64,000 bases of DNA from Clytia hemisphaerica (lineage: Eukaryota > Cnidaria > Hydrozoa > Leptothecata > Clytiidae). This document shows positions 1-64,000 of this stretch, piece by piece (position 1 is the first letter of the stretch; every line of letters begins with the position of its first letter). The notes below the pieces were generated by a model, which did no database searches, had not been told where the DNA came from, and saw nothing but the letters and a program-made list of their open reading frames with translations. Location: contig CACVBU010000498.1 of the NCBI GenBank assembly GCA_902728285.1, positions 310,001-374,000 on the forward strand, in the 5' to 3' direction. Position numbers and translations under genes: made by a program.

Positions 1-547
1 GTTCCTCCTGTTTTTCCCTTCGAAGTACGTTTTCTATGCTTTTCTCGATTTGCCTCGACGCGACTGCTGCGTAGCTTTGTGATCTATTTTCTCCTTTCTA
101 TAAGGGTGGGGTAAATGCTAAAGTCTAATAAAAGCTAACTTTCCAAAACCTTAAACAGTACGGCACGATACCCTATTTTGAGGACTCCATATTGTTAAAA
201 CCGTCCCTGCATATAGGGACGTCGTTATATCTAAGGAGCTCTTTTTTCCTACTGATCGGGAAAAAAAACCCGATCTAGTGAGTAGAAATATAGATATCGG
301 TCCCTCATGCTGTACCGTAGAAGACCTGGAATGTTATAACAGTTGTAGATATTTCGTTTAATTTCAAAGTAAATTTGCATGAAGCTACTTTGGTAACGGT
401 TTAGCTTTATCATTACCTTATTATGGGAGGTTATTAGAGGTATAATTTCAGATCCCCTTTTATTCAGACCCCCTCCCCCGTTAATGAGATTTTGAATAAG
501 TTTCGGAACCTCAGAGTACACGTTTTTTAATAAGAACATTAAAAAAA

Positions 548-745
548 CTTTGAAACCTTCGGATGTTCTTATTTTTCTGAGTTTAAGCCTAAAAATATTC
601 TTAGCATGTTGTTATTTTCGCCATTTTTTGGGCATTTTTGTCCACTTTCCTAAGAAATCGCGAAGTCTTAAAATGTTCTTAACATTTTGGCCATCGAAGC
701 CTTATATTCTTATAAAGTTTGTACTTATAAAGAAAAACGTGTACC
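548..745. mobile_element. Copy of the TTCTTATAAAAA inverted-repeat family
   Basis: It shares long stretches (GCCTAAAAATATTCTTA, TTTTTGTCCA.TTTCCTAAGAA, CATCGAAGCCTTATATTCTTATAAAG) with segments at 17860-18055, 25045-25265, 32190-32440 (inverted) and 56745-56985. The ends carry TTCTTATAAAA-type inverted repeats. It has no coding capacity, so it is a MITE-like non-autonomous element. Confidence 0.6.
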
Positions 746-1036
746 TAGCAATTTTATCTAAATCCTTCTTCACTGAAAATACAAATCATCATTTAGGTGC
801 AACAACAACAACAAAAGGAGACGCCCTTGTATATTATTTAGATGGGATAATTATCAGCTAAATAAGAAAATCAAGGGAAAGCTAATCAAACAAAACATAA
901 GAAACTGCCATTTTTAGAGGCCAATCTCAAAATACATAATTCGAGGTGCTAGCCTGTTAATGATCAAATAGAAAATAGAAAACGTATTTATATGTTAAAT
1001 TGGTACTTTTCACACGTAATGGTATAGAATTTTCAG

Positions 1037-1044
1037 TATAAATA
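1037..1044 (+). promoter_or_regulatory. TATA box of the secreted repeat-protein gene
   Basis: A TATAAATA match lies 78 bases before the ATG at 1122. Transcription starting about 30 bases downstream would give a 5' leader of roughly 50 bases, as is common for highly expressed secreted structural proteins. This is a motif match and position only. Confidence 0.5.
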
Positions 1045-1121
1045 CCAAGCTGTGAAAAGACTGGCACACATCTTCCTGAATCATTGTACAAGAGGTACAG
1101 GTAGATAAAGAAAGCATCAAC

Positions 1122-3278
1122 ATGTTGAGGTTGACACTGGCAATTGTGTTTGTGGCTCTCGCAGCTCAAGCCCAAGGAGAGGAGGTAAGTGCTGTAAACA
1201 CTTTTCTTTTATAAGAACCAGTAAAATTTTGCGGAGGCTGTTCTTATTTTTTCTTGACACTTAGAGTCTCAAATTGTTCTTATCATGTTCTTATATAGAG
1301 TGTAAATGAGATATTTTAGGCTTTAAACCCAATTTTTACTATTTTAACACCTAAATTGCTTGAAATTGAGTAATTTCAGGCTCAAAATTTTTCTAATTTT
1401 GTGGCAATTTTGAGCCTCATTGTTCTCATAAAAAAAGTGTATATTCTATGCGATTTTTTATTAGGAATACGTTTATAAGGAACTTGAGGCAGAAAATAGT
1501 CCGAAAAATAAGAAATTACGAAGGAACTGTTCAGGCTTAGAATAATAAAACAAGTAATTTTTAAGTTACATACTTAGAAAATCCAAACTTAGCAGCTTGG
1601 TAAATAAGGAGCTCGATAAGGAACTTTGAGGCTGAAATTCTCTTGAAAATATAACAAACAGAGCCAAGTTAAAGGTTTCATTTTTACACAAGTGTTCCCG
1701 TTTCATATGAGACACATATTTCATTTCAGGACAATGTTTGCCTATTGTTATATTATGTTGATATAAACAAAAAATGATTTTCTTTTTCCTCTTTGTTACC
1801 AATCTTGCTCCACATCCGTGTCAATTCAATGTGAAAAAGCTTGTGAATTAAAATTGATGAGTATAAGCAAACGATACAACTCTTATTTAAAAACAAGACC
1901 TTAAAGGCCGGACTCCACTTTCGCGCGAAATGGGCGACCGTTTTTTTCTAACCTTTTTTGTCTGAAGAAAAGATCACGTCATAAAAAAGTTTCGCGCGAA
2001 CAAAAAAAAAGTTGAAAGAAGTTTTTTCATCCGTTACGTCAATTTCGACCAATGGAATTGCTTCATTTTCAACCGTCCAATAACCTTACAAAAACGTCAA
2101 AAAAAATAAATAATAATAATATAAAAAATGTGTACATTTACGAGGCTTTCTAAATCAGGATATGGAATGATTGCTCTAAAATAAAAACTTTCTGATGAAC
2201 AGAAGCTAAAATCATATAAAATACCGACTCTATCTAATCATCTACAGTATCTATTGTTTTTTCTTTTTTAGAACGAAAAGTTCCCAAGCTTGAGTCCATC
2301 AGCGTCCTTAAACCCAAGCTGGCGCCCATCGTGGAAACCAAGCTATCGCCCATCGTGGAACCCAAGCTGGCGCCCATCGTGGAAACCAAGCCATCGTCCA
2401 TCGTGGAACCCAAGCTATCGCCCATCGTGGAACCCAAGCTGGCGCCCATCGTGGAAACCAAGCTATCGCCCATCGTGGAACCCAAGCTATCGCCCATCGT
2501 GGAACCCAAGCTATCGCCCCATCGTGGAACCCAAGCTGGCGCCCATCGTGGAAACCAAGCTATCGCCCATCGTGGAACCCAAGCTATCGCCCATCGTGGA
2601 ACCCAAGCTATCGCCCATCGTGGAACCCAAGCTATCGCCCATCGTGGAACCCAAGCTATCGCCCATCGTGGAACCCAAGCTGGCGCCCATCGTGGAAACC
2701 AAGCTATCGCCCATCGTGGAACCCAAGCTATCGCCCATCGTGGAACCCAAGCTGGCGCCCATCGTGGAAACCAAGCTATCGCCCATCGTGGAAACCAAGC
2801 TGGCGCCCGTCGTGGTTCCCAACCTGGCGCCCATCATGGTTTGATGACTCTGAGATAGACACAACAGGACGCCCATCAGGCAGACCAAGTGGACACCCAT
2901 CAGGCCGACCAAGTGGACACCCATCAGGCCGACCAAGTGGACACCCATCAGGCCGACCAAGTGGACACCCATCAGGCCGACCAAGTGGACACCCATCAGG
3001 CCGACCAAGTGGACACCCATCAGGCCGACCCAAGTGGACACCATCAGGCCGACCAAGTGGACACCCATCAGGCCGACCAAGTGGACCCCACCCCATCAGG
3101 CCGACCAAGTGGACACCCATCAGGCCGACCAAGTGGACACATACCAAGTGGACACCCATCCAGGCCGACAAGTGGACACCCATCAGGCCGACCAAGTGGA
3201 CACCCATCGGGCCGACCAAGTGGACACCCATCAGGCCGACCAAGTGGACACCCGTCTGAGCCAAGACCAACCGAATAG
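1122..3278 (+). CDS. Secreted Pro-Ser-Trp/Tyr and Pro-Ser-Gly repeat protein (two exons, frame disrupted twice)
   Basis: Exon 1 (1122-1184) encodes MLRLTLAIVFVALAAQAQG plus two Glu, a clean signal peptide, and ends at a consensus GTAAGT donor in phase 0. Exon 2 (2272-3278) follows a pyrimidine-rich acceptor and reads in frame into PSWRPSWKPSYRPSWNPS-type octads (24-bp DNA unit). After a short acidic linker (FDDSEID) come GRPSGHPS octads, ending at TAG 3276-3278 with an AATAAA 27 bases later. Two indels break the frame: an extra C in the run at 2517-2520 and a +4 change at about 3081-3097. Allowing for both, one Pro-Ser frame runs from signal peptide to stop. Two other pairs of small indels (about 3031/3041 and 3155-3170) cancel. 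The indels may be assembly errors in a repeat or real lesions. The family is not recognised. The composition suggests an extracellular structural, cuticle, mucus or adhesive protein, which is inference. Strand is fixed by the signal peptide and splice sites, because all frames of the repeat are largely open. Confidence 0.72.
1200..1450. mobile_element. Related TTTATAAGAACC repeat (second subfamily)
   Basis: It begins CTTTTCTTTTATAAGAACCA and contains 'GAGGCTGTTCTTA' and 'GAGCCTCATTGTTCTCATAAAAAA'. The same layout recurs at 4190-4440, 20548-20790 and 24272-24478. It occupies the single intron of the secreted repeat-protein gene. Confidence 0.45.
1668..1906. mobile_element. Small inverted-repeat element, copy 1 of a 240-bp family
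   Basis: It matches 30591-30823 along its whole length, for example ACACATATTTCAT..CAGGACA and CCAATCTTGCTCCACAT. Its ends are inverted (TTAAAGGTTTCATTTTTA against AAAACAAGACCTTAAAGG). Confidence 0.65.
2300..2835 (+). repeat. 24-bp coding minisatellite (PSWxPSYR octads)
   Basis: About 22 copies of a 24-bp unit (CCATCGTGGAACCCAAGCTA plus TCGC) with variants AAC/AAA and CTATCG/CTGGCG. The unit is a multiple of three and lacks stops, so several frames on both strands look open. Only the PSW frame connects to a signal peptide. Confidence 0.9.
2868..3255 (+). repeat. 24-bp coding minisatellite (GRPSGHPS octads)
   Basis: About 16 copies of a second 24-bp unit (CGACCAAGTGGACACCCATC plus AGGC), with small indels at 3031, 3041, 3081-3097, 3135 and 3155-3170. 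It encodes RPSGHPSG in the frame that ends the protein naturally. Indels are more frequent here than in the first block. Confidence 0.9.
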
Positions 3279-3304
3279 GCTTTTAAAAATATTTTATTAT
3301 GAAG

Positions 3305-3310
3305 AATAAA
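3305..3310 (+). terminator. PolyA signal AATAAA of the secreted repeat-protein gene
   Basis: AATAAA starts 27 bases after the stop codon, implying a very short 3' UTR. It supports the chosen terminal frame. Confidence 0.55.
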
Positions 3311-3764
3311 AAAAATTGAATACTGTACCAAACCTTTTATGTGGAATATGTATATGGAGAAAGCTTAATTACAACTAGCCGTATGCGCAGCGTTCCCAAT
3401 CCAGCGAATCACTATACATATAAAAATCTCTGAAGGAAGAAATATAGCTGCCGAAATAGTGATACGATTTTTATTTAAACATTGCATTGCAATTTTTAAC
3501 CACAATTAAGTAAATGGCTTAGAAGAATTATATTTTCGATCTTTTTAGCCATCGTGACTAGCCATCGTAGCTGGACATTCGAGAGCGACTTTGAAAGACT
3601 TTGAAAAGTTTTGAAAGTGATAGGGAGCCGCTATAGTAAACAGAAAGTTTTAAAGAGCATCTGAATAAAGAATCTTCAAAAGCAAAAATCATATTTGTGA
3701 AGAAGGTTGATTTTAACCCATCCAGCTCCGATGTTGCTGTAAAGAAAATAGTATACTGGCGTCT

Positions 3765-3835
3765 CAAAGTTAGTCTAGTGGTAGGAAAACTGCTTGGGGT
3801 GCAAAAAGACGATGGTTCAACGCCGTGAAGAAGAG
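3765..3835 (+). repeat. Degenerate tRNA-derived (SINE-like) head
   Basis: TAGTCTAGTGGTAGG resembles a pol III A box, and GGTTCAACGCC, about 35 bases later, resembles a B box. No tRNA cloverleaf closes, so this is a decayed SINE head rather than a tRNA gene. Confidence 0.35.
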
Positions 3836-4189
3836 GCTTTGTAGAGCTTTGTTAGAATTTCGAACACTTTTTACAGAACGTTGTAAACACACACGTTTTA
3901 GCGTATTAATATATAGATTACTTCTCTAGTTTCTATTTTCATAAAAATCAAGTTCTTGGGATGTTCTTGTTTTTATGTATTTCAAGCCCGGAGATTTTCG
4001 TAGAAGGTTCTCGCATTCTCCTATAGAGTCTAAAAAAAGTTCTTAAAATATTCTTAATTTTTCAGTCTCGAAGTTTCCTCTCTTTTTTATTGACAAGCAT
4101 ATCTGGATCTGGTAAAGTGGCAGTTCTGTACAAAGATAATGGACTAAACGGTGGCACTTCCTGCATTGTAGGGTATCTTTTAGTGCGTT

Positions 4190-4440
4190 TTCTTTTTTAT
4201 AAGAACTAGTTAATTTTTGAGACTCGGCTGTTCGAATTCTGATGACACTTTGAGCCTACAATTGGTTCCATTAAGATTGTTCTAAAAGTGTTCTTAATTT
4301 TTGGCAATTTGAAGTCTCGTTAGGAAAAGAATTGGGCGTGGGTTTGGAACATGTCTTCAAATGACGCTGGCGGGATTCATTAGAATTGTTCTTATGAATA
4401 AAGAAGGTATGTTCTTATACTCAATTAAAAAGGTGTATAA
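4190..4440. mobile_element. TTTATAAGAACTAG repeat, second-subfamily copy
   Basis: It shares the 'TTTTTTATAAGAACTAGTTAA' start and 'GAGACTCGGCTGTTC' core with 20548-20790. It is non-coding. The rest of 3311-5170 shows no gene I can support. Confidence 0.4.
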
Positions 4441-5189
4441 CGTGAACACGGGTAAGTGTGATTTGTGACGCTTGTTAGCTGTCAGCAAAAACCTTTTTCT
4501 ACAATGTTAACTTTTGTCATAAACTATACCAAGTCTAGCTGATAGGAATAGAGTTCCAAGATTATTCTGTTTTATTAATGCTGGTTCTAGGCCCCCCCAA
4601 AATACTGGTTGACCTTTAAGATGCTATATCTTTCACTCATCTTCTAAATTCGCATATGTATCTGCATCTTTTTGACAGACATTACAGTTGTAAAAAGTTT
4701 CCTATATCCTATTTTCATGACTCATTTTCAATATCCAAGGAACTAGAGTGAGTATATGCAATTTTTATCTAATTTGGGGCTGTAATAGTTCCTTCAGACG
4801 CAAATATGTTATTTTGAATCGTTTTAAACCATCAAAAACATACTCGTTTTTAAGTATAACCATCATTCTTAACCACCAGAATTTTCATTTTAATAAAGAC
4901 CTACGTTTTGGGGGCCATATACTATACCTGAAACTTAACTCTTGACACGTTTTTGGGTTTTCTTAAAAGTGATGCTTAAAAGAATGTGGAAAATTATTAC
5001 AATGGTGGCTTTGCGATCGACTTTAGTAAATCTGAACAGAAAATAGAATTATGTTTCAGCAAAATTTCTTCTTTCAAGACTTTCTACCAGAACGAAAATC
5101 TTAAACTAAATTCTGAGCTGGATTTCTGTCAACCAACAGAGAAATTTACTGAACTTTAGACTGGAGTCTACAGTAGTTATAATCCGTGG

Positions 5190-6340
5190 AATACAGTAAT
5201 ATGATATCTGTTGTTAGGGGATAATATCAGTCCGTGTAATACAGTAATATGGGGTTATGCGATATTTGTTGTAAGGGGATAATATCAGTCCGTGTAATAC
5301 AGTAATATGGGGTAATACGATATTTGTTGTAAGGGGATAATATCAGTCCGTGTAATACAGTAATATGGGGTAATACGATATTTGTTGTTAGGGGATAATA
5401 TCAATCCGTGTAATACAGTAATATGGGGTAATACGATATTTGTTGTTAGGGGATAATATCAGTCCGTGTAATACAGTAATATGGGGTAATACGATATTTG
5501 TTGTTAGGGGATAATATCAGTCCGTGTAATACAGTAATATGGGGGGTGGGGTATAATCCGATTTTGTTGTTTTAGGGGATAATATCATCCGTGTAATACA
5601 GTAAATGGGGTAATACGATATTTGTTGTTAGGGGATAATATCAGTCCGTGTAATACAGTAATATGGGGTAATACGATATTTGTTGTTTAGGGGATAATAT
5701 CAGTCCGTGTGTAATACAGTAATGGTGGTAATACGATATTTGTTGTTAGGGGATAATATCAGTCCGTGTAATACGTATGGGGTAATACGATATTTGTTGT
5801 TAGGGGATAATATCAGTCCGTGTAATACAGTAATATGGGGTAATACGATATTTGTTGTAAGGGATAATATCAGTCCGTGTAATACAGTAATATGGTGGTA
5901 TACGATATTGTTGTTAGGGATAATATCAGTCCGTGTAAATACAGTATAGGGGGGTACGGGGTGGGTAATACGATATTTGTTGTTAGGGGATAATATCAGT
6001 CCGTGTAATACAGTAATATGGGGTAATACGATATTTGTTGTTAGGGGATAATATCAGTCCGTGTAATACAGTAATATGGGGTTATACGATATTTGTGGGA
6101 TAATATCAGTTGTGTATACAGTAATATGGGGTAATACGATATTTGTTTAGGGTAAATATCAGTCGTAATTAATACAGTACTATGGGGTAATACGATATTT
6201 GTGTTGGGGATCATATGGGTATACAGTTGGTTGTAATAACGGTTTATATATTTGTTGTTAGGGGATAATATCAGTCCGTGTAATACAGTAATATGGGGTT
6301 ATACGATATTTTTTGTTAGGGGATGATATCAGTTTGTATA
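5190..6340. repeat. 58-bp satellite array, about 20 copies
   Basis: The tandem unit is GGGGATAATATCAGTCCGTG followed by TAATACAGTAATATGGGGTA and ATACGATATTTGTTGTTA (58 bp, measured between successive TATCAGTCCG words). Copies are nearly identical in the middle and more eroded after about 6080. Short ORFs inside, such as 5707-5949, are artefacts. Confidence 0.95.
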
Positions 6341-6475
6341 CGACTACGATTTGCCCATTCTACAATATTTTGCTTATTTCTCACTGTGTCTGAAATATTC
6401 GTCTAGCATGCTAGACTAACTGAACAAGGATTTAAAAATTGACCGGAAAAATGAAGAATGTTTAAAAAGTCTTAC

Positions 6476-9400
6476 CACTTAAGGGCTTCTTTGCTTTATT
6501 TTCCTTTTCTTTGTCATCATCAGCAAGTGTCGCTTCTACTTCAACAGGGTTCTTTTGCAAGTGAACTGGAGAGTCTTTCTTCAGCGCACCCGTGCTACCA
6601 TGTTTGCTGACGGTCAGCATTTGTTTCTCAATATCATCCATTTCATCGTCAGAGGAATTGTCAAAGTCGTTACCTGAAACAACGAAGAAAACAACGAACT
6701 TAGGCAAAAAAACTTAAAACTTAATTAAGAACAGGTAGAAAATCTTTAAAACATTTAAAAAAAAGCTTTTTGTTAAAATTTTATAATTTTATAAATGACA
6801 GTGCACCTTAATACCATTAATTTTCGTGCGTCTTTCATTTTCGCGTCTTTTATTTTCTCTCGCCTGCGCGAAAATTAAAGGGTGAGCGAATATCCAATAC
6901 ATAAAAGGCGCGCGAAAATTAGAAAAGCCGCGATTGTGTTAATTCTACAAACTACAAACCTCCTGTCAGCTCGGTTTGAAAGATACTACCCCCTCCAGGG
7001 TTCTTGGGATCCGTTGTTGTTTTGTCGCCTTTGTTTTTCTGTGCTGCTAGCCTCTCCTTAAATAAACGAAACGAAAGTAAAATGGTTGGAATTGTTACCA
7101 ATTGTTACACACAAACATGATGATAAAAAAAGTAACCGGTTAACAATGCTATAAAAACACTAATATAAAGATAACTCGTGCGTAGACATCATTTCTCTCG
7201 TTTTCTATTTCTGACGTCAAAAATTATAACAATTTTTTATCTCTTTTCGCTTATGTTTTCCGCTTTATTTCGCTATTCTTCCTGGATAAAGCGCTAAAAA
7301 TCAATCGAAGCTGAAGGAAACGGTTAACAAATACAATCATGACCGGTTTTTTTGGGCTGTACTGAAAATATTGCCCTTGGACAAAGCAACAACCTCGCAA
7401 GCTCGGTCGCTACTTGACCTCGGACAATATTTCTCAGTGCAGCCCACACTAACCGGTCATTATTGTATTAATACCGTATCATTACTTCGAATAAATGCCC
7501 CTCCCAAAAAGGCCGGGGTGTTTAGTTAAAGTAATACGGTAATTCAATCAGCATCGTTGACCCTGTTACCAGCATCCATCAGTTGCTGTGTTTTTTTGAT
7601 ATTTTTCCAGCAAATACGCAAAATCTATAGTTGGCAGGGATTCTTTGGGGGGGGGGCTAGCATATAGTAAGCAAGACATGTAACGAAAAAGTTGCAGCAT
7701 TCTAAGTTTCCTGGTATTTTCATTTGATTGGCTTTTTTATTTTGATCACGACTATTATCCACAGATATCATATAAAAAACACTTTATAGAGCAAAACAAC
7801 CCGAATGCCGCGAAGGGACGAGGCGAGAGATTGGACTTGAACGATCAAATTGCGGGCACCGAAATATGTTCTACTTACTAAAGATGGCAGATTATTTTGC
7901 TTCAGCTAGGAATGAAGAAGCTTCATCTAGTGGTTTATACAAGATCTCTGTAATAGTATATACAATCAGTGCCATAACATATTGGCAATTTTGGCTATTT
8001 TACCATTTTTCGAAAATTGAAGTTCGAGCAGAAATGTCAATTTCGGGCTTTCAACTTGATTTCTTCAAATTATTTCGATCTGGGAGGGATTTATTGGTGT
8101 CTAGGCTAATTTCAAGACCTACCGGACCATTTTTTAACTTTTGGATCCTCAGATCCTAAGGTCCTAATTTTAAGTCTAGTGTTAAAACTCTACCCTTCCA
8201 ACCTAATTTAGAGTGCTTCCAAATTGTTTGTGGTTATAAAATTTCGCGGGGAATGTCCCTTTTGTGCCAAGTATTTTGGCACTGATTGTAGTCAAACAAT
8301 TAAATCGTTGAGAAAATAAGCTGAATGAAGTCATCATACCATATCGTAACTTTCACCGAGGCTGAAGTCTGATTCATCGTCACCGCTTGTGGAAGGTTCG
8401 AAATCGCTGCCACGTTCCGGTGTACGAGGTGGTAGCATCTAAAGAAGAAGGAACAAAAATAAAAGAAAGAGTTACCTTGAGAGAACTAATTACTGCGGAA
8501 ACTAATTTTCGCGGCACTAATTTTCGAAGGAACTAATTTTTAGCGTTTTGGGTGCCTTCCGTGAAAATTAGTTCCACGAATGCAATTTTCACTATAAATT
8601 CTCGAAAATTCCTAGAAAAATAAACGAATGTCGACAAAAAGTGGGTGTCAACCACGAAAATTGGTTCCCCGAAAAACGCCAATTTCATACCCTCGCACCG
8701 CGAAAATAAGTTCTCTTAAGGTAATATTGTTTTAGCGAGTACCTGACCAGAACCCAGGATTTTTTCATTCTATTTTTCGCTGAGTTAGACTTTGATGAAT
8801 TTCGAAAAATAGTACATTCGATTTAACACCTACTCTCTATTGAATTTACTAAGAAAAAGACAATGACAACAGACCCTCTACGGCAATGAATCTTGCAATT
8901 CGCCATAGATATCGGGTCTGTGTACACACTTATAAAACAGGGCAGGGTTCGACATGTTTCACACCATCGTGTGTTTTCAAAACAATTACTTCTTCACTGG
9001 GAGCTTTAGGAAAAAATCAGCTGAAATAATGGGCATTTTGTTAAAGTCAAAGAAAACTTCGAACCAATCCTAAAGGTCGAGAATTCTTTGACATATAAAA
9101 CAAGAGAAGGTTCGACATGTTGAACACCTAACAACACCGTGTGTTTTCAAAACAACTACCTCTTCACTAGGAGCTTGAGAAAAAAACCAGCTGAAATAAT
9201 GGGCATTTTGTTAAAGTCAAAGAAAACTTTGACCACTCCTAAGGATTGGCTGAAAGGTCGAGAATTCTTTGACATATAAAACAAAAGAGGGTTCGACATG
9301 TTGAAAACCTAACAACAACGTGTGTTTTCAAAACAATCACCTCTTCACTGGGAGCTTTAGAAGGTTCATCGTCGTCATCAGTACTATCCCACTTATCCTC

Positions 9401-12400
9401 ATTGTCCTCTTTGTCATCATCTTTTGGCGTTGGTGTCTTTGTCTTTGGTGATGTTAGTGGCTGAGTGTCTAAGGGTAGAATGTCACATACGTTTCAGCTG
9501 TGGAACCTTTGCATGAACTTTTTTAGTCTCTACATCTTCAAAATGATAAAAAAATCAAATGGTGGGATAGGCTAATGAAACTTTTTTTTGGCAGCCGATT
9601 TTCTTCCCATTAATAGCAGTCGAGCTAACGAAATACACGAATTTCCTATTAGCAGATTCATGTAAAAAAGGCACGAAAAAAGGCCGAGTAAAAATCTGAT
9701 TGGTTGAAAATTGCACAAAAAACATAATTTTTCGTAAGTGTCTAAAATGTGAGGTAATCTTTGCATGTCTCGGCCAATCAGAGCTTTACCCGAATAAAAT
9801 TCGAGTATTCCTTTCAGCTTTAAACTCAAAAAAAATCTCGAATCTCGATGTCATTTATCATCATCATCGAAAAGATTAGAGATTCTGTCGCTCGAGTACA
9901 AATTCGGTAACGAGACCTCGAAATAAATACCTGTTTTCTTCAAAGCTGGTAGAACGGAGGAGGCGATCGCTGATTCGTCGTCGCCCTCTTTCTCGTGTGC
10001 GCTACTGGTCGTGGCTGCACCTATCGAAAAAATGTGAAAGTTGTTTTCAATCTGACGTGGCACTGATAGATGGGAATCATACAATTCCCCTTTCCCCAGA
10101 TTGGTTACGTAAATTAAAATGATTATAAGGACGTCATTTCGAAATTTCTGTACACTGCTACAGCTAACTCTCTCTCTCTAAAAGATACGAACTAATACAA
10201 CTTATCAGCCCTTGAATAGTGGAAAGTCGAATCAAATAAGATTTTCTTTTTGCCAAACTACTTCCGCCATCTTTAATCGGAGTTTTTTTCAGTGGCCTGC
10301 GGAGAAGCCATTGCAGTGTTAAAAACTAACGTCAAGCGTCACAATTATTCGAGGAAAAGTTAGATCTAGCACTTTCGATGAATTACATCGCTATCGAGTA
10401 GTTCTATCATGAGGATAATACTTTCAAGAAACACCGATCAAAGATGTTGGTTGACCGGGAATAAGAAACTTCCTTTAGGGTATATATATATATAGAGCTT
10501 AATGGATATATCCCTGACTTTTCGGGGATGACTTCTTTGAAGGAGACGAGTTCTTTTCTTGATTTTTACTTGGTCCAAGTATCGGCTCCTGAAATGAAAA
10601 ATAAAATAAGTAAGTTTGCGACCACAGTCGTCCTTTTCTCTAGCTATTTACCCGAAGGTAGGGGAGGGCGCCACTCCTTTCCCTGGATTTTTCCACCTAC
10701 CCTTCATCCACTTCTTTAGCTGCTGAGCATCAAGCAGAGAGGCATCAAGTACCATTTTGGAAATCTTTGGTATGGCCCAGCTAGTGATCGAACCCACAAC
10801 CTTGCGCAATGTAGCCAGATGCTCTACCTTTATGCTACGGGCGCTATGAAAAATAGAACGACTGGTTGCAAGTTATTTCAATGGTTGTAGGAAAACCAAG
10901 AAACACCTGAAAGTAATTCTGTCAAGGCAGTTGAAATATAGGGTGTCCAGTCTGTTCCTCTAAAGAATCCTGCATTGTAACACGAATGCTTAATTTGTCG
11001 TTCTTTTAACCAGGCTGGAATTGTTGGTTTGCCGTCACCCGACCGACCCTACCTCGAAACCTGCCGACCCAAAAAAATTTATTGCCATTTTAAAGAAGAT
11101 TTTTTTTCCTTCAAAAACTTCAAACAATAAAAAATCAAAACTCGTATCTTGTTTGTCTCAAGCATAAGAATCGTAAATTCCCTGCTAGCACTTCTGTTTT
11201 TTATTCAAAATTACCTAAATGTAAAAAAAAATTCCGACCGACCGACCCACCTCCAAAATGTAGGGTCGGGTGACGGCAAACCAACAATTTTTTAAGCCCA
11301 GTCCCATAGTTAATTCCCGTGATAAAAAAAGAGGAATGAACTGACAAACTGACCGGGTCGGGGTTGTAGACGGCGAAATTTGCCGTTCTTTTTGTCTATT
11401 TTTAGTAAATGGATTCTTTAGATAACCCCCCCCCTAATTTTTGAATCTCAAGATTAGAAATATTTATATGGAGTGTGTTTCATCCTTTATTTTACAGAGT
11501 TTTGAGTTCCTTTAAATTTTTTTAAATACTTGCATTTGTGTAAACAAGGGAGTAATAAAAAAGACATCTCAATTTTGCCAAGCATCATCACCGAAAGTAT
11601 CAGTAGTCTTTTTTATTACAATCGTTTATAAATGTTACTTTCTCATCTTCCTTTCTGTGTCTTTTTTCGTGTTTCATTTTATTTTTTTCTGTTTTTGACA
11701 AAAAAATGGTGAAATATTTTTTCATACAGTGTTTATACAAGCATCCAGGGAAGAACGAAAGACTTCCAGCTAAGAATTCCAAAACAAATCATAAATATTG
11801 ATATATTAAAAATTAACTTTTGCATTACAAAGCCAGTATGACGAAGTACTTTCTAATATTTTTGGCTATAGCAGACACTCGAACCTTTCTAATTCTAATC
11901 AATAACATGTTCAAACTCGATACTTTTAAGTCCAGACACCCTATACAAGAAAAATAGTACTTTTTAAAATGGGTGTTTAACCTTTAGACGCCGAGAGACG
12001 TACCACGTACGTCATATATACAGGCCGAGAGACGTACCACGTACGTTTTGATACTGGGGTCCTTTCAAAGTTTAATAAAATAAAGACCAGTTTGAATTTT
12101 TCTATTCTGTAAAATTTAGCAGACAGGATAGGGGTGAAGGTTCATTCATTCAAAATTTTACGGGTCCTGCTTTTATACATCTCGAGATATCGGAACTCAA
12201 TGTCGGTGTATTTTTCAAATGTCAACAAAACATCGTTTTGGTGGTGGACAGAGGGTATTTGATGGATTTTTGGACTGAAAAGTCATGTTTATGTCTGGTT
12301 TTTTCTTGGTTTCAGGCATATAATATCTCATATGAGATAGGAACCTTTTGGCAGTTTTCTATGTGGTTTGAAGGGGTTTAGTGGGTATTTCCTGACAACA

Positions 12401-15400
12401 TGCCTCTCTCTAGCTCCAACAACTCAGGCTGTTTTGCTCAGTTTTTCCACTATCGGTGTTTTATGCTTGATTTACATGATAGAGAGTCTGTTATTATTAT
12501 TGTAGTATTTACGGCTTAGGTAAGTGCAGGGCCAATTTTAGAGCAACGGGACCACTTATTTATTTACCTGTTGTGGCCAGAGTATCGATTTTGGTGGAAA
12601 AGTGTGCTTCACCGAAACTTAGATTCTGAGATAAAATGAGCTTCTTCAGCCCTGAAATTTCACACAATGGTGGCTTCTCACCTAAACTAAAACACCACAT
12701 TTTTTCTGGGACCAATCTTTACCTTGTACCCACTTTTTTCATTCAATTTGTCAAAAAAAAGAAAAAAAGTGAAAAAATCGTAAACATGGAATTTTTACTG
12801 TTTCGATTTGTGGCTGTGTAGTCAGGTTTAAAAGGGTGATGAGGCGTCTTTTTGGTATTATCTGAAAAAATAGATCCTTAGCTTTTCAAAATGGGTTTAC
12901 TTTTTACTTAAGCTTTAGCGGTTCAGATTTTATGACATTTTCCGCGAAACCTCCATTTTCATGAAAAAACAGCGGCAGCAGCGCGCGCTGTTTTTAAAAA
13001 CAGCGGTGTCTAAAGGTTAATAAAATTTCGAGCTAAATGCCTTTGTAGCCGTGTTCAACAAAACATAAAAAGCTTTCTTTCAAAAACGGTGATTTTACAG
13101 TCGAAATGAATCATGGGTAATAAGGACTGGTTGCGCTCTAGTAACGATTTTCGGTTGGCTAGACGCAAAAATCTTCAAAAAAATTTAAAACTTTGAACCA
13201 ATAATAAGTCGTCATTAGCGCGCAGTGGTCCTGATTACCCATTACACTTTGCGACTGTGAAATGGCCTATACAACAAAAGTTGAAACCTTTTTAGATTCA
13301 GTGTTTCGATTAGTTGGCATGAGAGATTCACTGTCCCATTCTGATTCTGATTCTGATTCACCACTGCCATCCTTGGAAATCACTTGTGGTCGTGGCGGCT
13401 CTTGGGCTGTTGTGGTGCCGGTCGAAGGTCCAGGCTTCACATCTTGGTATAAAGACAAAGTATTTTTCATATTCACTTAAAAATGTACTTGAGATCATTG
13501 TCATTTGAGAATTGCTTTATCTTTCTATTCATTGAAGTTGACTGAGATGGGTTTGTCCTTGCGTTCAAAACATTTTCAAGGCTTAAACTTATGGAAATAC
13601 CCCAATCCTTAAGATCTTAAACAAAATTTTACGTGCGTGTAAAAATGCTTTAATGGTAAAATGGAATTGAGTTATTATAAGCTCGTAAAACACTTATTAA
13701 CATTTACGAAAATTACGGTCTGGAAGCAATTATGAGAGGGTTAGCGAACACTATTTGTTTCTGAATCCAATTTTTATCTAAGTAAGTTTGCGACCGCAGT
13801 CGAGGGCGACCCGAAGGCTCACTTTTCTATAGCTGGGGGAGGGCGCTACTCCTTCCCTAGATTTCTCCACATACCCTTGATCCGTCTGTTGAATTGCTGA
13901 GCATCAAGCAGAGAGGCATCAAGTACCATTTTGAGAATCTTTGGTATGCATCGAACCCACAACCTTGCGCACCGTAGCTGGATGCTCTACGTTCATGCTA
14001 TGACCGCTTTCATGTATATCTAAGTATAAGGTCTTTGAGTCCAATATGCCCGGCGGGAGCGGGGAGACTGGGGAGACTTCAGCCTTCCCACTTTTGAGCA
14101 AATGACTTCTTTCCCAATTCCTAGCGAATTTTATCTCATTTTGATCCTTTCAGCCTCCCCACTTATACGGTTGTTCTGCCAGGCGTGGTCGAAGAGCAAG
14201 TCAAATGTCTTGTCAGATAGTAAGAATTGTGTAAATAAAAATTGTCATTCACACCTTGTTTCGGAGAGGAGGGTAATTCAGTCTCGCTGTCCCAGACTGA
14301 TTCATCTTCATTGTCTATTGTCGGGTTTTGACCAATCGAGGCAAGCTTCTTTGGAGTGGTTGCTATAAAAAACGCTTTGTTTGCTATAAATTTTCTATCT
14401 TAGTAAACAACAAGGGATGCCTCTAAAGAGATTGGACTCTAGTCAAAAAGAGCTAATAACGTCTTTCATTAGGAATTGATATTGCTGTGGTACTTACCAA
14501 AGTTTTTGCTGGTATCTTTTTCGACATTGGAAGGAACTTTCGGCTTCGGTGGAGGAGTATTAAGATTGCTGTCACTCCAACTTGATTCATCGCTCCCATC
14601 ATCATCGTCATCTTTCAAATTCAAAGCTATGGAAAAATGATATATTAGACTTGGATCAGTTTTTATAAAACCGAGTAAAAAAGCCACTCAAACAACTCAT
14701 GGAAGGGTAGTTTTGATTATTATTTCTAATCATTTATTTCTTTGAATATTAGACATGGACTAGTTTTTTAAACACCGTCAAAAGGCCACTCAATCGACTC
14801 CGGGACGGCTAGTTGCCGCTCGTTAAAATTAGTTCCCGCAAAAATAATAAGTTCCCTTTAAGTATTATATCTCACCTTTTAGGAAGCTAATCTTCTGTTT
14901 CCCTTCGTTAGGCTTAGTATCAGCTAATTCACTCAACGGCAAATCACCGAAACTTCCATCTGGCATTGATGAATCAAAATCTACTGAATTTGCTGACTCG
15001 TCAAGATCTAGACCACCTCCAGTTGTTTTAGGTACGGTGAGGAGCTTTGGAGTGGATGTCAATTTAGTGGTGGCTTGTGGTGCTGGAGAATCCTGGAGAG
15101 ATGAATTCAAAAGTATTTAAAACCATGTTCACACGGTATTGTTCCAATTCTGGAACAAAATGAAGCCATTCTAATGGTTTAACCAATAAAGTGGTTTCAT
15201 TTCGTTTCGAAGCAAAACGGAACAGCAGCGTGTGAATGTGGTCTAAGAAGACAATGAAATTCATCCAAAATAATGTGTTGAATCTGAAACTGATTCACTT
15301 TCAGTGTGTACTCCAACATGTGGAAACTACGACCAAGGGAATGAGTTCAATTACGCCGGCACGACTTTAACGATAATTATCCTGTAAACCTTTGTTATCA

Positions 15401-18400
15401 ATCTTTGGGAGCCGATATCACCTAAATCTTCATGTGACCCACACCTTCATCTTTTAGGGTACGAAAAGTTATAATTCAGAATAAGCAACCCTACAGTGCC
15501 TTCCAGATTACTTCACTATTACAAAAGCTGATTGGTTGTAAGTGACGTATTGTTTAGGAAAATAAAGAAAACATGAACCTCTACCAGGTTGTTTTTGGAC
15601 GCAGTTTTTCGATTTCTAGCACTTCCCATGGCCATGTCATCATCATCATCCCACTATAAAGATTGGAATAAACAAGAAGAAAAAAAGAAATCAATAATCA
15701 ATAATCAAAATTTAATAATCTATTCTTTCCCCAAAAAACAATTGTTCAACGAATTAGCATTCACTTATGGTCGTTTATTCTTTAAATAGTCAATTAATTA
15801 ATCAATTATTTCATTCCCTAATTCATTCACTCACTCGTGCACAAATTCATTCATTCATTCATTCATTCATTCATTCATTCGCTCTCTCATCGAACTTACT
15901 TTACTCTCAGTTTCATCATCAGAGACAGTATCTTGCCATGGAAGTTTATTCTTTTTCGGTGCTGTCACATTAGTTTTCGGTAGAAACGAACTGTCTTTTG
16001 TTGTTGATGAAGTTGGCTTCTTAGCAACAGTAGGTTTGTCTGTGAAAAAAGAAAATTGAAACGAATGTATCAGGGGGGGGGGTAAAGGTCAGAATTCGCT
16101 GGAAATCCGGCCGCCGAAATAGTTCCTCGACTGGCGGAATAGTTGTCCGGCCGGCGGAAATGCTATCCGCCCGGCGGGAAATTGACCGTCGGAATAGTCA
16201 TCCGGCCGTCGGAACAGTTATCCGGCCGCTGAAAAAGTCATCCGGCCCGCGGAAAATTGGCCGTCGGAAAAGTCATCCGGTCCACGGAAATTGAGGTCGA
16301 GTTATTTTTATGAGTTATATGAAAAACCGAGTTGCTGCGTCCTTTTTCGTAATTTTTGGCTTGATCATAATAACCTTATCAACAATCTGGTACTTGGGAA
16401 CCGAGTTATATAATAGTTTAAGGAAATTTAAATAGCTAATCTAAAAGTTTCTCAATTTAAAATAACAAATCACCGAGTAGTTAACAACAGGAAACAACTC
16501 AAACAATTAAAGTAAGCAAAAAAAAAAACGAGTAACGATTTTGATGATGACAATGACATCATAATCAAACCAAGATTTACGGAAAATATTGTCAACATCA
16601 AAAAAAAACATCTATCTCATAACAAAATTGAGTTATTTGACTAAGAACATTGATGTATGCTTATTAACAGTGATTCTTATAGATAAACATGCGTTTTTTG
16701 AGCCAACAAATTTTTTTAGCAAAAATCAGCTTAAGCCAATTTTTACCTACGATGGTACCCTACTTTCATGCAAAAAATCAGTTTTTTAGCCGTTTTTTGG
16801 CCCAAATTTGCCCAAAATTTTTTTTTTGGAAAACCGGGCTCGGTCACATTCGAGGGTTTATAGTTATGCATCTTTGTGCAAAAAATCAGAAAAAACTAAC
16901 GAGCCAATCATGAGGAAAGCTAGTCTAGCAAGCTAGACGACTAATTTATACATAGTAGAAATAAAGCAAAAAGTAATGAATGGAACAATTTTAGTCGTCT
17001 AGAAACCTTTGTGCACTAACTCCAAACAAAAGTCAAGTGTCAATATTGTAATTATAATTTTTTTCCTGCTCAAAATAATTCTTGTTGCTTGATAAATTGT
17101 TTTCTCGCTACGCAAGTTTCTGCGTAGCTAGCCCCTGTATCTATGAGGCTGGAACACCGGATTCTTCCAGTCGTTTATACAAACTAAATCCCGTATTATT
17201 ATTATTGGTATTGGTATTATTAGTATTACACGCATTATAAACGACTCCAGTCTAGAGGAAAGCTAATAACTAACGAACGGACAAAGGTTAATTTATAGGA
17301 CCTCCACCGGGGTAGGTCCAAAAATGTCCCATATTGTACTCGGTACCGTGCGATAACTATGACTAATTTGTTTTACTTAAACCAATCGTAATGTTTTTTT
17401 TATAATTTCCAATGTTTTGTTAACCTCAAAGAAACCAGTCTTTAAAAGTTCAGCAACAAACAAAACACCTATATTTAAACTGGTTTACACATGAAAGAAA
17501 GTTTATTCTAAAGCTGATTTTAATCAGGTATTTAATCTTTCCATTATTGAACGTAAATAAAAAGGTTCTTTTGTAAAAACTTATAAAAACCATCAAATTT
17601 AATACCTATTATATAGACATTCCTTTAGCTAGTGAGCAAAATATACGGGTTTTTTACAAGAAATTTTTGAAGACATTATAGATGTTCTTAACTTTTGGGA
17701 CAAGCTGGAGTTTTTACAAGCTCTTATTTGATTTGGTTGGTCGTTAAGATGTAATAAAAGAATCTTATTACTTTTTCTAAAGAACGTGTCATCTCTATCA
17801 CTTTAAATGACCAATTAGTGAAGTATCTTGTAAAAACTCCGGCTCATCCTTAACTTTTAAGAGTTTTAAGCCTAAAAATGTTCTTAACATTTTCCTATTT
17901 TCAACATTTTGTGAGTATTTTTGCATTTTTTTCCAAAGAAATGGGGAGTTTTAGAGACCGTAAAGCCTTCAAATGTTCTGAACTTGTTCTTAGCATTTTG
18001 ACCATTGAAGCCTCGTGTTCTAATATGTAGTTTGTTTTTATAAAAAAGTGTATTGAGCTTTGAAATCAACGTCTTGGAGTGCAATCACAACAGTTTTTGT
18101 TCATTGTCAAGGATTATACTGAATCACATGATTTGAGAGAGGGAAGTTTAAGGAAAAAGGTAGTACGTTTTTATAGAGGGAGTGGTATTAAAACAAGTTG
18201 TTGACTCACTGCTAGGAGCATTTTCTCGTTGACTGAATATTTTTATAAGTTTGTTGTGGTTTTTTGACAGCTTTATTGGAAAATTAGGCAATTATGAGTG
18301 CAGAAAAACAGAGTCAATTTCGCCGCGAAGAAGAGGAAATTGCCAAAGGTGCCAGAGCCATGGAGGATCCTAAAAGATGTTCAATTTGTTTACAACCAAA

Positions 18401-21400
18401 AGCTCCGAATTCTTCATCCAACAAGTGTGATAAATGTTTGGATAAAATGAACAAAGTACCAACAGGATTCGCTTTCAAAGCGGTGGAAGGCCAGGGAGAT
18501 AAAGAATTCGAATGTCCCATTTGTTTGTGTTTAATCAAAGGAGCAACTGAGCTTCCTTGTGAACATTTGATGTGTGGGGATTGTTTGCTCCACTATGAGA
18601 AAGGACAAACTGAGAAAGCAGAAAAGTAAGTTCAAACATTCTTTTTCTATTTAGAAAATACAGTACTTTAAGGACGATTTTTATTTTCTTAATTTTACCT
18701 TATTGGGCTCTTCCAGAAAAAAGTTGTACACCCCGGGTGGAGGATATATTGTCCGGAGGGTAGCAAAAAATCATCAAAATTTGCCTTGTCCGGGGTGTAA
18801 ATTTGCTCTGTCCGGGGGTAATTTGGTGTGTCCGGGGGGATGCTTGTCCGGGGGAGTAAAACCTATTGTCCAGGGGGCCAGAAGTCACCCTGTCCGGGGG
18901 GTAAATCACTAAAAATTGTTATATCCTTCACCCCCCATGTACAATTTTTTTCTGGAAGAGCCCACTGTATGTTAGGGAAAAAATTACTGCTGATGACCAC
19001 TTCGGTGGACCTGTGTCGCAGGTGATCCTGTTTTCTTCTTGGTACATAAGTCGGTCCAGCAACAAGGGTCGAAACTGAGCTACTTATATGCCCTTACAAT
19101 AATGGTATCGGATTTGTCTTTTATACTTTGTATGTCGGATGGAAATAGTTATTAAGGTGTGTGGCATTGGTTGGATGGGTGTGTACTAAGTGGCAGATTT
19201 TTACACTAAGCTCGCGGCAGTATTCGAATTATTTCTTTTGGACTATTTCCATCATTTGATTTTTACCATTGGTTTTGCCATATGATTTTTTTCCTTGGAT
19301 TGTTTTTGGTAGTTTTTGTTTGGTTCAGCTGTCATACATTTTCTTTAGGAAAAGTGAAATTTGGACTTAATTAAGAGATCTGTATTGTTTTTTTCATGTC
19401 TGGATGTCAAGTTCACCCAGAATAGATTTTTCAAGTTAAAAAAGCTTTCATATTTTCCTCAGATGTCATCAAAACTTTAGTGGAAGATGAAAATAATGAT
19501 AATTTGAAACTTAACTTGGGTTGATAGAAGACACTACACTACTTCAAGTTTTAAAATAAACATTTGCATTTTTGAAACGAACAGCTGATAAGGGACAAAC
19601 TTAGAAAAAAGGTGATACTTAAACCATGAATCTTTCTTTTCAGGGAAGAGCCGAAGAAAAATCCAGAATTTCTTTGCAGTGTATGCATGACACCTTACAA
19701 AGTTCAAGACGTGAGTTATCTATTTCAGTACTTTTTATTGCATGCAGAAGAACTGCTATAAGTCATATAGATTTCGATAAACTCCTCAGAGTCCGGAAAG
19801 GGGTCTGATCCCAAATTCTTAAATGACCCCCTTGGCATCCCCCTAACCTTTAAAAATGCCTTTTGGGCAAGGATTTTGGACAAAAATAGCTAACAAATAT
19901 ATGTGAAATATCTTTAGAGAGAGAAAGCGAAATGATAACCTTATTTTTCTTTTTTGACTCAGACTACTTACATACTCTAACAGAAAACTTTCTTTCATAA
20001 AGACCAATTCATAACAGTGATTGAAAATAATCTACAATATATATGTAAGCCCCCCTTCCTTAAACTATTCCTCCTTCCTTGCTATCCCCCCTGTTTTCAT
20101 GAAAATTTCTGACACCCCTCTTCATTTTTTCGGAAGGTGTCGTCCCCCTTAAGAAAGGGGAGTCGACATCCCCCTTAAGGGGGGACGAACTATGACTCAT
20201 GGGTGTATTTATTTGAAAATTAAAAATACCTACAAAAGGGTCGGCATTCTAGTTGGACGATGTGACGGTAGTTTTCATTTTTTTTTTGTCGGCGTTTGAG
20301 AAAAGTGACGGTATTTCGGTATCAAACTTTTCATGCGTAAAAGAAGAATTTCAGCAATTCTTGACATCGATGTTAAAGGTGATAAGAGTAAGACTTGCTA
20401 TCCACTAAACAAGTTCTTTATTTTCAATTTTTCAGAAAAAGTCGGTAAAGTCCACTGATCGTTTCATACAAAACACGATCAGGGTTCATTGCATGCAAAA
20501 GGATTGTCCGTGGATTGGTTCCATTAAGGATTATGAGGTAAAGTCAGAAACACTCTTTTTTTATTTTATAAGAACCATTCTGTAGAGGCTCGGCTGTTCT
20601 TAAACTCAAAAAACTGTTAGTTAGGGCAAGTTTCAGGGATATTAGGTTTTCTATCTAATTTTGTTCTTCTTTGACCTTTTTTGCTAAAACTTCATTCCAG
20701 GTCATACCAGGCACAGCTTCATTTTTACACTATTCTAATTTCTTGACATTTTTTGAGCCCCTATGTTCTTAATATCATCTATTTTAGGGCTTATCTTATT
20801 AAAGCCTACCCCTTGACCCTGATTGAAAAGGTCGTACTCTCATTCCAAAATCTTTGTGGTATGATTACTAGAACAGTAAACATCAGGGAACGGGAGGTTC
20901 TATCTTAAAAGACCCATGCTATGACACAAACGAATTAAGACTTATCTCCTTTTTATTTTTTAGGTCCACGTTAAGAAATGTGACTATGGCAGAATAAAGT
21001 GCCCATATTTCGAGTTGGGTTGTCTCAATACGGTAAGTTTTCTTTCATCAATAAAAAGAAAATCTTTTCAATGAAAATTCTCCGGAGAAAGATTGTACTT
21101 ATACTATACTCCATGTCTTCTGTATAATTTTCATAAAGAAATTAGAAATTATTTTACATAAAGTGGCCTCCCTGCTAATTTAAACTTCTGTTACTCGAAC
21201 TAATTTTTCTGTCAAGGAGAAACCTTCGTCTTCGTAAATTGCTTTCCATAATTCGAATCTCTGACAAATTAGATTCTTTGTTGAGTTTGAAATAGCGAAA
21301 GTGAATTGTATAAAGAACACAGGATTTGAATAAGTTGTTTTCACTTCAATTTGTCCAGGTTTTATCATGCTCGTCAGCTCTTATAAATTCTGTTTGTTTT

Positions 21401-24400
21401 TAGTTCGATGCGCAAAATTTACCAAAACATAACGCAATGAATCGACACATCCACGAAGCTTTGCTTTTGAACGTTGTAAATGTGTTGGCAAAAGAGAGAC
21501 TCGAAAATAGAACGCTAGTCGAAAACCAAAACAAAACAATCGAACGCTTCGAAGAAAGATTAGGCAAACTTGAAGTAGTAAATAAGGATCTGAAATACAA
21601 ATATAAAACCCAATCCGATCTTCTCATAAAAAATACCAAGGAAATCGAATCGTTGAAATGTGAAAATGAAAATTTAAACCAGATGCTTAAACAACAAAAT
21701 GACAATGTTTTGAATAATCATCAAAAGCTTCTATTATTAGAGAAGGAAAATCTTAAAGACATTGAGCAGCAGACTTTAAAGGAACAGAGAAAAGATGTTG
21801 AGAATTTGAAAACATTCGCAAAGACCGTCGGTAAATTACATGGAACATTGAGTGACATTAATGTAAGAGAAAAAATTCAAACAAATAGGTACCTTTACGA
21901 TAAAGATTATATACAAAACGAGGAGGCAAAACAATGGAATGATTTTGTCCAACAAATCAATACAAATGAAGATTTCAATGGAGATTGTGATTACCTTCAA
22001 CAAATGAAAAACGTTGTGAATCGTTATCAAGGTTCTGTATACTCAAAGTCTTGGTATGAAAGGTTAGTACAATTCACATTGGCGACTGATCGAGGAGTGA
22101 TAATAAACCGCCATATAAAACTTCGTCAACAGTACATAATAGGATACATCTCCGTTATAAATCACAACACCTACGATGATTTTAACAAGGCAACTCAAGA
22201 CATAAAATGGACAAAACATTCAGATGGAGTAGGAAGTTATTTGAGTGAACATCAAGGTTCAATGTGTCTCAATGTTGCTGTCGTGTTACCATCTTACTAT
22301 AAAAACGTTTACATTCTTCATCGGAAAGAAGAAGACAAAAAGTTGAAAATTCCACTCAATGGAACAATGTTATCTTTAAATGGAGATGAACAGTATTCCA
22401 ACCCTTTTGTCATGTTACAAATTGAAGAGTAAAATAAAAAACTTTCCATCAAAAATATTATGCTAGTGGTGTCTTGGTATAAAAACGTTTACATCATAGA
22501 TTTATTAAGCCTGAAGGACTAGATGTCGTGCTTCTGCTGTAAAGTGTGCCGTGGTTAGGTAGGAAATCCTACCTAGGTCACGTAACTTTACAATAGAATT
22601 TCAGCGCTTGACCAATCAGAAGCTTCGCGGGTTTTCGAAAACAATAGCAACAGTATTTTTATCTCTATTTTTTTGCCTGCGATGGCAATTAATTGGTCAG
22701 CCACGGTGACCCTTCAAATCCCTTTCTCGAGTTTTTTTTCTGGTCGTCAAGATGTTTAAGTTTAAATCCGATTTCGGATTATTTTCGGAAAACAAGTTAT
22801 CGGGAAAACTTTGGCGCGAAAAATATTTTTTTTATGGAAGAAAAAAGAAACACATAACTTCATCAAAAGATTTGCGCATACTTAATAATAAAAGAACACT
22901 ATAATAAAAAAGCAGATAGTAAAAAATGATTTTTTTTTTGTTTATATGGAGTTATTCATAACTCAGGTTAATTGAAATAAGAGTCTTTGACGGCGCCCTA
23001 GTAAACGCCCGTTACACCCTGTCAGACGTGTGCGTTCGCCAGATCTACTTTGACCAGAAAGTCTGGGTTTTAAATTTAGCCGACCTCGTGCGTGGTCTCA
23101 TATATAAAATACCTCAGTCTCTCTAGTAACGCTTCTTTCGAACATCGTCAGTCTTGGTTCCCGCCCTCCCACACCTTTCCTTCATAACTTTACTATTTGC
23201 TAATATTGAAAATAAAATGGATGCAAGTTCCTGTTTGTTAGTCAAGTAGTAATTTAGGGGTTGGCTTTGCTACGCTACGCTTCTATTGAAAATTTTGAAT
23301 CTTCTTCATGCCAGTGTAATCGTAACCCAATCCGGTTATTTCCACCCGGTAACCAATCCGGTCGATATGATATGATATTATGATATGAGATTATTTCCAC
23401 CCGGTAAGCAATCCGGTGAATCCGTTTATGCGGTGTTATTTGAGATTTCCACCCGGTAATCAATCCGGTGAATCCGTTTATGCGGTGTTATTTGAGATTT
23501 CCACCCGGTAACCAATCCGGTGAAATGATATGAGATTATTTCCACCCGGTAACCAATCTTGTGATATGATATTATGATATGAGATTATTTCCACCCGGTA
23601 ACCAATCCGGTGAATGTCATTGCTGATTCCTGGCATCTATAGTGTTGCTTATATGATTTTAGAAAAGCGTAAGCGGATCCTACCCCTATAATTCCCCAAA
23701 AATTAATTATCTTCAAATTGAAATTATTCACTTCTCAGTTCCTTCTCGATGCATCAATTAATCAATAATTTTTTTTTTAATTTATTTCTCTTTAATCACC
23801 AAAAATCTCAAGGGGACTTAGGCAAAACTGGGTACGGGGACGTGCTGCTTGTCAGGGTTCCTTTTTAAGGCTCTGCAGATATCTGACAGGTTCCCAAATT
23901 CAACACTCAACTATAAACGAGGGGCGGCCTTGACTGGAGAAAAAATAAATAAATCAACATAAAAATGCCAAAAATGAACCAAAGTGGTGAAAGCCGCAGT
24001 GAACATTTTATAAAGCGGCCGCCTCGGATACTTTCTCAGAGAATAAAGAACAGGTTTAAGACATTAAGAAATAATCCATCAAACCTCTGTCTGCTTTGGA
24101 CAAATTCAACTTTGTGTTAAACTTTTTTTGTCTGAAGTTCAACCAAAATGAGCTTTTCAACCTCTTAAGTTTCTTGATTGTACTTCCTTCTAATCGTTTT
24201 AAGCTTATTGGGCTGACCTTCCAGCGCAGGTGGCTTATTATTATTATATCGTAAGTCATATATGATTTATACTACACTTTTTTATAAGAACGATGAAACT
24301 CGAAACAGACAAAAATTAGAAGAAAAGGTAAAAAATTAGTAAAAATTTGGTAAATAGCCTAAAAAAACACATTTTTGCCAACATAAAGAAAATATTGCGG

Positions 24401-27400
24401 CTCAAATAGTCAAAATGAAGAAAAAGAACAGTCGAGAACAACTGAAATTTACTGGTTCTTATAAAATAAAGAGAATGTATGCTGATTTAGGTTTATATCC
24501 TTTCTCTTTTCCAACAGAGAAAGGTTTAGATTTATAGTTTTTTTTATAATCTCATTTCAAGCTTATGTACTTTTTTTTTTGAAACACCCTGCATTTTTAA
24601 AATTTTTCTAGTCTTTTCATTATTTTTCAAGCGTAGTGATTTTCGTTCACACTCACACTCTGTATGAAAGTGAAAAACATTTGTCTGTACCGGACGGGTA
24701 GAACTTTTTTTCTTGAAACCGTTCCATCTGTAAATTTTCACATAAACCGTTATTGACCAAAAAAGTGATCAAAAAGAAATCGCGTAGTGGGCTAGAGATA
24801 GGTGGGAGAAGTATCCATTTTAACAATGATTTAGGAGAAATTTCAATGGTGATTCATCTTTTAGAATTACCTTATTTTATCTTCGTGATTTTTATTCCTT
24901 ATGAGAGGGCGGCACTTAATCAGTGTACAATTTTATCTAATAAAAATTATTGTCTTTTTTTCGTAGTTTATAACTCATGTAATAATACTAATGATTTGAA
25001 AAACTCATTACATTCTTTCTCTATTTATTTATTGTCCCTAAACGTTTTCTTTTATAACAACATCCAAATTTTTGGAGCCTTCAGATATTCTTAGTTTTTT
25101 GAGTTTTTAGTCTAAAAATGTTCTTCACATGTTCTTATTTTTGTGAGTACTTTAGTCCATTTTCCTTAGAAATAGGATATTTTAGAGTCCCCAAAGCCTT
25201 AAAATGTGTTCTTAACTTGTTCTTATATTTTTGGCCATTGTAGCCTCCCTCAACCATTTTCGTAGAATTGATCTATTTCTGTTGTAAGTGTTGACACAAC
25301 ACAAAAATCTATCAACTTAGACTGACTTAGACAAAAACATCTTTATAAGTATAAAATACCTTTATTTTCATTTTCCTTTCTCATTTTCATCATTGCATTC
25401 AGATTTGGTCCCTTTGATTTCTAAAAGATAGACAACAAAATGGTCAATAATTATAAACTAAATAATGTAGATTTAACTTGGAGGTTAAGGTGACTCATAC
25501 ATAGCTTACATAAAAGGTGGTCATAGCCTTTTGACGATGCTAAAAAGTTAGGAAGTTTTAGTAAGGTGATGTCGTTTAAAAAAGAATAACTGACGTGAAA
25601 AGTTATAGACATCTTATATGAAACACTACTAAAAACCCATTGAACTTGAAAAAGACACGGTAAGAGGTCGAAATATCGTTAAAAGAAAAATGTGTTATGT
25701 TTTATTTCTATATAAAACACTAGATGGAGCTTCTTCGTCCATAGTTGAAGCAAAATATTAAAGCCAAGGAAAATTTGATTTCTGTTTTCCTGATAATATA
25801 TCATAAAAAGAAGTCCTAGTTTAATTCAGAAGGTTTTACAGCAGGAAAACGAATAAATGACTGATTAGAATTATGAGAATTTTCATACGAATGAATTTCA
25901 CAAATTGAGAAAACTTATTCAGACCTATGGAGACAGAAAACGTATGCAGACCTGTGCAGACAAAAAACGTATGCAGACCTGTGCAGACAAAAAACGTATA
26001 CAGACAGACAAAAAACGTATGACTGTGCGACAAAAAACTATGCAGACCTGTGCAGAAAAAAACGTATGCAGACCTGTGCAGAAAACAAAAAAGTTGCAGA
26101 ACCTGAGGAGACAGAAAACGTATGCAGACCTGTATGCAGACCTGTGCAGACAAAACAACGTATGCAGACCTGTGCAGACAAAAAAACGTGTATGCAGACC
26201 TGTGGAGACAAAAAACGTATGCAGACATGTGGAGACAAAAAACGTATGCAGACCTGTGGAGACAAAAAACGTATGCAGACCTGTGCAGACAAAAAACGTA
26301 TGCAGACCTGTGGAGTCAAAAAACGTATGCAGACCTGTGGAGACAAAAAACGTATGCAGACCTGAGGAGACAAAAAACGTATACAGACCTGTGGCGACAA
26401 AAAACGTATGCAGACCTGTGCAGACAAAAAACGTATGCAGACCTGTGGAGACAAAAAACGTATGCAGACCTGTGGAGACAAAAAAACGTATGCAGACCTG
26501 TGCAGACAAAAAAATGCAGACGTGGAGAACAAAAAACGTATGCAGACCTGTGCAGACAAAAAACGTATGCAGACCTGTGCAGACAAAAAACGTATGCAGA
26601 ACTGTGGAGACAAAAAACGTATGCAGACCTGTGCAGACAAAAAACGTATGCAGACCTGTGCAGACAAAAAACGTATGCAGACCTGTGGAGACAAAAAACG
26701 TATGCAGACCTGTGGAGACAAAAAACGTATGCAGACCTGTGGAGACAAAAAACGTATGCAGACCTGAGGAGACGTAAAACAGAAAGTTCTTACTCTTTCG
26801 CTCTCCAAGTCATCAGTATCTGTGTCAGCCCATGATTCTGTATTCCCAAGTTCTTCAGAGTGACTGAGAAATTGAAATTTAGTATTAAAAGAAGAGACAA
26901 AGAAATCTCTCAAATGAATAATTACTAGATGGTATGAAATATTTTGGCCTACAGAAAACTTCTGCGGTCCTGACTAAAACTTTCGAGTATTTACCAAAGT
27001 CGAGATATCACAATCCGCGATTTCTAATAATGGGTTTTTACACAGTTCTTAAGTTAAATTTTATTGTTTTCTTACTAAAAAGTCAACTTGAATATCTCTA
27101 TTTTGGAAAATAGTTAGGGAAAAATATTTTGAGGTTTTTGCTCAAGGCCCGGTTGTTCAAAAAATCGATTAGATTAAATCCCGATTAGCGCTAATCGCGA
27201 TTAAATTTCGATTAGTTAACCGCGGGGATTAACTTCCGTTCCACTTTTGAACAACCGGGCCCAGGACAATCGAAGGAATCCACAGTCCACGTATCTGATT
27301 ATCCTTATAAGTAACTTTTTGTCATTTTTGTCATGCTTGACCCATAAAATGTTTGCACAAGACTGCCCTCGATACCATTCGAATAATTTCAAGCACGATT

Positions 27401-30400
27401 TCGGAAAAGTGTGATATTATCGCATTCGAATAGATCTTATCGGAGTTTTAGATTTTTCTAAAAAAGCGATGCATTGTGGGATTGTTTCGGGAGTATTAAA
27501 ATAGAATTCCTTCGAGGAATTCCTAAGAGATTTCTATCTTAATACTCCCGAAACAATCCCACAATGCATCGCTTTTTTAGAAAAATCAAAAACTCCGATA
27601 AGATCTATTAAGGGTAGCTTATATGCATTACAGTTTGAGAAATACATAGATAGAAAAGATGATTTCGTATGAGGTAAGAGATAAACTTTCAATTGAACAA
27701 TGAGAAGCATTATGGTTACCTTTCTTCTGAGCGTTCAGTCAATGCATTACCTGTAAACAAACAAATGAAACATCGTTTATTATGGTAGGATAACATTATG
27801 ATAACATAATAGTGGCCAGGTGGCTCATTTCGCCGTTGACGAATCAAAAGGGCCAATACCAAAATTAGTGTCTGAGAAAGCTAACAGTTTTTCTGTCTGG
27901 CTAGGCTTAAATTTGAGATTAGCCCATTTGGCATAACGAGGAGGGTCCAATCTACATGCAACAGGGTCAATCTCAAAATTTATGCTCAGACAACAGAAAA
28001 AAATCTAAATTTTCTCAGGCAATAATTTTGAAATTGGACCTTTTCATTTGTCAACAGCGATTTACAATTCAAGGGTTGTGGGTTCGATCCCCGGTCATTT
28101 TCCAAGACAGCGTAATGATGAGTAGCTTGGATTGGAGCTCGCTTGGAGAAGATGAGGCTCTCCACCTCAGCACTTGATCTCCAAGGTCTCTAGCACAACT
28201 AGAAAAGGGGATAGACTCCCTCACCCGGGCTCTGCCGACAGCCACCAGATGATTCTACTCGCTTACTCACTCACTAAACATTGTTTATTATGTTACCAGT
28301 GTACATAGGAAACAAATGATACAATTCATGATTATGGGGGTTACTTTTAGCAAAAATCAAAAATGACTGATAAAACACTGAATAATATTAATAAAGTAAC
28401 TTAAAAAAGCTAATTTCTTATTCACTAAAAAATCGTTGGAAAGTTTTCATAAAAAAAAAATTTTTTTTAGAAAAATTCATAAATTTTTGTTAGAAAAATT
28501 CATACCACCCGTATTGAGCGCAGGTCCACCAAAGATGTTGGCAAAGTTATGGTCTGAAGCATTTGAGCCAGAGAACAAATCATCTTGATTATCAGCCGGT
28601 GATAACGGTCTGTTATTTTGTGATGAATGTCGAGAAGGGACGGAGCTACCAGATGGTGAGGTCAGCTTTTTATTCTTCTTTTTCAAGAAGCTGTCCAGAA
28701 GTGTTGAAATCCTTAAAGAAAAAAAAATCATCAAAAGGATATTATTAAAGGAATCTATTCCAAAAAAATAGCATGCCGCATGTTTTGATAGATTCTTCTG
28801 GAAGGAGAAAAGATATAGTTAAAAGGTATTGAAAAGATAATCTTAAGTGGATGATTTTAAGACTTCAAAATCTTTAAAAATTTCCGAAAATCAAGATTAA
28901 AATATGAAGAATTTTTCTACTTGACCAAAAATATTGAATTTTATACTTGTCTAAAAAGTTGAACTTCGCTGAACTCAAATATGTTTTCAGAATTTTTATA
29001 TATCTTTTGGATAAAAAATACAGCCCTTTAAACAGGGGCTGCGGCAGCCGGGGGCCACCCGGGCCTTGGCCCGACCACATTTTTTTCAAAGCAAAAAGAA
29101 AATTTACTGATTCAGCTAAATTCTGCGTAAAAACTTTGAAAAAGACCTGTTTTAGGCAGTCTATCTAGAAGGGCTAATTTTCAAAAATTTCTCCCTTCGG
29201 TGCCAACCATGGTGGCACCTCCTTTTAGACACTAAACCATGGCCCTACCACTTTCAAAGTGAAACCGCGGCCTCTGTTAAAGTAAGCTAAAAGTGGCTAA
29301 AAAAAGACAAAAATGGGCATATTTGGAGGCCTGTAACTTTTGGTCCAAAAAATATATAAAAAAACTGCTAATGAGTTGTAATATATGCTTATATTTTTTA
29401 TAGCATTCAACTCGGTTGCTAAGGCTCAAGGGCTCAAAATAGCCAATTTTTTTACTATCTCGTAAAGGAAAAGCCTATTTGATAATCTAGCCAAGGCTAA
29501 CGAGAGCCCTTTATCCAATAAGCATAAATATGGTATAATATCGGGAGTGGTCAAAACATTTTCTTTAGAAGATAAACTAGAATGCAAAGCAAACCCAGCC
29601 CAATGATGAATGTGCTTAGACTATGATAGAAAAACAGCTGCAGTTGTTATACTTTTTTGAAAAATCTGCTTCAGCCATCTTTCCCTTTGCACACTACTTT
29701 CATAAAAAAAATCAGAAAAAAATTTATAACACAATCTTTTACAAACACATTACATTACAAAAGCGCGTAAAAGAGCATATTGATAATCGTCTATTAGTTA
29801 AAAGTATTGCTCATTTCCAAGGTTTCAATGGAAAAAAGTCAACTCACATTCACTTTGCCAGAAAATAATGAAAATGAATGATATTAAATGTATTCTTACG
29901 GTCCATTGTTGTATTGTTTTGCCAGATCCTCAGCAGTGTGACCACTTTTATCAACCATTTCCGGGTCTGCATCATGTTCAAGGAGGAGTTGCACGATATC
30001 TATGTGTCCTTCAATACATGCTGTCATCAATGGTGTCCTAAAACAACAAGAATTATCAGGCTGACTTTTCAAAAACTCTGTTTTTGACAAATATCCGTGA
30101 CATTGTGCGGAAAGTCCTCTTCTTGGCACCCCACACAATTATGAAAAATCCCAATCCTACTAGGTTTTCTTTGCACTTTCAAATTTTTCAAGTTTGGAAG
30201 TATACCTATAAGTCACTAAAGAAAGGGGAGAGCCAACTTTTCCAGAAAATTTGGTTGTGCTCCTGTAATGTTAATATGTTTTTGGCAGATTCAACAGTGT
30301 GAAAAGACCTTCGCACAACATATCCATGAAAAATATTGTTTCCTAAGGTTTTGTATGGAGTTTTTAATTCATGTAACTTAAATTTACCTACCTAACATCA

Positions 30401-33351
30401 ATCTCTTCTTATTCAAAAAGTGAGTTAAATCCTTACCAGACCCTTTCTAAGAACCCTTCATAGTTGTATAGTTAACTTAGTTTCAAGAGAGCAAGAAGTT
30501 GAAGTTGAAATATTATCTTCAAAATTTCACTAATAATCTAAAAAACCTAAGTAAAAGAGTAAGAAAAAATTATTGACCCAAAATATTAGTTAAAGGTTTT
30601 GTTTTTACATAAGTGTTCCTGTTTCATTACAGACACATATTTCATATCAGGACAGAGTCTTGTTATTGTTATATCATGCTGATATAAGCAAATAACTGTT
30701 TTTCTTTTTCTCTAAATTCTAACCAATCTTGCTCCACATTTGTGTCAAACAAATAAGAAAAAGCTTGTGAATTAGAATTGATGAATAAGCAAACGATAGC
30801 ACTCTTATTTAGAAACAAAACCTTTAAGACGTCTTAAAGACGGACACTTATTAAATATAACTTACCTTTTTTGGTTGTCTATTGGATTGACTTGTACATA
30901 TTCTGATATCAAGAACTCTGTGAATGGCATATGTCCCAATGCACATGCTAAATGTAGTGGAGTCACCTGATTCTAAAAAAGAAAGGTGAACAAACATTGT
31001 CAAAATATGAAGATGTAAAGGTCAGTCTAAATGATTAACAAAATACAACTGTTCACTTTTCACCAAGCCTGTCACTCAAGTTGGATTGTCTACTGTGGAA
31101 GGGGTATAGCCTTGGATGTTCCACTGAGGTCCAAAAATGGACCATGTCTGGGACCCATTCTTTGAACAATTTTATTAAAATTTATGAAAAAATGATCTTG
31201 AATGGGACTAAAATTCCGAATTTTTCTCAAAATTTTCTACTTTCTTCCCAAAGTTTCTAAAAGATACCCTATGAGGGACTGGCTTTTCTATTTTGAACTG
31301 GTGGAGGTGAAAATTTGTACTCTGACCAGTGACAGAGCCTGTACCCCTTTGGCCAAGTACCCCTCCCCGGAGATCGTATTTATACCTCTGGATAACACTC
31401 AACACTATGTAACCTAAGTGAGTTAAATAAAATACCATCCATACCATATCCTTGGCATCCAATTTAGCATCTCTGTTAGCTAGCATCTGTCCAATATCTG
31501 CATTCCCACTTGCTGCTGAGATATGCAAAGCTGTCATATGATTTGCATCATAAATATTCGTTTCGGCACCAGCACGTAGCAAAATGTCTACAATTTGTAA
31601 GGAATTGGTCTCACATGCCTGTACAAATGAAAACAAAGTGGGCATTTCAAGTTAATTAAGAATCGCTAGGAAGAATAATGGGCTTTTCCAGAAATAGTGC
31701 GTGCCCCCAACATGTTGAGGATATTGGATATCCAGGGGGTTAACAATTTTTGTTCAAAAGTGGATATCCAGGGGGTTAAATATCTACAAGGGAGCGGATA
31801 TCCACGGGGTAAAGTGTCTTTTCAAGTAAAAAATACGATATCCAGGGGTAAGCATCTTTATAAGAGAGGATATCCAGGGGGTTGAGCATATTTTTAAGAG
31901 TGGATATCCAGGGGGTTTAATACTTCAAAAAATCAATATCCTCAACAGTGGGGTAAATTTTTTTTCTGGAAAGTCCAATCTTTAAAGTGATTATTCAAAG
32001 TTATTAGGTGATGGTAAAATCCTCAATCACAACAAAATACAATTTGGATTTCCAGGGTTCCATTGTAGACTATCTGTAAGAATTTCAAACTTATAATGAA
32101 GAAACAACAAAAATACCATTCAAATAAATCTTTGAGGATTTCCAGAAATCATTGTCATGATTTGATTCAAATTCAAATTAATTACACATTTTTTTATAAG
32201 ACATATATAAGAACATAAGGCTTCGATGACCAAAATGTTAAGAACAAGTTAGGAACATTTTTAAAGGCTTCACAGACTCGAAAACAGCCAATTTCTTAGG
32301 AAAATGAGTCAAAATGGTCACAAGAAAAATAAGAATATTTTAAGAACATTTATTAAAATCCAAAAAGCTAAGAACAACCGGAAGCCAAGCTTCAAAAATT
32401 TTTGGATGTTCTAATAAAAAAAACGTGTCATATTTTAATTTGAAGCATTGAGAACAGTTGAGAATAATACACGGTTATTACCTTCATTAAGGGTGTTTTA
32501 CCCTCTGAATCACTTTTATTGGTGTTAGCTCCATTTCCTATCAAATATTCTACCACAGGCTTAAAACCTTTGGCACATGCTAAATGCAATGCAGTCCTAA
32601 AATACGGAAATAGACAAGGGATGTTTTAATATATCTGTAGTCAACCCAATCAAAAAGACATAAAGATGATTTTAAAATTATTGCTTGGAATTCAGGTAAA
32701 ACACAAAGACTGGGATGGAATTAGAAACTAGGGATATTAAAATTAAATCTTGTATATCTCATAGTTTTTCTTTTTGTTTGGAAGAGAGTGCTGATTCTCA
32801 AAACTGTAGCTATGGTAATATATGTTGCTTTCCAACAGTTAACTTTCGTTATATGTTATAATTTGAAACCATTTCTCAAGTTCAAAAATCTAACGAATTA
32901 TCAAGGGATATATCACTTGCTTATTTTTAAAACTTAAATCCAAATAATAAAAGTTTGGATTGGTGAGAGTACACTGTAGGTATCAAATAATAATTTCTCA
33001 GAGAAAAGTGAAAAAGTAGTCAAATCGGTAGTAGTGAAAGTATACTGATGTACATCCCAAGAAAAAGAAAATTTGTTACCTCTGTTCTTTATCGGTCTCA
33101 TCAAAGTTTGTTTTCTTGTTGGTTAGCTGCTTTAATTTCGATACATCCCCTTGCCATGCTGCTTTGAGGAATTTGGGAAGGTCCTTTTCTTTGAGTATAT
33201 AACCGAGACTATCAGTTGATCCAGCAAGGTTTAACTGGCTGCCTTTACTACTTGCTCGGCTGAGATTTCCAGTGGATGAGTGATAGTTTGATCCCTTTTT
33301 ATCAGGATTAGATTTTTTCTTTCCTTTTAGAAAATTTTTCAGACTTGCCAT
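6476..33351 (-). CDS. ANKRD26: ANKRD26-like ankyrin-repeat protein, 5' part, 20 exons, 3' end missing
   Basis: Exons in transcript order: 33080-33351 (ATG at 33351), 32482-32596, 31445-31618, 30866-30972, 29900-30037, 28506-28711, 27720-27750, 26794-26863, 25360-25420, 15900-16039, 14876-15092, 14498-14626, 14255-14362, 13288-13442, 10519-10588, 9931-10020, 9341-9468, 8340-8438, 6960-7056, 6476-6673. All junctions are phase-consistent, giving 868 codons, still open. Residues 1-55 are basic and Ser-rich. About 58-270 form six ankyrin repeats (TALHLACAKG, TPLMKACETN, TALHISAASG, TPLHLACALG, TPLMTACIEG). About 270-868 are acidic, Ser/Pro-rich and disordered, with recurring Trp-acidic motifs (ESWADTD, DESVWDSE, SEWDSESL, EDKWDST). 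A basic segment preceding five to six ankyrin repeats, with WDSE motifs after them, fits ANKRD26, whose C-terminal half is coiled coil. That half is not seen, so the gene probably runs off the left edge. The exon 15 donor (GTCAGG) is weak. A RING/TRAF gene sits antisense in intron 9. Confidence 0.8.
6795..6935. repeat. CGCGAAAATTA-type repeat fragment in an intron
   Basis: It contains ATTAATTTTCGTGCG and GCGCGCGAAAATTAGAAAAG in opposite orientations, resembling the borders of the TTTCGCG elements at 8473 and 36697. It is probably a decayed MITE. Confidence 0.3.
7329..7470. mobile_element. 140-bp MITE with ACCGGTCAT inverted ends
   Basis: The left end AATACAATCATGACCGGTTT and right end AACCGGTCATTATTGTATTA are inverted copies. 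Inside them GGGCTGTACTGAAAATATTG pairs with CAATATTTCTCAGTGCAGCC. Non-coding, in the intron between exons 18 and 19 of the ankyrin gene. Confidence 0.7.
8473..8723. mobile_element. 250-bp MITE with TACCTTGAGAGAAC ends
   Basis: TACCTTGAGAGAACTAATT at the left is inverted in AATAAGTTCTCTTAAGGTA at the right, and the interior is rich in 'ACTAATTTTCG'. A related fragment lies at 14805-14862. It sits 35 bases upstream (in transcript sense) of exon 18 of the ankyrin gene. Confidence 0.65.
8946..9360. repeat. Three tandem 163-181-bp copies spanning an exon 3' end and its splice donor
   Basis: GGTTCGACATGTT starts at 8946, about 9109 and 9290. Each is followed by a copy of the last 20 or so bases of exon 17 (CTCTTCACTGGGAGCTTTAG on the plus strand) with a usable donor. 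Only the third copy belongs to the complete exon (9341-9468). The other two are decayed fragments downstream in the intron. Confidence 0.75.
10607..10846 (-). repeat. tRNA-derived SINE, copy 1
   Basis: On the minus strand it begins near GTAGCATAAAGGTAGAGCAT (A box) and has GTGGGTTCGATCAC (B box). The shared body contains 'TACTTGATGCCTCTCTGCTTGATGCTCAGCA' in parts, and the tail ends GTGGTCGCAAACTTA. Homologous copies lie at 13785-14010 and 59565-59819. Confidence 0.8.
11011..11301. mobile_element. 290-bp MITE with TTGTTGGTTTGCCGTCACCC ends
   Basis: TTGTTGGTTTGCCGTCACCC at 11021 is inverted in GGGTGACGGCAAACCAACAA near 11269-11288. Interior copies of CCGACCGACC lie next to each end. The outer GGCTGG/AAGCCC bases also pair. 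Non-coding, in an ankyrin-gene intron. Confidence 0.8.
11977..13020. mobile_element. piggyBac-like non-autonomous element flanked by TTAA
   Basis: TTAA (11977-11980) is followed by CCTTTAGACGCCG, and the other end is CGGTGTCTAAAGG followed by TTAA (13017-13020). A TTAA target duplication plus short CCTTT-type inverted ends is diagnostic of the piggyBac superfamily. A subterminal tandem GCCGAGAGACGTACCACGTA lies at the left end, and a GC-rich palindrome (GCAGCGCGCGCTG) near the right. No transposase is readable; the longest ORF (12636-12821, 61 codons) is not recognisable. Confidence 0.8.
13785..14010 (-). repeat. tRNA-derived SINE, copy 2
   Basis: Same family as 10607-10846 and 59565-59819, including the internal CTGAGCATCAAGCAGAGAGG block and the AAGTAAGTTTGCGACCGCAG tail. 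The tRNA-like head (near 13950-14005) is degenerate. Confidence 0.75.
15126..15240. mobile_element. 115-bp inverted-repeat element (TTCACACG..TGTTCC)
   Basis: TTCACACGGTATTGTTCC at the left is inverted in GGAACAGCAGCGTGTGAA at the right. Similar words (GTATTGTTCCAAAACG, GTGTGAACG) appear at 63850-63900. Confidence 0.45.
15846..15880. repeat. (ATTC)n microsatellite
   Basis: About eight perfect TCAT/ATTC tetranucleotides, beginning about 20 bases past the donor of ankyrin-gene exon 10 (15900-16039). Confidence 0.9.
16095..16290. repeat. Tandem ATCCGGCCGTCGGAA words, about 21-bp spacing
   Basis: About nine imperfect copies of a GC-rich word (TCATCCGGCCGTCGGAA and variants such as GTCCGGCCGGCGGAA) stand out from AT-rich surroundings. 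They follow a poly-G run at 16071. No inverted-repeat border was found. Confidence 0.7.
16640..17340. repeat. Dispersed repeat, copy 1 (partner at 34490-35040)
   Basis: It shares AGTGATTCTTATAGATAAA, CCTACTTTCATGCAAAAAAT and TTTATAGGACCTCCACC with 34490-35040 in the same order, so it is a longer interspersed element. No coding capacity is recognisable. A shorter relative containing CTGCTTCAGCCATCTTT lies near 29650. Confidence 0.5.
17698..17852. mobile_element. 150-bp MITE with GGAGTTTTTACAAG ends
   Basis: GACAAGCTGGAGTTTTTACA is inverted in TGTAAAAACTCCGGCTCATC. A relative with CTTGTAAAAACTCCATCTCG lies at 60590-60685 in the last-but-one intron stretch of the kinase gene. Confidence 0.65.
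17860..18055. mobile_element. Copy of the TTCTTATAAAAA inverted-repeat family
   Basis: It carries the family hallmarks AAGCCTAAAAATGTTCTTAA, TTTTGTGAGTATTTTTG and ATTGAAGCCTCGTGTTC, ending in TTTATAAAAAAGTGTA. It ends 240 bases upstream of the start codon of the TRAF-like gene. Confidence 0.6.
18294..22432 (+). CDS. RING / TRAF-type zinc-finger / coiled-coil protein (TRAF-like, no MATH domain), 5 exons, 532 aa
   Basis: Exons 18294-18625, 19644-19710, 20436-20537, 20964-21032, 21404-22432; all junctions are GT-AG and in phase (TAA at 22430-22432). Residues 29-48 hold two CxxC pairs (CSIC..CDKC), a probable zinc ribbon. A C3HC4 RING spans 74-125 (CPIC, CEH, CGDC, CSVC) with a long loop split by intron 1. 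Two TRAF-type fingers follow: C152/C157/H169/C173 and C180/C187/H199 with a final His. Residues about 205-300 are a charged coiled coil. The last 220 residues (SWYERLVQFTL..LNVAVVLPSY..) show no MATH/TRAF-C signature that I recognise. The RING suggests an E3 ubiquitin ligase, and RING plus TRAF fingers and coiled coil suggest a trimeric signalling adaptor; both are inference from family architecture. The gene lies wholly inside intron 9 of the ankyrin gene, on the opposite strand. The first in-frame ATG after an AT-rich leader is taken as the start. Confidence 0.85.
18705..18963. mobile_element. GGGCTCTTCCAG element A, filled with TGTCCGGGGG words
   Basis: The perfect inverted ends GGGCTCTTCCAGAAAAAA / TTTTTTCTGGAAGAGCCC enclose a subterminal GTACACCCC..GAGGATATA / TATATCCTTCACCCC pair. 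The interior carries seven TGTCCGGGGG-type words (18750, 18787, 18809, 18829, 18845, 18867, 18891), each usually followed by GTAA. It lies in intron 1 of the TRAF-like gene. The same architecture is seen at 31680 and 61011. Confidence 0.85.
20548..20790. mobile_element. TTTTATAAGAACCA repeat, second-subfamily copy
   Basis: It contains TTTTATAAGAACCATTCT, GAGGCTCGGCTGTTCTTA and GAGCCCCTATGTTCTTA as in the copies near 1200 and 4190. It occupies an intron of the TRAF-like gene. Confidence 0.4.
22433..22438 (+). terminator. PolyA signal AATAAA of the TRAF-like gene
   Basis: AATAAA directly abuts the TAA stop codon, so the 3' UTR must be extremely short if this site is used. No other AATAAA is obvious within the next 60 bases. 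Confidence 0.5.
22439..23325. other. Intronic sequence without a gene
   Basis: This part of ankyrin-gene intron 9 shows no gene. It holds a 20-bp palindrome (TAGGTAGGAAATCCTACCTA) at about 22557-22576 and a GC-richer stretch at 22990-23180. Confidence 0.5.
23326..23617. repeat. Array of CCACCCGGTAACCAATCCGG words
   Basis: About six copies of TTTCCACCCGGTAACCAATC plus CGGTGA, spaced by two alternative linkers (GATATGATATTATGATATGA or GAATCCGTTTATGCGGTGTT). It is a higher-order minisatellite. ORFs across it, such as 23275-23463 on the minus strand, are artefacts. Confidence 0.8.
24272..24478. mobile_element. TTTTTTATAAGAACGATG repeat, inverted-ended copy
   Basis: It begins ACACTTTTTTATAAGAACGA and ends ACTGGTTCTTATAAAATAAA, giving imperfect inverted ends, with GAGAACA-type words between. 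It belongs to the TTATAAGAAC family. Confidence 0.5.
25045..25265. mobile_element. Copy of the TTCTTATAAAAA inverted-repeat family
   Basis: It contains TTTTATAACAACATCCAAAT, GTCTAAAAATGTTCTTCACA, TGTGAGTACTTTAGTCCATT and GGCCATTGTAGCC. It lies about 95 bases downstream (in transcript sense) of ankyrin-gene exon 9, and the 3' end of the small ORF at 24753-25094 runs into it. Confidence 0.6.
25920..26772. repeat. 27-bp minisatellite, about 30 copies, abutting an exon
   Basis: The tandem unit is CAGACCTGTGCAGACAAAAA plus ACGTATG, alternating GTGCAGAC and GTGGAGAC. Because 27 is divisible by three, long Cys-rich or Lys-rich ORFs appear in five frames; none has a start, splice or codon signal. 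The array ends about 20 bases from the splice donor of ankyrin-gene exon 8 (26794-26863). Confidence 0.95.
27146..27261. mobile_element. 115-bp MITE with GCCCGGTTGTTCAAAA ends
   Basis: GGCCCGGTTGTTCAAAA and TTTTGAACAACCGGGCC are perfect inverted ends. The interior is built of ATTAGCGCTAATCGCGATTA-type palindromic words. Confidence 0.85.
27430..27608. mobile_element. 180-bp near-perfect palindrome
   Basis: About 75-bp arms: TAGATCTTATCGGAGTTTT and GCGATGCATTGTGGGATTGT at the left recur inverted at 27541-27608, around a short loop with GAATTCCTTCGAGGAATTCC. It is a foldback element in the intron between ankyrin-gene exons 7 and 8. Confidence 0.85.
28030..28265 (+). repeat. tRNA-derived SINE, second family
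   Basis: GTGGGTTCGATCCCCGG is a perfect pol III B box. It is followed by a body (GATTGGAGCTCGCTTGGAGA, TCTCCACCTCAGCACTTGAT) unlike the SINEs at 10607 and 59565, and ends in TTACTCACTCACT. The A box region is degenerate. Confidence 0.6.
30591..30823. mobile_element. Small inverted-repeat element, copy 2 of the 240-bp family
   Basis: TTAAAGGTTTTGTTTTTA and AAACAAAACCTTTAA are inverted ends. The body matches 1668-1906. It is in the intron 5' of ankyrin-gene exon 5. Confidence 0.7.
31680..31976. mobile_element. GGGCTTTTCCAG element B, filled with GGATATCCAGGGGG words
   Basis: The ends GGGCTTTTCCAGAAA and TTTTTTCTGGAAAGTCC pair apart from small mismatches, and the subterminal GTTGAGGATATT pairs with AATATCCTCAAC. 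The interior has six GGATATCCAGGGGGTT-type words (31726, 31761, 31796, 31837, 31868, 31901). It lies about 60 bases upstream (in transcript sense) of ankyrin-gene exon 3. Architecture as in elements A and C, but with a different word. Confidence 0.85.
32190..32440. mobile_element. Copy of the TTCTTATAAAAA family, opposite orientation
   Basis: It begins ACACATTTTTTTATAAGACA and ends GGATGTTCTAATAAAAAAAA plus CGTGTCA. These imperfect inverted ends define the family's borders. GGCTTCGATGACCAAAATGT is the inverse of the word found in other copies. Confidence 0.65.
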
Positions 33352-34400
33352 TTTTCGCGATGCATATTTTATCGTTTTATGTTTTCTTCATTTGTAATTT
33401 AATTACTATTTTCTTAAAAAACTGCATATATTAAATAAAAAAATAGGTGAAAATCAATACCAACAGTATGAACTCATCATTTGACGGCACTGAATGTGTC
33501 AATTATCTTAAATGAGCTAAGAAAAGTAAAAATGAAATCCAATCTTTCTAAATATCTTTTGTATTTTGGATTATTCCTTCTGTACAAATCAGTGGCTATG
33601 TGTATTGGATGCTTTCTGAAAAGGACCATTATTGATGTCTGTCTGACAACAAATCAGAAAAATCGGCTCGCTGCCTCGTATACATATTCACGCTAAACAA
33701 TAAACTCGCCGGCATAAATTCTAGAATCCTCTTCAGCGTAAAGAGACGTTTCCATTCATTAAGAAAAAGAAAATTTTAGAAAAAAGATCAATGGTTCAAT
33801 TATGATTCAAATAAATGATTCAAATATCGTGAAATAAATAGAAACAAAAAAATGTTAAGAAAAAGGTGTTAATCTATAATATCTGCTCTTTTGAGTCATT
33901 AATGACGTTTAAATGGCTAATACGAGTAGATAATGCTATAAATTACCCTTCCACATTCAAACGTTGACAATTTAGACAGAACTTATCAATTTATCTGTAA
34001 AACTAAGAAAAAACATCAGATACTATATTTTCAATATTTTGCTGTCCAATCATAGAATGATCTTCATTTAGTATTTATTTCTGTTTTTGTGAAAAACTAA
34101 TTTTCACGGTATTGTTTCTAGTAGATTGAATAGCCTTTTTGCAACTGTTTTAGTATCAAAACCACCCAAGTTCTAGGAGAAACAAGTGATACTTTTATGG
34201 ACCTACCTGGTTATCAAAACTAATCAATGAACATTGAAACAATGAAACAATGAAACACATAAGACATAACTGGACAAAATAAAAAATATATAATGAAAGC
34301 ATATTTATTGGGAAAAAGTATCAACACTATTGAAAAAAGCTATTAAACGCTTTTCTTTATAAAAACAATCCACTATCAGAAAAATGCACAGCTTAATAAA
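33352..34400. other. Upstream region of the ankyrin gene, no gene seen
   Basis: AT-rich sequence 5' of the ankyrin-gene start codon. No TATA box or CpG-like stretch stands out, and ORFs here are short and unconvincing. Confidence 0.4.
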
Positions 34401-34405
34401 TAAGG

Positions 34406-34690
34406 TTTCTAGAAAACTCAAACCATCACGCTCTACCGTGACATTTTCTTCTTTTAGAAAAAATAATGATACAAATAATATTGATCTATGTTTATATATA
34501 GTGATTCTTATAGATAAAGATTTGTTTTTCAGCCAAAAAAATAATAAGTGTTTCTAGAAAACTCAAACCATCGCACTCTACCGTGACATTTTCTTCTTTT
34601 GGAAAAAATAATAATAAAAATAACAATTTGCCTAAGAACATTGATCTTTGATCTATGCTTATAATAAATAGTGATTCTTATAGATAAAGA
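34406..34690. repeat. Direct duplication of about 140 bp
   Basis: GTTTCTAGAAAACTCAAACC at 34406 recurs near 34551. Both copies continue through CTCTACCGTGACATTTTCTT to AGTGATTCTTATAGATAAAG. It forms the left part of the dispersed repeat at 34490-35040. Confidence 0.7.
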
Positions 34691-35040
34691 TTCTTTTTTT
34701 GCGCCGAAAATTTTATTTTGTGAAAATCTGCTTCAGCCATCTTTTACCAATGATGTTAGCCTACTTTCATGCAAAAAATCAGAAAAAATTAACTATCCAA
34801 TTTTTCACATCTTAAAAACCCTTTTTTATCAGTTTTTTGGCTAAAATTTGTCCCCCCAATTTTTTTTTTCGAAATCGGGCTCCGTCACATTTTGGCCACC
34901 ACCATTTTGCACCTCTGTACCAAAATCCAAAAGATTCCTATGATTCAATCCTGAGAAAAGTTGGTAACAGACGAACGAACACAGTTTAATTTATAGGACC
35001 TCCACCCCACCGGGGTAGATTCAAAAAGGGTGAAGGGTGA
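34490..35040. repeat. Dispersed repeat, copy 2 (partner at 16640-17340)
   Basis: It shares AGTGATTCTTATAGATAAA, CTACTTTCATGCAAAAAATC and TTTATAGGACCTCCACC in order with the copy at 16640. It is non-coding. Confidence 0.5.
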
Positions 35041-35247
35041 TGATTTCATTGAATTAAGATTTACCTGATCCCCTATTTATGGAAATGATTTTGTAATCTC
35101 ACATTACATTAGAGTTTCTGATTCTAACTCTCCATTATACTTGGTTAACTGGCGGTATCATTTCTGTTCCACTCTTATGCCTTTAGCAGCCAAAATCTAC
35201 AACAAACTTCGTTCCAGTCCTTGATCCTCTTTTAAGGAAAAACCAAA

Positions 35248-35508
35248 ATGGTTTTCAAAAGGGAGGACACTCTTACACAGATTTTAGCATTTCTTGATAT
35301 TTTGAAACAGGAAACAGGGCTAGAAATTGAGGAACTGGGTATTGCAATGGATGATCGCAAGCTGCAGAAGGAGGGTTTTTGTTTGTTTCCGACCTAGGTC
35401 CATTTGGACCTAGAATCATCAATTCGTCAGATCTAACAAAATTAATAATGGCACTAAACAAGGAATTTTCTGTCAAGAACATTCTAACAACTGAAAACCG
35501 AAGTTGAA
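35248..35508 (+). pseudogene. Possible broken coding fragment, unknown family
   Basis: ATG at 35248 opens 49 codons (MVFKREDTLTQILAFLDILK...) ending at TAG 35395. A second frame then continues with GPFGPRIINSSDLTKLIMAL to a stop near 35508. The charged amphipathic text in both segments and the frame change suggest a decayed exon or retrotransposon ORF1 fragment. I do not recognise the family, and chance coding is possible. Confidence 0.25.
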
Positions 35509-35745
35509 AGAGCTACCCACTTGGAACACATGCAAACTTTCTCACAGGTGAAATTTTTTTAATATGTCAATCATTTTCTCAATCAAGAGTAGGCGAAGCA
35601 ATTCTAGCTTTATAATAGTTTTTTTGCAAAATTAATAGAACTGATTTTGTCCCGCTTTAATGGAACTTTGGTTTAAGTGCTTGCATGCAGACCCAATGCA
35701 AAGTCCAAATATGCGTTTCCAGTAAATTTTATAGAAAAAGTTAGG

Positions 35746-36338
35746 CAGCCAGGAACAATTGACTAATTAGGACGCTGTCCTGATAAGGACAGTATCTAGA
35801 TTAAGTCACCATTTCAATGTCCTTATAGGGAGATTGATGTCCAAATTAGGACATTCTAAACTTTTAATTGTAATTTCAGATGTTTTAGAGCTAAAAACAC
35901 ATTCTAAAAGCCTTACCTATGGAAAAAGAAACTAAATCATCGAAATTGATTGGTGCGTTATTTCAGAATCTAGCGTTATTTCAGAATCTATCATTTACTG
36001 TGCGCTTGTTTCAACTTGTTGCAACAAAGGCTACCATTATGAAAATTTTTGTGTTAGTAGGCTTTGAATACATCAGAGCTATTTGGTTTTAGAACGTGTA
36101 AAATGGACCTTAAAGCCTTAAAAAAAAATTTCAAAGATTCCACCAATGAAACTTTTTGAAACTCACTCTATGGAATCATTTTTTGTGCTCTTCCCAATGG
36201 TAGTGTTTAGAAGTTGAGCCACTTTCATGGTTTAACGATAATATCTGGTCGGTGACTTAATAAGGACATCAAAATGACTTTATAAGGACATTGGTGTCCT
36301 GATTAGAACAGTCCTAATTAGTTAATTGTTCCTGACTG
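35746..36338. mobile_element. 590-bp inverted-repeat element with GGAACAATT ends and TTAGG duplication
   Basis: CAGGAACAATTGACTAATTA at the left is inverted in TAATTAGTTAATTGTTCCTG at the right. Pairing extends about 75 bases through TCCTGATAAGGACA-type words. TTAGG flanks both sides (35741-35745 and 36339-36343) as a candidate target duplication. The interior is AT-rich and non-coding. Confidence 0.8.
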
Positions 36339-36696
36339 TTAGGGCTATATTGTTATGAAAACTAACATATACCAGTATATCAATTACTATGATATATCTT
36401 TAAGAAAAACCAGAAAAACTGACCTAAAACCAAAGCACAAAAAGATTGACCCCCTTAATTTCCCAGCCATTTTCCCCGCCATTTCGTGTGCCTTCGCCCT
36501 GGGTTTCCTCAAGCGCATTCTGATTGGTTGGAGAAAACGAAGTGGTTTTCGCGCGTGAATCGCGTGTTTTATTTGGCCAAAGTAAACTTGGTTTCAGATT
36601 ATTTTGACGCGCTGCTGTGCTACTGGAAACATATTTGATAAAATTGAAGGCTGAAAAGTACTTAATACAATCGAAGGTATTCAATATGACCGAAGG

Positions 36697-37132
36697 TACT
36701 TTAGGCGTAGAAACTTTCGCGAGCAGAAACTTTCGCGATTTTCGCGAATTTTAGCCCTTTTCGCGAATGTAAATGTCTTTAAAAATTCTAGGAAGGGCCA
36801 TTCGCGAAAGTTTATGCTCGCGAAAAATTCTTGACAAAATAGAAAATCTGTACAACTTCAAACTTTGAATAAAATGTAACTTTTATGGCACTTTTTAGCC
36901 TGCTAAAACACTAATAAGTCAAAGGACAAATGTTTCAAGCCAATACCAGAAATATTCGTCCCTCTAAGCCATTTTTTCATGTGAAAATACTCAATTTTAC
37001 GTCTTGATTCGCGAAAGTTAATGCTCGCGAAAAATATTTTTCCGTTAAATTCGCGAAAGTAAATGTCGTCAATTTCGCGATTTCTCGTCGTCGCGAAAGT
37101 TTCTGCTCGCGAAAGTTTGTACGCCTAAAGTA
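36697..37132. mobile_element. 435-bp MITE with TACTTTAGGCGTA ends and TTTCGCGA words
   Basis: TACTTTAGGCGTAGAAACTT and its inverse near 37112-37132 start 40-bp inverted ends that contain CTTTCGCGAGCAGAAACTTT. The interior repeats CGCGAAAGT.AATG words in both orientations. Related fragments occur near 6840 and 1910. Confidence 0.85.
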
Positions 37133-37817
37133 ATCGAAAAGTAATAGAAATGATTGATCAAATCGAAAATGGTTGAAGAAAATGTCATAATCTGGAGTCA
37201 AGTGAGTACGGTAAGTTGGTCTAAAATCGACATCCTTCGTTTAGAGACAGGAATGATATGAATCACTGATTGAAAAAGGATTATTCCTCTCTGACCACTA
37301 AGCAAAGAAAGACAGTTTCAACCTTTCTATAAATTTCAGCTGATAAAAAGGGTGTCGACATTAGACCAAGTTATGGTATTCGATCACCAATATAATCAAT
37401 AGGTGGTCACTGACCACCTTCGATTATTATCAATCATTATTGATTACTTCGATCACAATCGAACGTTCGATAAGTACCGTCTGGATAAACACGTGGTTGA
37501 AGTATCAAAACTGAACTTGTTGTCAAAGAGATTTAACAGTAAGTGAAAATACAGTCCAAAAATTAGCCACCCTAACAGTTAGTCACACTAGAAAATCAAG
37601 CTACACAACATCAGTCATCTACAGGATCTATTTGCATCAACAAAGATGAGTTACCTGAATCAAGCTCAAGTTCCCAAGACAATTAATTAAAACTTAAAAA
37701 CTTAAATGAGACAAAATTATCGATTGTGAACGTGCATCAGCCAGAATATCAACCAACCAAATTTTGTCATTCAATTCCCGAAACAGCGCTCCGATTGTTA
37801 AGGCCTTGTTAATACGC

Positions 37818-38283
37818 TAAACCAGACGGTGTCAATCGAACAACTTCAAACAAAAATCACAATCTAACCAATCGAACATAATCGAATAATTGCGATTTGA
37901 TTGTCAAACGGCTGATTCCTGGGTAAGATTCGATTGTGTTTGATTGCGTTCAAGTAAGGTTAGATTGGTTTGATTAATAGTTGACTACGTTCGATTGATT
38001 GTCAATTACATTCGATTAATCTTCAATTTTGTTTGGTTATGATTATGTTTGGATTAAATTAAATTGGATAACTCTGTTAGAGCTTTTTAGCATGGGCGGC
38101 AGAGCGCTTAAGTACCATACGAAAGCAAATAAAATCTAATACAAATGAATTAATGGAACGTAATTGAATAAAATCGAACGACAAATCCTGGGTAATATTC
38201 AATTGCGTTCGACAATCGAATTGCATTTATTCGATTGTGTTCAATCGATTTGGCGTTTGATTTGTTAGATTGACACCATCTGG
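37818..38283. mobile_element. ATCGAA-rich inverted-repeat element, copy 1
   Basis: CCAGACGGTGTCAATCGAAC at the left and TTGACACCATCTGG at the right are inverted ends. The body is dense with CAATCGAA/TTCGATTG words and contains CGGCTGATTCCTGGGTAA. It is 465 bp, homologous to 44819-45366 but more decayed. Confidence 0.8.
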
Positions 38284-38313
38284 GCTAAAGTAAAAATAAT
38301 TCCGCTCATGTAA

Positions 38314-38413
38314 ATGGGTCAGTGTTTCAAGTCCAGCAAGATTTCTGGAACATAGTCTATCCTATGGGTCAGTGTTTCAAGTCCAGCAAGATTTCCGGGA
38401 TAGATAACCTATC
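38314..38413. repeat. 50-bp direct repeat, two copies
   Basis: ATGGGTCAGTGTTTCAAGTC at 38314 and 38364, each continuing into CAGCAAGATTTC. The following GGTCGCGGATCTAGGTGGG looks like a generic interspersed-repeat end. The 82-codon ORF across it is not convincing. Confidence 0.6.
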
Positions 38414-38419
38414 CGGCAG

Positions 38420-39840
38420 GTGCGCGGTCGCGGATCTAGGTGGGTTCCGTCTCCCCCATAGATCTTTTTCTTGGGAAGTTGATCTTCAAATTAGTATTCA
38501 AGGTTTGCTCGGCTCAATTTTTTTTTCGTTTATGGCTCAAATTTTAGGTAATTTCTCATATAGTTTTTAAAAATATGTATTAATTTCTATAAAAGGCGTC
38601 GGGTTACTTTTTCATGAATTCATTTAGAAGTTTGCCTGTGAGTCAAGTAAACAATATAGCGCTTTTGCAGCATTAATCTATGATGTACAATTCGGTGGGA
38701 CGCTATTATGACTAACTGCCTAAGCAGTCTGTCACAGAGTGCCTTATAAACAAAAGTCAACATCCTTATAAAAGTTGTCTTTTTGATTTCCCAAACTTTC
38801 GTCTCAAGCGTTCACTTCCACAATAATTTATGTATAAATTGCAATTTCCATCTGTCCACAGTCGGGTTCAACATGTGCGTGCTTTTATTCACGTGACCGA
38901 AGTGACTACTTGAACAATCAGGGGGTAAGTGGCGAAGCCACATAGCAGATTATTCTTAAAGTGAAGAAATATCTTTTGGCATGACAATCAAATAATATAT
39001 TGCATTATACCGTGAGTGGTACCGAAGAATCGTCCAATATCGACATGCGTCTTGTTATTTCGACATAGCTGTAGGCTGGTCTTCGAAATAAAAAATTAAA
39101 CATAAACAAATACATACCAAAGTTACAAATCAATCACTAAATTATACTCTCCCTATCATGTCACAAATTGTTGATATATGTATGAGAAATATGAAGTGTT
39201 ATTACTTATGTATGAAAAGAAAACTTTATTGATGTAGTCATCACTAAAAACGAATTAGCATGCTTTCAACGAAGATATCCAAATCAAAACAACATTTTGC
39301 ACGTGAGGAATATTTTAGTAGACCTTTTTACCGTGAACCGAAAATAATAAAAAGAACCCAGTTTCCTTTTGAATTTAATGTGACCGCCATACTGGCCATT
39401 ACGGCGTACGGCCTCTTAGCGCCTAAACGTGTGTTTGTGATAAATAAGGAAGGGGAAACCAGGCCGACTAAGCACTAAGAATTAGTTTTATCACGTGACT
39501 TGAACGTTGAAGCGTAATAAAGTTGTAAAACTTTAATGATAGGCACGAGAACGATTATTAAAGTTTGCATGCGTTTCATGTTTCATGACAATTAAAAAGA
39601 AACACCAATTACTCCAAATTTGAGTTTAAGATTTTAGATTGATAAAAAGTACAAAAAGAACGGTAGATGCTGTGAAATCCGATAAATACAGCACTAAACA
39701 GGGTTGCGATCAACCTGGCACTCTTCGTCTAGAGAAGTGCGAAGTTCATTTTTTGGTATTGGTTGTATCAATTGGATCAATATCAAAGATAATCAAATAA
39801 TCTTGTTGAATCTTGTTCTCGCTATCAAAGACTGAAGACC
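38420..39840. other. Intergenic sequence without a supported gene
   Basis: A 72-codon ORF (39260-39478, MLSTKISKSKQHFAREEYFS...) is the longest. It has no recognisable domain, signal peptide or splice context. No repeat family was recognised here. Confidence 0.4.
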
Positions 39841-40128
39841 ACAAGCTTTTACACACCAGGTTAGCCCTGGACTATTGAGGTATAAAATTATTTCATTACT
39901 TCCCTATCAAGCCAACGTTTCAGTCATTATCATATATCTAAAGGGTCCTGTGGCTGGTCACCCAGGCATTTTGCTAAATCCTGAGGAGCAGCTGCGCATG
40001 ACAGGAATTTGGGTTCCCATGTGCAGCTGATCAGGTATCTATTATCCTGTTGTCTTCCTGTACGATCCACTTGAAACCTATCTTTAATACATTCGAGCGT
40101 CTCAAGTTAAGTTTTCTCAATCTCTGAT

Positions 40129-40881
40129 TTGTACATCATCATGTCACTGAATCAACGTTCGGGCGCTGTGCCAAGTAGTGTTGTTTCAGAAAATGTGATT
40201 GAAACCTGGAAGAGAGCTCTTGCTGGTCTTGTGGAAAATGCTCCTACTGACGTTATCAAAAATTGCTTACGGATGTACAACCCTGAACTTCCAACCAAAG
40301 ACAACATCAAAGCACTTAAATCATGTCGCAAATCTCCAATCATTGAAACCCTTGACTATCTCACAACCTCTTCATCATCATTACCATCTAACAACCTTAA
40401 CAAGGATGATGCAATCCACCTATTATGTTTGAAGATCAAAAATTTTTTCCCAGATGTATGCCAGATTTGTCAAGAATCATATTCATGCAAACTCAATGAC
40501 AAACCACTCATTAGCTGTGGTGCGTGTGGTCAGGAAGTGCACCGACCATGCTATCTTAAACTTCTGATGAGCATGAATCTTTTGAATGAACATGAGAAAT
40601 TATGTAATCTCATCTTTAAAATCCCTGGATTTTGTTATCTATGCCCGGCATGTCAAGACGAAAACATAAATTTTACTCACAAAAATGAAACAGATGAAGT
40701 AAAACAAGCTCAAATAACAAATTCACCTACGCAGATCACTGAAGCTGTTGAAGCCACTGAATCTTTCTTAAATGGAACCCAACCCACTCCAAGAAGGACA
40801 CTCCCTCACATTCCAATCACCCCAGATATTATTATCGACAGACCCTCGAATAAGATAGTTGGATGGAATATACCTGGGTAG
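40129..40881 (+). CDS. Retrotransposon ORF1, N-terminal part with PHD-like zinc finger
   Basis: 250 codons. An N-terminal helical region (about 15-110) precedes a Cys-rich block at about 112-177 (CQIC, CGAC, VHRPC, CYLCPAC) that fits a PHD/RING-like cross-brace finger, as found in ORF1 of some CR1/L2 elements. It ends in WNIPG-stop at 40881, overlapping the next frame (40859-41299) by 23 bases. The reading continues sensibly one frame over (GRTNFLKSKF), so this stop reflects a frame change rather than the natural end. Proposed role: RNA/DNA-binding chaperone of the element's ribonucleoprotein. ATG at 40129 lies close to a second ATG at 40141, and either may be used. Confidence 0.75.
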   Translation: MYIIMSLNQRSGAVPSSVVSENVIETWKRALAGLVENAPTDVIKNCLRMYNPELPTKDNIKALKSCRKSPIIETLDYLTTSSSSLPSNNLNKDDAIHLLCLKIKNFFPDVCQICQESYSCKLNDKPLISCGACGQEVHRPCYLKLLMSMNLLNEHEKLCNLIFKIPGFCYLCPACQDENINFTHKNETDEVKQAQITNSPTQITEAVEATESFLNGTQPTPRRTLPHIPITPDIIIDRPSNKIVGWNIPG

Positions 40882-41299
40882 GACTAATTTCCTAAAATCT
40901 AAATTTCAACGCGAATTACAAAACGACGCAACCTTATCTTCAGATAATACTACAACCTTATCTTCGGATAATACTACAACCAAAGAAAAAGTCTCTGATG
41001 AAACTCCAGTTTGTAACTTTTACAAGAAAGGAAAATGTAAATATGGCATCAAAGGCAAAGATTGCCGATTCAAGCATCCAAAAATCTGTACCAAGTTACT
41101 GAGACATGGTAATAAATCCCCAAAAGGCTGTAATGCTGGCACAAAATGCAACATGTTTCATCCACGTATGTGTTCTTCATCGATCAGAAAAGGTGAATGT
41201 TTTAACACAAATTGCACTTTTACTCATGTCAAGGGGACTAAAAGGGACCCAGTACTAAAAAAAACCATACAAACACACAACAATCATTGGATTTTCTGA
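40859..41299 (+). CDS. Retrotransposon ORF1, middle part with three CCCH zinc fingers
   Basis: Entered by a +1 frame change from the preceding ORF. It carries three CCCH fingers in tandem: CNFYKKGKCKYG..CRFKH, CTKLLRHG..CNAGTKCNMFH and CSSSIRKGECFNTNCTFTH, preceded by a duplicated TTTLSSDNTTT. Such fingers usually bind RNA, which fits an ORF1 role. The frame ends at TGA 41297-41299 while a third frame (from 41287) takes over. The first in-frame ATG (40859) is probably not a real start. Confidence 0.7.
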   Translation: MDGIYLGRTNFLKSKFQRELQNDATLSSDNTTTLSSDNTTTKEKVSDETPVCNFYKKGKCKYGIKGKDCRFKHPKICTKLLRHGNKSPKGCNAGTKCNMFHPRMCSSSIRKGECFNTNCTFTHVKGTKRDPVLKKTIQTHNNHWIF

Positions 41300-41487
41300 A
41301 AATCTTAGACAATTTTCGGACAGAAATGATATCAATGATCACTACCAATCTGAATGTACGAAATATTCAGCAACCATCTCAAACTGTACATCAGAAATAC
41401 CCACACCAATTTCACCCCCGTCTTCAGGACTATCCACTCAACCAAAGCAATTTTTACCACAACAAACAAGAGATACCACATCAATGA
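41287..41487 (+). CDS. Retrotransposon ORF1, C-terminal tail overlapping ORF2 by ATGA
   Basis: A polar, Gln/His/Asn-rich 66-codon tail (LDNFRTEMISMITTNL...). It returns to the frame of the first ORF1 segment, so the two frame changes (at about 40870 and 41290) compensate. Its TGA (41485-41487) overlaps the ORF2 ATG (41484-41486) as ATGA, an arrangement that allows termination-reinitiation of translation. Confidence 0.6.
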   Translation: MDFLKILDNFRTEMISMITTNLNVRNIQQPSQTVHQKYPHQFHPRLQDYPLNQSNFYHNKQEIPHQ

Positions 41488-44400
41488 ATACTTTTTCTTT
41501 TATGAATATTCAGGGTTTATGTCACCAGACCACTCAATCATCAGTTCCTCTACTAGAATCAATTCTTCATTCTGAGAACCACATTTTTATGGGCCTAACC
41601 GAGACATGGCTATCATCTTCGCACAAGAAAGCAGAGCTTGAAATTGAGGGATACGAGCTTTTTCGCAAGGATAGAAATCGCATCAAATCCAAATATGGAA
41701 GACATAGCGGAGGTGTCGCATTTTATCTTCGAAGCGACGTATCTCCAATGTTTGAGCCAATACTTGAATTTTCAAATGGTGTCAATGAAGCTCTACTACT
41801 TCATTCAAAAAACCTTAACCTTATTCTTGGTGTCATTTATAGACAGCCAACAAATATTCTGCACAAATCAGCGGCTCCGGAATTCTTGGACCTTATTTCA
41901 GCAATGCAGGACATCATCGAATCAATCGAAGGAAATACCCCCGATATTTATCTATGTGGTGATTTCAATATACCCCACACCATAAAAAATGACTCTTACA
42001 TACCATCAATTAGTTGCAACAAACAACTTCTAGATGTTTTAAACAATTTTACTTCAATTTTAAACTTGAACCAGATGATCCATAAGCCTACTCATTCTAA
42101 TGGCAATATATTAGACTTCTTACTGACTAATAACTCTGATTCAATCTTCAACTACCTATGCACACCAACTGCTCTCTCAGATCACTTCATCATTGATGTT
42201 ACAAGCCATCTGAACTTTTCTATGACTGAAAACAACTATAGTAATAACAATAATAAAAATTTAATCAGTGCTTTTGATAGTTTTAACTTCTATTATGATC
42301 AAATTAATTGGGCTATCATCAATGAAAACTTCAAAGACACTGACTGGCACAATATTTTGAACCCACTTGATTCAGACCCTGACGCCCAATATGATGCTTT
42401 TATTAAACAATGCATATTCATTATATCTTCAAATAATGTACCTCCAAAAATATTTTCATCCAAGAAGAAACGCAAGCCAAGAGACAGGCGGATTTTAATG
42501 CGAAAAAGAAAGAAACTGAGAAAAAGATTTCAAAATCTTAAAACTACAGAAAAACTTGTTGAAATTGAAGTGCTACTTCAAAAATCCTTTGCTCAAGAGA
42601 GGAAACTGAAACAGAAAGAAGCTGAAGCAACCTCTAAAATCAAATCCAATCCAAAATTCTTCTACTCGTACGCTAATCGCTTCTCGAAATCTAAACCAAA
42701 AGTTGGACCCTTAATCGATCCAGACACTAACAAATTGACTAATGATCCCCTTTTGATGGCCAATATCCTACAAAACCAATACAAGTCTGTCTTCACCCAA
42801 CCTCTTCAAAACTACGACCTTCATCCGCTTGAGTCACAAATACCAACACTTGAAGATATCAATCTGACTATCGAGGAATTTGTCAAAGAAATCGGTACAC
42901 TGTCACCAACTTCAGCACCTGGACCTGATGGTTTTCCAGCTATTCTTCTTCTGAAAACTAAAGATAACATTGCTCTACCACTTTCAATCATCTGGAGAAA
43001 CATACTTAACAAAGGAATCACTCCAAAACTTTTAAAAACTGGACATATATCCCCAGTTTACAAGAAAGGGAATCAGGGACTTGCTGAAAACTATAGACCC
43101 GTTGCCCTCACATCCCACGTTTCAAAGGTCTTTGAAAAGATTGTACGAGCCAAGATACAGAATCATCTAGAAGAAAACAATCTGTATAACAATAATCAAC
43201 ATGGCTTTAGGAAAGGCCGCTCATGTCTTAGTCAATTGCTTCAACACACCGAAAGACTGATCCATTACCTAGAGAATGGAAACAACATTGACGTTATCTA
43301 TTTAGACTTCAGTAAAGCTTTTGATAGAGTAGACCATACCATTTTGTTACACAAGCTTCAGAAAAATGGCATAAACGGTAAACTCCTTGAATGGATCAAA
43401 TCCTTTTTGACTCATCGAACACAGAGAGTTTCAGTAAACTCAACCTTGTCCTCAGAAACAGATGTTATTTCAGGTGTGCCGCAAGGATCTGTGCTGGGAC
43501 CGCTATTGTTCCTGATCATGATTCAAGATATCGATAACAACATCCTTCATTCTATTTTGGCATCGTTTGCTGACGACACTCGTTTGATGAAAGAAATATC
43601 CAAACTGGAGGATGTTTATCATCTACAAAATGATCTAGACACTGTCTACAAGTGGACAGAAGACAACAACATGCAGCTGAATGGTCTTAAATTTGAGCAC
43701 CTTGCCTATGGGAAAAACGACGCTCTGAAGCAAAGTTCTCGCTATTTTACCGACACAGCAACGTTGATCGAAAATAAAGACGAAGTTAAAGACCTTGGAG
43801 TCACCCTAGACACTCAGTTGACTTATGAGAAACATATCCAAGAACAAATCAAAAAAGTGAAAAATATAAGTGCATGGATATACCGCACATTTAAATCAAG
43901 GGAAATTGAAACCATGTTAACTTTATGGAAAGCACTAGCCATCCCTCATTTGGACTACTGCTCTCAACTCTGGTCTCCCTGGAAGCGTGGTCTTGTCCAG
44001 CAACTGGAAGAAGTTCAAAAATCATTTTTACATGGAATTCCATCCCTCAGACATCTCAATTATTGGGAAAAACTCAAATCATTAAAACTGTATAGCCTTG
44101 AAAGACGGAGAGAGCGGTATCAAATAATTTATACCTGGAACGTCATTGAAGGCAACGTCCCGAATTTTGATTATGACGAAAGTAAAGGAGGCATTTCCTG
44201 CCATATAAATCAGAGATTGGGGAGAATTTGCAATCTAAAAGCTGTCAATATCAAACACAAAAATATCTGGAGGGGAAGTCTTTCCCAAGAAGGCCCTCGA
44301 TTATTCAACACCCTTCCCAGACCAATAAGAGATTTGACAAACTGCCCCAAAGAAGTATTCAAAAAACACTTAGACACCTTCCTCACAACTGTTCCGGACG

Positions 44401-44492
44401 AACCTCTGCTTGCCCACTATTTTAACCTTAGGCAAGCTGACTCCAACAGTCTCAAGGAAATGTCGAAGCATCGGACTCAACGAGTTGGATGA
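41484..44492 (+). CDS. Retrotransposon ORF2: AP endonuclease plus reverse transcriptase, 1002 aa, uninterrupted
   Basis: Residues about 1-230 are an APE-type endonuclease: MNIQGLCHQ, LTETWLSS, GGVAFYLRSDV, GVIYRQPTN, LCGDFNIPH, and LSDHFII at the end. About 440-720 are the reverse transcriptase: APGPDGFPA, YKKGNQGLAENYRPVALTS, HGFRKGRSC, YLDFSKAFDRVDH, GVPQGSVLGPLLF and the catalytic FADD box, where most relatives have [YF]ADD. The C-terminus (PHLDYCSQLWSPW, SLERRRERY) is the usual CR1/L2/Jockey-like tail. There is no RNase H. The length is normal for the group and no stop or frameshift interrupts it, so insertion is likely recent. Function: nicks target DNA and copies the element RNA by target-primed reverse transcription. 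Confidence 0.92.
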   Translation: MNTFSFMNIQGLCHQTTQSSVPLLESILHSENHIFMGLTETWLSSSHKKAELEIEGYELFRKDRNRIKSKYGRHSGGVAFYLRSDVSPMFEPILEFSNGVNEALLLHSKNLNLILGVIYRQPTNILHKSAAPEFLDLISAMQDIIESIEGNTPDIYLCGDFNIPHTIKNDSYIPSISCNKQLLDVLNNFTSILNLNQMIHKPTHSNGNILDFLLTNNSDSIFNYLCTPTALSDHFIIDVTSHLNFSMTENNYSNNNNKNLISAFDSFNFYYDQINWAIINENFKDTDWHNILNPLDSDPDAQYDAFIKQCIFIISSNNVPPKIFSSKKKRKPRDRRILMRKRKKLRKRFQNLKTTEKLVEIEVLLQKSFAQERKLKQKEAEATSKIKSNPKFFYSYANRFSKSKPKVGPLIDPDTNKLTNDPLLMANILQNQYKSVFTQPLQNYDLHPLESQIPTLEDINLTIEEFVKEIGTLSPTSAPGPDGFPAILLLKTKDNIALPLSIIWRNILNKGITPKLLKTGHISPVYKKGNQGLAENYRPVALTSHVSKVFEKIVRAKIQNHLEENNLYNNNQHGFRKGRSCLSQLLQHTERLIHYLENGNNIDVIYLDFSKAFDRVDHTILLHKLQKNGINGKLLEWIKSFLTHRTQRVSVNSTLSSETDVISGVPQGSVLGPLLFLIMIQDIDNNILHSILASFADDTRLMKEISKLEDVYHLQNDLDTVYKWTEDNNMQLNGLKFEHLAYGKNDALKQSSRYFTDTATLIENKDEVKDLGVTLDTQLTYEKHIQEQIKKVKNISAWIYRTFKSREIETMLTLWKALAIPHLDYCSQLWSPWKRGLVQQLEEVQKSFLHGIPSLRHLNYWEKLKSLKLYSLERRRERYQIIYTWNVIEGNVPNFDYDESKGGISCHINQRLGRICNLKAVNIKHKNIWRGSLSQEGPRLFNTLPRPIRDLTNCPKEVFKKHLDTFLTTVPDEPLLAHYFNLRQADSNSLKEMSKHRTQRVG

Positions 44493-44689
44493 GCTGTTCA
44501 AGCAAAAGCCAAAAAGAGGTACAAAAGAGGTAGGTATGTTTCATATGTTGTGTAAAATTACTTATATAATTCAGCTGCTTTTTAATTGAAAGAATTGCAA
44601 TGTTTACTGAACTTCTAGTTTGATGGATGAACTTGTTTGATAAGAATGATACCAGGAATTTCATTCAAGGTTTGTTTTGATTATTTTAC

Positions 44690-45455
44690 AGATCTGGTGT
44701 CGATATTAGATGATTCTACGGTACTAAATCCAACAGCCCTGCCTAAATCCGACCTCTCAAATAACTGCTATGAAAAAAATTTACAAACATTCCCTCTCCA
44801 AGTTGAACAATAAACTATATCCAGACGATGGCAATCGAACAATTTCGAACAAAAATTGCAATCGAACCAATCGAACGTAATCGAATGCGATCGAATAATT
44901 GCGATTCGATTGTCGACCTTAATCGAATCTCAATCGAACGGCCGATTCCTGGGTAATATTCGATTGTGTTCGATTGCGTTCGAGTAAGGTTAGATTGGTT
45001 CGATTGATTGTTGACTATGTTAGATTGGTTCGATTGATTGTCAATTACATTGGATTAATCTTCGATTTCGTTCGATTACGATTATGTACGATGAGTTTGA
45101 TTGGGATTAAATTAAATTGGATCACTCTGTTAGAGCTTCTTAACGTGGGCGGCCGAGCGTTTAAGTACCATACTAAAGCGAATAAAATCTAATACAATTG
45201 AATCAATCGAACGTAATCGAATACAATCGAACGTAATCGAAGCAATCGAACAGCAAATCCTGGGTAATATTCGATTGCGTTCGACAATCGAATTGCAATT
45301 ATTCGATTGCGTTCAATTGTGTTCCATTGATTCGGCGTTCGATTCGTTCGATTGACACCGTCTGGCTATATTGCAAGAACTCTTGAAACAAAACATCTAA
45401 CAAGATGACTAAAATGTCAAGATGTCAATTAATGATAATGTGATAAAAAAGTGAG
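44690..45455. repeat. Segment homologous (inverted) to 52590-52810, split by an insertion
   Basis: GCCTAAATCCGACC, CATTCCCTCTCCAAGTTGAA and ACAATAAACTAT at 44742-44818, then TTGCAAGAACTCTTGAAACA and GACATCTTGACAT-like words after 45370, match the reverse complement of 52590-52810. In that copy the two halves are contiguous. Confidence 0.75.
44819..45366. mobile_element. ATCGAA-rich inverted-repeat element, copy 2 (filled site)
   Basis: CCAGACGATGGCAATCGAAC at the left and GTTCGATTGACACCGTCTGG at the right are inverted. CTATA flanks each side as a candidate target duplication. The body of about 545 bp is dominated by AATCGAA/TTCGATT words and contains the same GGCCGATTCCTGGGTAATAT and GGGCGGCCGAGCG blocks as the copy at 37818. 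Confidence 0.85.
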
Positions 45456-46550
45456 GTGAAATATTCAATAAATTCCTAGTTTCAATTTTCAATGGGCGTT
45501 TTTCCAGCGCTTTGTTGATTGCGCTTTTCTTCAAAAAGTTGCGTATTTCCAGTGAGTAAAAAATGATTCTGACAATTTAACAAAATTGATATGATAATGC
45601 ACTTAGCTAGCTGCACTTCTCAACCAACACAAGACAAACGAAAATTATGTTTCAAGCCTGATGATGATGATATATCTTTCTTTTTTCAGGTCTATGTACA
45701 TTTAAAAATCTCCTAAACGCAAAAATTAAAAAAAAAAAGTCTTTTCTTTTGACGTTAAATAAACTACAGAATGAAAGTAATAGGCCAACCAACTGGAAAA
45801 TCAAAACCTATAAAAATCCTTCTTTTTATAATTTTTTATTCATGAAAATCTACCTATCTATTTAATAATTCAGTGCCTGCGACAAACCTTTTAAAAGCTT
45901 TCGGGTCCTGAGCAGTGAGTGAGACGTGAGAGTGAAATCAAAATTTTTTTTGTTTTGAACTAGACGCCATGCTAGTTATCCGAGTTGTCGTTCACGCAAG
46001 TGTCATCTTTGAAGCAAGTAGTCTGATTGCTAGTTTGAAACGAAATTTCTGATTTCCCAGTGTTCAACCTGACCGATTCAGAGCTCTAAAAATAAAGAGA
46101 ACTCAAAGAGTCAGTATATAAAAGAATAACAAACAAGATGGTAGCCAAAGTAGCGGAGTTGAAATCCCAGTGCTCACTTTAGATTTTTCGACATTACATC
46201 GCATAAAGTCTAGGTACCGTACCGTACAATACTTTTTACTTGGTAAACAGTAACCTTGGTATTCTTTTTACGTTTCGCTTTTTTTCTTGTTTGATGCAAA
46301 CTTTTGATTTTGGTTTTTTAGCAGCTTTTCTGGGTGGGGTACACAAAGTTTTAAGGGCAGGAGGATTTCAATGGTATAATTTTTCCTTAGGCCAAAATTT
46401 TCCTCTCAAGTTTTGAAAGCCAAACTAATTTTATTTGAAACTCGTTACCTTTGTGAGAAAAATGAGGGGTCATTTGTTAAAATTGGTTAAGTAGTTCCAA
46501 AGTTATTCCATTTTCAAACCACAAAAAAACCACCTTTTCAAAGAATCGCC
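45456..46550. other. Intergenic sequence without a supported gene
   Basis: AT-rich. No ORF, repeat array or inverted-repeat element stood out. Confidence 0.4.
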
Positions 46551-46584
46551 TCCTTAAACCACGCCAGCAAGAAATAATTTTCGG

Positions 46585-46762
46585 AAGCACCAAAATCGCG
46601 CCAAAAATGGCGGATGAAATCTAGTCTTCCGTGTGGCGGGGCGTGAGGAGTTTTGCTGGCGCGGTCTGAAAATCGTCCCGNCGCCAAAAATGGCGGATGA
46701 AATCTAGTCTTCCGCGTGGCGGGGCGTGAGAAGTTTTGCTGGCGCGGTCTGAAAATCGGCCC
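46585..46762. repeat. Tandem 89-bp duplication with an undetermined base
   Basis: CGCCAAAAATGGCGGATGAA occurs twice with about 89-bp spacing. The two copies are nearly identical through GGCGCGGTCTGAAAATCG. An N at 46681 sits exactly at the junction, and GGTTTAAGGAGGCGA-type words just before hint at inverted pairing (CCACGCCAGCAAG at 46559). Confidence 0.85.
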
Positions 46763-47317
46763 GATGACTGTTAAACTTTAGCTTATCGATAATGAGCTGG
46801 AAATGATAGCTAAAAAACAAATTCACCACTAGAAAGCTGAAATCCTCAGCTTTCAGATGGTGTAAGCTGCTTAAATGAAAAAATCCGCAATCTTGTTAAA
46901 AAATCGCAATTTCTTCTTATTTATCGAAATTCCAGACGGCCTGTAGATTTTCAAATAAAGCAGGTTGTGATAGATTGTAGCCTAATCTTACCCTGGGTTT
47001 ACTAAAAAAACCGCGATTGAAAAGATGCACCAGCTCAATATCGACAGCCATTTGTTTCAATGTGGGTCGAGAATTTTCCGGTGCCGTGGTCAGCGCTAAA
47101 TCGCGTTTTCAACTTGACGTCGAAAAACATGAATATCTTTGGAAAGAAAATAGATACCTTGATGCAGTTTTTTTACTTGTTTCCCTGATAATTCCTGATT
47201 GATTTGAAAAAAAGAATGAACACATTTGGATGATTTAAAGGTAAGTACTAATGCCTTGAAGTTCATTTTTGTAAATTCTTCCTCGTTCCGCGCAAAAAAT
47301 CCCGACGAGTGCGCACC

Positions 47318-47812
47318 CTACTTTGGGGGCGACGTCCATATTCAAAGTCGCCACGCGTAACGGGAAAAGACCGTTAGTGGGTAGGTATATCGGAATGTTG
47401 AGAGTTAGCTGTGGCATTGATGACCAAAATGAAACTCCACTAAAAATTCCAAGGAAAAATCAAAAATAGCTTATCGTAGCGCTCACTTCTTCGCTTTTTC
47501 CTTTAGCATGCTATCCAAAATCCTTTCCCTGAGTAATTTAGGGGTGGTTTCAGAGTATAACATTCTTGCTTTGGGAGTTTTAAAAACAAAGGCCGTTTAA
47601 AAATTGTGATGGAATTTGGCCGTTGTAAACCTCTGAAAATGGCGACCTTTGTAGCGGGCCGTTTGTTTTGATTTTAGCGGGAATGAAAGCTTCGGTAAAA
47701 TTTTGGTCAAATCATGAAGACCGTTAAGGTGGTGGGTAGGTATGTTTGAAAACTAACGGTCTTTTCCCGTTACGTGTGGCAAGATTGAATATGGACGTCA
47801 CCCCTTGGTCAG
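47318..47812. mobile_element. 495-bp element with 55-bp inverted ends
   Basis: GACGTCCATATTCAAAGTCG and CGTAACGGGAAAAGACCGTT near 47331-47376 are inverted at 47753-47800. The interior includes ATTTGGCCGTTGTAAACC and is non-coding. Confidence 0.75.
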
Positions 47813-49096
47813 TCAGGACCTCTTTGGTCTTTTTTAACATTAGTTCGGATAGAATAAAAACATACCTGATCAACACAACCAAACCTTCTGTCTTGCGTTT
47901 ACTTCTTCCTTCACAACAACTTTCGTTTTTGCTTATGTAGGTTTAAAATCCACAAGTAATAAACCTCTTATAGCTTTATCTGAATAAATCTGGTTGAAAA
48001 CCTTCTATCAGGTTTCATTCCGTACGTTTTTTATCCATGTGGTGAACCGGTTTCTCCGATTTCCCGATAATTAAAAATTGGAACTTTCCCGTGGGCGCGA
48101 TTGGGCGTACCGCCAACGCGAAATATTTTTCGTGAAAATTTACCGTATTCTAACGCTAATATAATCTAGATAGGAAACAAATATTTAAATTTGATCTTTT
48201 TTTTTTTTGCTCGTATTTCTAAATTTCAAGATAAAAAGAACTATCTACGAATTATTTTCTTTAACGGGCGTTGAATCGACATTGACATATTTAATGATGT
48301 CATAATCACTGCCGTGCATATTTTGTCAGCGCTGTGCATATTTTGTCAACATCCCTCTCATTGGATAAATACCACTAAAATATACAAGATAAGTAAACAT
48401 AAATTTATCGCCCGCGAGCACGGCTTAGCTAAGTGCACCTCTCTTATTCATTATCTAAGAATTGAAGCGGGCGAAGATTACCGCACGGCTGATAGCGGAC
48501 GAAGGTTTTTTTGAAGATATTTTCAGTTATAATCCAAGGTAGAACAAACTAAACATAGAAAGGGGGTATTTATTAGTGCTTTATACGATGATCGCTATTT
48601 TTTTTGAATTCTATGTTTAGATTTTTCTACCCAGCCCCGTTGCTATGTACGCGTGCCCTGTTGCTAAGAGCTTTGCTTGAAATCGAAAGCGAAACCAAGA
48701 TTATTTAGCGCACACTGCCGTTTGCGTAATATCGATAAAGTGAAATGAGGTCCTGACTGGCTTTGGTGGTGTAGTGTAAGTAGTACGTAAATACCGTGTG
48801 TCTTGTTTTTTATATCAGGATTAGAAACTAGGCTAGTATTACCTCTTTTATCTTTCTCTTCACAACAATACAATGCTGACAAGTTGACACAACACATTGA
48901 CAAGTAATCCCTGAGAGAAGTTTATATTGAAATCTGGAACAAAATTCAAAAACAAAAGTGGTCTCTTCTACTTACTGATTGCTTCCCCGGCACCCAGTTT
49001 TCAGAGAGCATGTCATGGTTGCCCCCAAGGAAAATTTCGAACATAAAACTCTGCCCCTAAGATCCATTTCCCACCACAAAAAAAGCCAGAAAAACA
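47813..49096. other. Intergenic sequence without a supported gene
   Basis: The stretch 48600-48930 is loosely similar in the same order (CCCCGTTGCTA, TTTGCTTGAAATCGAAA, CAACAATACAATGCTGACA) to 53060-53340, suggesting an old duplication. No ORF is convincing. Confidence 0.35.
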
Positions 49097-49984
49097 GGTA
49101 AGGCGAGGGGAATTAATGAACGGGTTTACCGTCGACCGCCTCGAGCTGCCGCTCAAAAAAGTTCATTATTTTAATAAAAGTTCATTATTTTAATAAAAGT
49201 TCATTATTTTGTTTTTTTTCCAGAAGTATTTCCAGTTCCAGTATCTGCAATCACCTTTCACATTCACAACCTTCTTTAAAGTAAAGTAAAGGTCGGTCCC
49301 CACAAGGGAGCAGGCACATTCCCGCGTGGACAGAACAAAGTAGCCCGACTTTCTACTTGCCGGCGGACAAATTGTTGCGCCATGACATAATTTTTTTCCG
49401 AAGATCAATCAAAACATTTTCGCCCTGGGTTTCCTGAAGTAACTCATATCGCGCGTTCTGATTGGTCGGAGAAAACGAAAGTGGTTTTCGCGCGTTCTGA
49501 TTGGTCGGAGAAAACGAAAGTGGTTTTCCTTTGTGAATCGTGCGTTTTTATTGGGTGAGGTAAACTCGGTTCTAGTTTCCGACATGCTTCTAATTCTAAA
49601 TTCAAGATGGTGGCGCATGAGGGAACATGACTTTGTGAAAGTTTAAACACGAAGGAAATTAGTCTGAATCGCAGACCTCTACAAAACCCCAGGTAGTATA
49701 GGTCTGCTTAGGGGCCGTCGACATTCGACTTTCGAATTTTTTAACGGCATTTGGCCGTTATGGTTCTGACCCCCTCCCCCCCTCTACGTTAACGGCCATC
49801 AAATTCTCTAAAGTTGTCAAAAATCGATGAAACTCTAAATTTTCTCCTTCACTTTCATCCTTGTTTCGTCAGCCATCTTTAATATCGCTACGGCTTCGCT
49901 CAGTTTACATTTAAAAATAACGGAGATAATTTCTAAACTTTTTTTCGAAAATTGGGGCGAATTAATTATCTCCGTAATCATTAC

Positions 49985-51140
49985 AACCATCAAATTAGGC
50001 TCAAAATGATCCTTGGAAAAAAGAAGGATTAGAATGTAACAATTATATACCTCTGCCATATATATAAACTTAAAAAATTAGGTTTTTCGGCCAAAATTGA
50101 CAAAAATTGCGAAAAAACAGGGTTTTGCCTGGAAAAAAATCTAAAATCTGTTCTGTTTGTGCTACAAGCCTCAAATTAGGGTCAAAATATTCGTTGGAAA
50201 AAAGTAGGATTAGAATGTAACAATTATATACTTCTACCATATATGTAAACTTCAAAAAATTTGGAAATTGGGCCAAAATTGACCGAAACTGGGGAAAAAA
50301 GGGTTTGCCTGGGAAAAAAATCTAAAATCTGTTCTGTTGGTGCTATGAACCTCAAATTATGCTTAAAATATTCCTTGGAGGAAAGTAGGATTAGAATGTA
50401 ACAAATATATACCTCTACCATATATATAAATTTAAAAAACTAAGTATTTAGGCCGAAATGGACCGAAACCAGGAAGACACTTGTTTTTGCCTGGAAATAA
50501 AACCTAAAATCTGCGCTGTTCGTGTTACAAACCTCAAATTAGGCTTAAAATGTTCCTTGGAAAAAAGCAGGATAAGAATGTAGCAATTATGTACCTCTAA
50601 CCATGTATATAAAATTAAAAGAATTAGGTTTTCAGGTCAAGATGGACGGAAACCGGGAAGACACTGGGTTTTACCGGATTACAGATTTTAGATTTTTTTC
50701 ATTCTAATCCTACTTTCCTCCAAGGAATATTTTAAGCATAATTTGAGGTTCATAGCACCAACAGAACAGATTTTAGATTTTTTTCCCAGGCAAACCCTTT
50801 TTTCCCCAGTTTCGGTCAATTTTGGCCCAATTTCCAAATTTTTTGAAGTTTACATATATGGTAGAAGTATATAATTGTTACATTCTAATCCTACTTTTTT
50901 CCAACGAATATTTTGACCCTAATTTGAGGCTTGTAGCACAAACAGAACAGATTTTAGATTTTTTTCCAGGCAAAACCCTGTTTTTCGCAATTTTGGCCGA
51001 AAAACCTAATTTTTTAAGTTTATATATATGGCAGAGGTATATAATTGTTACATTCTAATCCTTCTTTTTTCCAAGGATCATTTTGAGCCTAATTTGATGG
51101 TTGTAGCACCAACACAGCAGGTTTTAGATTTTTTTTCCAA
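49985..51140. repeat. Large inverted array of a 180-190-bp unit
   Basis: Four left-pointing copies (49985-50680) of a unit containing AAAATCTAAAATCTGTTCTG, CTCAAATTAGGGTCAAAATA and GTAGGATTAGAATGTAACAA face two to three right-pointing copies (50690-51140). The junction near 50685 gives a hairpin with arms of about 400-450 bases. ORFs in it are unit artefacts. Confidence 0.85.
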
Positions 51141-51304
51141 GCAAAATGGCCCGAAAATGGCCCATTTTGGGCATAAAAAAGGGCGGAGAACTGCCATTTT
51201 TTGGAAATATCCAAAAATATCTTAGATTTATGTTATTTGGGTCCCAACCAACCAAAAAAAATTATGCAAACTTAATTTTGAAAAAAAAGGTCTCTATAGC
51301 CCAC

Positions 51305-51645
51305 TGCATGGAAAATTTTCATTCTAGGCATGGGGGGGAACTCATCAAAATCAATTCAAAATTGAAAAACATCTGGTTTTATGAGATGATATAGCATAAT
51401 GCTTAGTTTTATTAATATTATGGTTTAAAAACAACCATCCTTTCCATATATATTCTTGAATTAGAACTACCTTAGGGAAAACAATAAGCGTTAAGTTCAT
51501 CAAATTACAGCTTTTTAATTTTATGCTTGAGGGGGGGGGGGGGGACAGAAAAAATTTTGGAGACAGGGTGGGGAACAAATGAGGGGGGGAATGGAAAATT
51601 TTCATTCTAGGCATGGGGGGGAAGAGACCCTGAAGGACACTATGA
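51305..51645. mobile_element. Poly-G/C element with ATGGAAAATTTTCATTCTAG direct repeats
   Basis: ATGGAAAATTTTCATTCTAG plus GCATGGGGGGG occurs at 51308 and about 51590. Long G runs lie at 51530-51543, and AGGACACTATG closes it near 51642. The AGGACACTATG end and C/G runs recur at 56204-56466. Confidence 0.45.
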
Positions 51646-52589
51646 AATCTAATTTCTCATCTTTTACAAAATCTCCACATTAAATAAGAAAGGAGGAAGA
51701 AAAACAAGCAATCTTCCTTCCGCCTACTTTTTTTTCAAAATCCAAATATATTTTCCAATCTATGATTTGGTGCTTCACGGAAAATTTAAACATTACGTAA
51801 TGTTATATTTGTAGACACTCGCCAGCTAAAAATGTCTTTAGCCGTATATCGGCTAAAGGCGGCAAATCTCTGGACAAAGGAAATATCGCTTATCAAGCAT
51901 CCTCTATAAGGAGCACGAATCCGTTAGTGGATTCCAGCAGCCTAGAAGGAAATATGATTAGATTTAAAGGTTTAAAACTCTTTATTTTTCTCTTAGTTTG
52001 ATAATCAAAAGATTCTACAATGTTTTGGGAGTCTAAATATCCAAAGGTTTTTTGTCTTCAATGGGAAAAAGTGGCAAAAAGGCAACTTTCTTTACACTGA
52101 AGGTTCAGGCCGATGTGTATTGAAAAATAATGAATAATGAATAATGAACTTTTGCCGCATCAAATATTCTTTCCAACGCGACGGCAAACCCGTTCATTAA
52201 TTCCCCTCGCCTAAATATAGCCAGTTTTCAATGATTTTGCCCCTGAACTGTAGATATTATCAAAATTTTGCCCCTGCCCTTGAAAAGTGAGCGATCTCTG
52301 CCCTCGAGATCTCGATGATTTCTGCCATACTCTGAAAACTGGCCCGGCGCTCCTTCGCAGGCAGCTGTTTATCAAATTTCAACCAATGAGGTTGCCACAT
52401 TTCAAACAGCCCTAATTTTTGGCACCCGTGGCCTCTCAGTGCTTGCAAGACGGGCGGCTGTAAAATCCCGCCCTTTACCGTATACTTAACCAATTGAACC
52501 AAATAACAATAATTGCTTCTTATACAAAAGGTAATTTTTTAGCACAAAACTGTTAACGTTTTAAACAAGAGCAAATAGATTCAGAATAA

Positions 52590-52810
52590 TAGAGGTAATT
52601 ATTTTTACAACTCACACTTTTTTGATCTCATTAATTGACATCTTGACATTATAGTCTTCTTGTTACATATTTTGTTTCAAGAGTTCTTGCAATAGTTTAT
52701 TGTTCAACTTGGAGAGGGAATGTTTGTAAACATAGAATTTTTTTCATTACAGTTTTTTGGGGGGTCGGATTTAGGCAGGGCTGTCTGATTTAGGACCACT
52801 CACGGTATAT
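52590..52810. repeat. Empty-site paralogue of 44690-45455 (inverted)
   Basis: The reverse complement reads continuously through GAACAATAAACTATTGCAAG, the point where the copy at 44.8 kb carries the 548-bp ATCGAA-rich element. It therefore preserves the pre-insertion structure. Confidence 0.75.
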
Positions 52811-54160
52811 CTTTGTTTTAATCCGTGATTCTAAGGCTTAGTTTTAGGTTTTTTCACTCATCTTCAATTTACTGAAGAAAGCGGGGATTTGATGCAAGAG
52901 TTAGATTGTCAACAAAGTGCCGTAAAAAATCATTGAATTAAAGAAGAACTTTAAATCTTGAATATTTTCATTTTAAAGAATAAGTGCAAAAAAGTGAAAC
53001 ATAGAAAAGTTTCATTTTTCATTGCCCCGAAATTGGAGATTTCGATTTTTTTTTTTTGCGCAAACCTCTGTAACTATGGGCGAGCACCCCGTTGCTAAGG
53101 TGTTGGTTTGAAATCAAAAATTAAGCCACTGAGAACAAAAGTAAAATCGGCACGTACTCCAAATCCCGTAATCTTGATAATATACGAGTTTAAGTCTAAA
53201 CTGACAAATAAGCTATCACATTCTTTTATGCTCCCTCTTTCCTGGCAGCTGACAGTTAGCTAGACTTAACTCTTTTGTCTTTTCTATTCCAACAATAAAA
53301 TGCTTACATAGTTGACACATAATACACATTTAGGGAGGTCGGTTGAAGCTCGCGCCCTGCAGCAGTAACAAAAACAAGATTTTTGAAAAAAAATCTTCCA
53401 ACTTACATAACTCCTGGAAGGAAACATTTTTTAGCATAAGTGTTTTTTCCAACTTCAAGAGCATTTATTCAGTTTTCTTTAGCACAAAGAATTATGTCTT
53501 TTCGTCCTATCTGCATGACACGGAGAAGTTCTATGATAAAAATAGGGTACTGTATAAATTCTCGATTTGTTAGAGGTTTCTAATCACATGAAAACATGAA
53601 AAAGAAAAACAGACAAGTTCATTTTTGAAGAAGACTTATGGTTGGTCATGGTTATGCATGCTATGGACTTTTGGAAGTTTTGAATGGTTTTATATCTTTT
53701 AAGACTGATTTTTGTTGATTTTTGTTTTGCTGCCTTGAGTTGACTAGGAAAGTTTTTGAAACATGGGTTTGCATTTTCATTCTCGTGGGAGACCGAGCTG
53801 TAATTTCAGAACTTTGTATGTTGAGGTAAAATTTCATTTTTCTGAAATTTAAAGCTTGGATATCCAGGCTACCCACTGCCAAGCTATGCTAAGTTCCATT
53901 TTTGCAAATATCGCCCAATCAAAACTTTTTTAGCTATAGTATAATGTAAACAGGCTTTCAAAGTAGCGAAGTTAAACTTAGACATTCAATTTAATTGAGA
54001 CATCTGGATATGAATTGAAATGATCAAAGTTATGACCATTTTTTGTTTCCACTGCCAGTTATATTGAGACTAAATATATAATAAATCTCATTTTTATCTT
54101 CAGGAAAAATAATGAAATGAATGACCTAGAAAATGCTTTACACAAAACAAAATTCTAACA
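52811..54160. other. Upstream region of the kinase gene
   Basis: No ORF or repeat array is supported. The 5' UTR and promoter of the kinase gene should lie here or in an upstream exon I cannot see. No TATA box is obvious close to 54161. Confidence 0.35.
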
Positions 54161-57100
54161 ATGGATGACAAAACTTTGCAAGTTTATCAGCTGCTAGCAG
54201 AAAATGACTTGCAATCTTTCTATTCTTCATTCAACCAAACTTTAAAAGTTTACCAAAAAAGTAAAAAACTTTTTACTTATATAAATCGGTTTATTATTGT
54301 TTAATGTTAATTCAAAAAAAATAAAAATAAAGTCTGAAAAATTAAAACTGTAAAATGTCTTTGTGGCAAATTGACTTTAAAAAAAATGCTAACACACCCA
54401 TTTTAGTTGCATCTAGATTCATCTTTTGGTCAATTAGTAATTTTAACTTACAAACTTTTGCATACAGAAACAGTTGGCCTCTTTGTAAAAGTTATGTACC
54501 TGTGAAAAGTTTATGCTCTGGAAAAATCTGTAAAAATTCTGGAAATTCTTAAAAATTTGAAAATATCATATCAACTTTACAGTACTGTAATGAGCTTCAT
54601 AGAATATTTTTTTGTATTTAAAAAGTCAATTTATGTTAAAAAGTTTTACTTTTTTCAACAATTAACAAGATTTTTTTAAAGTTCACGAAAATAAATGTAA
54701 TAAATTTCAGCTTTAACCTTTATTTGACACCCTTCAAGCATCTTCCTATTTTTTACGTTACTCTTTTTAAACGTTTTATGATATTTCTGAGTTTTCATTT
54801 TCAAATAAATTCTTTCATTTCTTAGGAGACTTTATTATCTTGTGCCGTGAAGATCTCCAAAAGGTTGGATTGACCACAAGATCAAGCTTCGGACATTATG
54901 AAAAACTTTTGGAATCTGTAAAATCAAATTCACAGGTACGTGAGAGGAACAACAAACTTAAAATTTGACATAGAGCTTTTTAAAATTGGTATTTGGTTCT
55001 CAAGTTATAAGCTTTTGAAGTCAAAATTCACTTTTGAAAAAGTCCAAAAACACGTCAAAAAGGGGTATCAAATTCTGTGCAGAAAACATCATATTTTCAC
55101 TGTTTTAATGACTTTTACGACTCAATTCATTATCTCAGCTGATTTATTATCTAGATGATTGTACCAGTATGAAACTTTTATGAATTTGGCTAGATAAATT
55201 TGACTTAACCTCACTTAAAGCTGCCTTATATTTCTTTGAAACCATGCTCTTGATAGTTATCCTCTAGCTACAGGACAATATCCTTTTTTATCACAAAAAA
55301 ACAATGTGGTATAGTGATAATAATAACTTTTGCTTTATTATGCACAAAGTTTTCGTTTTTGAAGTTTTGAATACAATAACTTTGGTTTGAAAAATACTTA
55401 TTATTTACCATTTTGAAAAATCGAAGAATTCGAAGAATTCCCCATATTCCCAATTAAACTTCGCAAATTTGTAATTTCAGTTGGGAAAATTTCTAGTCGG
55501 TCATAAATAGCTGCTATGTATTTCACATTATAGGTTGGTCTACCAACATTTGATTTCAGTGATCATTACATCCATACACTTCTGCCAAATCAAGAGCCTG
55601 TCATCATCAGTGAAAATGACATTTCTCAACAAGATATCCTTGGTACAGGACACTTTGGTAAAGTCTACAAAGGATCATGGCAAAGACGGTTGCATGATGG
55701 CAAAATGGTTTGTTGTAATATTTCTTCTCTGTAACTCGTGGTTCTTTATTGCATGACGGTGTTTTGATACTATAATGGAGTTAAATTCACCACCCAAAAA
55801 ACACCAGGGATTTTCTAAGCACTGCTCTTCTAAGTCAGTATACCGACCAAAACATTTGATAATTCTCATAATATAATAATAAGTGTCAGGTTGATTCTTT
55901 TTCTTAATAGTAAATAAATACGATCCTTTCAAATAATTTCAGGTTAAAGTTCCAGTTGCAATCAAGACCATCACAGATGGAAAAGAAATGTCTTGGAAAA
56001 CTGAGGTTTCCATCTTTACTGCACTGAATCAAAACCACTCTAATATCATCAAGTTTTTGGGTCTGTTGATTGGTGGCACAGAAGTCCGAATGGTAAGCTT
56101 CAATCATTGTATTGCTTATTGCTTTATTGCAATTTTTTTTTTGCTTCGTGAAATGTGCTTGTTGAACTTTTCAATATGTAAATACATCTAAATGACGGAC
56201 CCAATACATAGTGTCCTAGTAGGTTGGTCCCCCCCTAGAAAATGGAAAAAATCCCTCTCCCCCCCCCTTTAAACCCCCCCTGAGATTTGAAAAAAATCCC
56301 CCCCCCCTAGAAATTTTTTTTTTCAATTTTTGCTCTTGATGCTTCTATTCACGTTATCGGCCATTTTTTCTCCCCCTCCCTTTTGATTACCCCCCCCTAA
56401 ATTTTTGAAAACCATTTTGCCCCCCCTTTTCCTATTTTCTGAAAAAAAGGGGGGGAGGACACTATGCAATAGCTGATTGGTTGTAAGTGACGTAAAATCT
56501 GTCAATACGTTACTTACAACCAACCAATCAGCTGTTGGGTCCGTGGAAGTCATTGCAATGGTCCATATCATTTGTAGTTAGTTTTTGGTAGTTTTGTAGT
56601 TTTGTTGTTTATTGACATTAACTACATGAAGCAGTTATCAACTAACTTTCTGAAAATTTAGAATCACCACCACAGTACTAAGTGGTAAATTTGCTGTTTT
56701 TAAACAAAAATTGTCTTCATCAACAGAATCTCGATTGATTTGCTTTTTATAAAAACATCCAAAATTTTTGAAGCCTTCTTAACTTTTTGAGTTTCAAGCC
56801 TAAAAACGTTCTTAAAATGTTCTTATTTTAAACATTTTGTGAGTATTTTTGTCCATGTTCCTAAAAAATTGGGTGTGTTATTTAGAGCTGCGAAGCCTTA
56901 AAATGCTCTTAACTTGTTCTCAATATTTTGGTCATCGAAGCCTTTTGTTCTTATATAGTTTGTTCTTATAAAAAAGCGTGTATTTTAAAACGCTGATTCG
57001 TGAATTTAAATCTTGCGAAAGTTAATTAAATAAGGAATTTGGTAATCTTCTTTCATATAAAGGTTACTGAATTTGCTCCATATGGATCACTACTTGACAG

Positions 57101-60100
57101 ATTGCGTTCCAAAGAGATTTCATGTGTTGCAACGTTGAGTCAGTTTGCTGCACAAATCTCATCTGGCATGGTATACCTTCATAGTCGAAACTTGGTGCAT
57201 CGTGATTTGTCGGCTAGGAATATTCTTGTCACTGGCAAAAAACAGGTAAACAGTTGGGAAATGTATTTATTGCTCTTTATTTAATGAGAGATAAGCCTGG
57301 TGCAAAATTCCTGCTAGTAAGCAAATTCGACAGGAAAAATCTATACGTCTATTCTGGAGGAATTTCTTTTTCTTCTGAGCAAATTAGAACGTCTTAAGGA
57401 TGAATTTGTTTCGAAACTTTCTGTTTGTGCCATTTGAAACCAATCATACTTTATGGACCTTTTCTCCTCAGGCAACTTGACGCTAAAAAGCTATAAACAT
57501 CCAGTCATTTTTTTTTAATATAGTGTGGTCGTGTTACAAAAATACAGGCTGTTTGTAGGAAAAAAATAAGATCTAGCTGAAACTTTCTCCAGACCTTCTC
57601 TATAGGATGCTTATACCTCAGGAAAAATTCCCCTAAAATCCCACTGGTGTAACATCCATTTTTTGGGACATTTCTTTTTTCCCTCTAGGCAAAACCCTTA
57701 GAGCGAAATTTTTTGAAAATTTCAAACTCATTTTCAGACATTATCAAGTATAACATTCGAAAGCTCTCGAAAAACTATATAGAAGACTTTTAAACGGGTA
57801 TAGCTGATTTCATTACCTAACTCAAGATAATACACGCAGAAGATGCTATTTATGGTCAATTTAGACCCAAATGTGGCGAAAAGTGGAACTTGCGCATGAA
57901 ATATCTCGAGTTAGGTAATGAAATCGGCTATACCCGTTTTAAAGTCTTCTATATAGTTTTTCGAGAGCTTTCGAATGGTATACTTGATAATGTCTGAAAA
58001 TGAGTTTGAAATTTTCAAAAAATTTCGCCCTTTGGGTTTTGCCTGGGGAAAAAAGAAATGTCCCAAAAAATGGATGTTCCACCAGTGGGATTTTAGGGGA
58101 ATTTTTCCTGAGGTATAAGCATCCTTTAGTGAAGGTCTGGAGAAAGTTTCAGCTAGATCTTATTGTTTTCCCGTAAATTATGCTAAACGACCCCACTAAT
58201 AGGATGATTGTCGAAATGAATGATTTAAAAAAACAATTAATTTTATAATGATTTCGCTTGACCCAGACTGACTTACCCTAAAGTAATCGGAATCTTCGGG
58301 TAAAGACATGTTACCTAGATTCAACTTTTTTAATGATAGTCATGGGTATTTGATCTTGTAGCTTTTACTTTTTAACTGAAGATTGAATATATCTTACTTT
58401 TTACAAATTACAGTTCAAATTCTTCTGTTCTGTCTTCACATTCTTGTTGTTGTTGTTCTTTTTCAGGTGAAGATCAGTGATTTCGGTCTATCCAAAGTAT
58501 TGAACGATACACAAACAGAATGGGTAATGGATTCATCAGAATCTTTACCAATGAGATGGTTAGCTCCAGAATCACTGACAAGTGGTGTGTTCACCTCGGC
58601 ATCTGATGTATGGAGTTACGCTGTTGTATTGTGGGAAATGTTCACTTTTGGTGATTCACCGTGGGGTGATCTCAATAACGAACAGGTCTGAGGTTTTGTT
58701 AAAAATAGAAGGGCGTCTTTTGTTGGGAAACTTTGAAATTGGGACCTTTCCCATTAAAATTTTGAAATTGAAACTTAAAAACAATCTACTACTATTGGCT
58801 CTTACAACTTTTCAATTTGTTTTTGTCAGGGCTCGTCAAAATGATTATGGTATTTTATGAAGCTTTCAGAATTAGTTATTCAATGGGAAGCTTTTAAAGT
58901 TGATATTTCTTTCATCACTGGAAAACTTTAAAAGCTGCCTGGAAAGTGTACCTTTGCCATTGTATTTTTCTCTTAAGAGACTATAAGCAGTGTGCGTCTG
59001 AGCGAAAATACCTTCAGAGATTTTTCCAGGCTAAATCCTTAAATATTGAAGTTTTGACAATAAGTGAATAGATGGCTCTATCAAAGAGTTCTCGATGATC
59101 AGGACCAGAGATTCATAAAGTGTACAAGAAAAAACAACATTTAATTGTACTTGTACAAGTTTCATCTTTATCGAATCGTCAGCTTAGAAACTTAGGTAAT
59201 TCAATATTTGATTACATCAATTCTTGTCGAATTGATCGAATCTTATGTTAGTCGAAAAAATACATTAACCCAAAGTTTACCGTCCGACCAATCATATTTA
59301 CATTTTCAGGTTTCCCTTATTTCAATGGAGTTTTAGTTCTCATGTAATTAGCATCAATTGTATTACTTCTAGGTCAAACAGAAGATCCAGAACGGAGAAT
59401 GTTTACCAGAGCCAAGATTTTGTCCTGATGAGATTTACGAGGTCATCAAAATGTGCATGACTTTCGATCAATGTTCGCGTCCACCTTTTCATATCATCCA
59501 CCAAGAGGTTCTACATGTGAGTTTCTATATATCTATCCAAATTTCAACTAGTAGTACAGCGTTAAGCAGACCGTAGTGCAGTGGTAGAGCATCCGGCCAC
59601 GGTTCGCAAGGTTGTAGGTTCAACCCCCAGCCGGGTCATACCAAAGATTCCCAAGATGGTACTTGATGCCTCTCTGCTTGATGCTCAGCAATTAAGAGAA
59701 GGATCAAAGGTAAGTGGAGCAATCCAGGGAGAAAGAGTGGCGCCCTTCCCTACGTTCAGGTAGATAGCTATCAAAAGAGGAGCCTTCGGGTCGCCTCCGA
59801 CTGCAGTCGCAGACTTACAGTGTTAACGATTATTGGTCTCATGAAAGATTTCCGCTTCTCACCGTAAATGTTTGAAGCTTTTTGCGTCACGGTGATTTTC
59901 CAAAGTTTTTTCGGTAAACCAAAGCTCATTATGGCGCTAGTGTTACAAAAATGTTCACCAAAAAAGCAATAGATATAGGCAAAATGCCAAATTCTGTTAG
60001 GGTGTAAGATACCATCACAGTTTTCTATCCCTTCTGCTTTCAGATTCAATAACCCTTTAATCCTTGTTTCTTTCAGCGTCAACCAAGGCCATTAGAAGCA

Positions 60101-63100
60101 ATTGTTGTATCAAATGGTCCTTATGATTTGAATTTTGCACCCGGTGATTTCATTACTTCGATCAAAATGCTTAGGTAAGAAAATGAATTCTTTTCTTTTT
60201 TGACTTTGCTGGAATCTGCTGTCATCCAGTTGCTCTGTTAATTACCACTGATTAAGGCCAGCAATATCGTAAGAGCTAAACCTATTAAATTCAAACCCCC
60301 TCCCTGTGTTTAAAATGAATGAAAAAGTGACAGAAAACCCATACTTAGAAAGCTTAAACATGAATGTCTTTTTGATATTGCCATTTTGAGAAATCACAGC
60401 TGTATATACAATTATCTATTTCATTTTCACATACCATTAAAACTGTATTTCAAAATTGTTTTTGTAAAGCTAATTGGAAAATGAGTTGTTTTCAAAATTT
60501 CTATTATCACTTTTTCTTATACACGTTGCAGATGAGATGGATTTTTTATAAGATACTTTGATAATTGCTCATTAAGTAATAAAAATGACGCGTTCTTTAG
60601 AAAAAGTAAAAAATTGTTTTATTACTGGTTAACGACCAACCAAATCAAATAAGAGCTTGTAAAAACTCCATCTCGTCCCACACGTTGAAATGCTTACGAA
60701 ATTGTAACACTATACGTCATAAAGGAAAATAAGGTTATAAAAAGGATTTACATGGGGAGATAGGTAGAATATTTTATTAGCGTTTTTTGCTTTGTTGAAC
60801 TTGACAGGGATCAAGAGTGGTGGCTTGGTCAACACGAGAATACCTTACAGTTCGGTAGATTCCGTTTGGAGCAAACAAAAACAGTTTCATACACAATTCC
60901 TTATTCTTTGAACGAAAGTCAAGAGGAAGAACAAAGAATCATGGCACCCAAAGGTTTAGAAAATAAGGAAAATCTTTTATATGGTAAGTGAAGTTTGTAA
61001 TTCTTGCATTGGGCTTTTCCAGAAAAAAATCGTGCACCCCCTGTTGAGGAGGTCCATTTCCTTTCCAAGGGGGTAAGGTTTGAAATGAAGTGGAATTCCA
61101 TAAGGGTAGACGAAAATCCGTCAAAAATAAGCGGAATTCCAAGGGGTGATGATTGAAAATTTGTAAAAATTTGGAATTCCAGAGGGTTATGATCCTAAAA
61201 TTGCCTGTAATTCCAAGGGGGTAGGTCACAAAAGGTTGGACCTCCTCAACAGGGGGTGCACGGTTTTTTTCTGGAAAAGCCCATTTTTATTCTAGAATGA
61301 TATTAAAACGAGACGTGGACCACCAGCTGTTCTTCTAAATAAACTTTTAGAACATATTCAACCATTTCTTATCTTTTCAATATGGAATCGCTGGAAAAAA
61401 CACAGATTTGATAAAGATGTTCAAGTGAAAAATCTCTGATAACCTGGTGAAGAAGTAGTTACACGAGACTTTTTTTCTCTGCACTTTTCATTCTTTACTA
61501 ACAGTTTTTATTGATGTAATTTCAGGACAACAATGGTCTGTTCTTTTAGAATCACACCAACAGCATCAATCACCAGCATATCAACACAAAGAGGTCAGCT
61601 ACGTTAACCTGGATGCACCACCTTTGCAACCCATAGCAACAACAAGTGTAAACAAAGATGGCGGCCAAGCTGCGATGTTGAAACCTGAGAATAAAAGTTT
61701 GACGGACCTTAAACAACAATTTAGATCGAGGCCTCATTCAGCTGAGGTTGTTTCGATGCGAGAAGATTTCTTCGATCTAACAACGAACAATCTGAAATCT
61801 GGCTCTGATTCAAACCTCGGATTCAAAGACACAAATCCTGAAGTCCAAGACACAGTAAATGACCGAATAACTAAAAACATGACAGCATTTTTATCTTTCA
61901 CGAACCCTTTATCAAGCGAAGATGTTAGTCTACAATCAGGACTGTTGAATCCAGTCAACGTTTCTAATCCACCAACTTCTGCTCGTCAAAATAGAAATTG
62001 GAGCAGTATTGATCCATTATCGAGTACCAAGGCAGCATCCTGTGAGAATCTGTACGAAGAAATCGACAATGAACAATATCGAAGTGGTCGAAATACACAA
62101 ACTTTGCGTCCTAGACCTAAAGCTAACCTACCAATTCCTCAAGAAACGAATGCAGCTTATCGTAAAACTAGCTTAGACGCTTACGCACAATCTATTAGAA
62201 AAGACTTTGATCTACTTTCACAACAACTGGGGCCTAGGCGTGAGACAGCTTCATGTGACAACCTACCCGAAAGTATCAGTTCACTGAATGTGTCTGTGAA
62301 CGACGTCAAAAATTATCCGTCCGTGCAAAACACTCAATATCTTCAACGGTTTGGGAGTGTCATACCTGTTAGCCAAGTTAATCAAAATATGTTTCCGCCC
62401 CAGCAAGCAAACACTAGGTTGGTAGGCCCGTCCCACCAGCCGCCTCAACAGCCGCCCACAACGGGTAATTTAACGGCTGAAAAGTCACCAGACTATTTTA
62501 AAAACTTCTTAGCAGACCAAAAAACCATGAATCATTTTACATATGATCCAAAGGCGAAACCAAAACAGACTCCCTCTCCGCCCTCGGCGAAAGAAAAATT
62601 ACGGCAAAATGCTACGAATTTTACCGATAACCAATGGGACTTGTTTGAAGATTGTGTTAAAGGCTCGAAAAAAGTGGATAAGGACCGTAAAAAGTCACAA
62701 GGGAAACGCATTAGTTGGCCTAAGAATAACAGCGGTGGCTTGGTCGACATTACTCATGAAGAAACTGAGGACCAGAAAGGTGAATTTAGTGAGAAATTCA
62801 AAACTATCAGATCTATATTACCCGATGCTTCAGTTGGTGAATGCTTGGAAGGTTTGAGAAGCTCTGGGAATGATGTCAATAGAGCTGTTCGATACATTCA
62901 GATCCTCAAGTTATATCGGTTCAATTATGGTTATTCATTTGAAGATTGTGAAAAACTTTTGGAGAAGAATGGGTTCGATTTTAAGAAAGCAGAATGCGAG
63001 CTGAAGACTTGTCATGTTTGTGGTAAATTTCAATCGCTGGATCGTACCCAAGTTCAGGATACTTTAAGTTTCTGCCAATGGGATGTGACTTTGACTTTGA

Positions 63101-63324
63101 AGACAATTTTCATACAGAAATGTGGCGGGTTTGGAATTGAGGAACCTAAAGCGAGATCACTTTTTAACGAGAATAAAGAAGATGTTACGAAAGCTTTAGA
63201 AATGGCGAAAATTGTTCGCGTAGCTGAAATCACCAGTAAACCTGAGAATGTTTGTTTTAAAACACTCACTCGTTGTAAATGGAATATTGAGAGAGCTGTC
63301 AATGAGATTTTTACTAATTCGTGA
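54161..63324 (+). CDS. ACK: ACK/TNK-family non-receptor tyrosine kinase (SAM-like, kinase, SH3, UBA-like tail), 10 exons, 1050 aa
   Basis: Exons 54161-54260, 54826-54935, 55534-55707, 55943-56092, 57063-57245, 58467-58685, 59373-59516, 60077-60174, 60808-60983, 61526-63324; all are in phase. Residues 1-70 are the SAM-like oligomerisation domain (MDDKTLQVYQLLAENDLQSF). The kinase spans about 95-358: GTGHFGKV 107-114, VAIK Lys136, helix-C Glu149, HRDLSARN with Asp226, DFG 244-246, APE 272-274. SARN, not AARN, is present. The usual ACK activation-loop Tyr is replaced by Trp258 (TEWVMD). SH3 follows at about 361-425 (PYDLNFAPGDFI..WWLGQ), immediately after the kinase as in ACK. No CRIB motif is seen. 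About 480-870 are polar and Pro/Asn/Gln-rich with ASCENLYEEIDNE. Residues 877-1050 form UBA-like helical repeats. Family role: cytoplasmic tyrosine kinase in receptor trafficking and growth-factor signalling, binding ubiquitin through the tail. ACK symbol by architecture; TNK1 versus TNK2 cannot be told. Confidence 0.93.
56204..56466. mobile_element. 260-bp element with CATAGTGTCCT ends and poly-C/G tracts
   Basis: ACATAGTGTCCT at the left and AGGACACTATG at the right are inverted. Both are followed inward by long C or G runs (CCCCCCCCC, GGGGGGG) that also pair. It lies in the intron between kinase exons 4 and 5. Confidence 0.7.
56470..56545. repeat. Short palindrome AGCTGATTGGTTGTAAGTGA
   Basis: AGCTGATTGGTTGTAAGTGA at 56470 is inverted at about 56506-56532 (TTACTTACAACCAACCAATC). 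The same word AGCTGATTGGTTGTAAGTGA occurs at 15528, so this is a small dispersed hairpin element. Confidence 0.6.
56745..56985. mobile_element. Copy of the TTCTTATAAAAA inverted-repeat family
   Basis: It begins TTTTTATAAAAACATCCAAA and ends TGTTCTTATAAAAAAGCGTG, with the family words AGTTTCAAGCCTAAAAACGT and GGTCATCGAAGCCTTTTG. About 75 bases upstream of kinase exon 5. Confidence 0.65.
57566..58164. mobile_element. 600-bp foldback with 255-265-bp arms in a kinase intron
   Basis: AAGATCTAGCTGAAACTTTC at 57568 is inverted at 58142-58162 (GAAAGTTTCAGCTAGATCTT). The arms pair almost base for base (AAATCCCACTGGTG, GGGACATTTCTTTTTTCCC, TCGAAAGCTCTCGAAAAACT) around a loop of about 80 bases near 57830-57910. 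Confidence 0.9.
59565..59819 (+). repeat. tRNA-derived SINE, copy 3 (best preserved)
   Basis: CGTAGTGCAGTGGTAGAGCA (A box) and GTAGGTTCAACCCCC (B box) are correctly spaced. The body carries TGATGCCTCTCTGCTTGATG and the tail ends CTGCAGTCGCAGACTTACAG. It lies in the intron between kinase exons 7 and 8. Copies at 10607 and 13785 are in the opposite orientation. Confidence 0.85.
61011..61282. mobile_element. GGGCTTTTCCAG element C, filled with GGAATTCCAAGGGG words
   Basis: GGGCTTTTCCAGAAAAAAA and TTTTTTTCTGGAAAAGCCC are perfect inverted ends, and subterminal GTGCACCCCCTGTTGAGGAG pairs with CTCCTCAACAGGGGGTGCAC. The interior has five GGAATTCCAAGGGG-type words (first near 61058, then 61091, 61133, 61172 and 61206). 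It lies in the last kinase intron, 27 bases after the exon 9 donor. Confidence 0.88.
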
Positions 63325-64000
63325 ACAGCATGTTTTGATGGAGAGCTTTTATACTGTATTTTTATGTAGCAATTTTTCCATATTTTTTCAGCTTTCAAAA
63401 TTTTCTATTCTGCATTTGTCTTGTTCTTCTTTTATTTAATAGAAATTGTAAACCGAAAATCAAACTTTAAGTTCATTTTCAATTATAAATCAATAGTACT
63501 TTTCAAAATGTAACTTTTAACCACATGCTTTAGGGCACAGCTTAGCAAAATTCAGGTCAATTTTGGCAAACTTTGGCAAAAATATTCAATCAATTTGTCC
63601 CTCGTCAGCACGCTATAGTAAGTTAGACCCTCTTGCAGCCTCTGGTTCTTGTTAAAGTGGCAGTTCTCAAAAAAGAACAATCTAAGTTCTTATCATTTGA
63701 ATTTAATGTATTGCAAACCTTCGGCTAGGCGTTTGAGGACCTTTATAATGTTCTAGAGTATTATTGTATTCAACATTAGTAAAATTATTTCTCGTATTGT
63801 ACAATATTCAGGCCAATTCTATCGTGGTCTTTAGACCATATTCAGACGTTACGATTCCGTATTGTTCCAAAACGAAACGGTTCCGAAACAAGTGTGAACG
63901 CCAAAATTCGAAACGTCAAAAAAGAAGACGTCAAAGGAAAACAGATCGAAACGGTTTCGCTCCACATTTTTTCATCGGAACGGAACTGCTCCGTTTTCTT
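63325..64000 (+). other. 3' UTR and downstream of the kinase gene
   Basis: No perfect AATAAA is placed convincingly; ATTTAATAG and AATTATAAATCAATAG at 63430-63490 are possible weak signals. The last 150 bases contain GAAACG/CGTTTC words (CGAAACGGTTCCGAAACAAG) that resemble part of an inverted-repeat element cut by the window edge. Confidence 0.35.

Follow-up and report, generated by a model that had tools for sequence, protein, structure and literature searches.

Short inverted-repeat elements of Clytia hemisphaerica with common ends and family-private arrays of a repeated word

Three elements of the window and their common end

Three short inverted-repeat elements, A, B, and C, lie in the window, the whole 64,000-nucleotide stretch of DNA analysed here, which is part of contig C346 in the searched assembly (417 Mb, 951 contigs). 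Their coordinates are given in Table 1. As described in an earlier note on this DNA, they are 259-297 bp long, share an outer end and a subterminal block of the CACCCC/GAGGA type, and each carries a word of its own in five to seven copies: seven in A, six in B, and five in C. The note was right that the outer end is shared and needs correction as to its form. The left end common to A, B, and C is GGGCTYTTCCAGAAA, after which B continues with TAG and not AAA, and 15 nt are strictly common to all. Six of the A words are TGTCCG and one is TGTCCA, and the six B words all read GATATCC. Four of the five C words were found by pattern, including one degenerate (TTTCCAAGGGGG) and one TAATTCC. The fifth (61092-61106) was missed by the pattern and read by eye.

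Table 1. Coordinates of the three elements, their target-site copies, and their word arrays in the window
Feature	Position	Strand	Remark
Left target-site copy ATT of A	18702..18704	.	right flank 18964-18966 is ACT, one mismatch
Element A, 259-bp MITE, family A, subfamily A2	18705..18963	+	inverted arms ~45 nt, 87% complementary
Left TIR and subterminal block of A	18705..18749	+	
Right TIR and subterminal block of A	18919..18963	-	
TGTCC array of A, n=7, unit ~20-21 bp	18750..18901	+	
TGTCC word starts in A	18750, 18787, 18809, 18829, 18845, 18867, 18891		18867 is CCA
Left target-site copy AAT of B	31677..31679	.	right copy AAT at 31977-31979
Element B, 297-bp MITE, family B	31680..31976	+	right end degenerate (GGACTTTCC)
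Array of GATATCCA words in B, n=6, unit ~34 bp	31726..31915	+	
GATATCCA word starts in B	31726, 31762, 31796, 31837, 31868, 31902		
Left target-site copy ATT of C	61008..61010	.	right copy ATT at 61283-61285
Element C, 272-bp MITE, family C	61011..61282	+	
Word array of C	61062..61221	+	words at 61062 (degenerate), 61092 (by eye), 61133, 61173, 61208

Other features were seen in the window. A non-LTR retrotransposon is located at 40111-44492; its ORF has endonuclease and reverse transcriptase domains, and the ORF preceding it has a zinc-finger match below the Pfam cut-off. Long inverted repeats are found at 50113-50985 (arms of 297 nt at 99%) and at 57558-58171 (175 nt at 89% and 126 nt at 97%). 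Two long stretches of tandem repeats (2234-3309 and 25869-26777) are open in several frames. Shortly past element C, an open stretch (61459-63324) has a UBA-like domain and is perhaps a host-gene exon.

The exact end is found 2,250 times in forward and 2,256 times in reverse orientation, giving 4,506 genome copies, and its reversed control 0 + 0 times. Another 282 + 307 ends genome-wide have A or G as the sixth base, with 2 and 1 for the controls. In viral contigs, 83 stretches have the exact end; the 80 listed have one end each, and these matches are taken as chance. Among the papers listed by a literature search on the end sequence, none is about transposons, judged by title, and the titles and abstract openings listed gave no description of these elements.

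Families, target-site duplications, and the search for a transposase

The first 100 listed ends (in contig order) together with the window gave 58 paired elements; single-ended, nested, and unpaired ends are excluded from the counts on these 58. The size is 205-331 bp in 51 of them, and the rest measure 64, 125, 168, 169, 192, 460, and 567 bp. Being short, predicted non-coding, fairly uniform in size, and present in many copies, with TIRs and target-site duplications (TSDs), they have the features of MITEs. By their word, 40 belong to family A (TGTCC), 11 to B (GATATC), and 6 to C (AATTCC), and one is unclassed. Family A comprises 14 elements of subfamily A1, 11 of A2 (element A of the window among them), 14 of A3, and the outlier L007, which is excluded from the founder contrasts.

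The strict class word is present in 55 of the 58 elements and absent in three (L003, L010, and L087). The check proposed in the earlier note, whether words form discrete and unmixed classes, came out in its favour, as none of these 55 mixes classes or strands. A looser count finds a single TGTCC in one B element (L079). Among neighbouring words genome-wide, B follows B 989 times and A is followed by B 11 times, in that order only. Some of these 11 pairs may be mutated B words, since a single transition turns GATATCC into GATGTCC, which contains TGTCC.

Within one family, the interiors align in register, like those of usual MITE copies. Across A1-A3, B, C, and a fourth family, D, about 45 bp of the ends align and the first word stands in the same place, the remainder aligning poorly. 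Since interiors align in register within families and poorly between them, elements A, B, and C each represent a different family in the window, and the word is private to the family, not to the copy. This takes away the contrast that the note drew with ordinary MITEs, whose copies share their interiors: interiors are common within each family here as well. The note's idea was to fall if interiors aligned as simple divergent relatives, which they do within families; between families it is mainly the ends that align.

Family D, first seen in L073, has the word AAAATCCAGGG and an end that is mostly GGGCTATTCC. Its copies come from a separate search with one D element as seed, in which 40 of 538 first-look candidates were scored, giving at least 61 matched pieces; 14 of the 20 loci fetched have both ends. 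The D consensus was made from 12 copies shorter than 310 bp and the B consensus from 7 of the 11 elements (250-350 bp). Ends reading GGGCTRTTCCAGAAA are paired only 200-235 bp apart (e.g., C12:49245-49447 and C63:123906-124138), shorter than the D elements read, and perhaps represent more families. At L061, the interior behind the end is a different one and has repeated GAACAGAT words; it may be that of a further family or of a nested element. L024 (C8:426887-427776) has two near-identical B elements, separated by about 280 bp and both flanked by AAA, which may stem from a local duplication.

The flanking three bases are identical in 45 of the 58 elements: ATT in 23, AAT in 17, AAA in 3, AAC in 1, and CTT in 1. 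The pairing used for this count was ungapped, and the B end, taken one base late, had its TSD scored as unequal. AWT thus makes up 40 of the 45 identical TSDs, while ATT and AAT together are 6.4% of the window triplets. PIF/Harbinger proper has TWA or TNA as TSD. As TNA is found in none of the 45, the elements are not assigned to PIF/Harbinger proper. The AWT preference and the GG at the start of the TIR (GGGCTNTTCCAGAAA) fit instead the Pangu group of PHIS, for which the excerpt of PMC4482050 gives ANT TSDs, TIRs usually starting AG or GG, and a TIR length of 11-40 bp. The 40 ANT TSDs found here have only A or T as the middle base, and the arms of A (45 nt at 87%) and C (47 nt with one flanking base included, 98% complementary) are longer than the length given for Pangu. 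Most autonomous Pangu candidates have a second ORF, which in one place of that paper is said to have no known motif; in another place, Pangu is counted among the groups that have a Myb/SANT protein (PMC4482050). Unlike here, interior word arrays are not mentioned for Pangu in this excerpt, and no transposase is linked to the elements here.

Looking for transposases with matching ends, as the note had suggested, brought no partner to light in the flanks scanned. A genome search for DDE_Tnp_4 gave 486 first-look candidates, of which 150 were scored and 152 matches listed; about 1.5 kb on each side of the best 30 of these 152 was scanned for the end with up to three mismatches and for the words. 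Near these best 30 of the 152 listed matches, neither a convincing end nor an autonomous element or a transposase carrying such ends came up; L091 and L120 have three-mismatch matches only. A-like words in L092 and L115 are part of a different element and not of an autonomous partner. An unrelated MITE-like element, with ends near CTACTCTCGGGTACC / GGTACCCGAGAGTA and its own repeated G-run word AATNAGCGGGGGGTTGGAATAA, was seen in L051 (about 130-400) and in the flanks of L092 and L115, and one copy of it lies within a B element. The 1.85-kb pair L018/L019 belongs to a B MITE carrying an insertion, not to an autonomous element, and no transposase-sized ORF was seen there (the longest is 109 aa in a 6-kb stretch). 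The C-end pattern with a different continuation is found at nine places genome-wide, including the known C MITE in L062, and none of the nine is less than 25 kb from a listed DDE_Tnp_4 match.

Word arrays and the base-6 difference

TRF finds tandem arrays in the consensus sequences of A2 (21 bp x4.1), B (34 bp x5.5), and D (31 bp x2.5), only a 10-bp x1.9 row in that of C, and no array in that of A1. On single window copies, it reports 20 bp x3.0 for A, 34 bp x2.4 for B, and no array for C. Spacers of one consensus are more alike than in shuffles in all five tested (A1, A2, B, C, and D): the observed likeness was reached by 2 of 500 shuffles for A1 and by 0 of 500 for A2, B, C, and D. The number of units varies from copy to copy, the D copies L218 and L212 having 7.5 and 8.7. 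With units inside the element and in variable number, these are MITEs that carry tandem repeats, C being without a TRF call. Divergence of these tandem units accounts for the uneven spacing of the words. In the simplest reading, the private word of each family arose by each founder multiplying its own unit.

The arrays could be hitchhiking minisatellites, produced by slippage of a G-run unit in each founder and without binding function, their words looking conserved as the core of a recent repeat. We consider this rather unlikely. The arrays do consist of tandem units, and frog and bivalve MITEs are known to contain tandem repeats, as the excerpts of PMC9659126 and PMC8268682 state for Xmix/Xstir, miDNA4, and bivalve elements. 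The fate of words and spacers bears on this account. In the majority of founder contrasts, though not in every one, the word has changed less than the spacers, as counted with patterns that require the word core and so are biased towards conserved words. Between the A1a and A1b founders, 1 of 46 word sites and 18 of 78 spacer sites differ, the single word difference coming from a TGTTTG stretch that the pattern also caught; between C1 and C2, the numbers are 2 of 43 and 30 of 99. These groups were chosen by eye and comprise 12 of the 14 A1 elements (without L039 and L077) and all six of C. A1b and A2 differ at 7 of 42 word sites, all seven of them base 6, and at 30 of 81 spacer sites. Over the seven slots that A1 and A2 share, TGTCC differs at 0 of 35 sites and the spacers at 29 of 80. 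There is no difference between words (4/42) and spacers (13/82, p 0.42) in the A2/A3 contrast, where slots 2 and 3 of A3 read TGTTT.

In A1a, C1, and C2 copies, words have decayed less than spacers; A1b and A2 copies show no difference, and in A3 the decay of the words is slightly greater. The pooled decay (130 of 2,209 word sites, 486 of 4,828 spacer sites) mixes subfamilies and is less clean. Minisatellites would account for the A2 and A3 copies, which decay without sparing their words, and for the A2/A3 founders without word conservation. They do not account well for A1 and A2, which have kept the same seven slots and an unchanged TGTCC with diverged spacers, and the C1/C2 and A1a/A1b contrasts agree, with words kept and spacers lost.

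According to the earlier note, the word changes in a coordinated way within each copy. Coordinated change is found between subfamilies: in 7 of the 7 slots shared by A1 and A2, base 6 reads A in the former and G in the latter. The order of the slots is the best A1/A2 spacer match among 720 permutations, although slots 2 and 6 alone match poorly. In the alignment of A1a and A2, six base-6 differences are found at masked sites, and slot 4 falls in a gap. Of the 79 words in A1 copies, 78 have A as base 6 (64 CCA before the G-run, 9 CCAT, 3 CCAA, 1 CCAC, and 1 TTCA); the other word has CCT, and neither CCG nor CTG occurs. The 49 words of A2 copies comprise 40 of CCG type, 6 CCA, 2 CTG, and 1 TTCG, and the 51 words of the more decayed A3 copies comprise 26 of CCG type, 8 of CCA type, 4 CTG, and 13 others. 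Within elements of family A, the same-type value is 0.79, compared with 0.50 in 2,000 shuffles (max 0.66; 139 words), a figure that mirrors the split into subfamilies and is no test within each of them. Neighbour pairs genome-wide, which overlap and are not independent, number 1,666 CCA-CCA, 1,331 CCG-CCG, 346 CCA-CCG, and 279 CCG-CCA, so that 625 of 3,622 (17%) are mixed against about 1,796 expected (odds ratio 23).

Methylation-driven CpG decay of TCCGGGG to TCCAGGGG, with no part for selection or conversion, is an improbable cause of the A1/A2 difference. The change is exactly CpG to CpA, and such decay is seen in the CCA and CTG words that stand beside the CCG type in A2 copies. It is also in line with the mixed neighbours genome-wide and with the left-end CpG of A1a and A2, which is CA in A1b. 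However, CTG would be expected about equally often, and A1 has none; some other CpGs survive in A1, at the left end of A1a and in the spacers of A1a and A1b. Since the words of B, C, and D also have CCA, CCG is likely the derived state. CpG decay accounts for some of the mixing in A2 and A3 and not for A1's absence of CTG. Short-tract gene conversion that homogenised the words in an active lineage, with no protein driving it, agrees with seven slots differing together among spacers that are slot-specific as a set, and with the near-identical units of expanded D copies, but is the least probable account, as tracts of about 6-10 bp would be needed at each slot with the neighbouring spacers spared.

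Interpretation and known systems

The elements are real and more than chance, and in part they are ordinary MITE families with internal tandem repeats. What remains surprising is the half-conserved word and the base switch in seven slots. Two explanations had been offered in the note, binding-site arrays co-evolving with different transposases and concerted homogenisation of the words. Of the two, binding-site arrays remain the better guess. Amplification of units is seen in D, and re-amplification alone is insufficient for A1 and A2, because their spacers, taken as a set, have kept their slot-by-slot correspondence.

The reading that we favour, with middling confidence, is that of sister MITE families whose private words were multiplied in tandem and are putative binding sites for an element-encoded protein, the elements being mobilised in the Pangu manner. 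As the ends can be aligned, the sister families, which number at least four (A with A1-A3, B, C, and D), would go back to a common ancestor that had these ends and carried a word beside the left one. In each family, a founding event would have multiplied the word and its spacer in tandem to about five to seven units, the private array. As long as families were active, the word would mostly have been kept while the spacers drifted, as between A1a and A1b, A1 and A2 outside base 6, and C1 and C2, but not between A2 and A3. The common TIR would be read by the catalytic transposase, and an element-encoded protein, either transposase or accessory, may assemble on the words of the interior. In the word, TCC(A)GGGG is the putative common contact, and the variable 5' half with base 6 would be the family-specific one; having different words, the families would use diverged binding proteins. 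TSDs and ends point to cut-and-paste into AWT, probably by a transposase of the PHIS/Pangu type. More tentatively, a lineage might switch its binding code, the ends being kept and the words changing together, so as to record a change of specificity in the putative protein and possibly gain a methylatable CpG at each site; we regard this as possible and doubtful. Further candidate functions are those of a CTCF-like insulator (the words contain CCAGGGGG) and of a G-quadruplex.

Joint change of a transposase and its sites, with function maintained throughout, can rarely be observed. Here, one genome has thousands of copies of sister families with shared ends, a differing word, and one base difference at seven sites. 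Should the words be binding sites, these short non-coding elements would preserve in nature a ready record of how site and protein co-evolve. If they are not, the elements are a clear case of tandem arrays arising and staying homogeneous inside MITEs.

Coral CMITEs also have an unusual interior, which their authors think may matter for transposition. As given in the excerpt of PMC2872659, their interiors are conserved, their TIRs vary, and the TSD is TTAA, which is the reverse of the pattern described here. The CMITE interior word has 0 matches within the window at up to three mismatches. In Xmix/Xstir, miDNA4, and the bivalve elements, arrays are likewise born inside a MITE and the repeats are family- or lineage-specific, according to the part of PMC9659126 used. 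In contrast to these, the units here are strongly diverged, the word is kept, and sister families share their ends.

Plant CACTA elements (En/Spm, Tam1, and Tgm) have a conserved TIR and subterminal repeats that are family-specific even within one species, the assumed binding partner of these repeats being a second, diverged TNPA-like protein (excerpt of PMC2613891). The elements described here are like them in conserved TIRs, 3-bp TSDs, and a short motif in many copies, private to each family and partly similar between families. Their ends, in contrast, read GGGCTNTTCC, with GGGCT and not CACTA in the TIR, and where CACTA elements have TNPA-like binding proteins, the protein that would bind the words here is putative. 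The words also run in one orientation along a short, predicted non-coding element, on a single strand through the whole interior and unlike both subterminal regions of CACTA, which counts against their reading as a binding array. By analogy, the elements look like a short counterpart of CACTA, in which common ends would serve the catalytic protein and a private array the second one.
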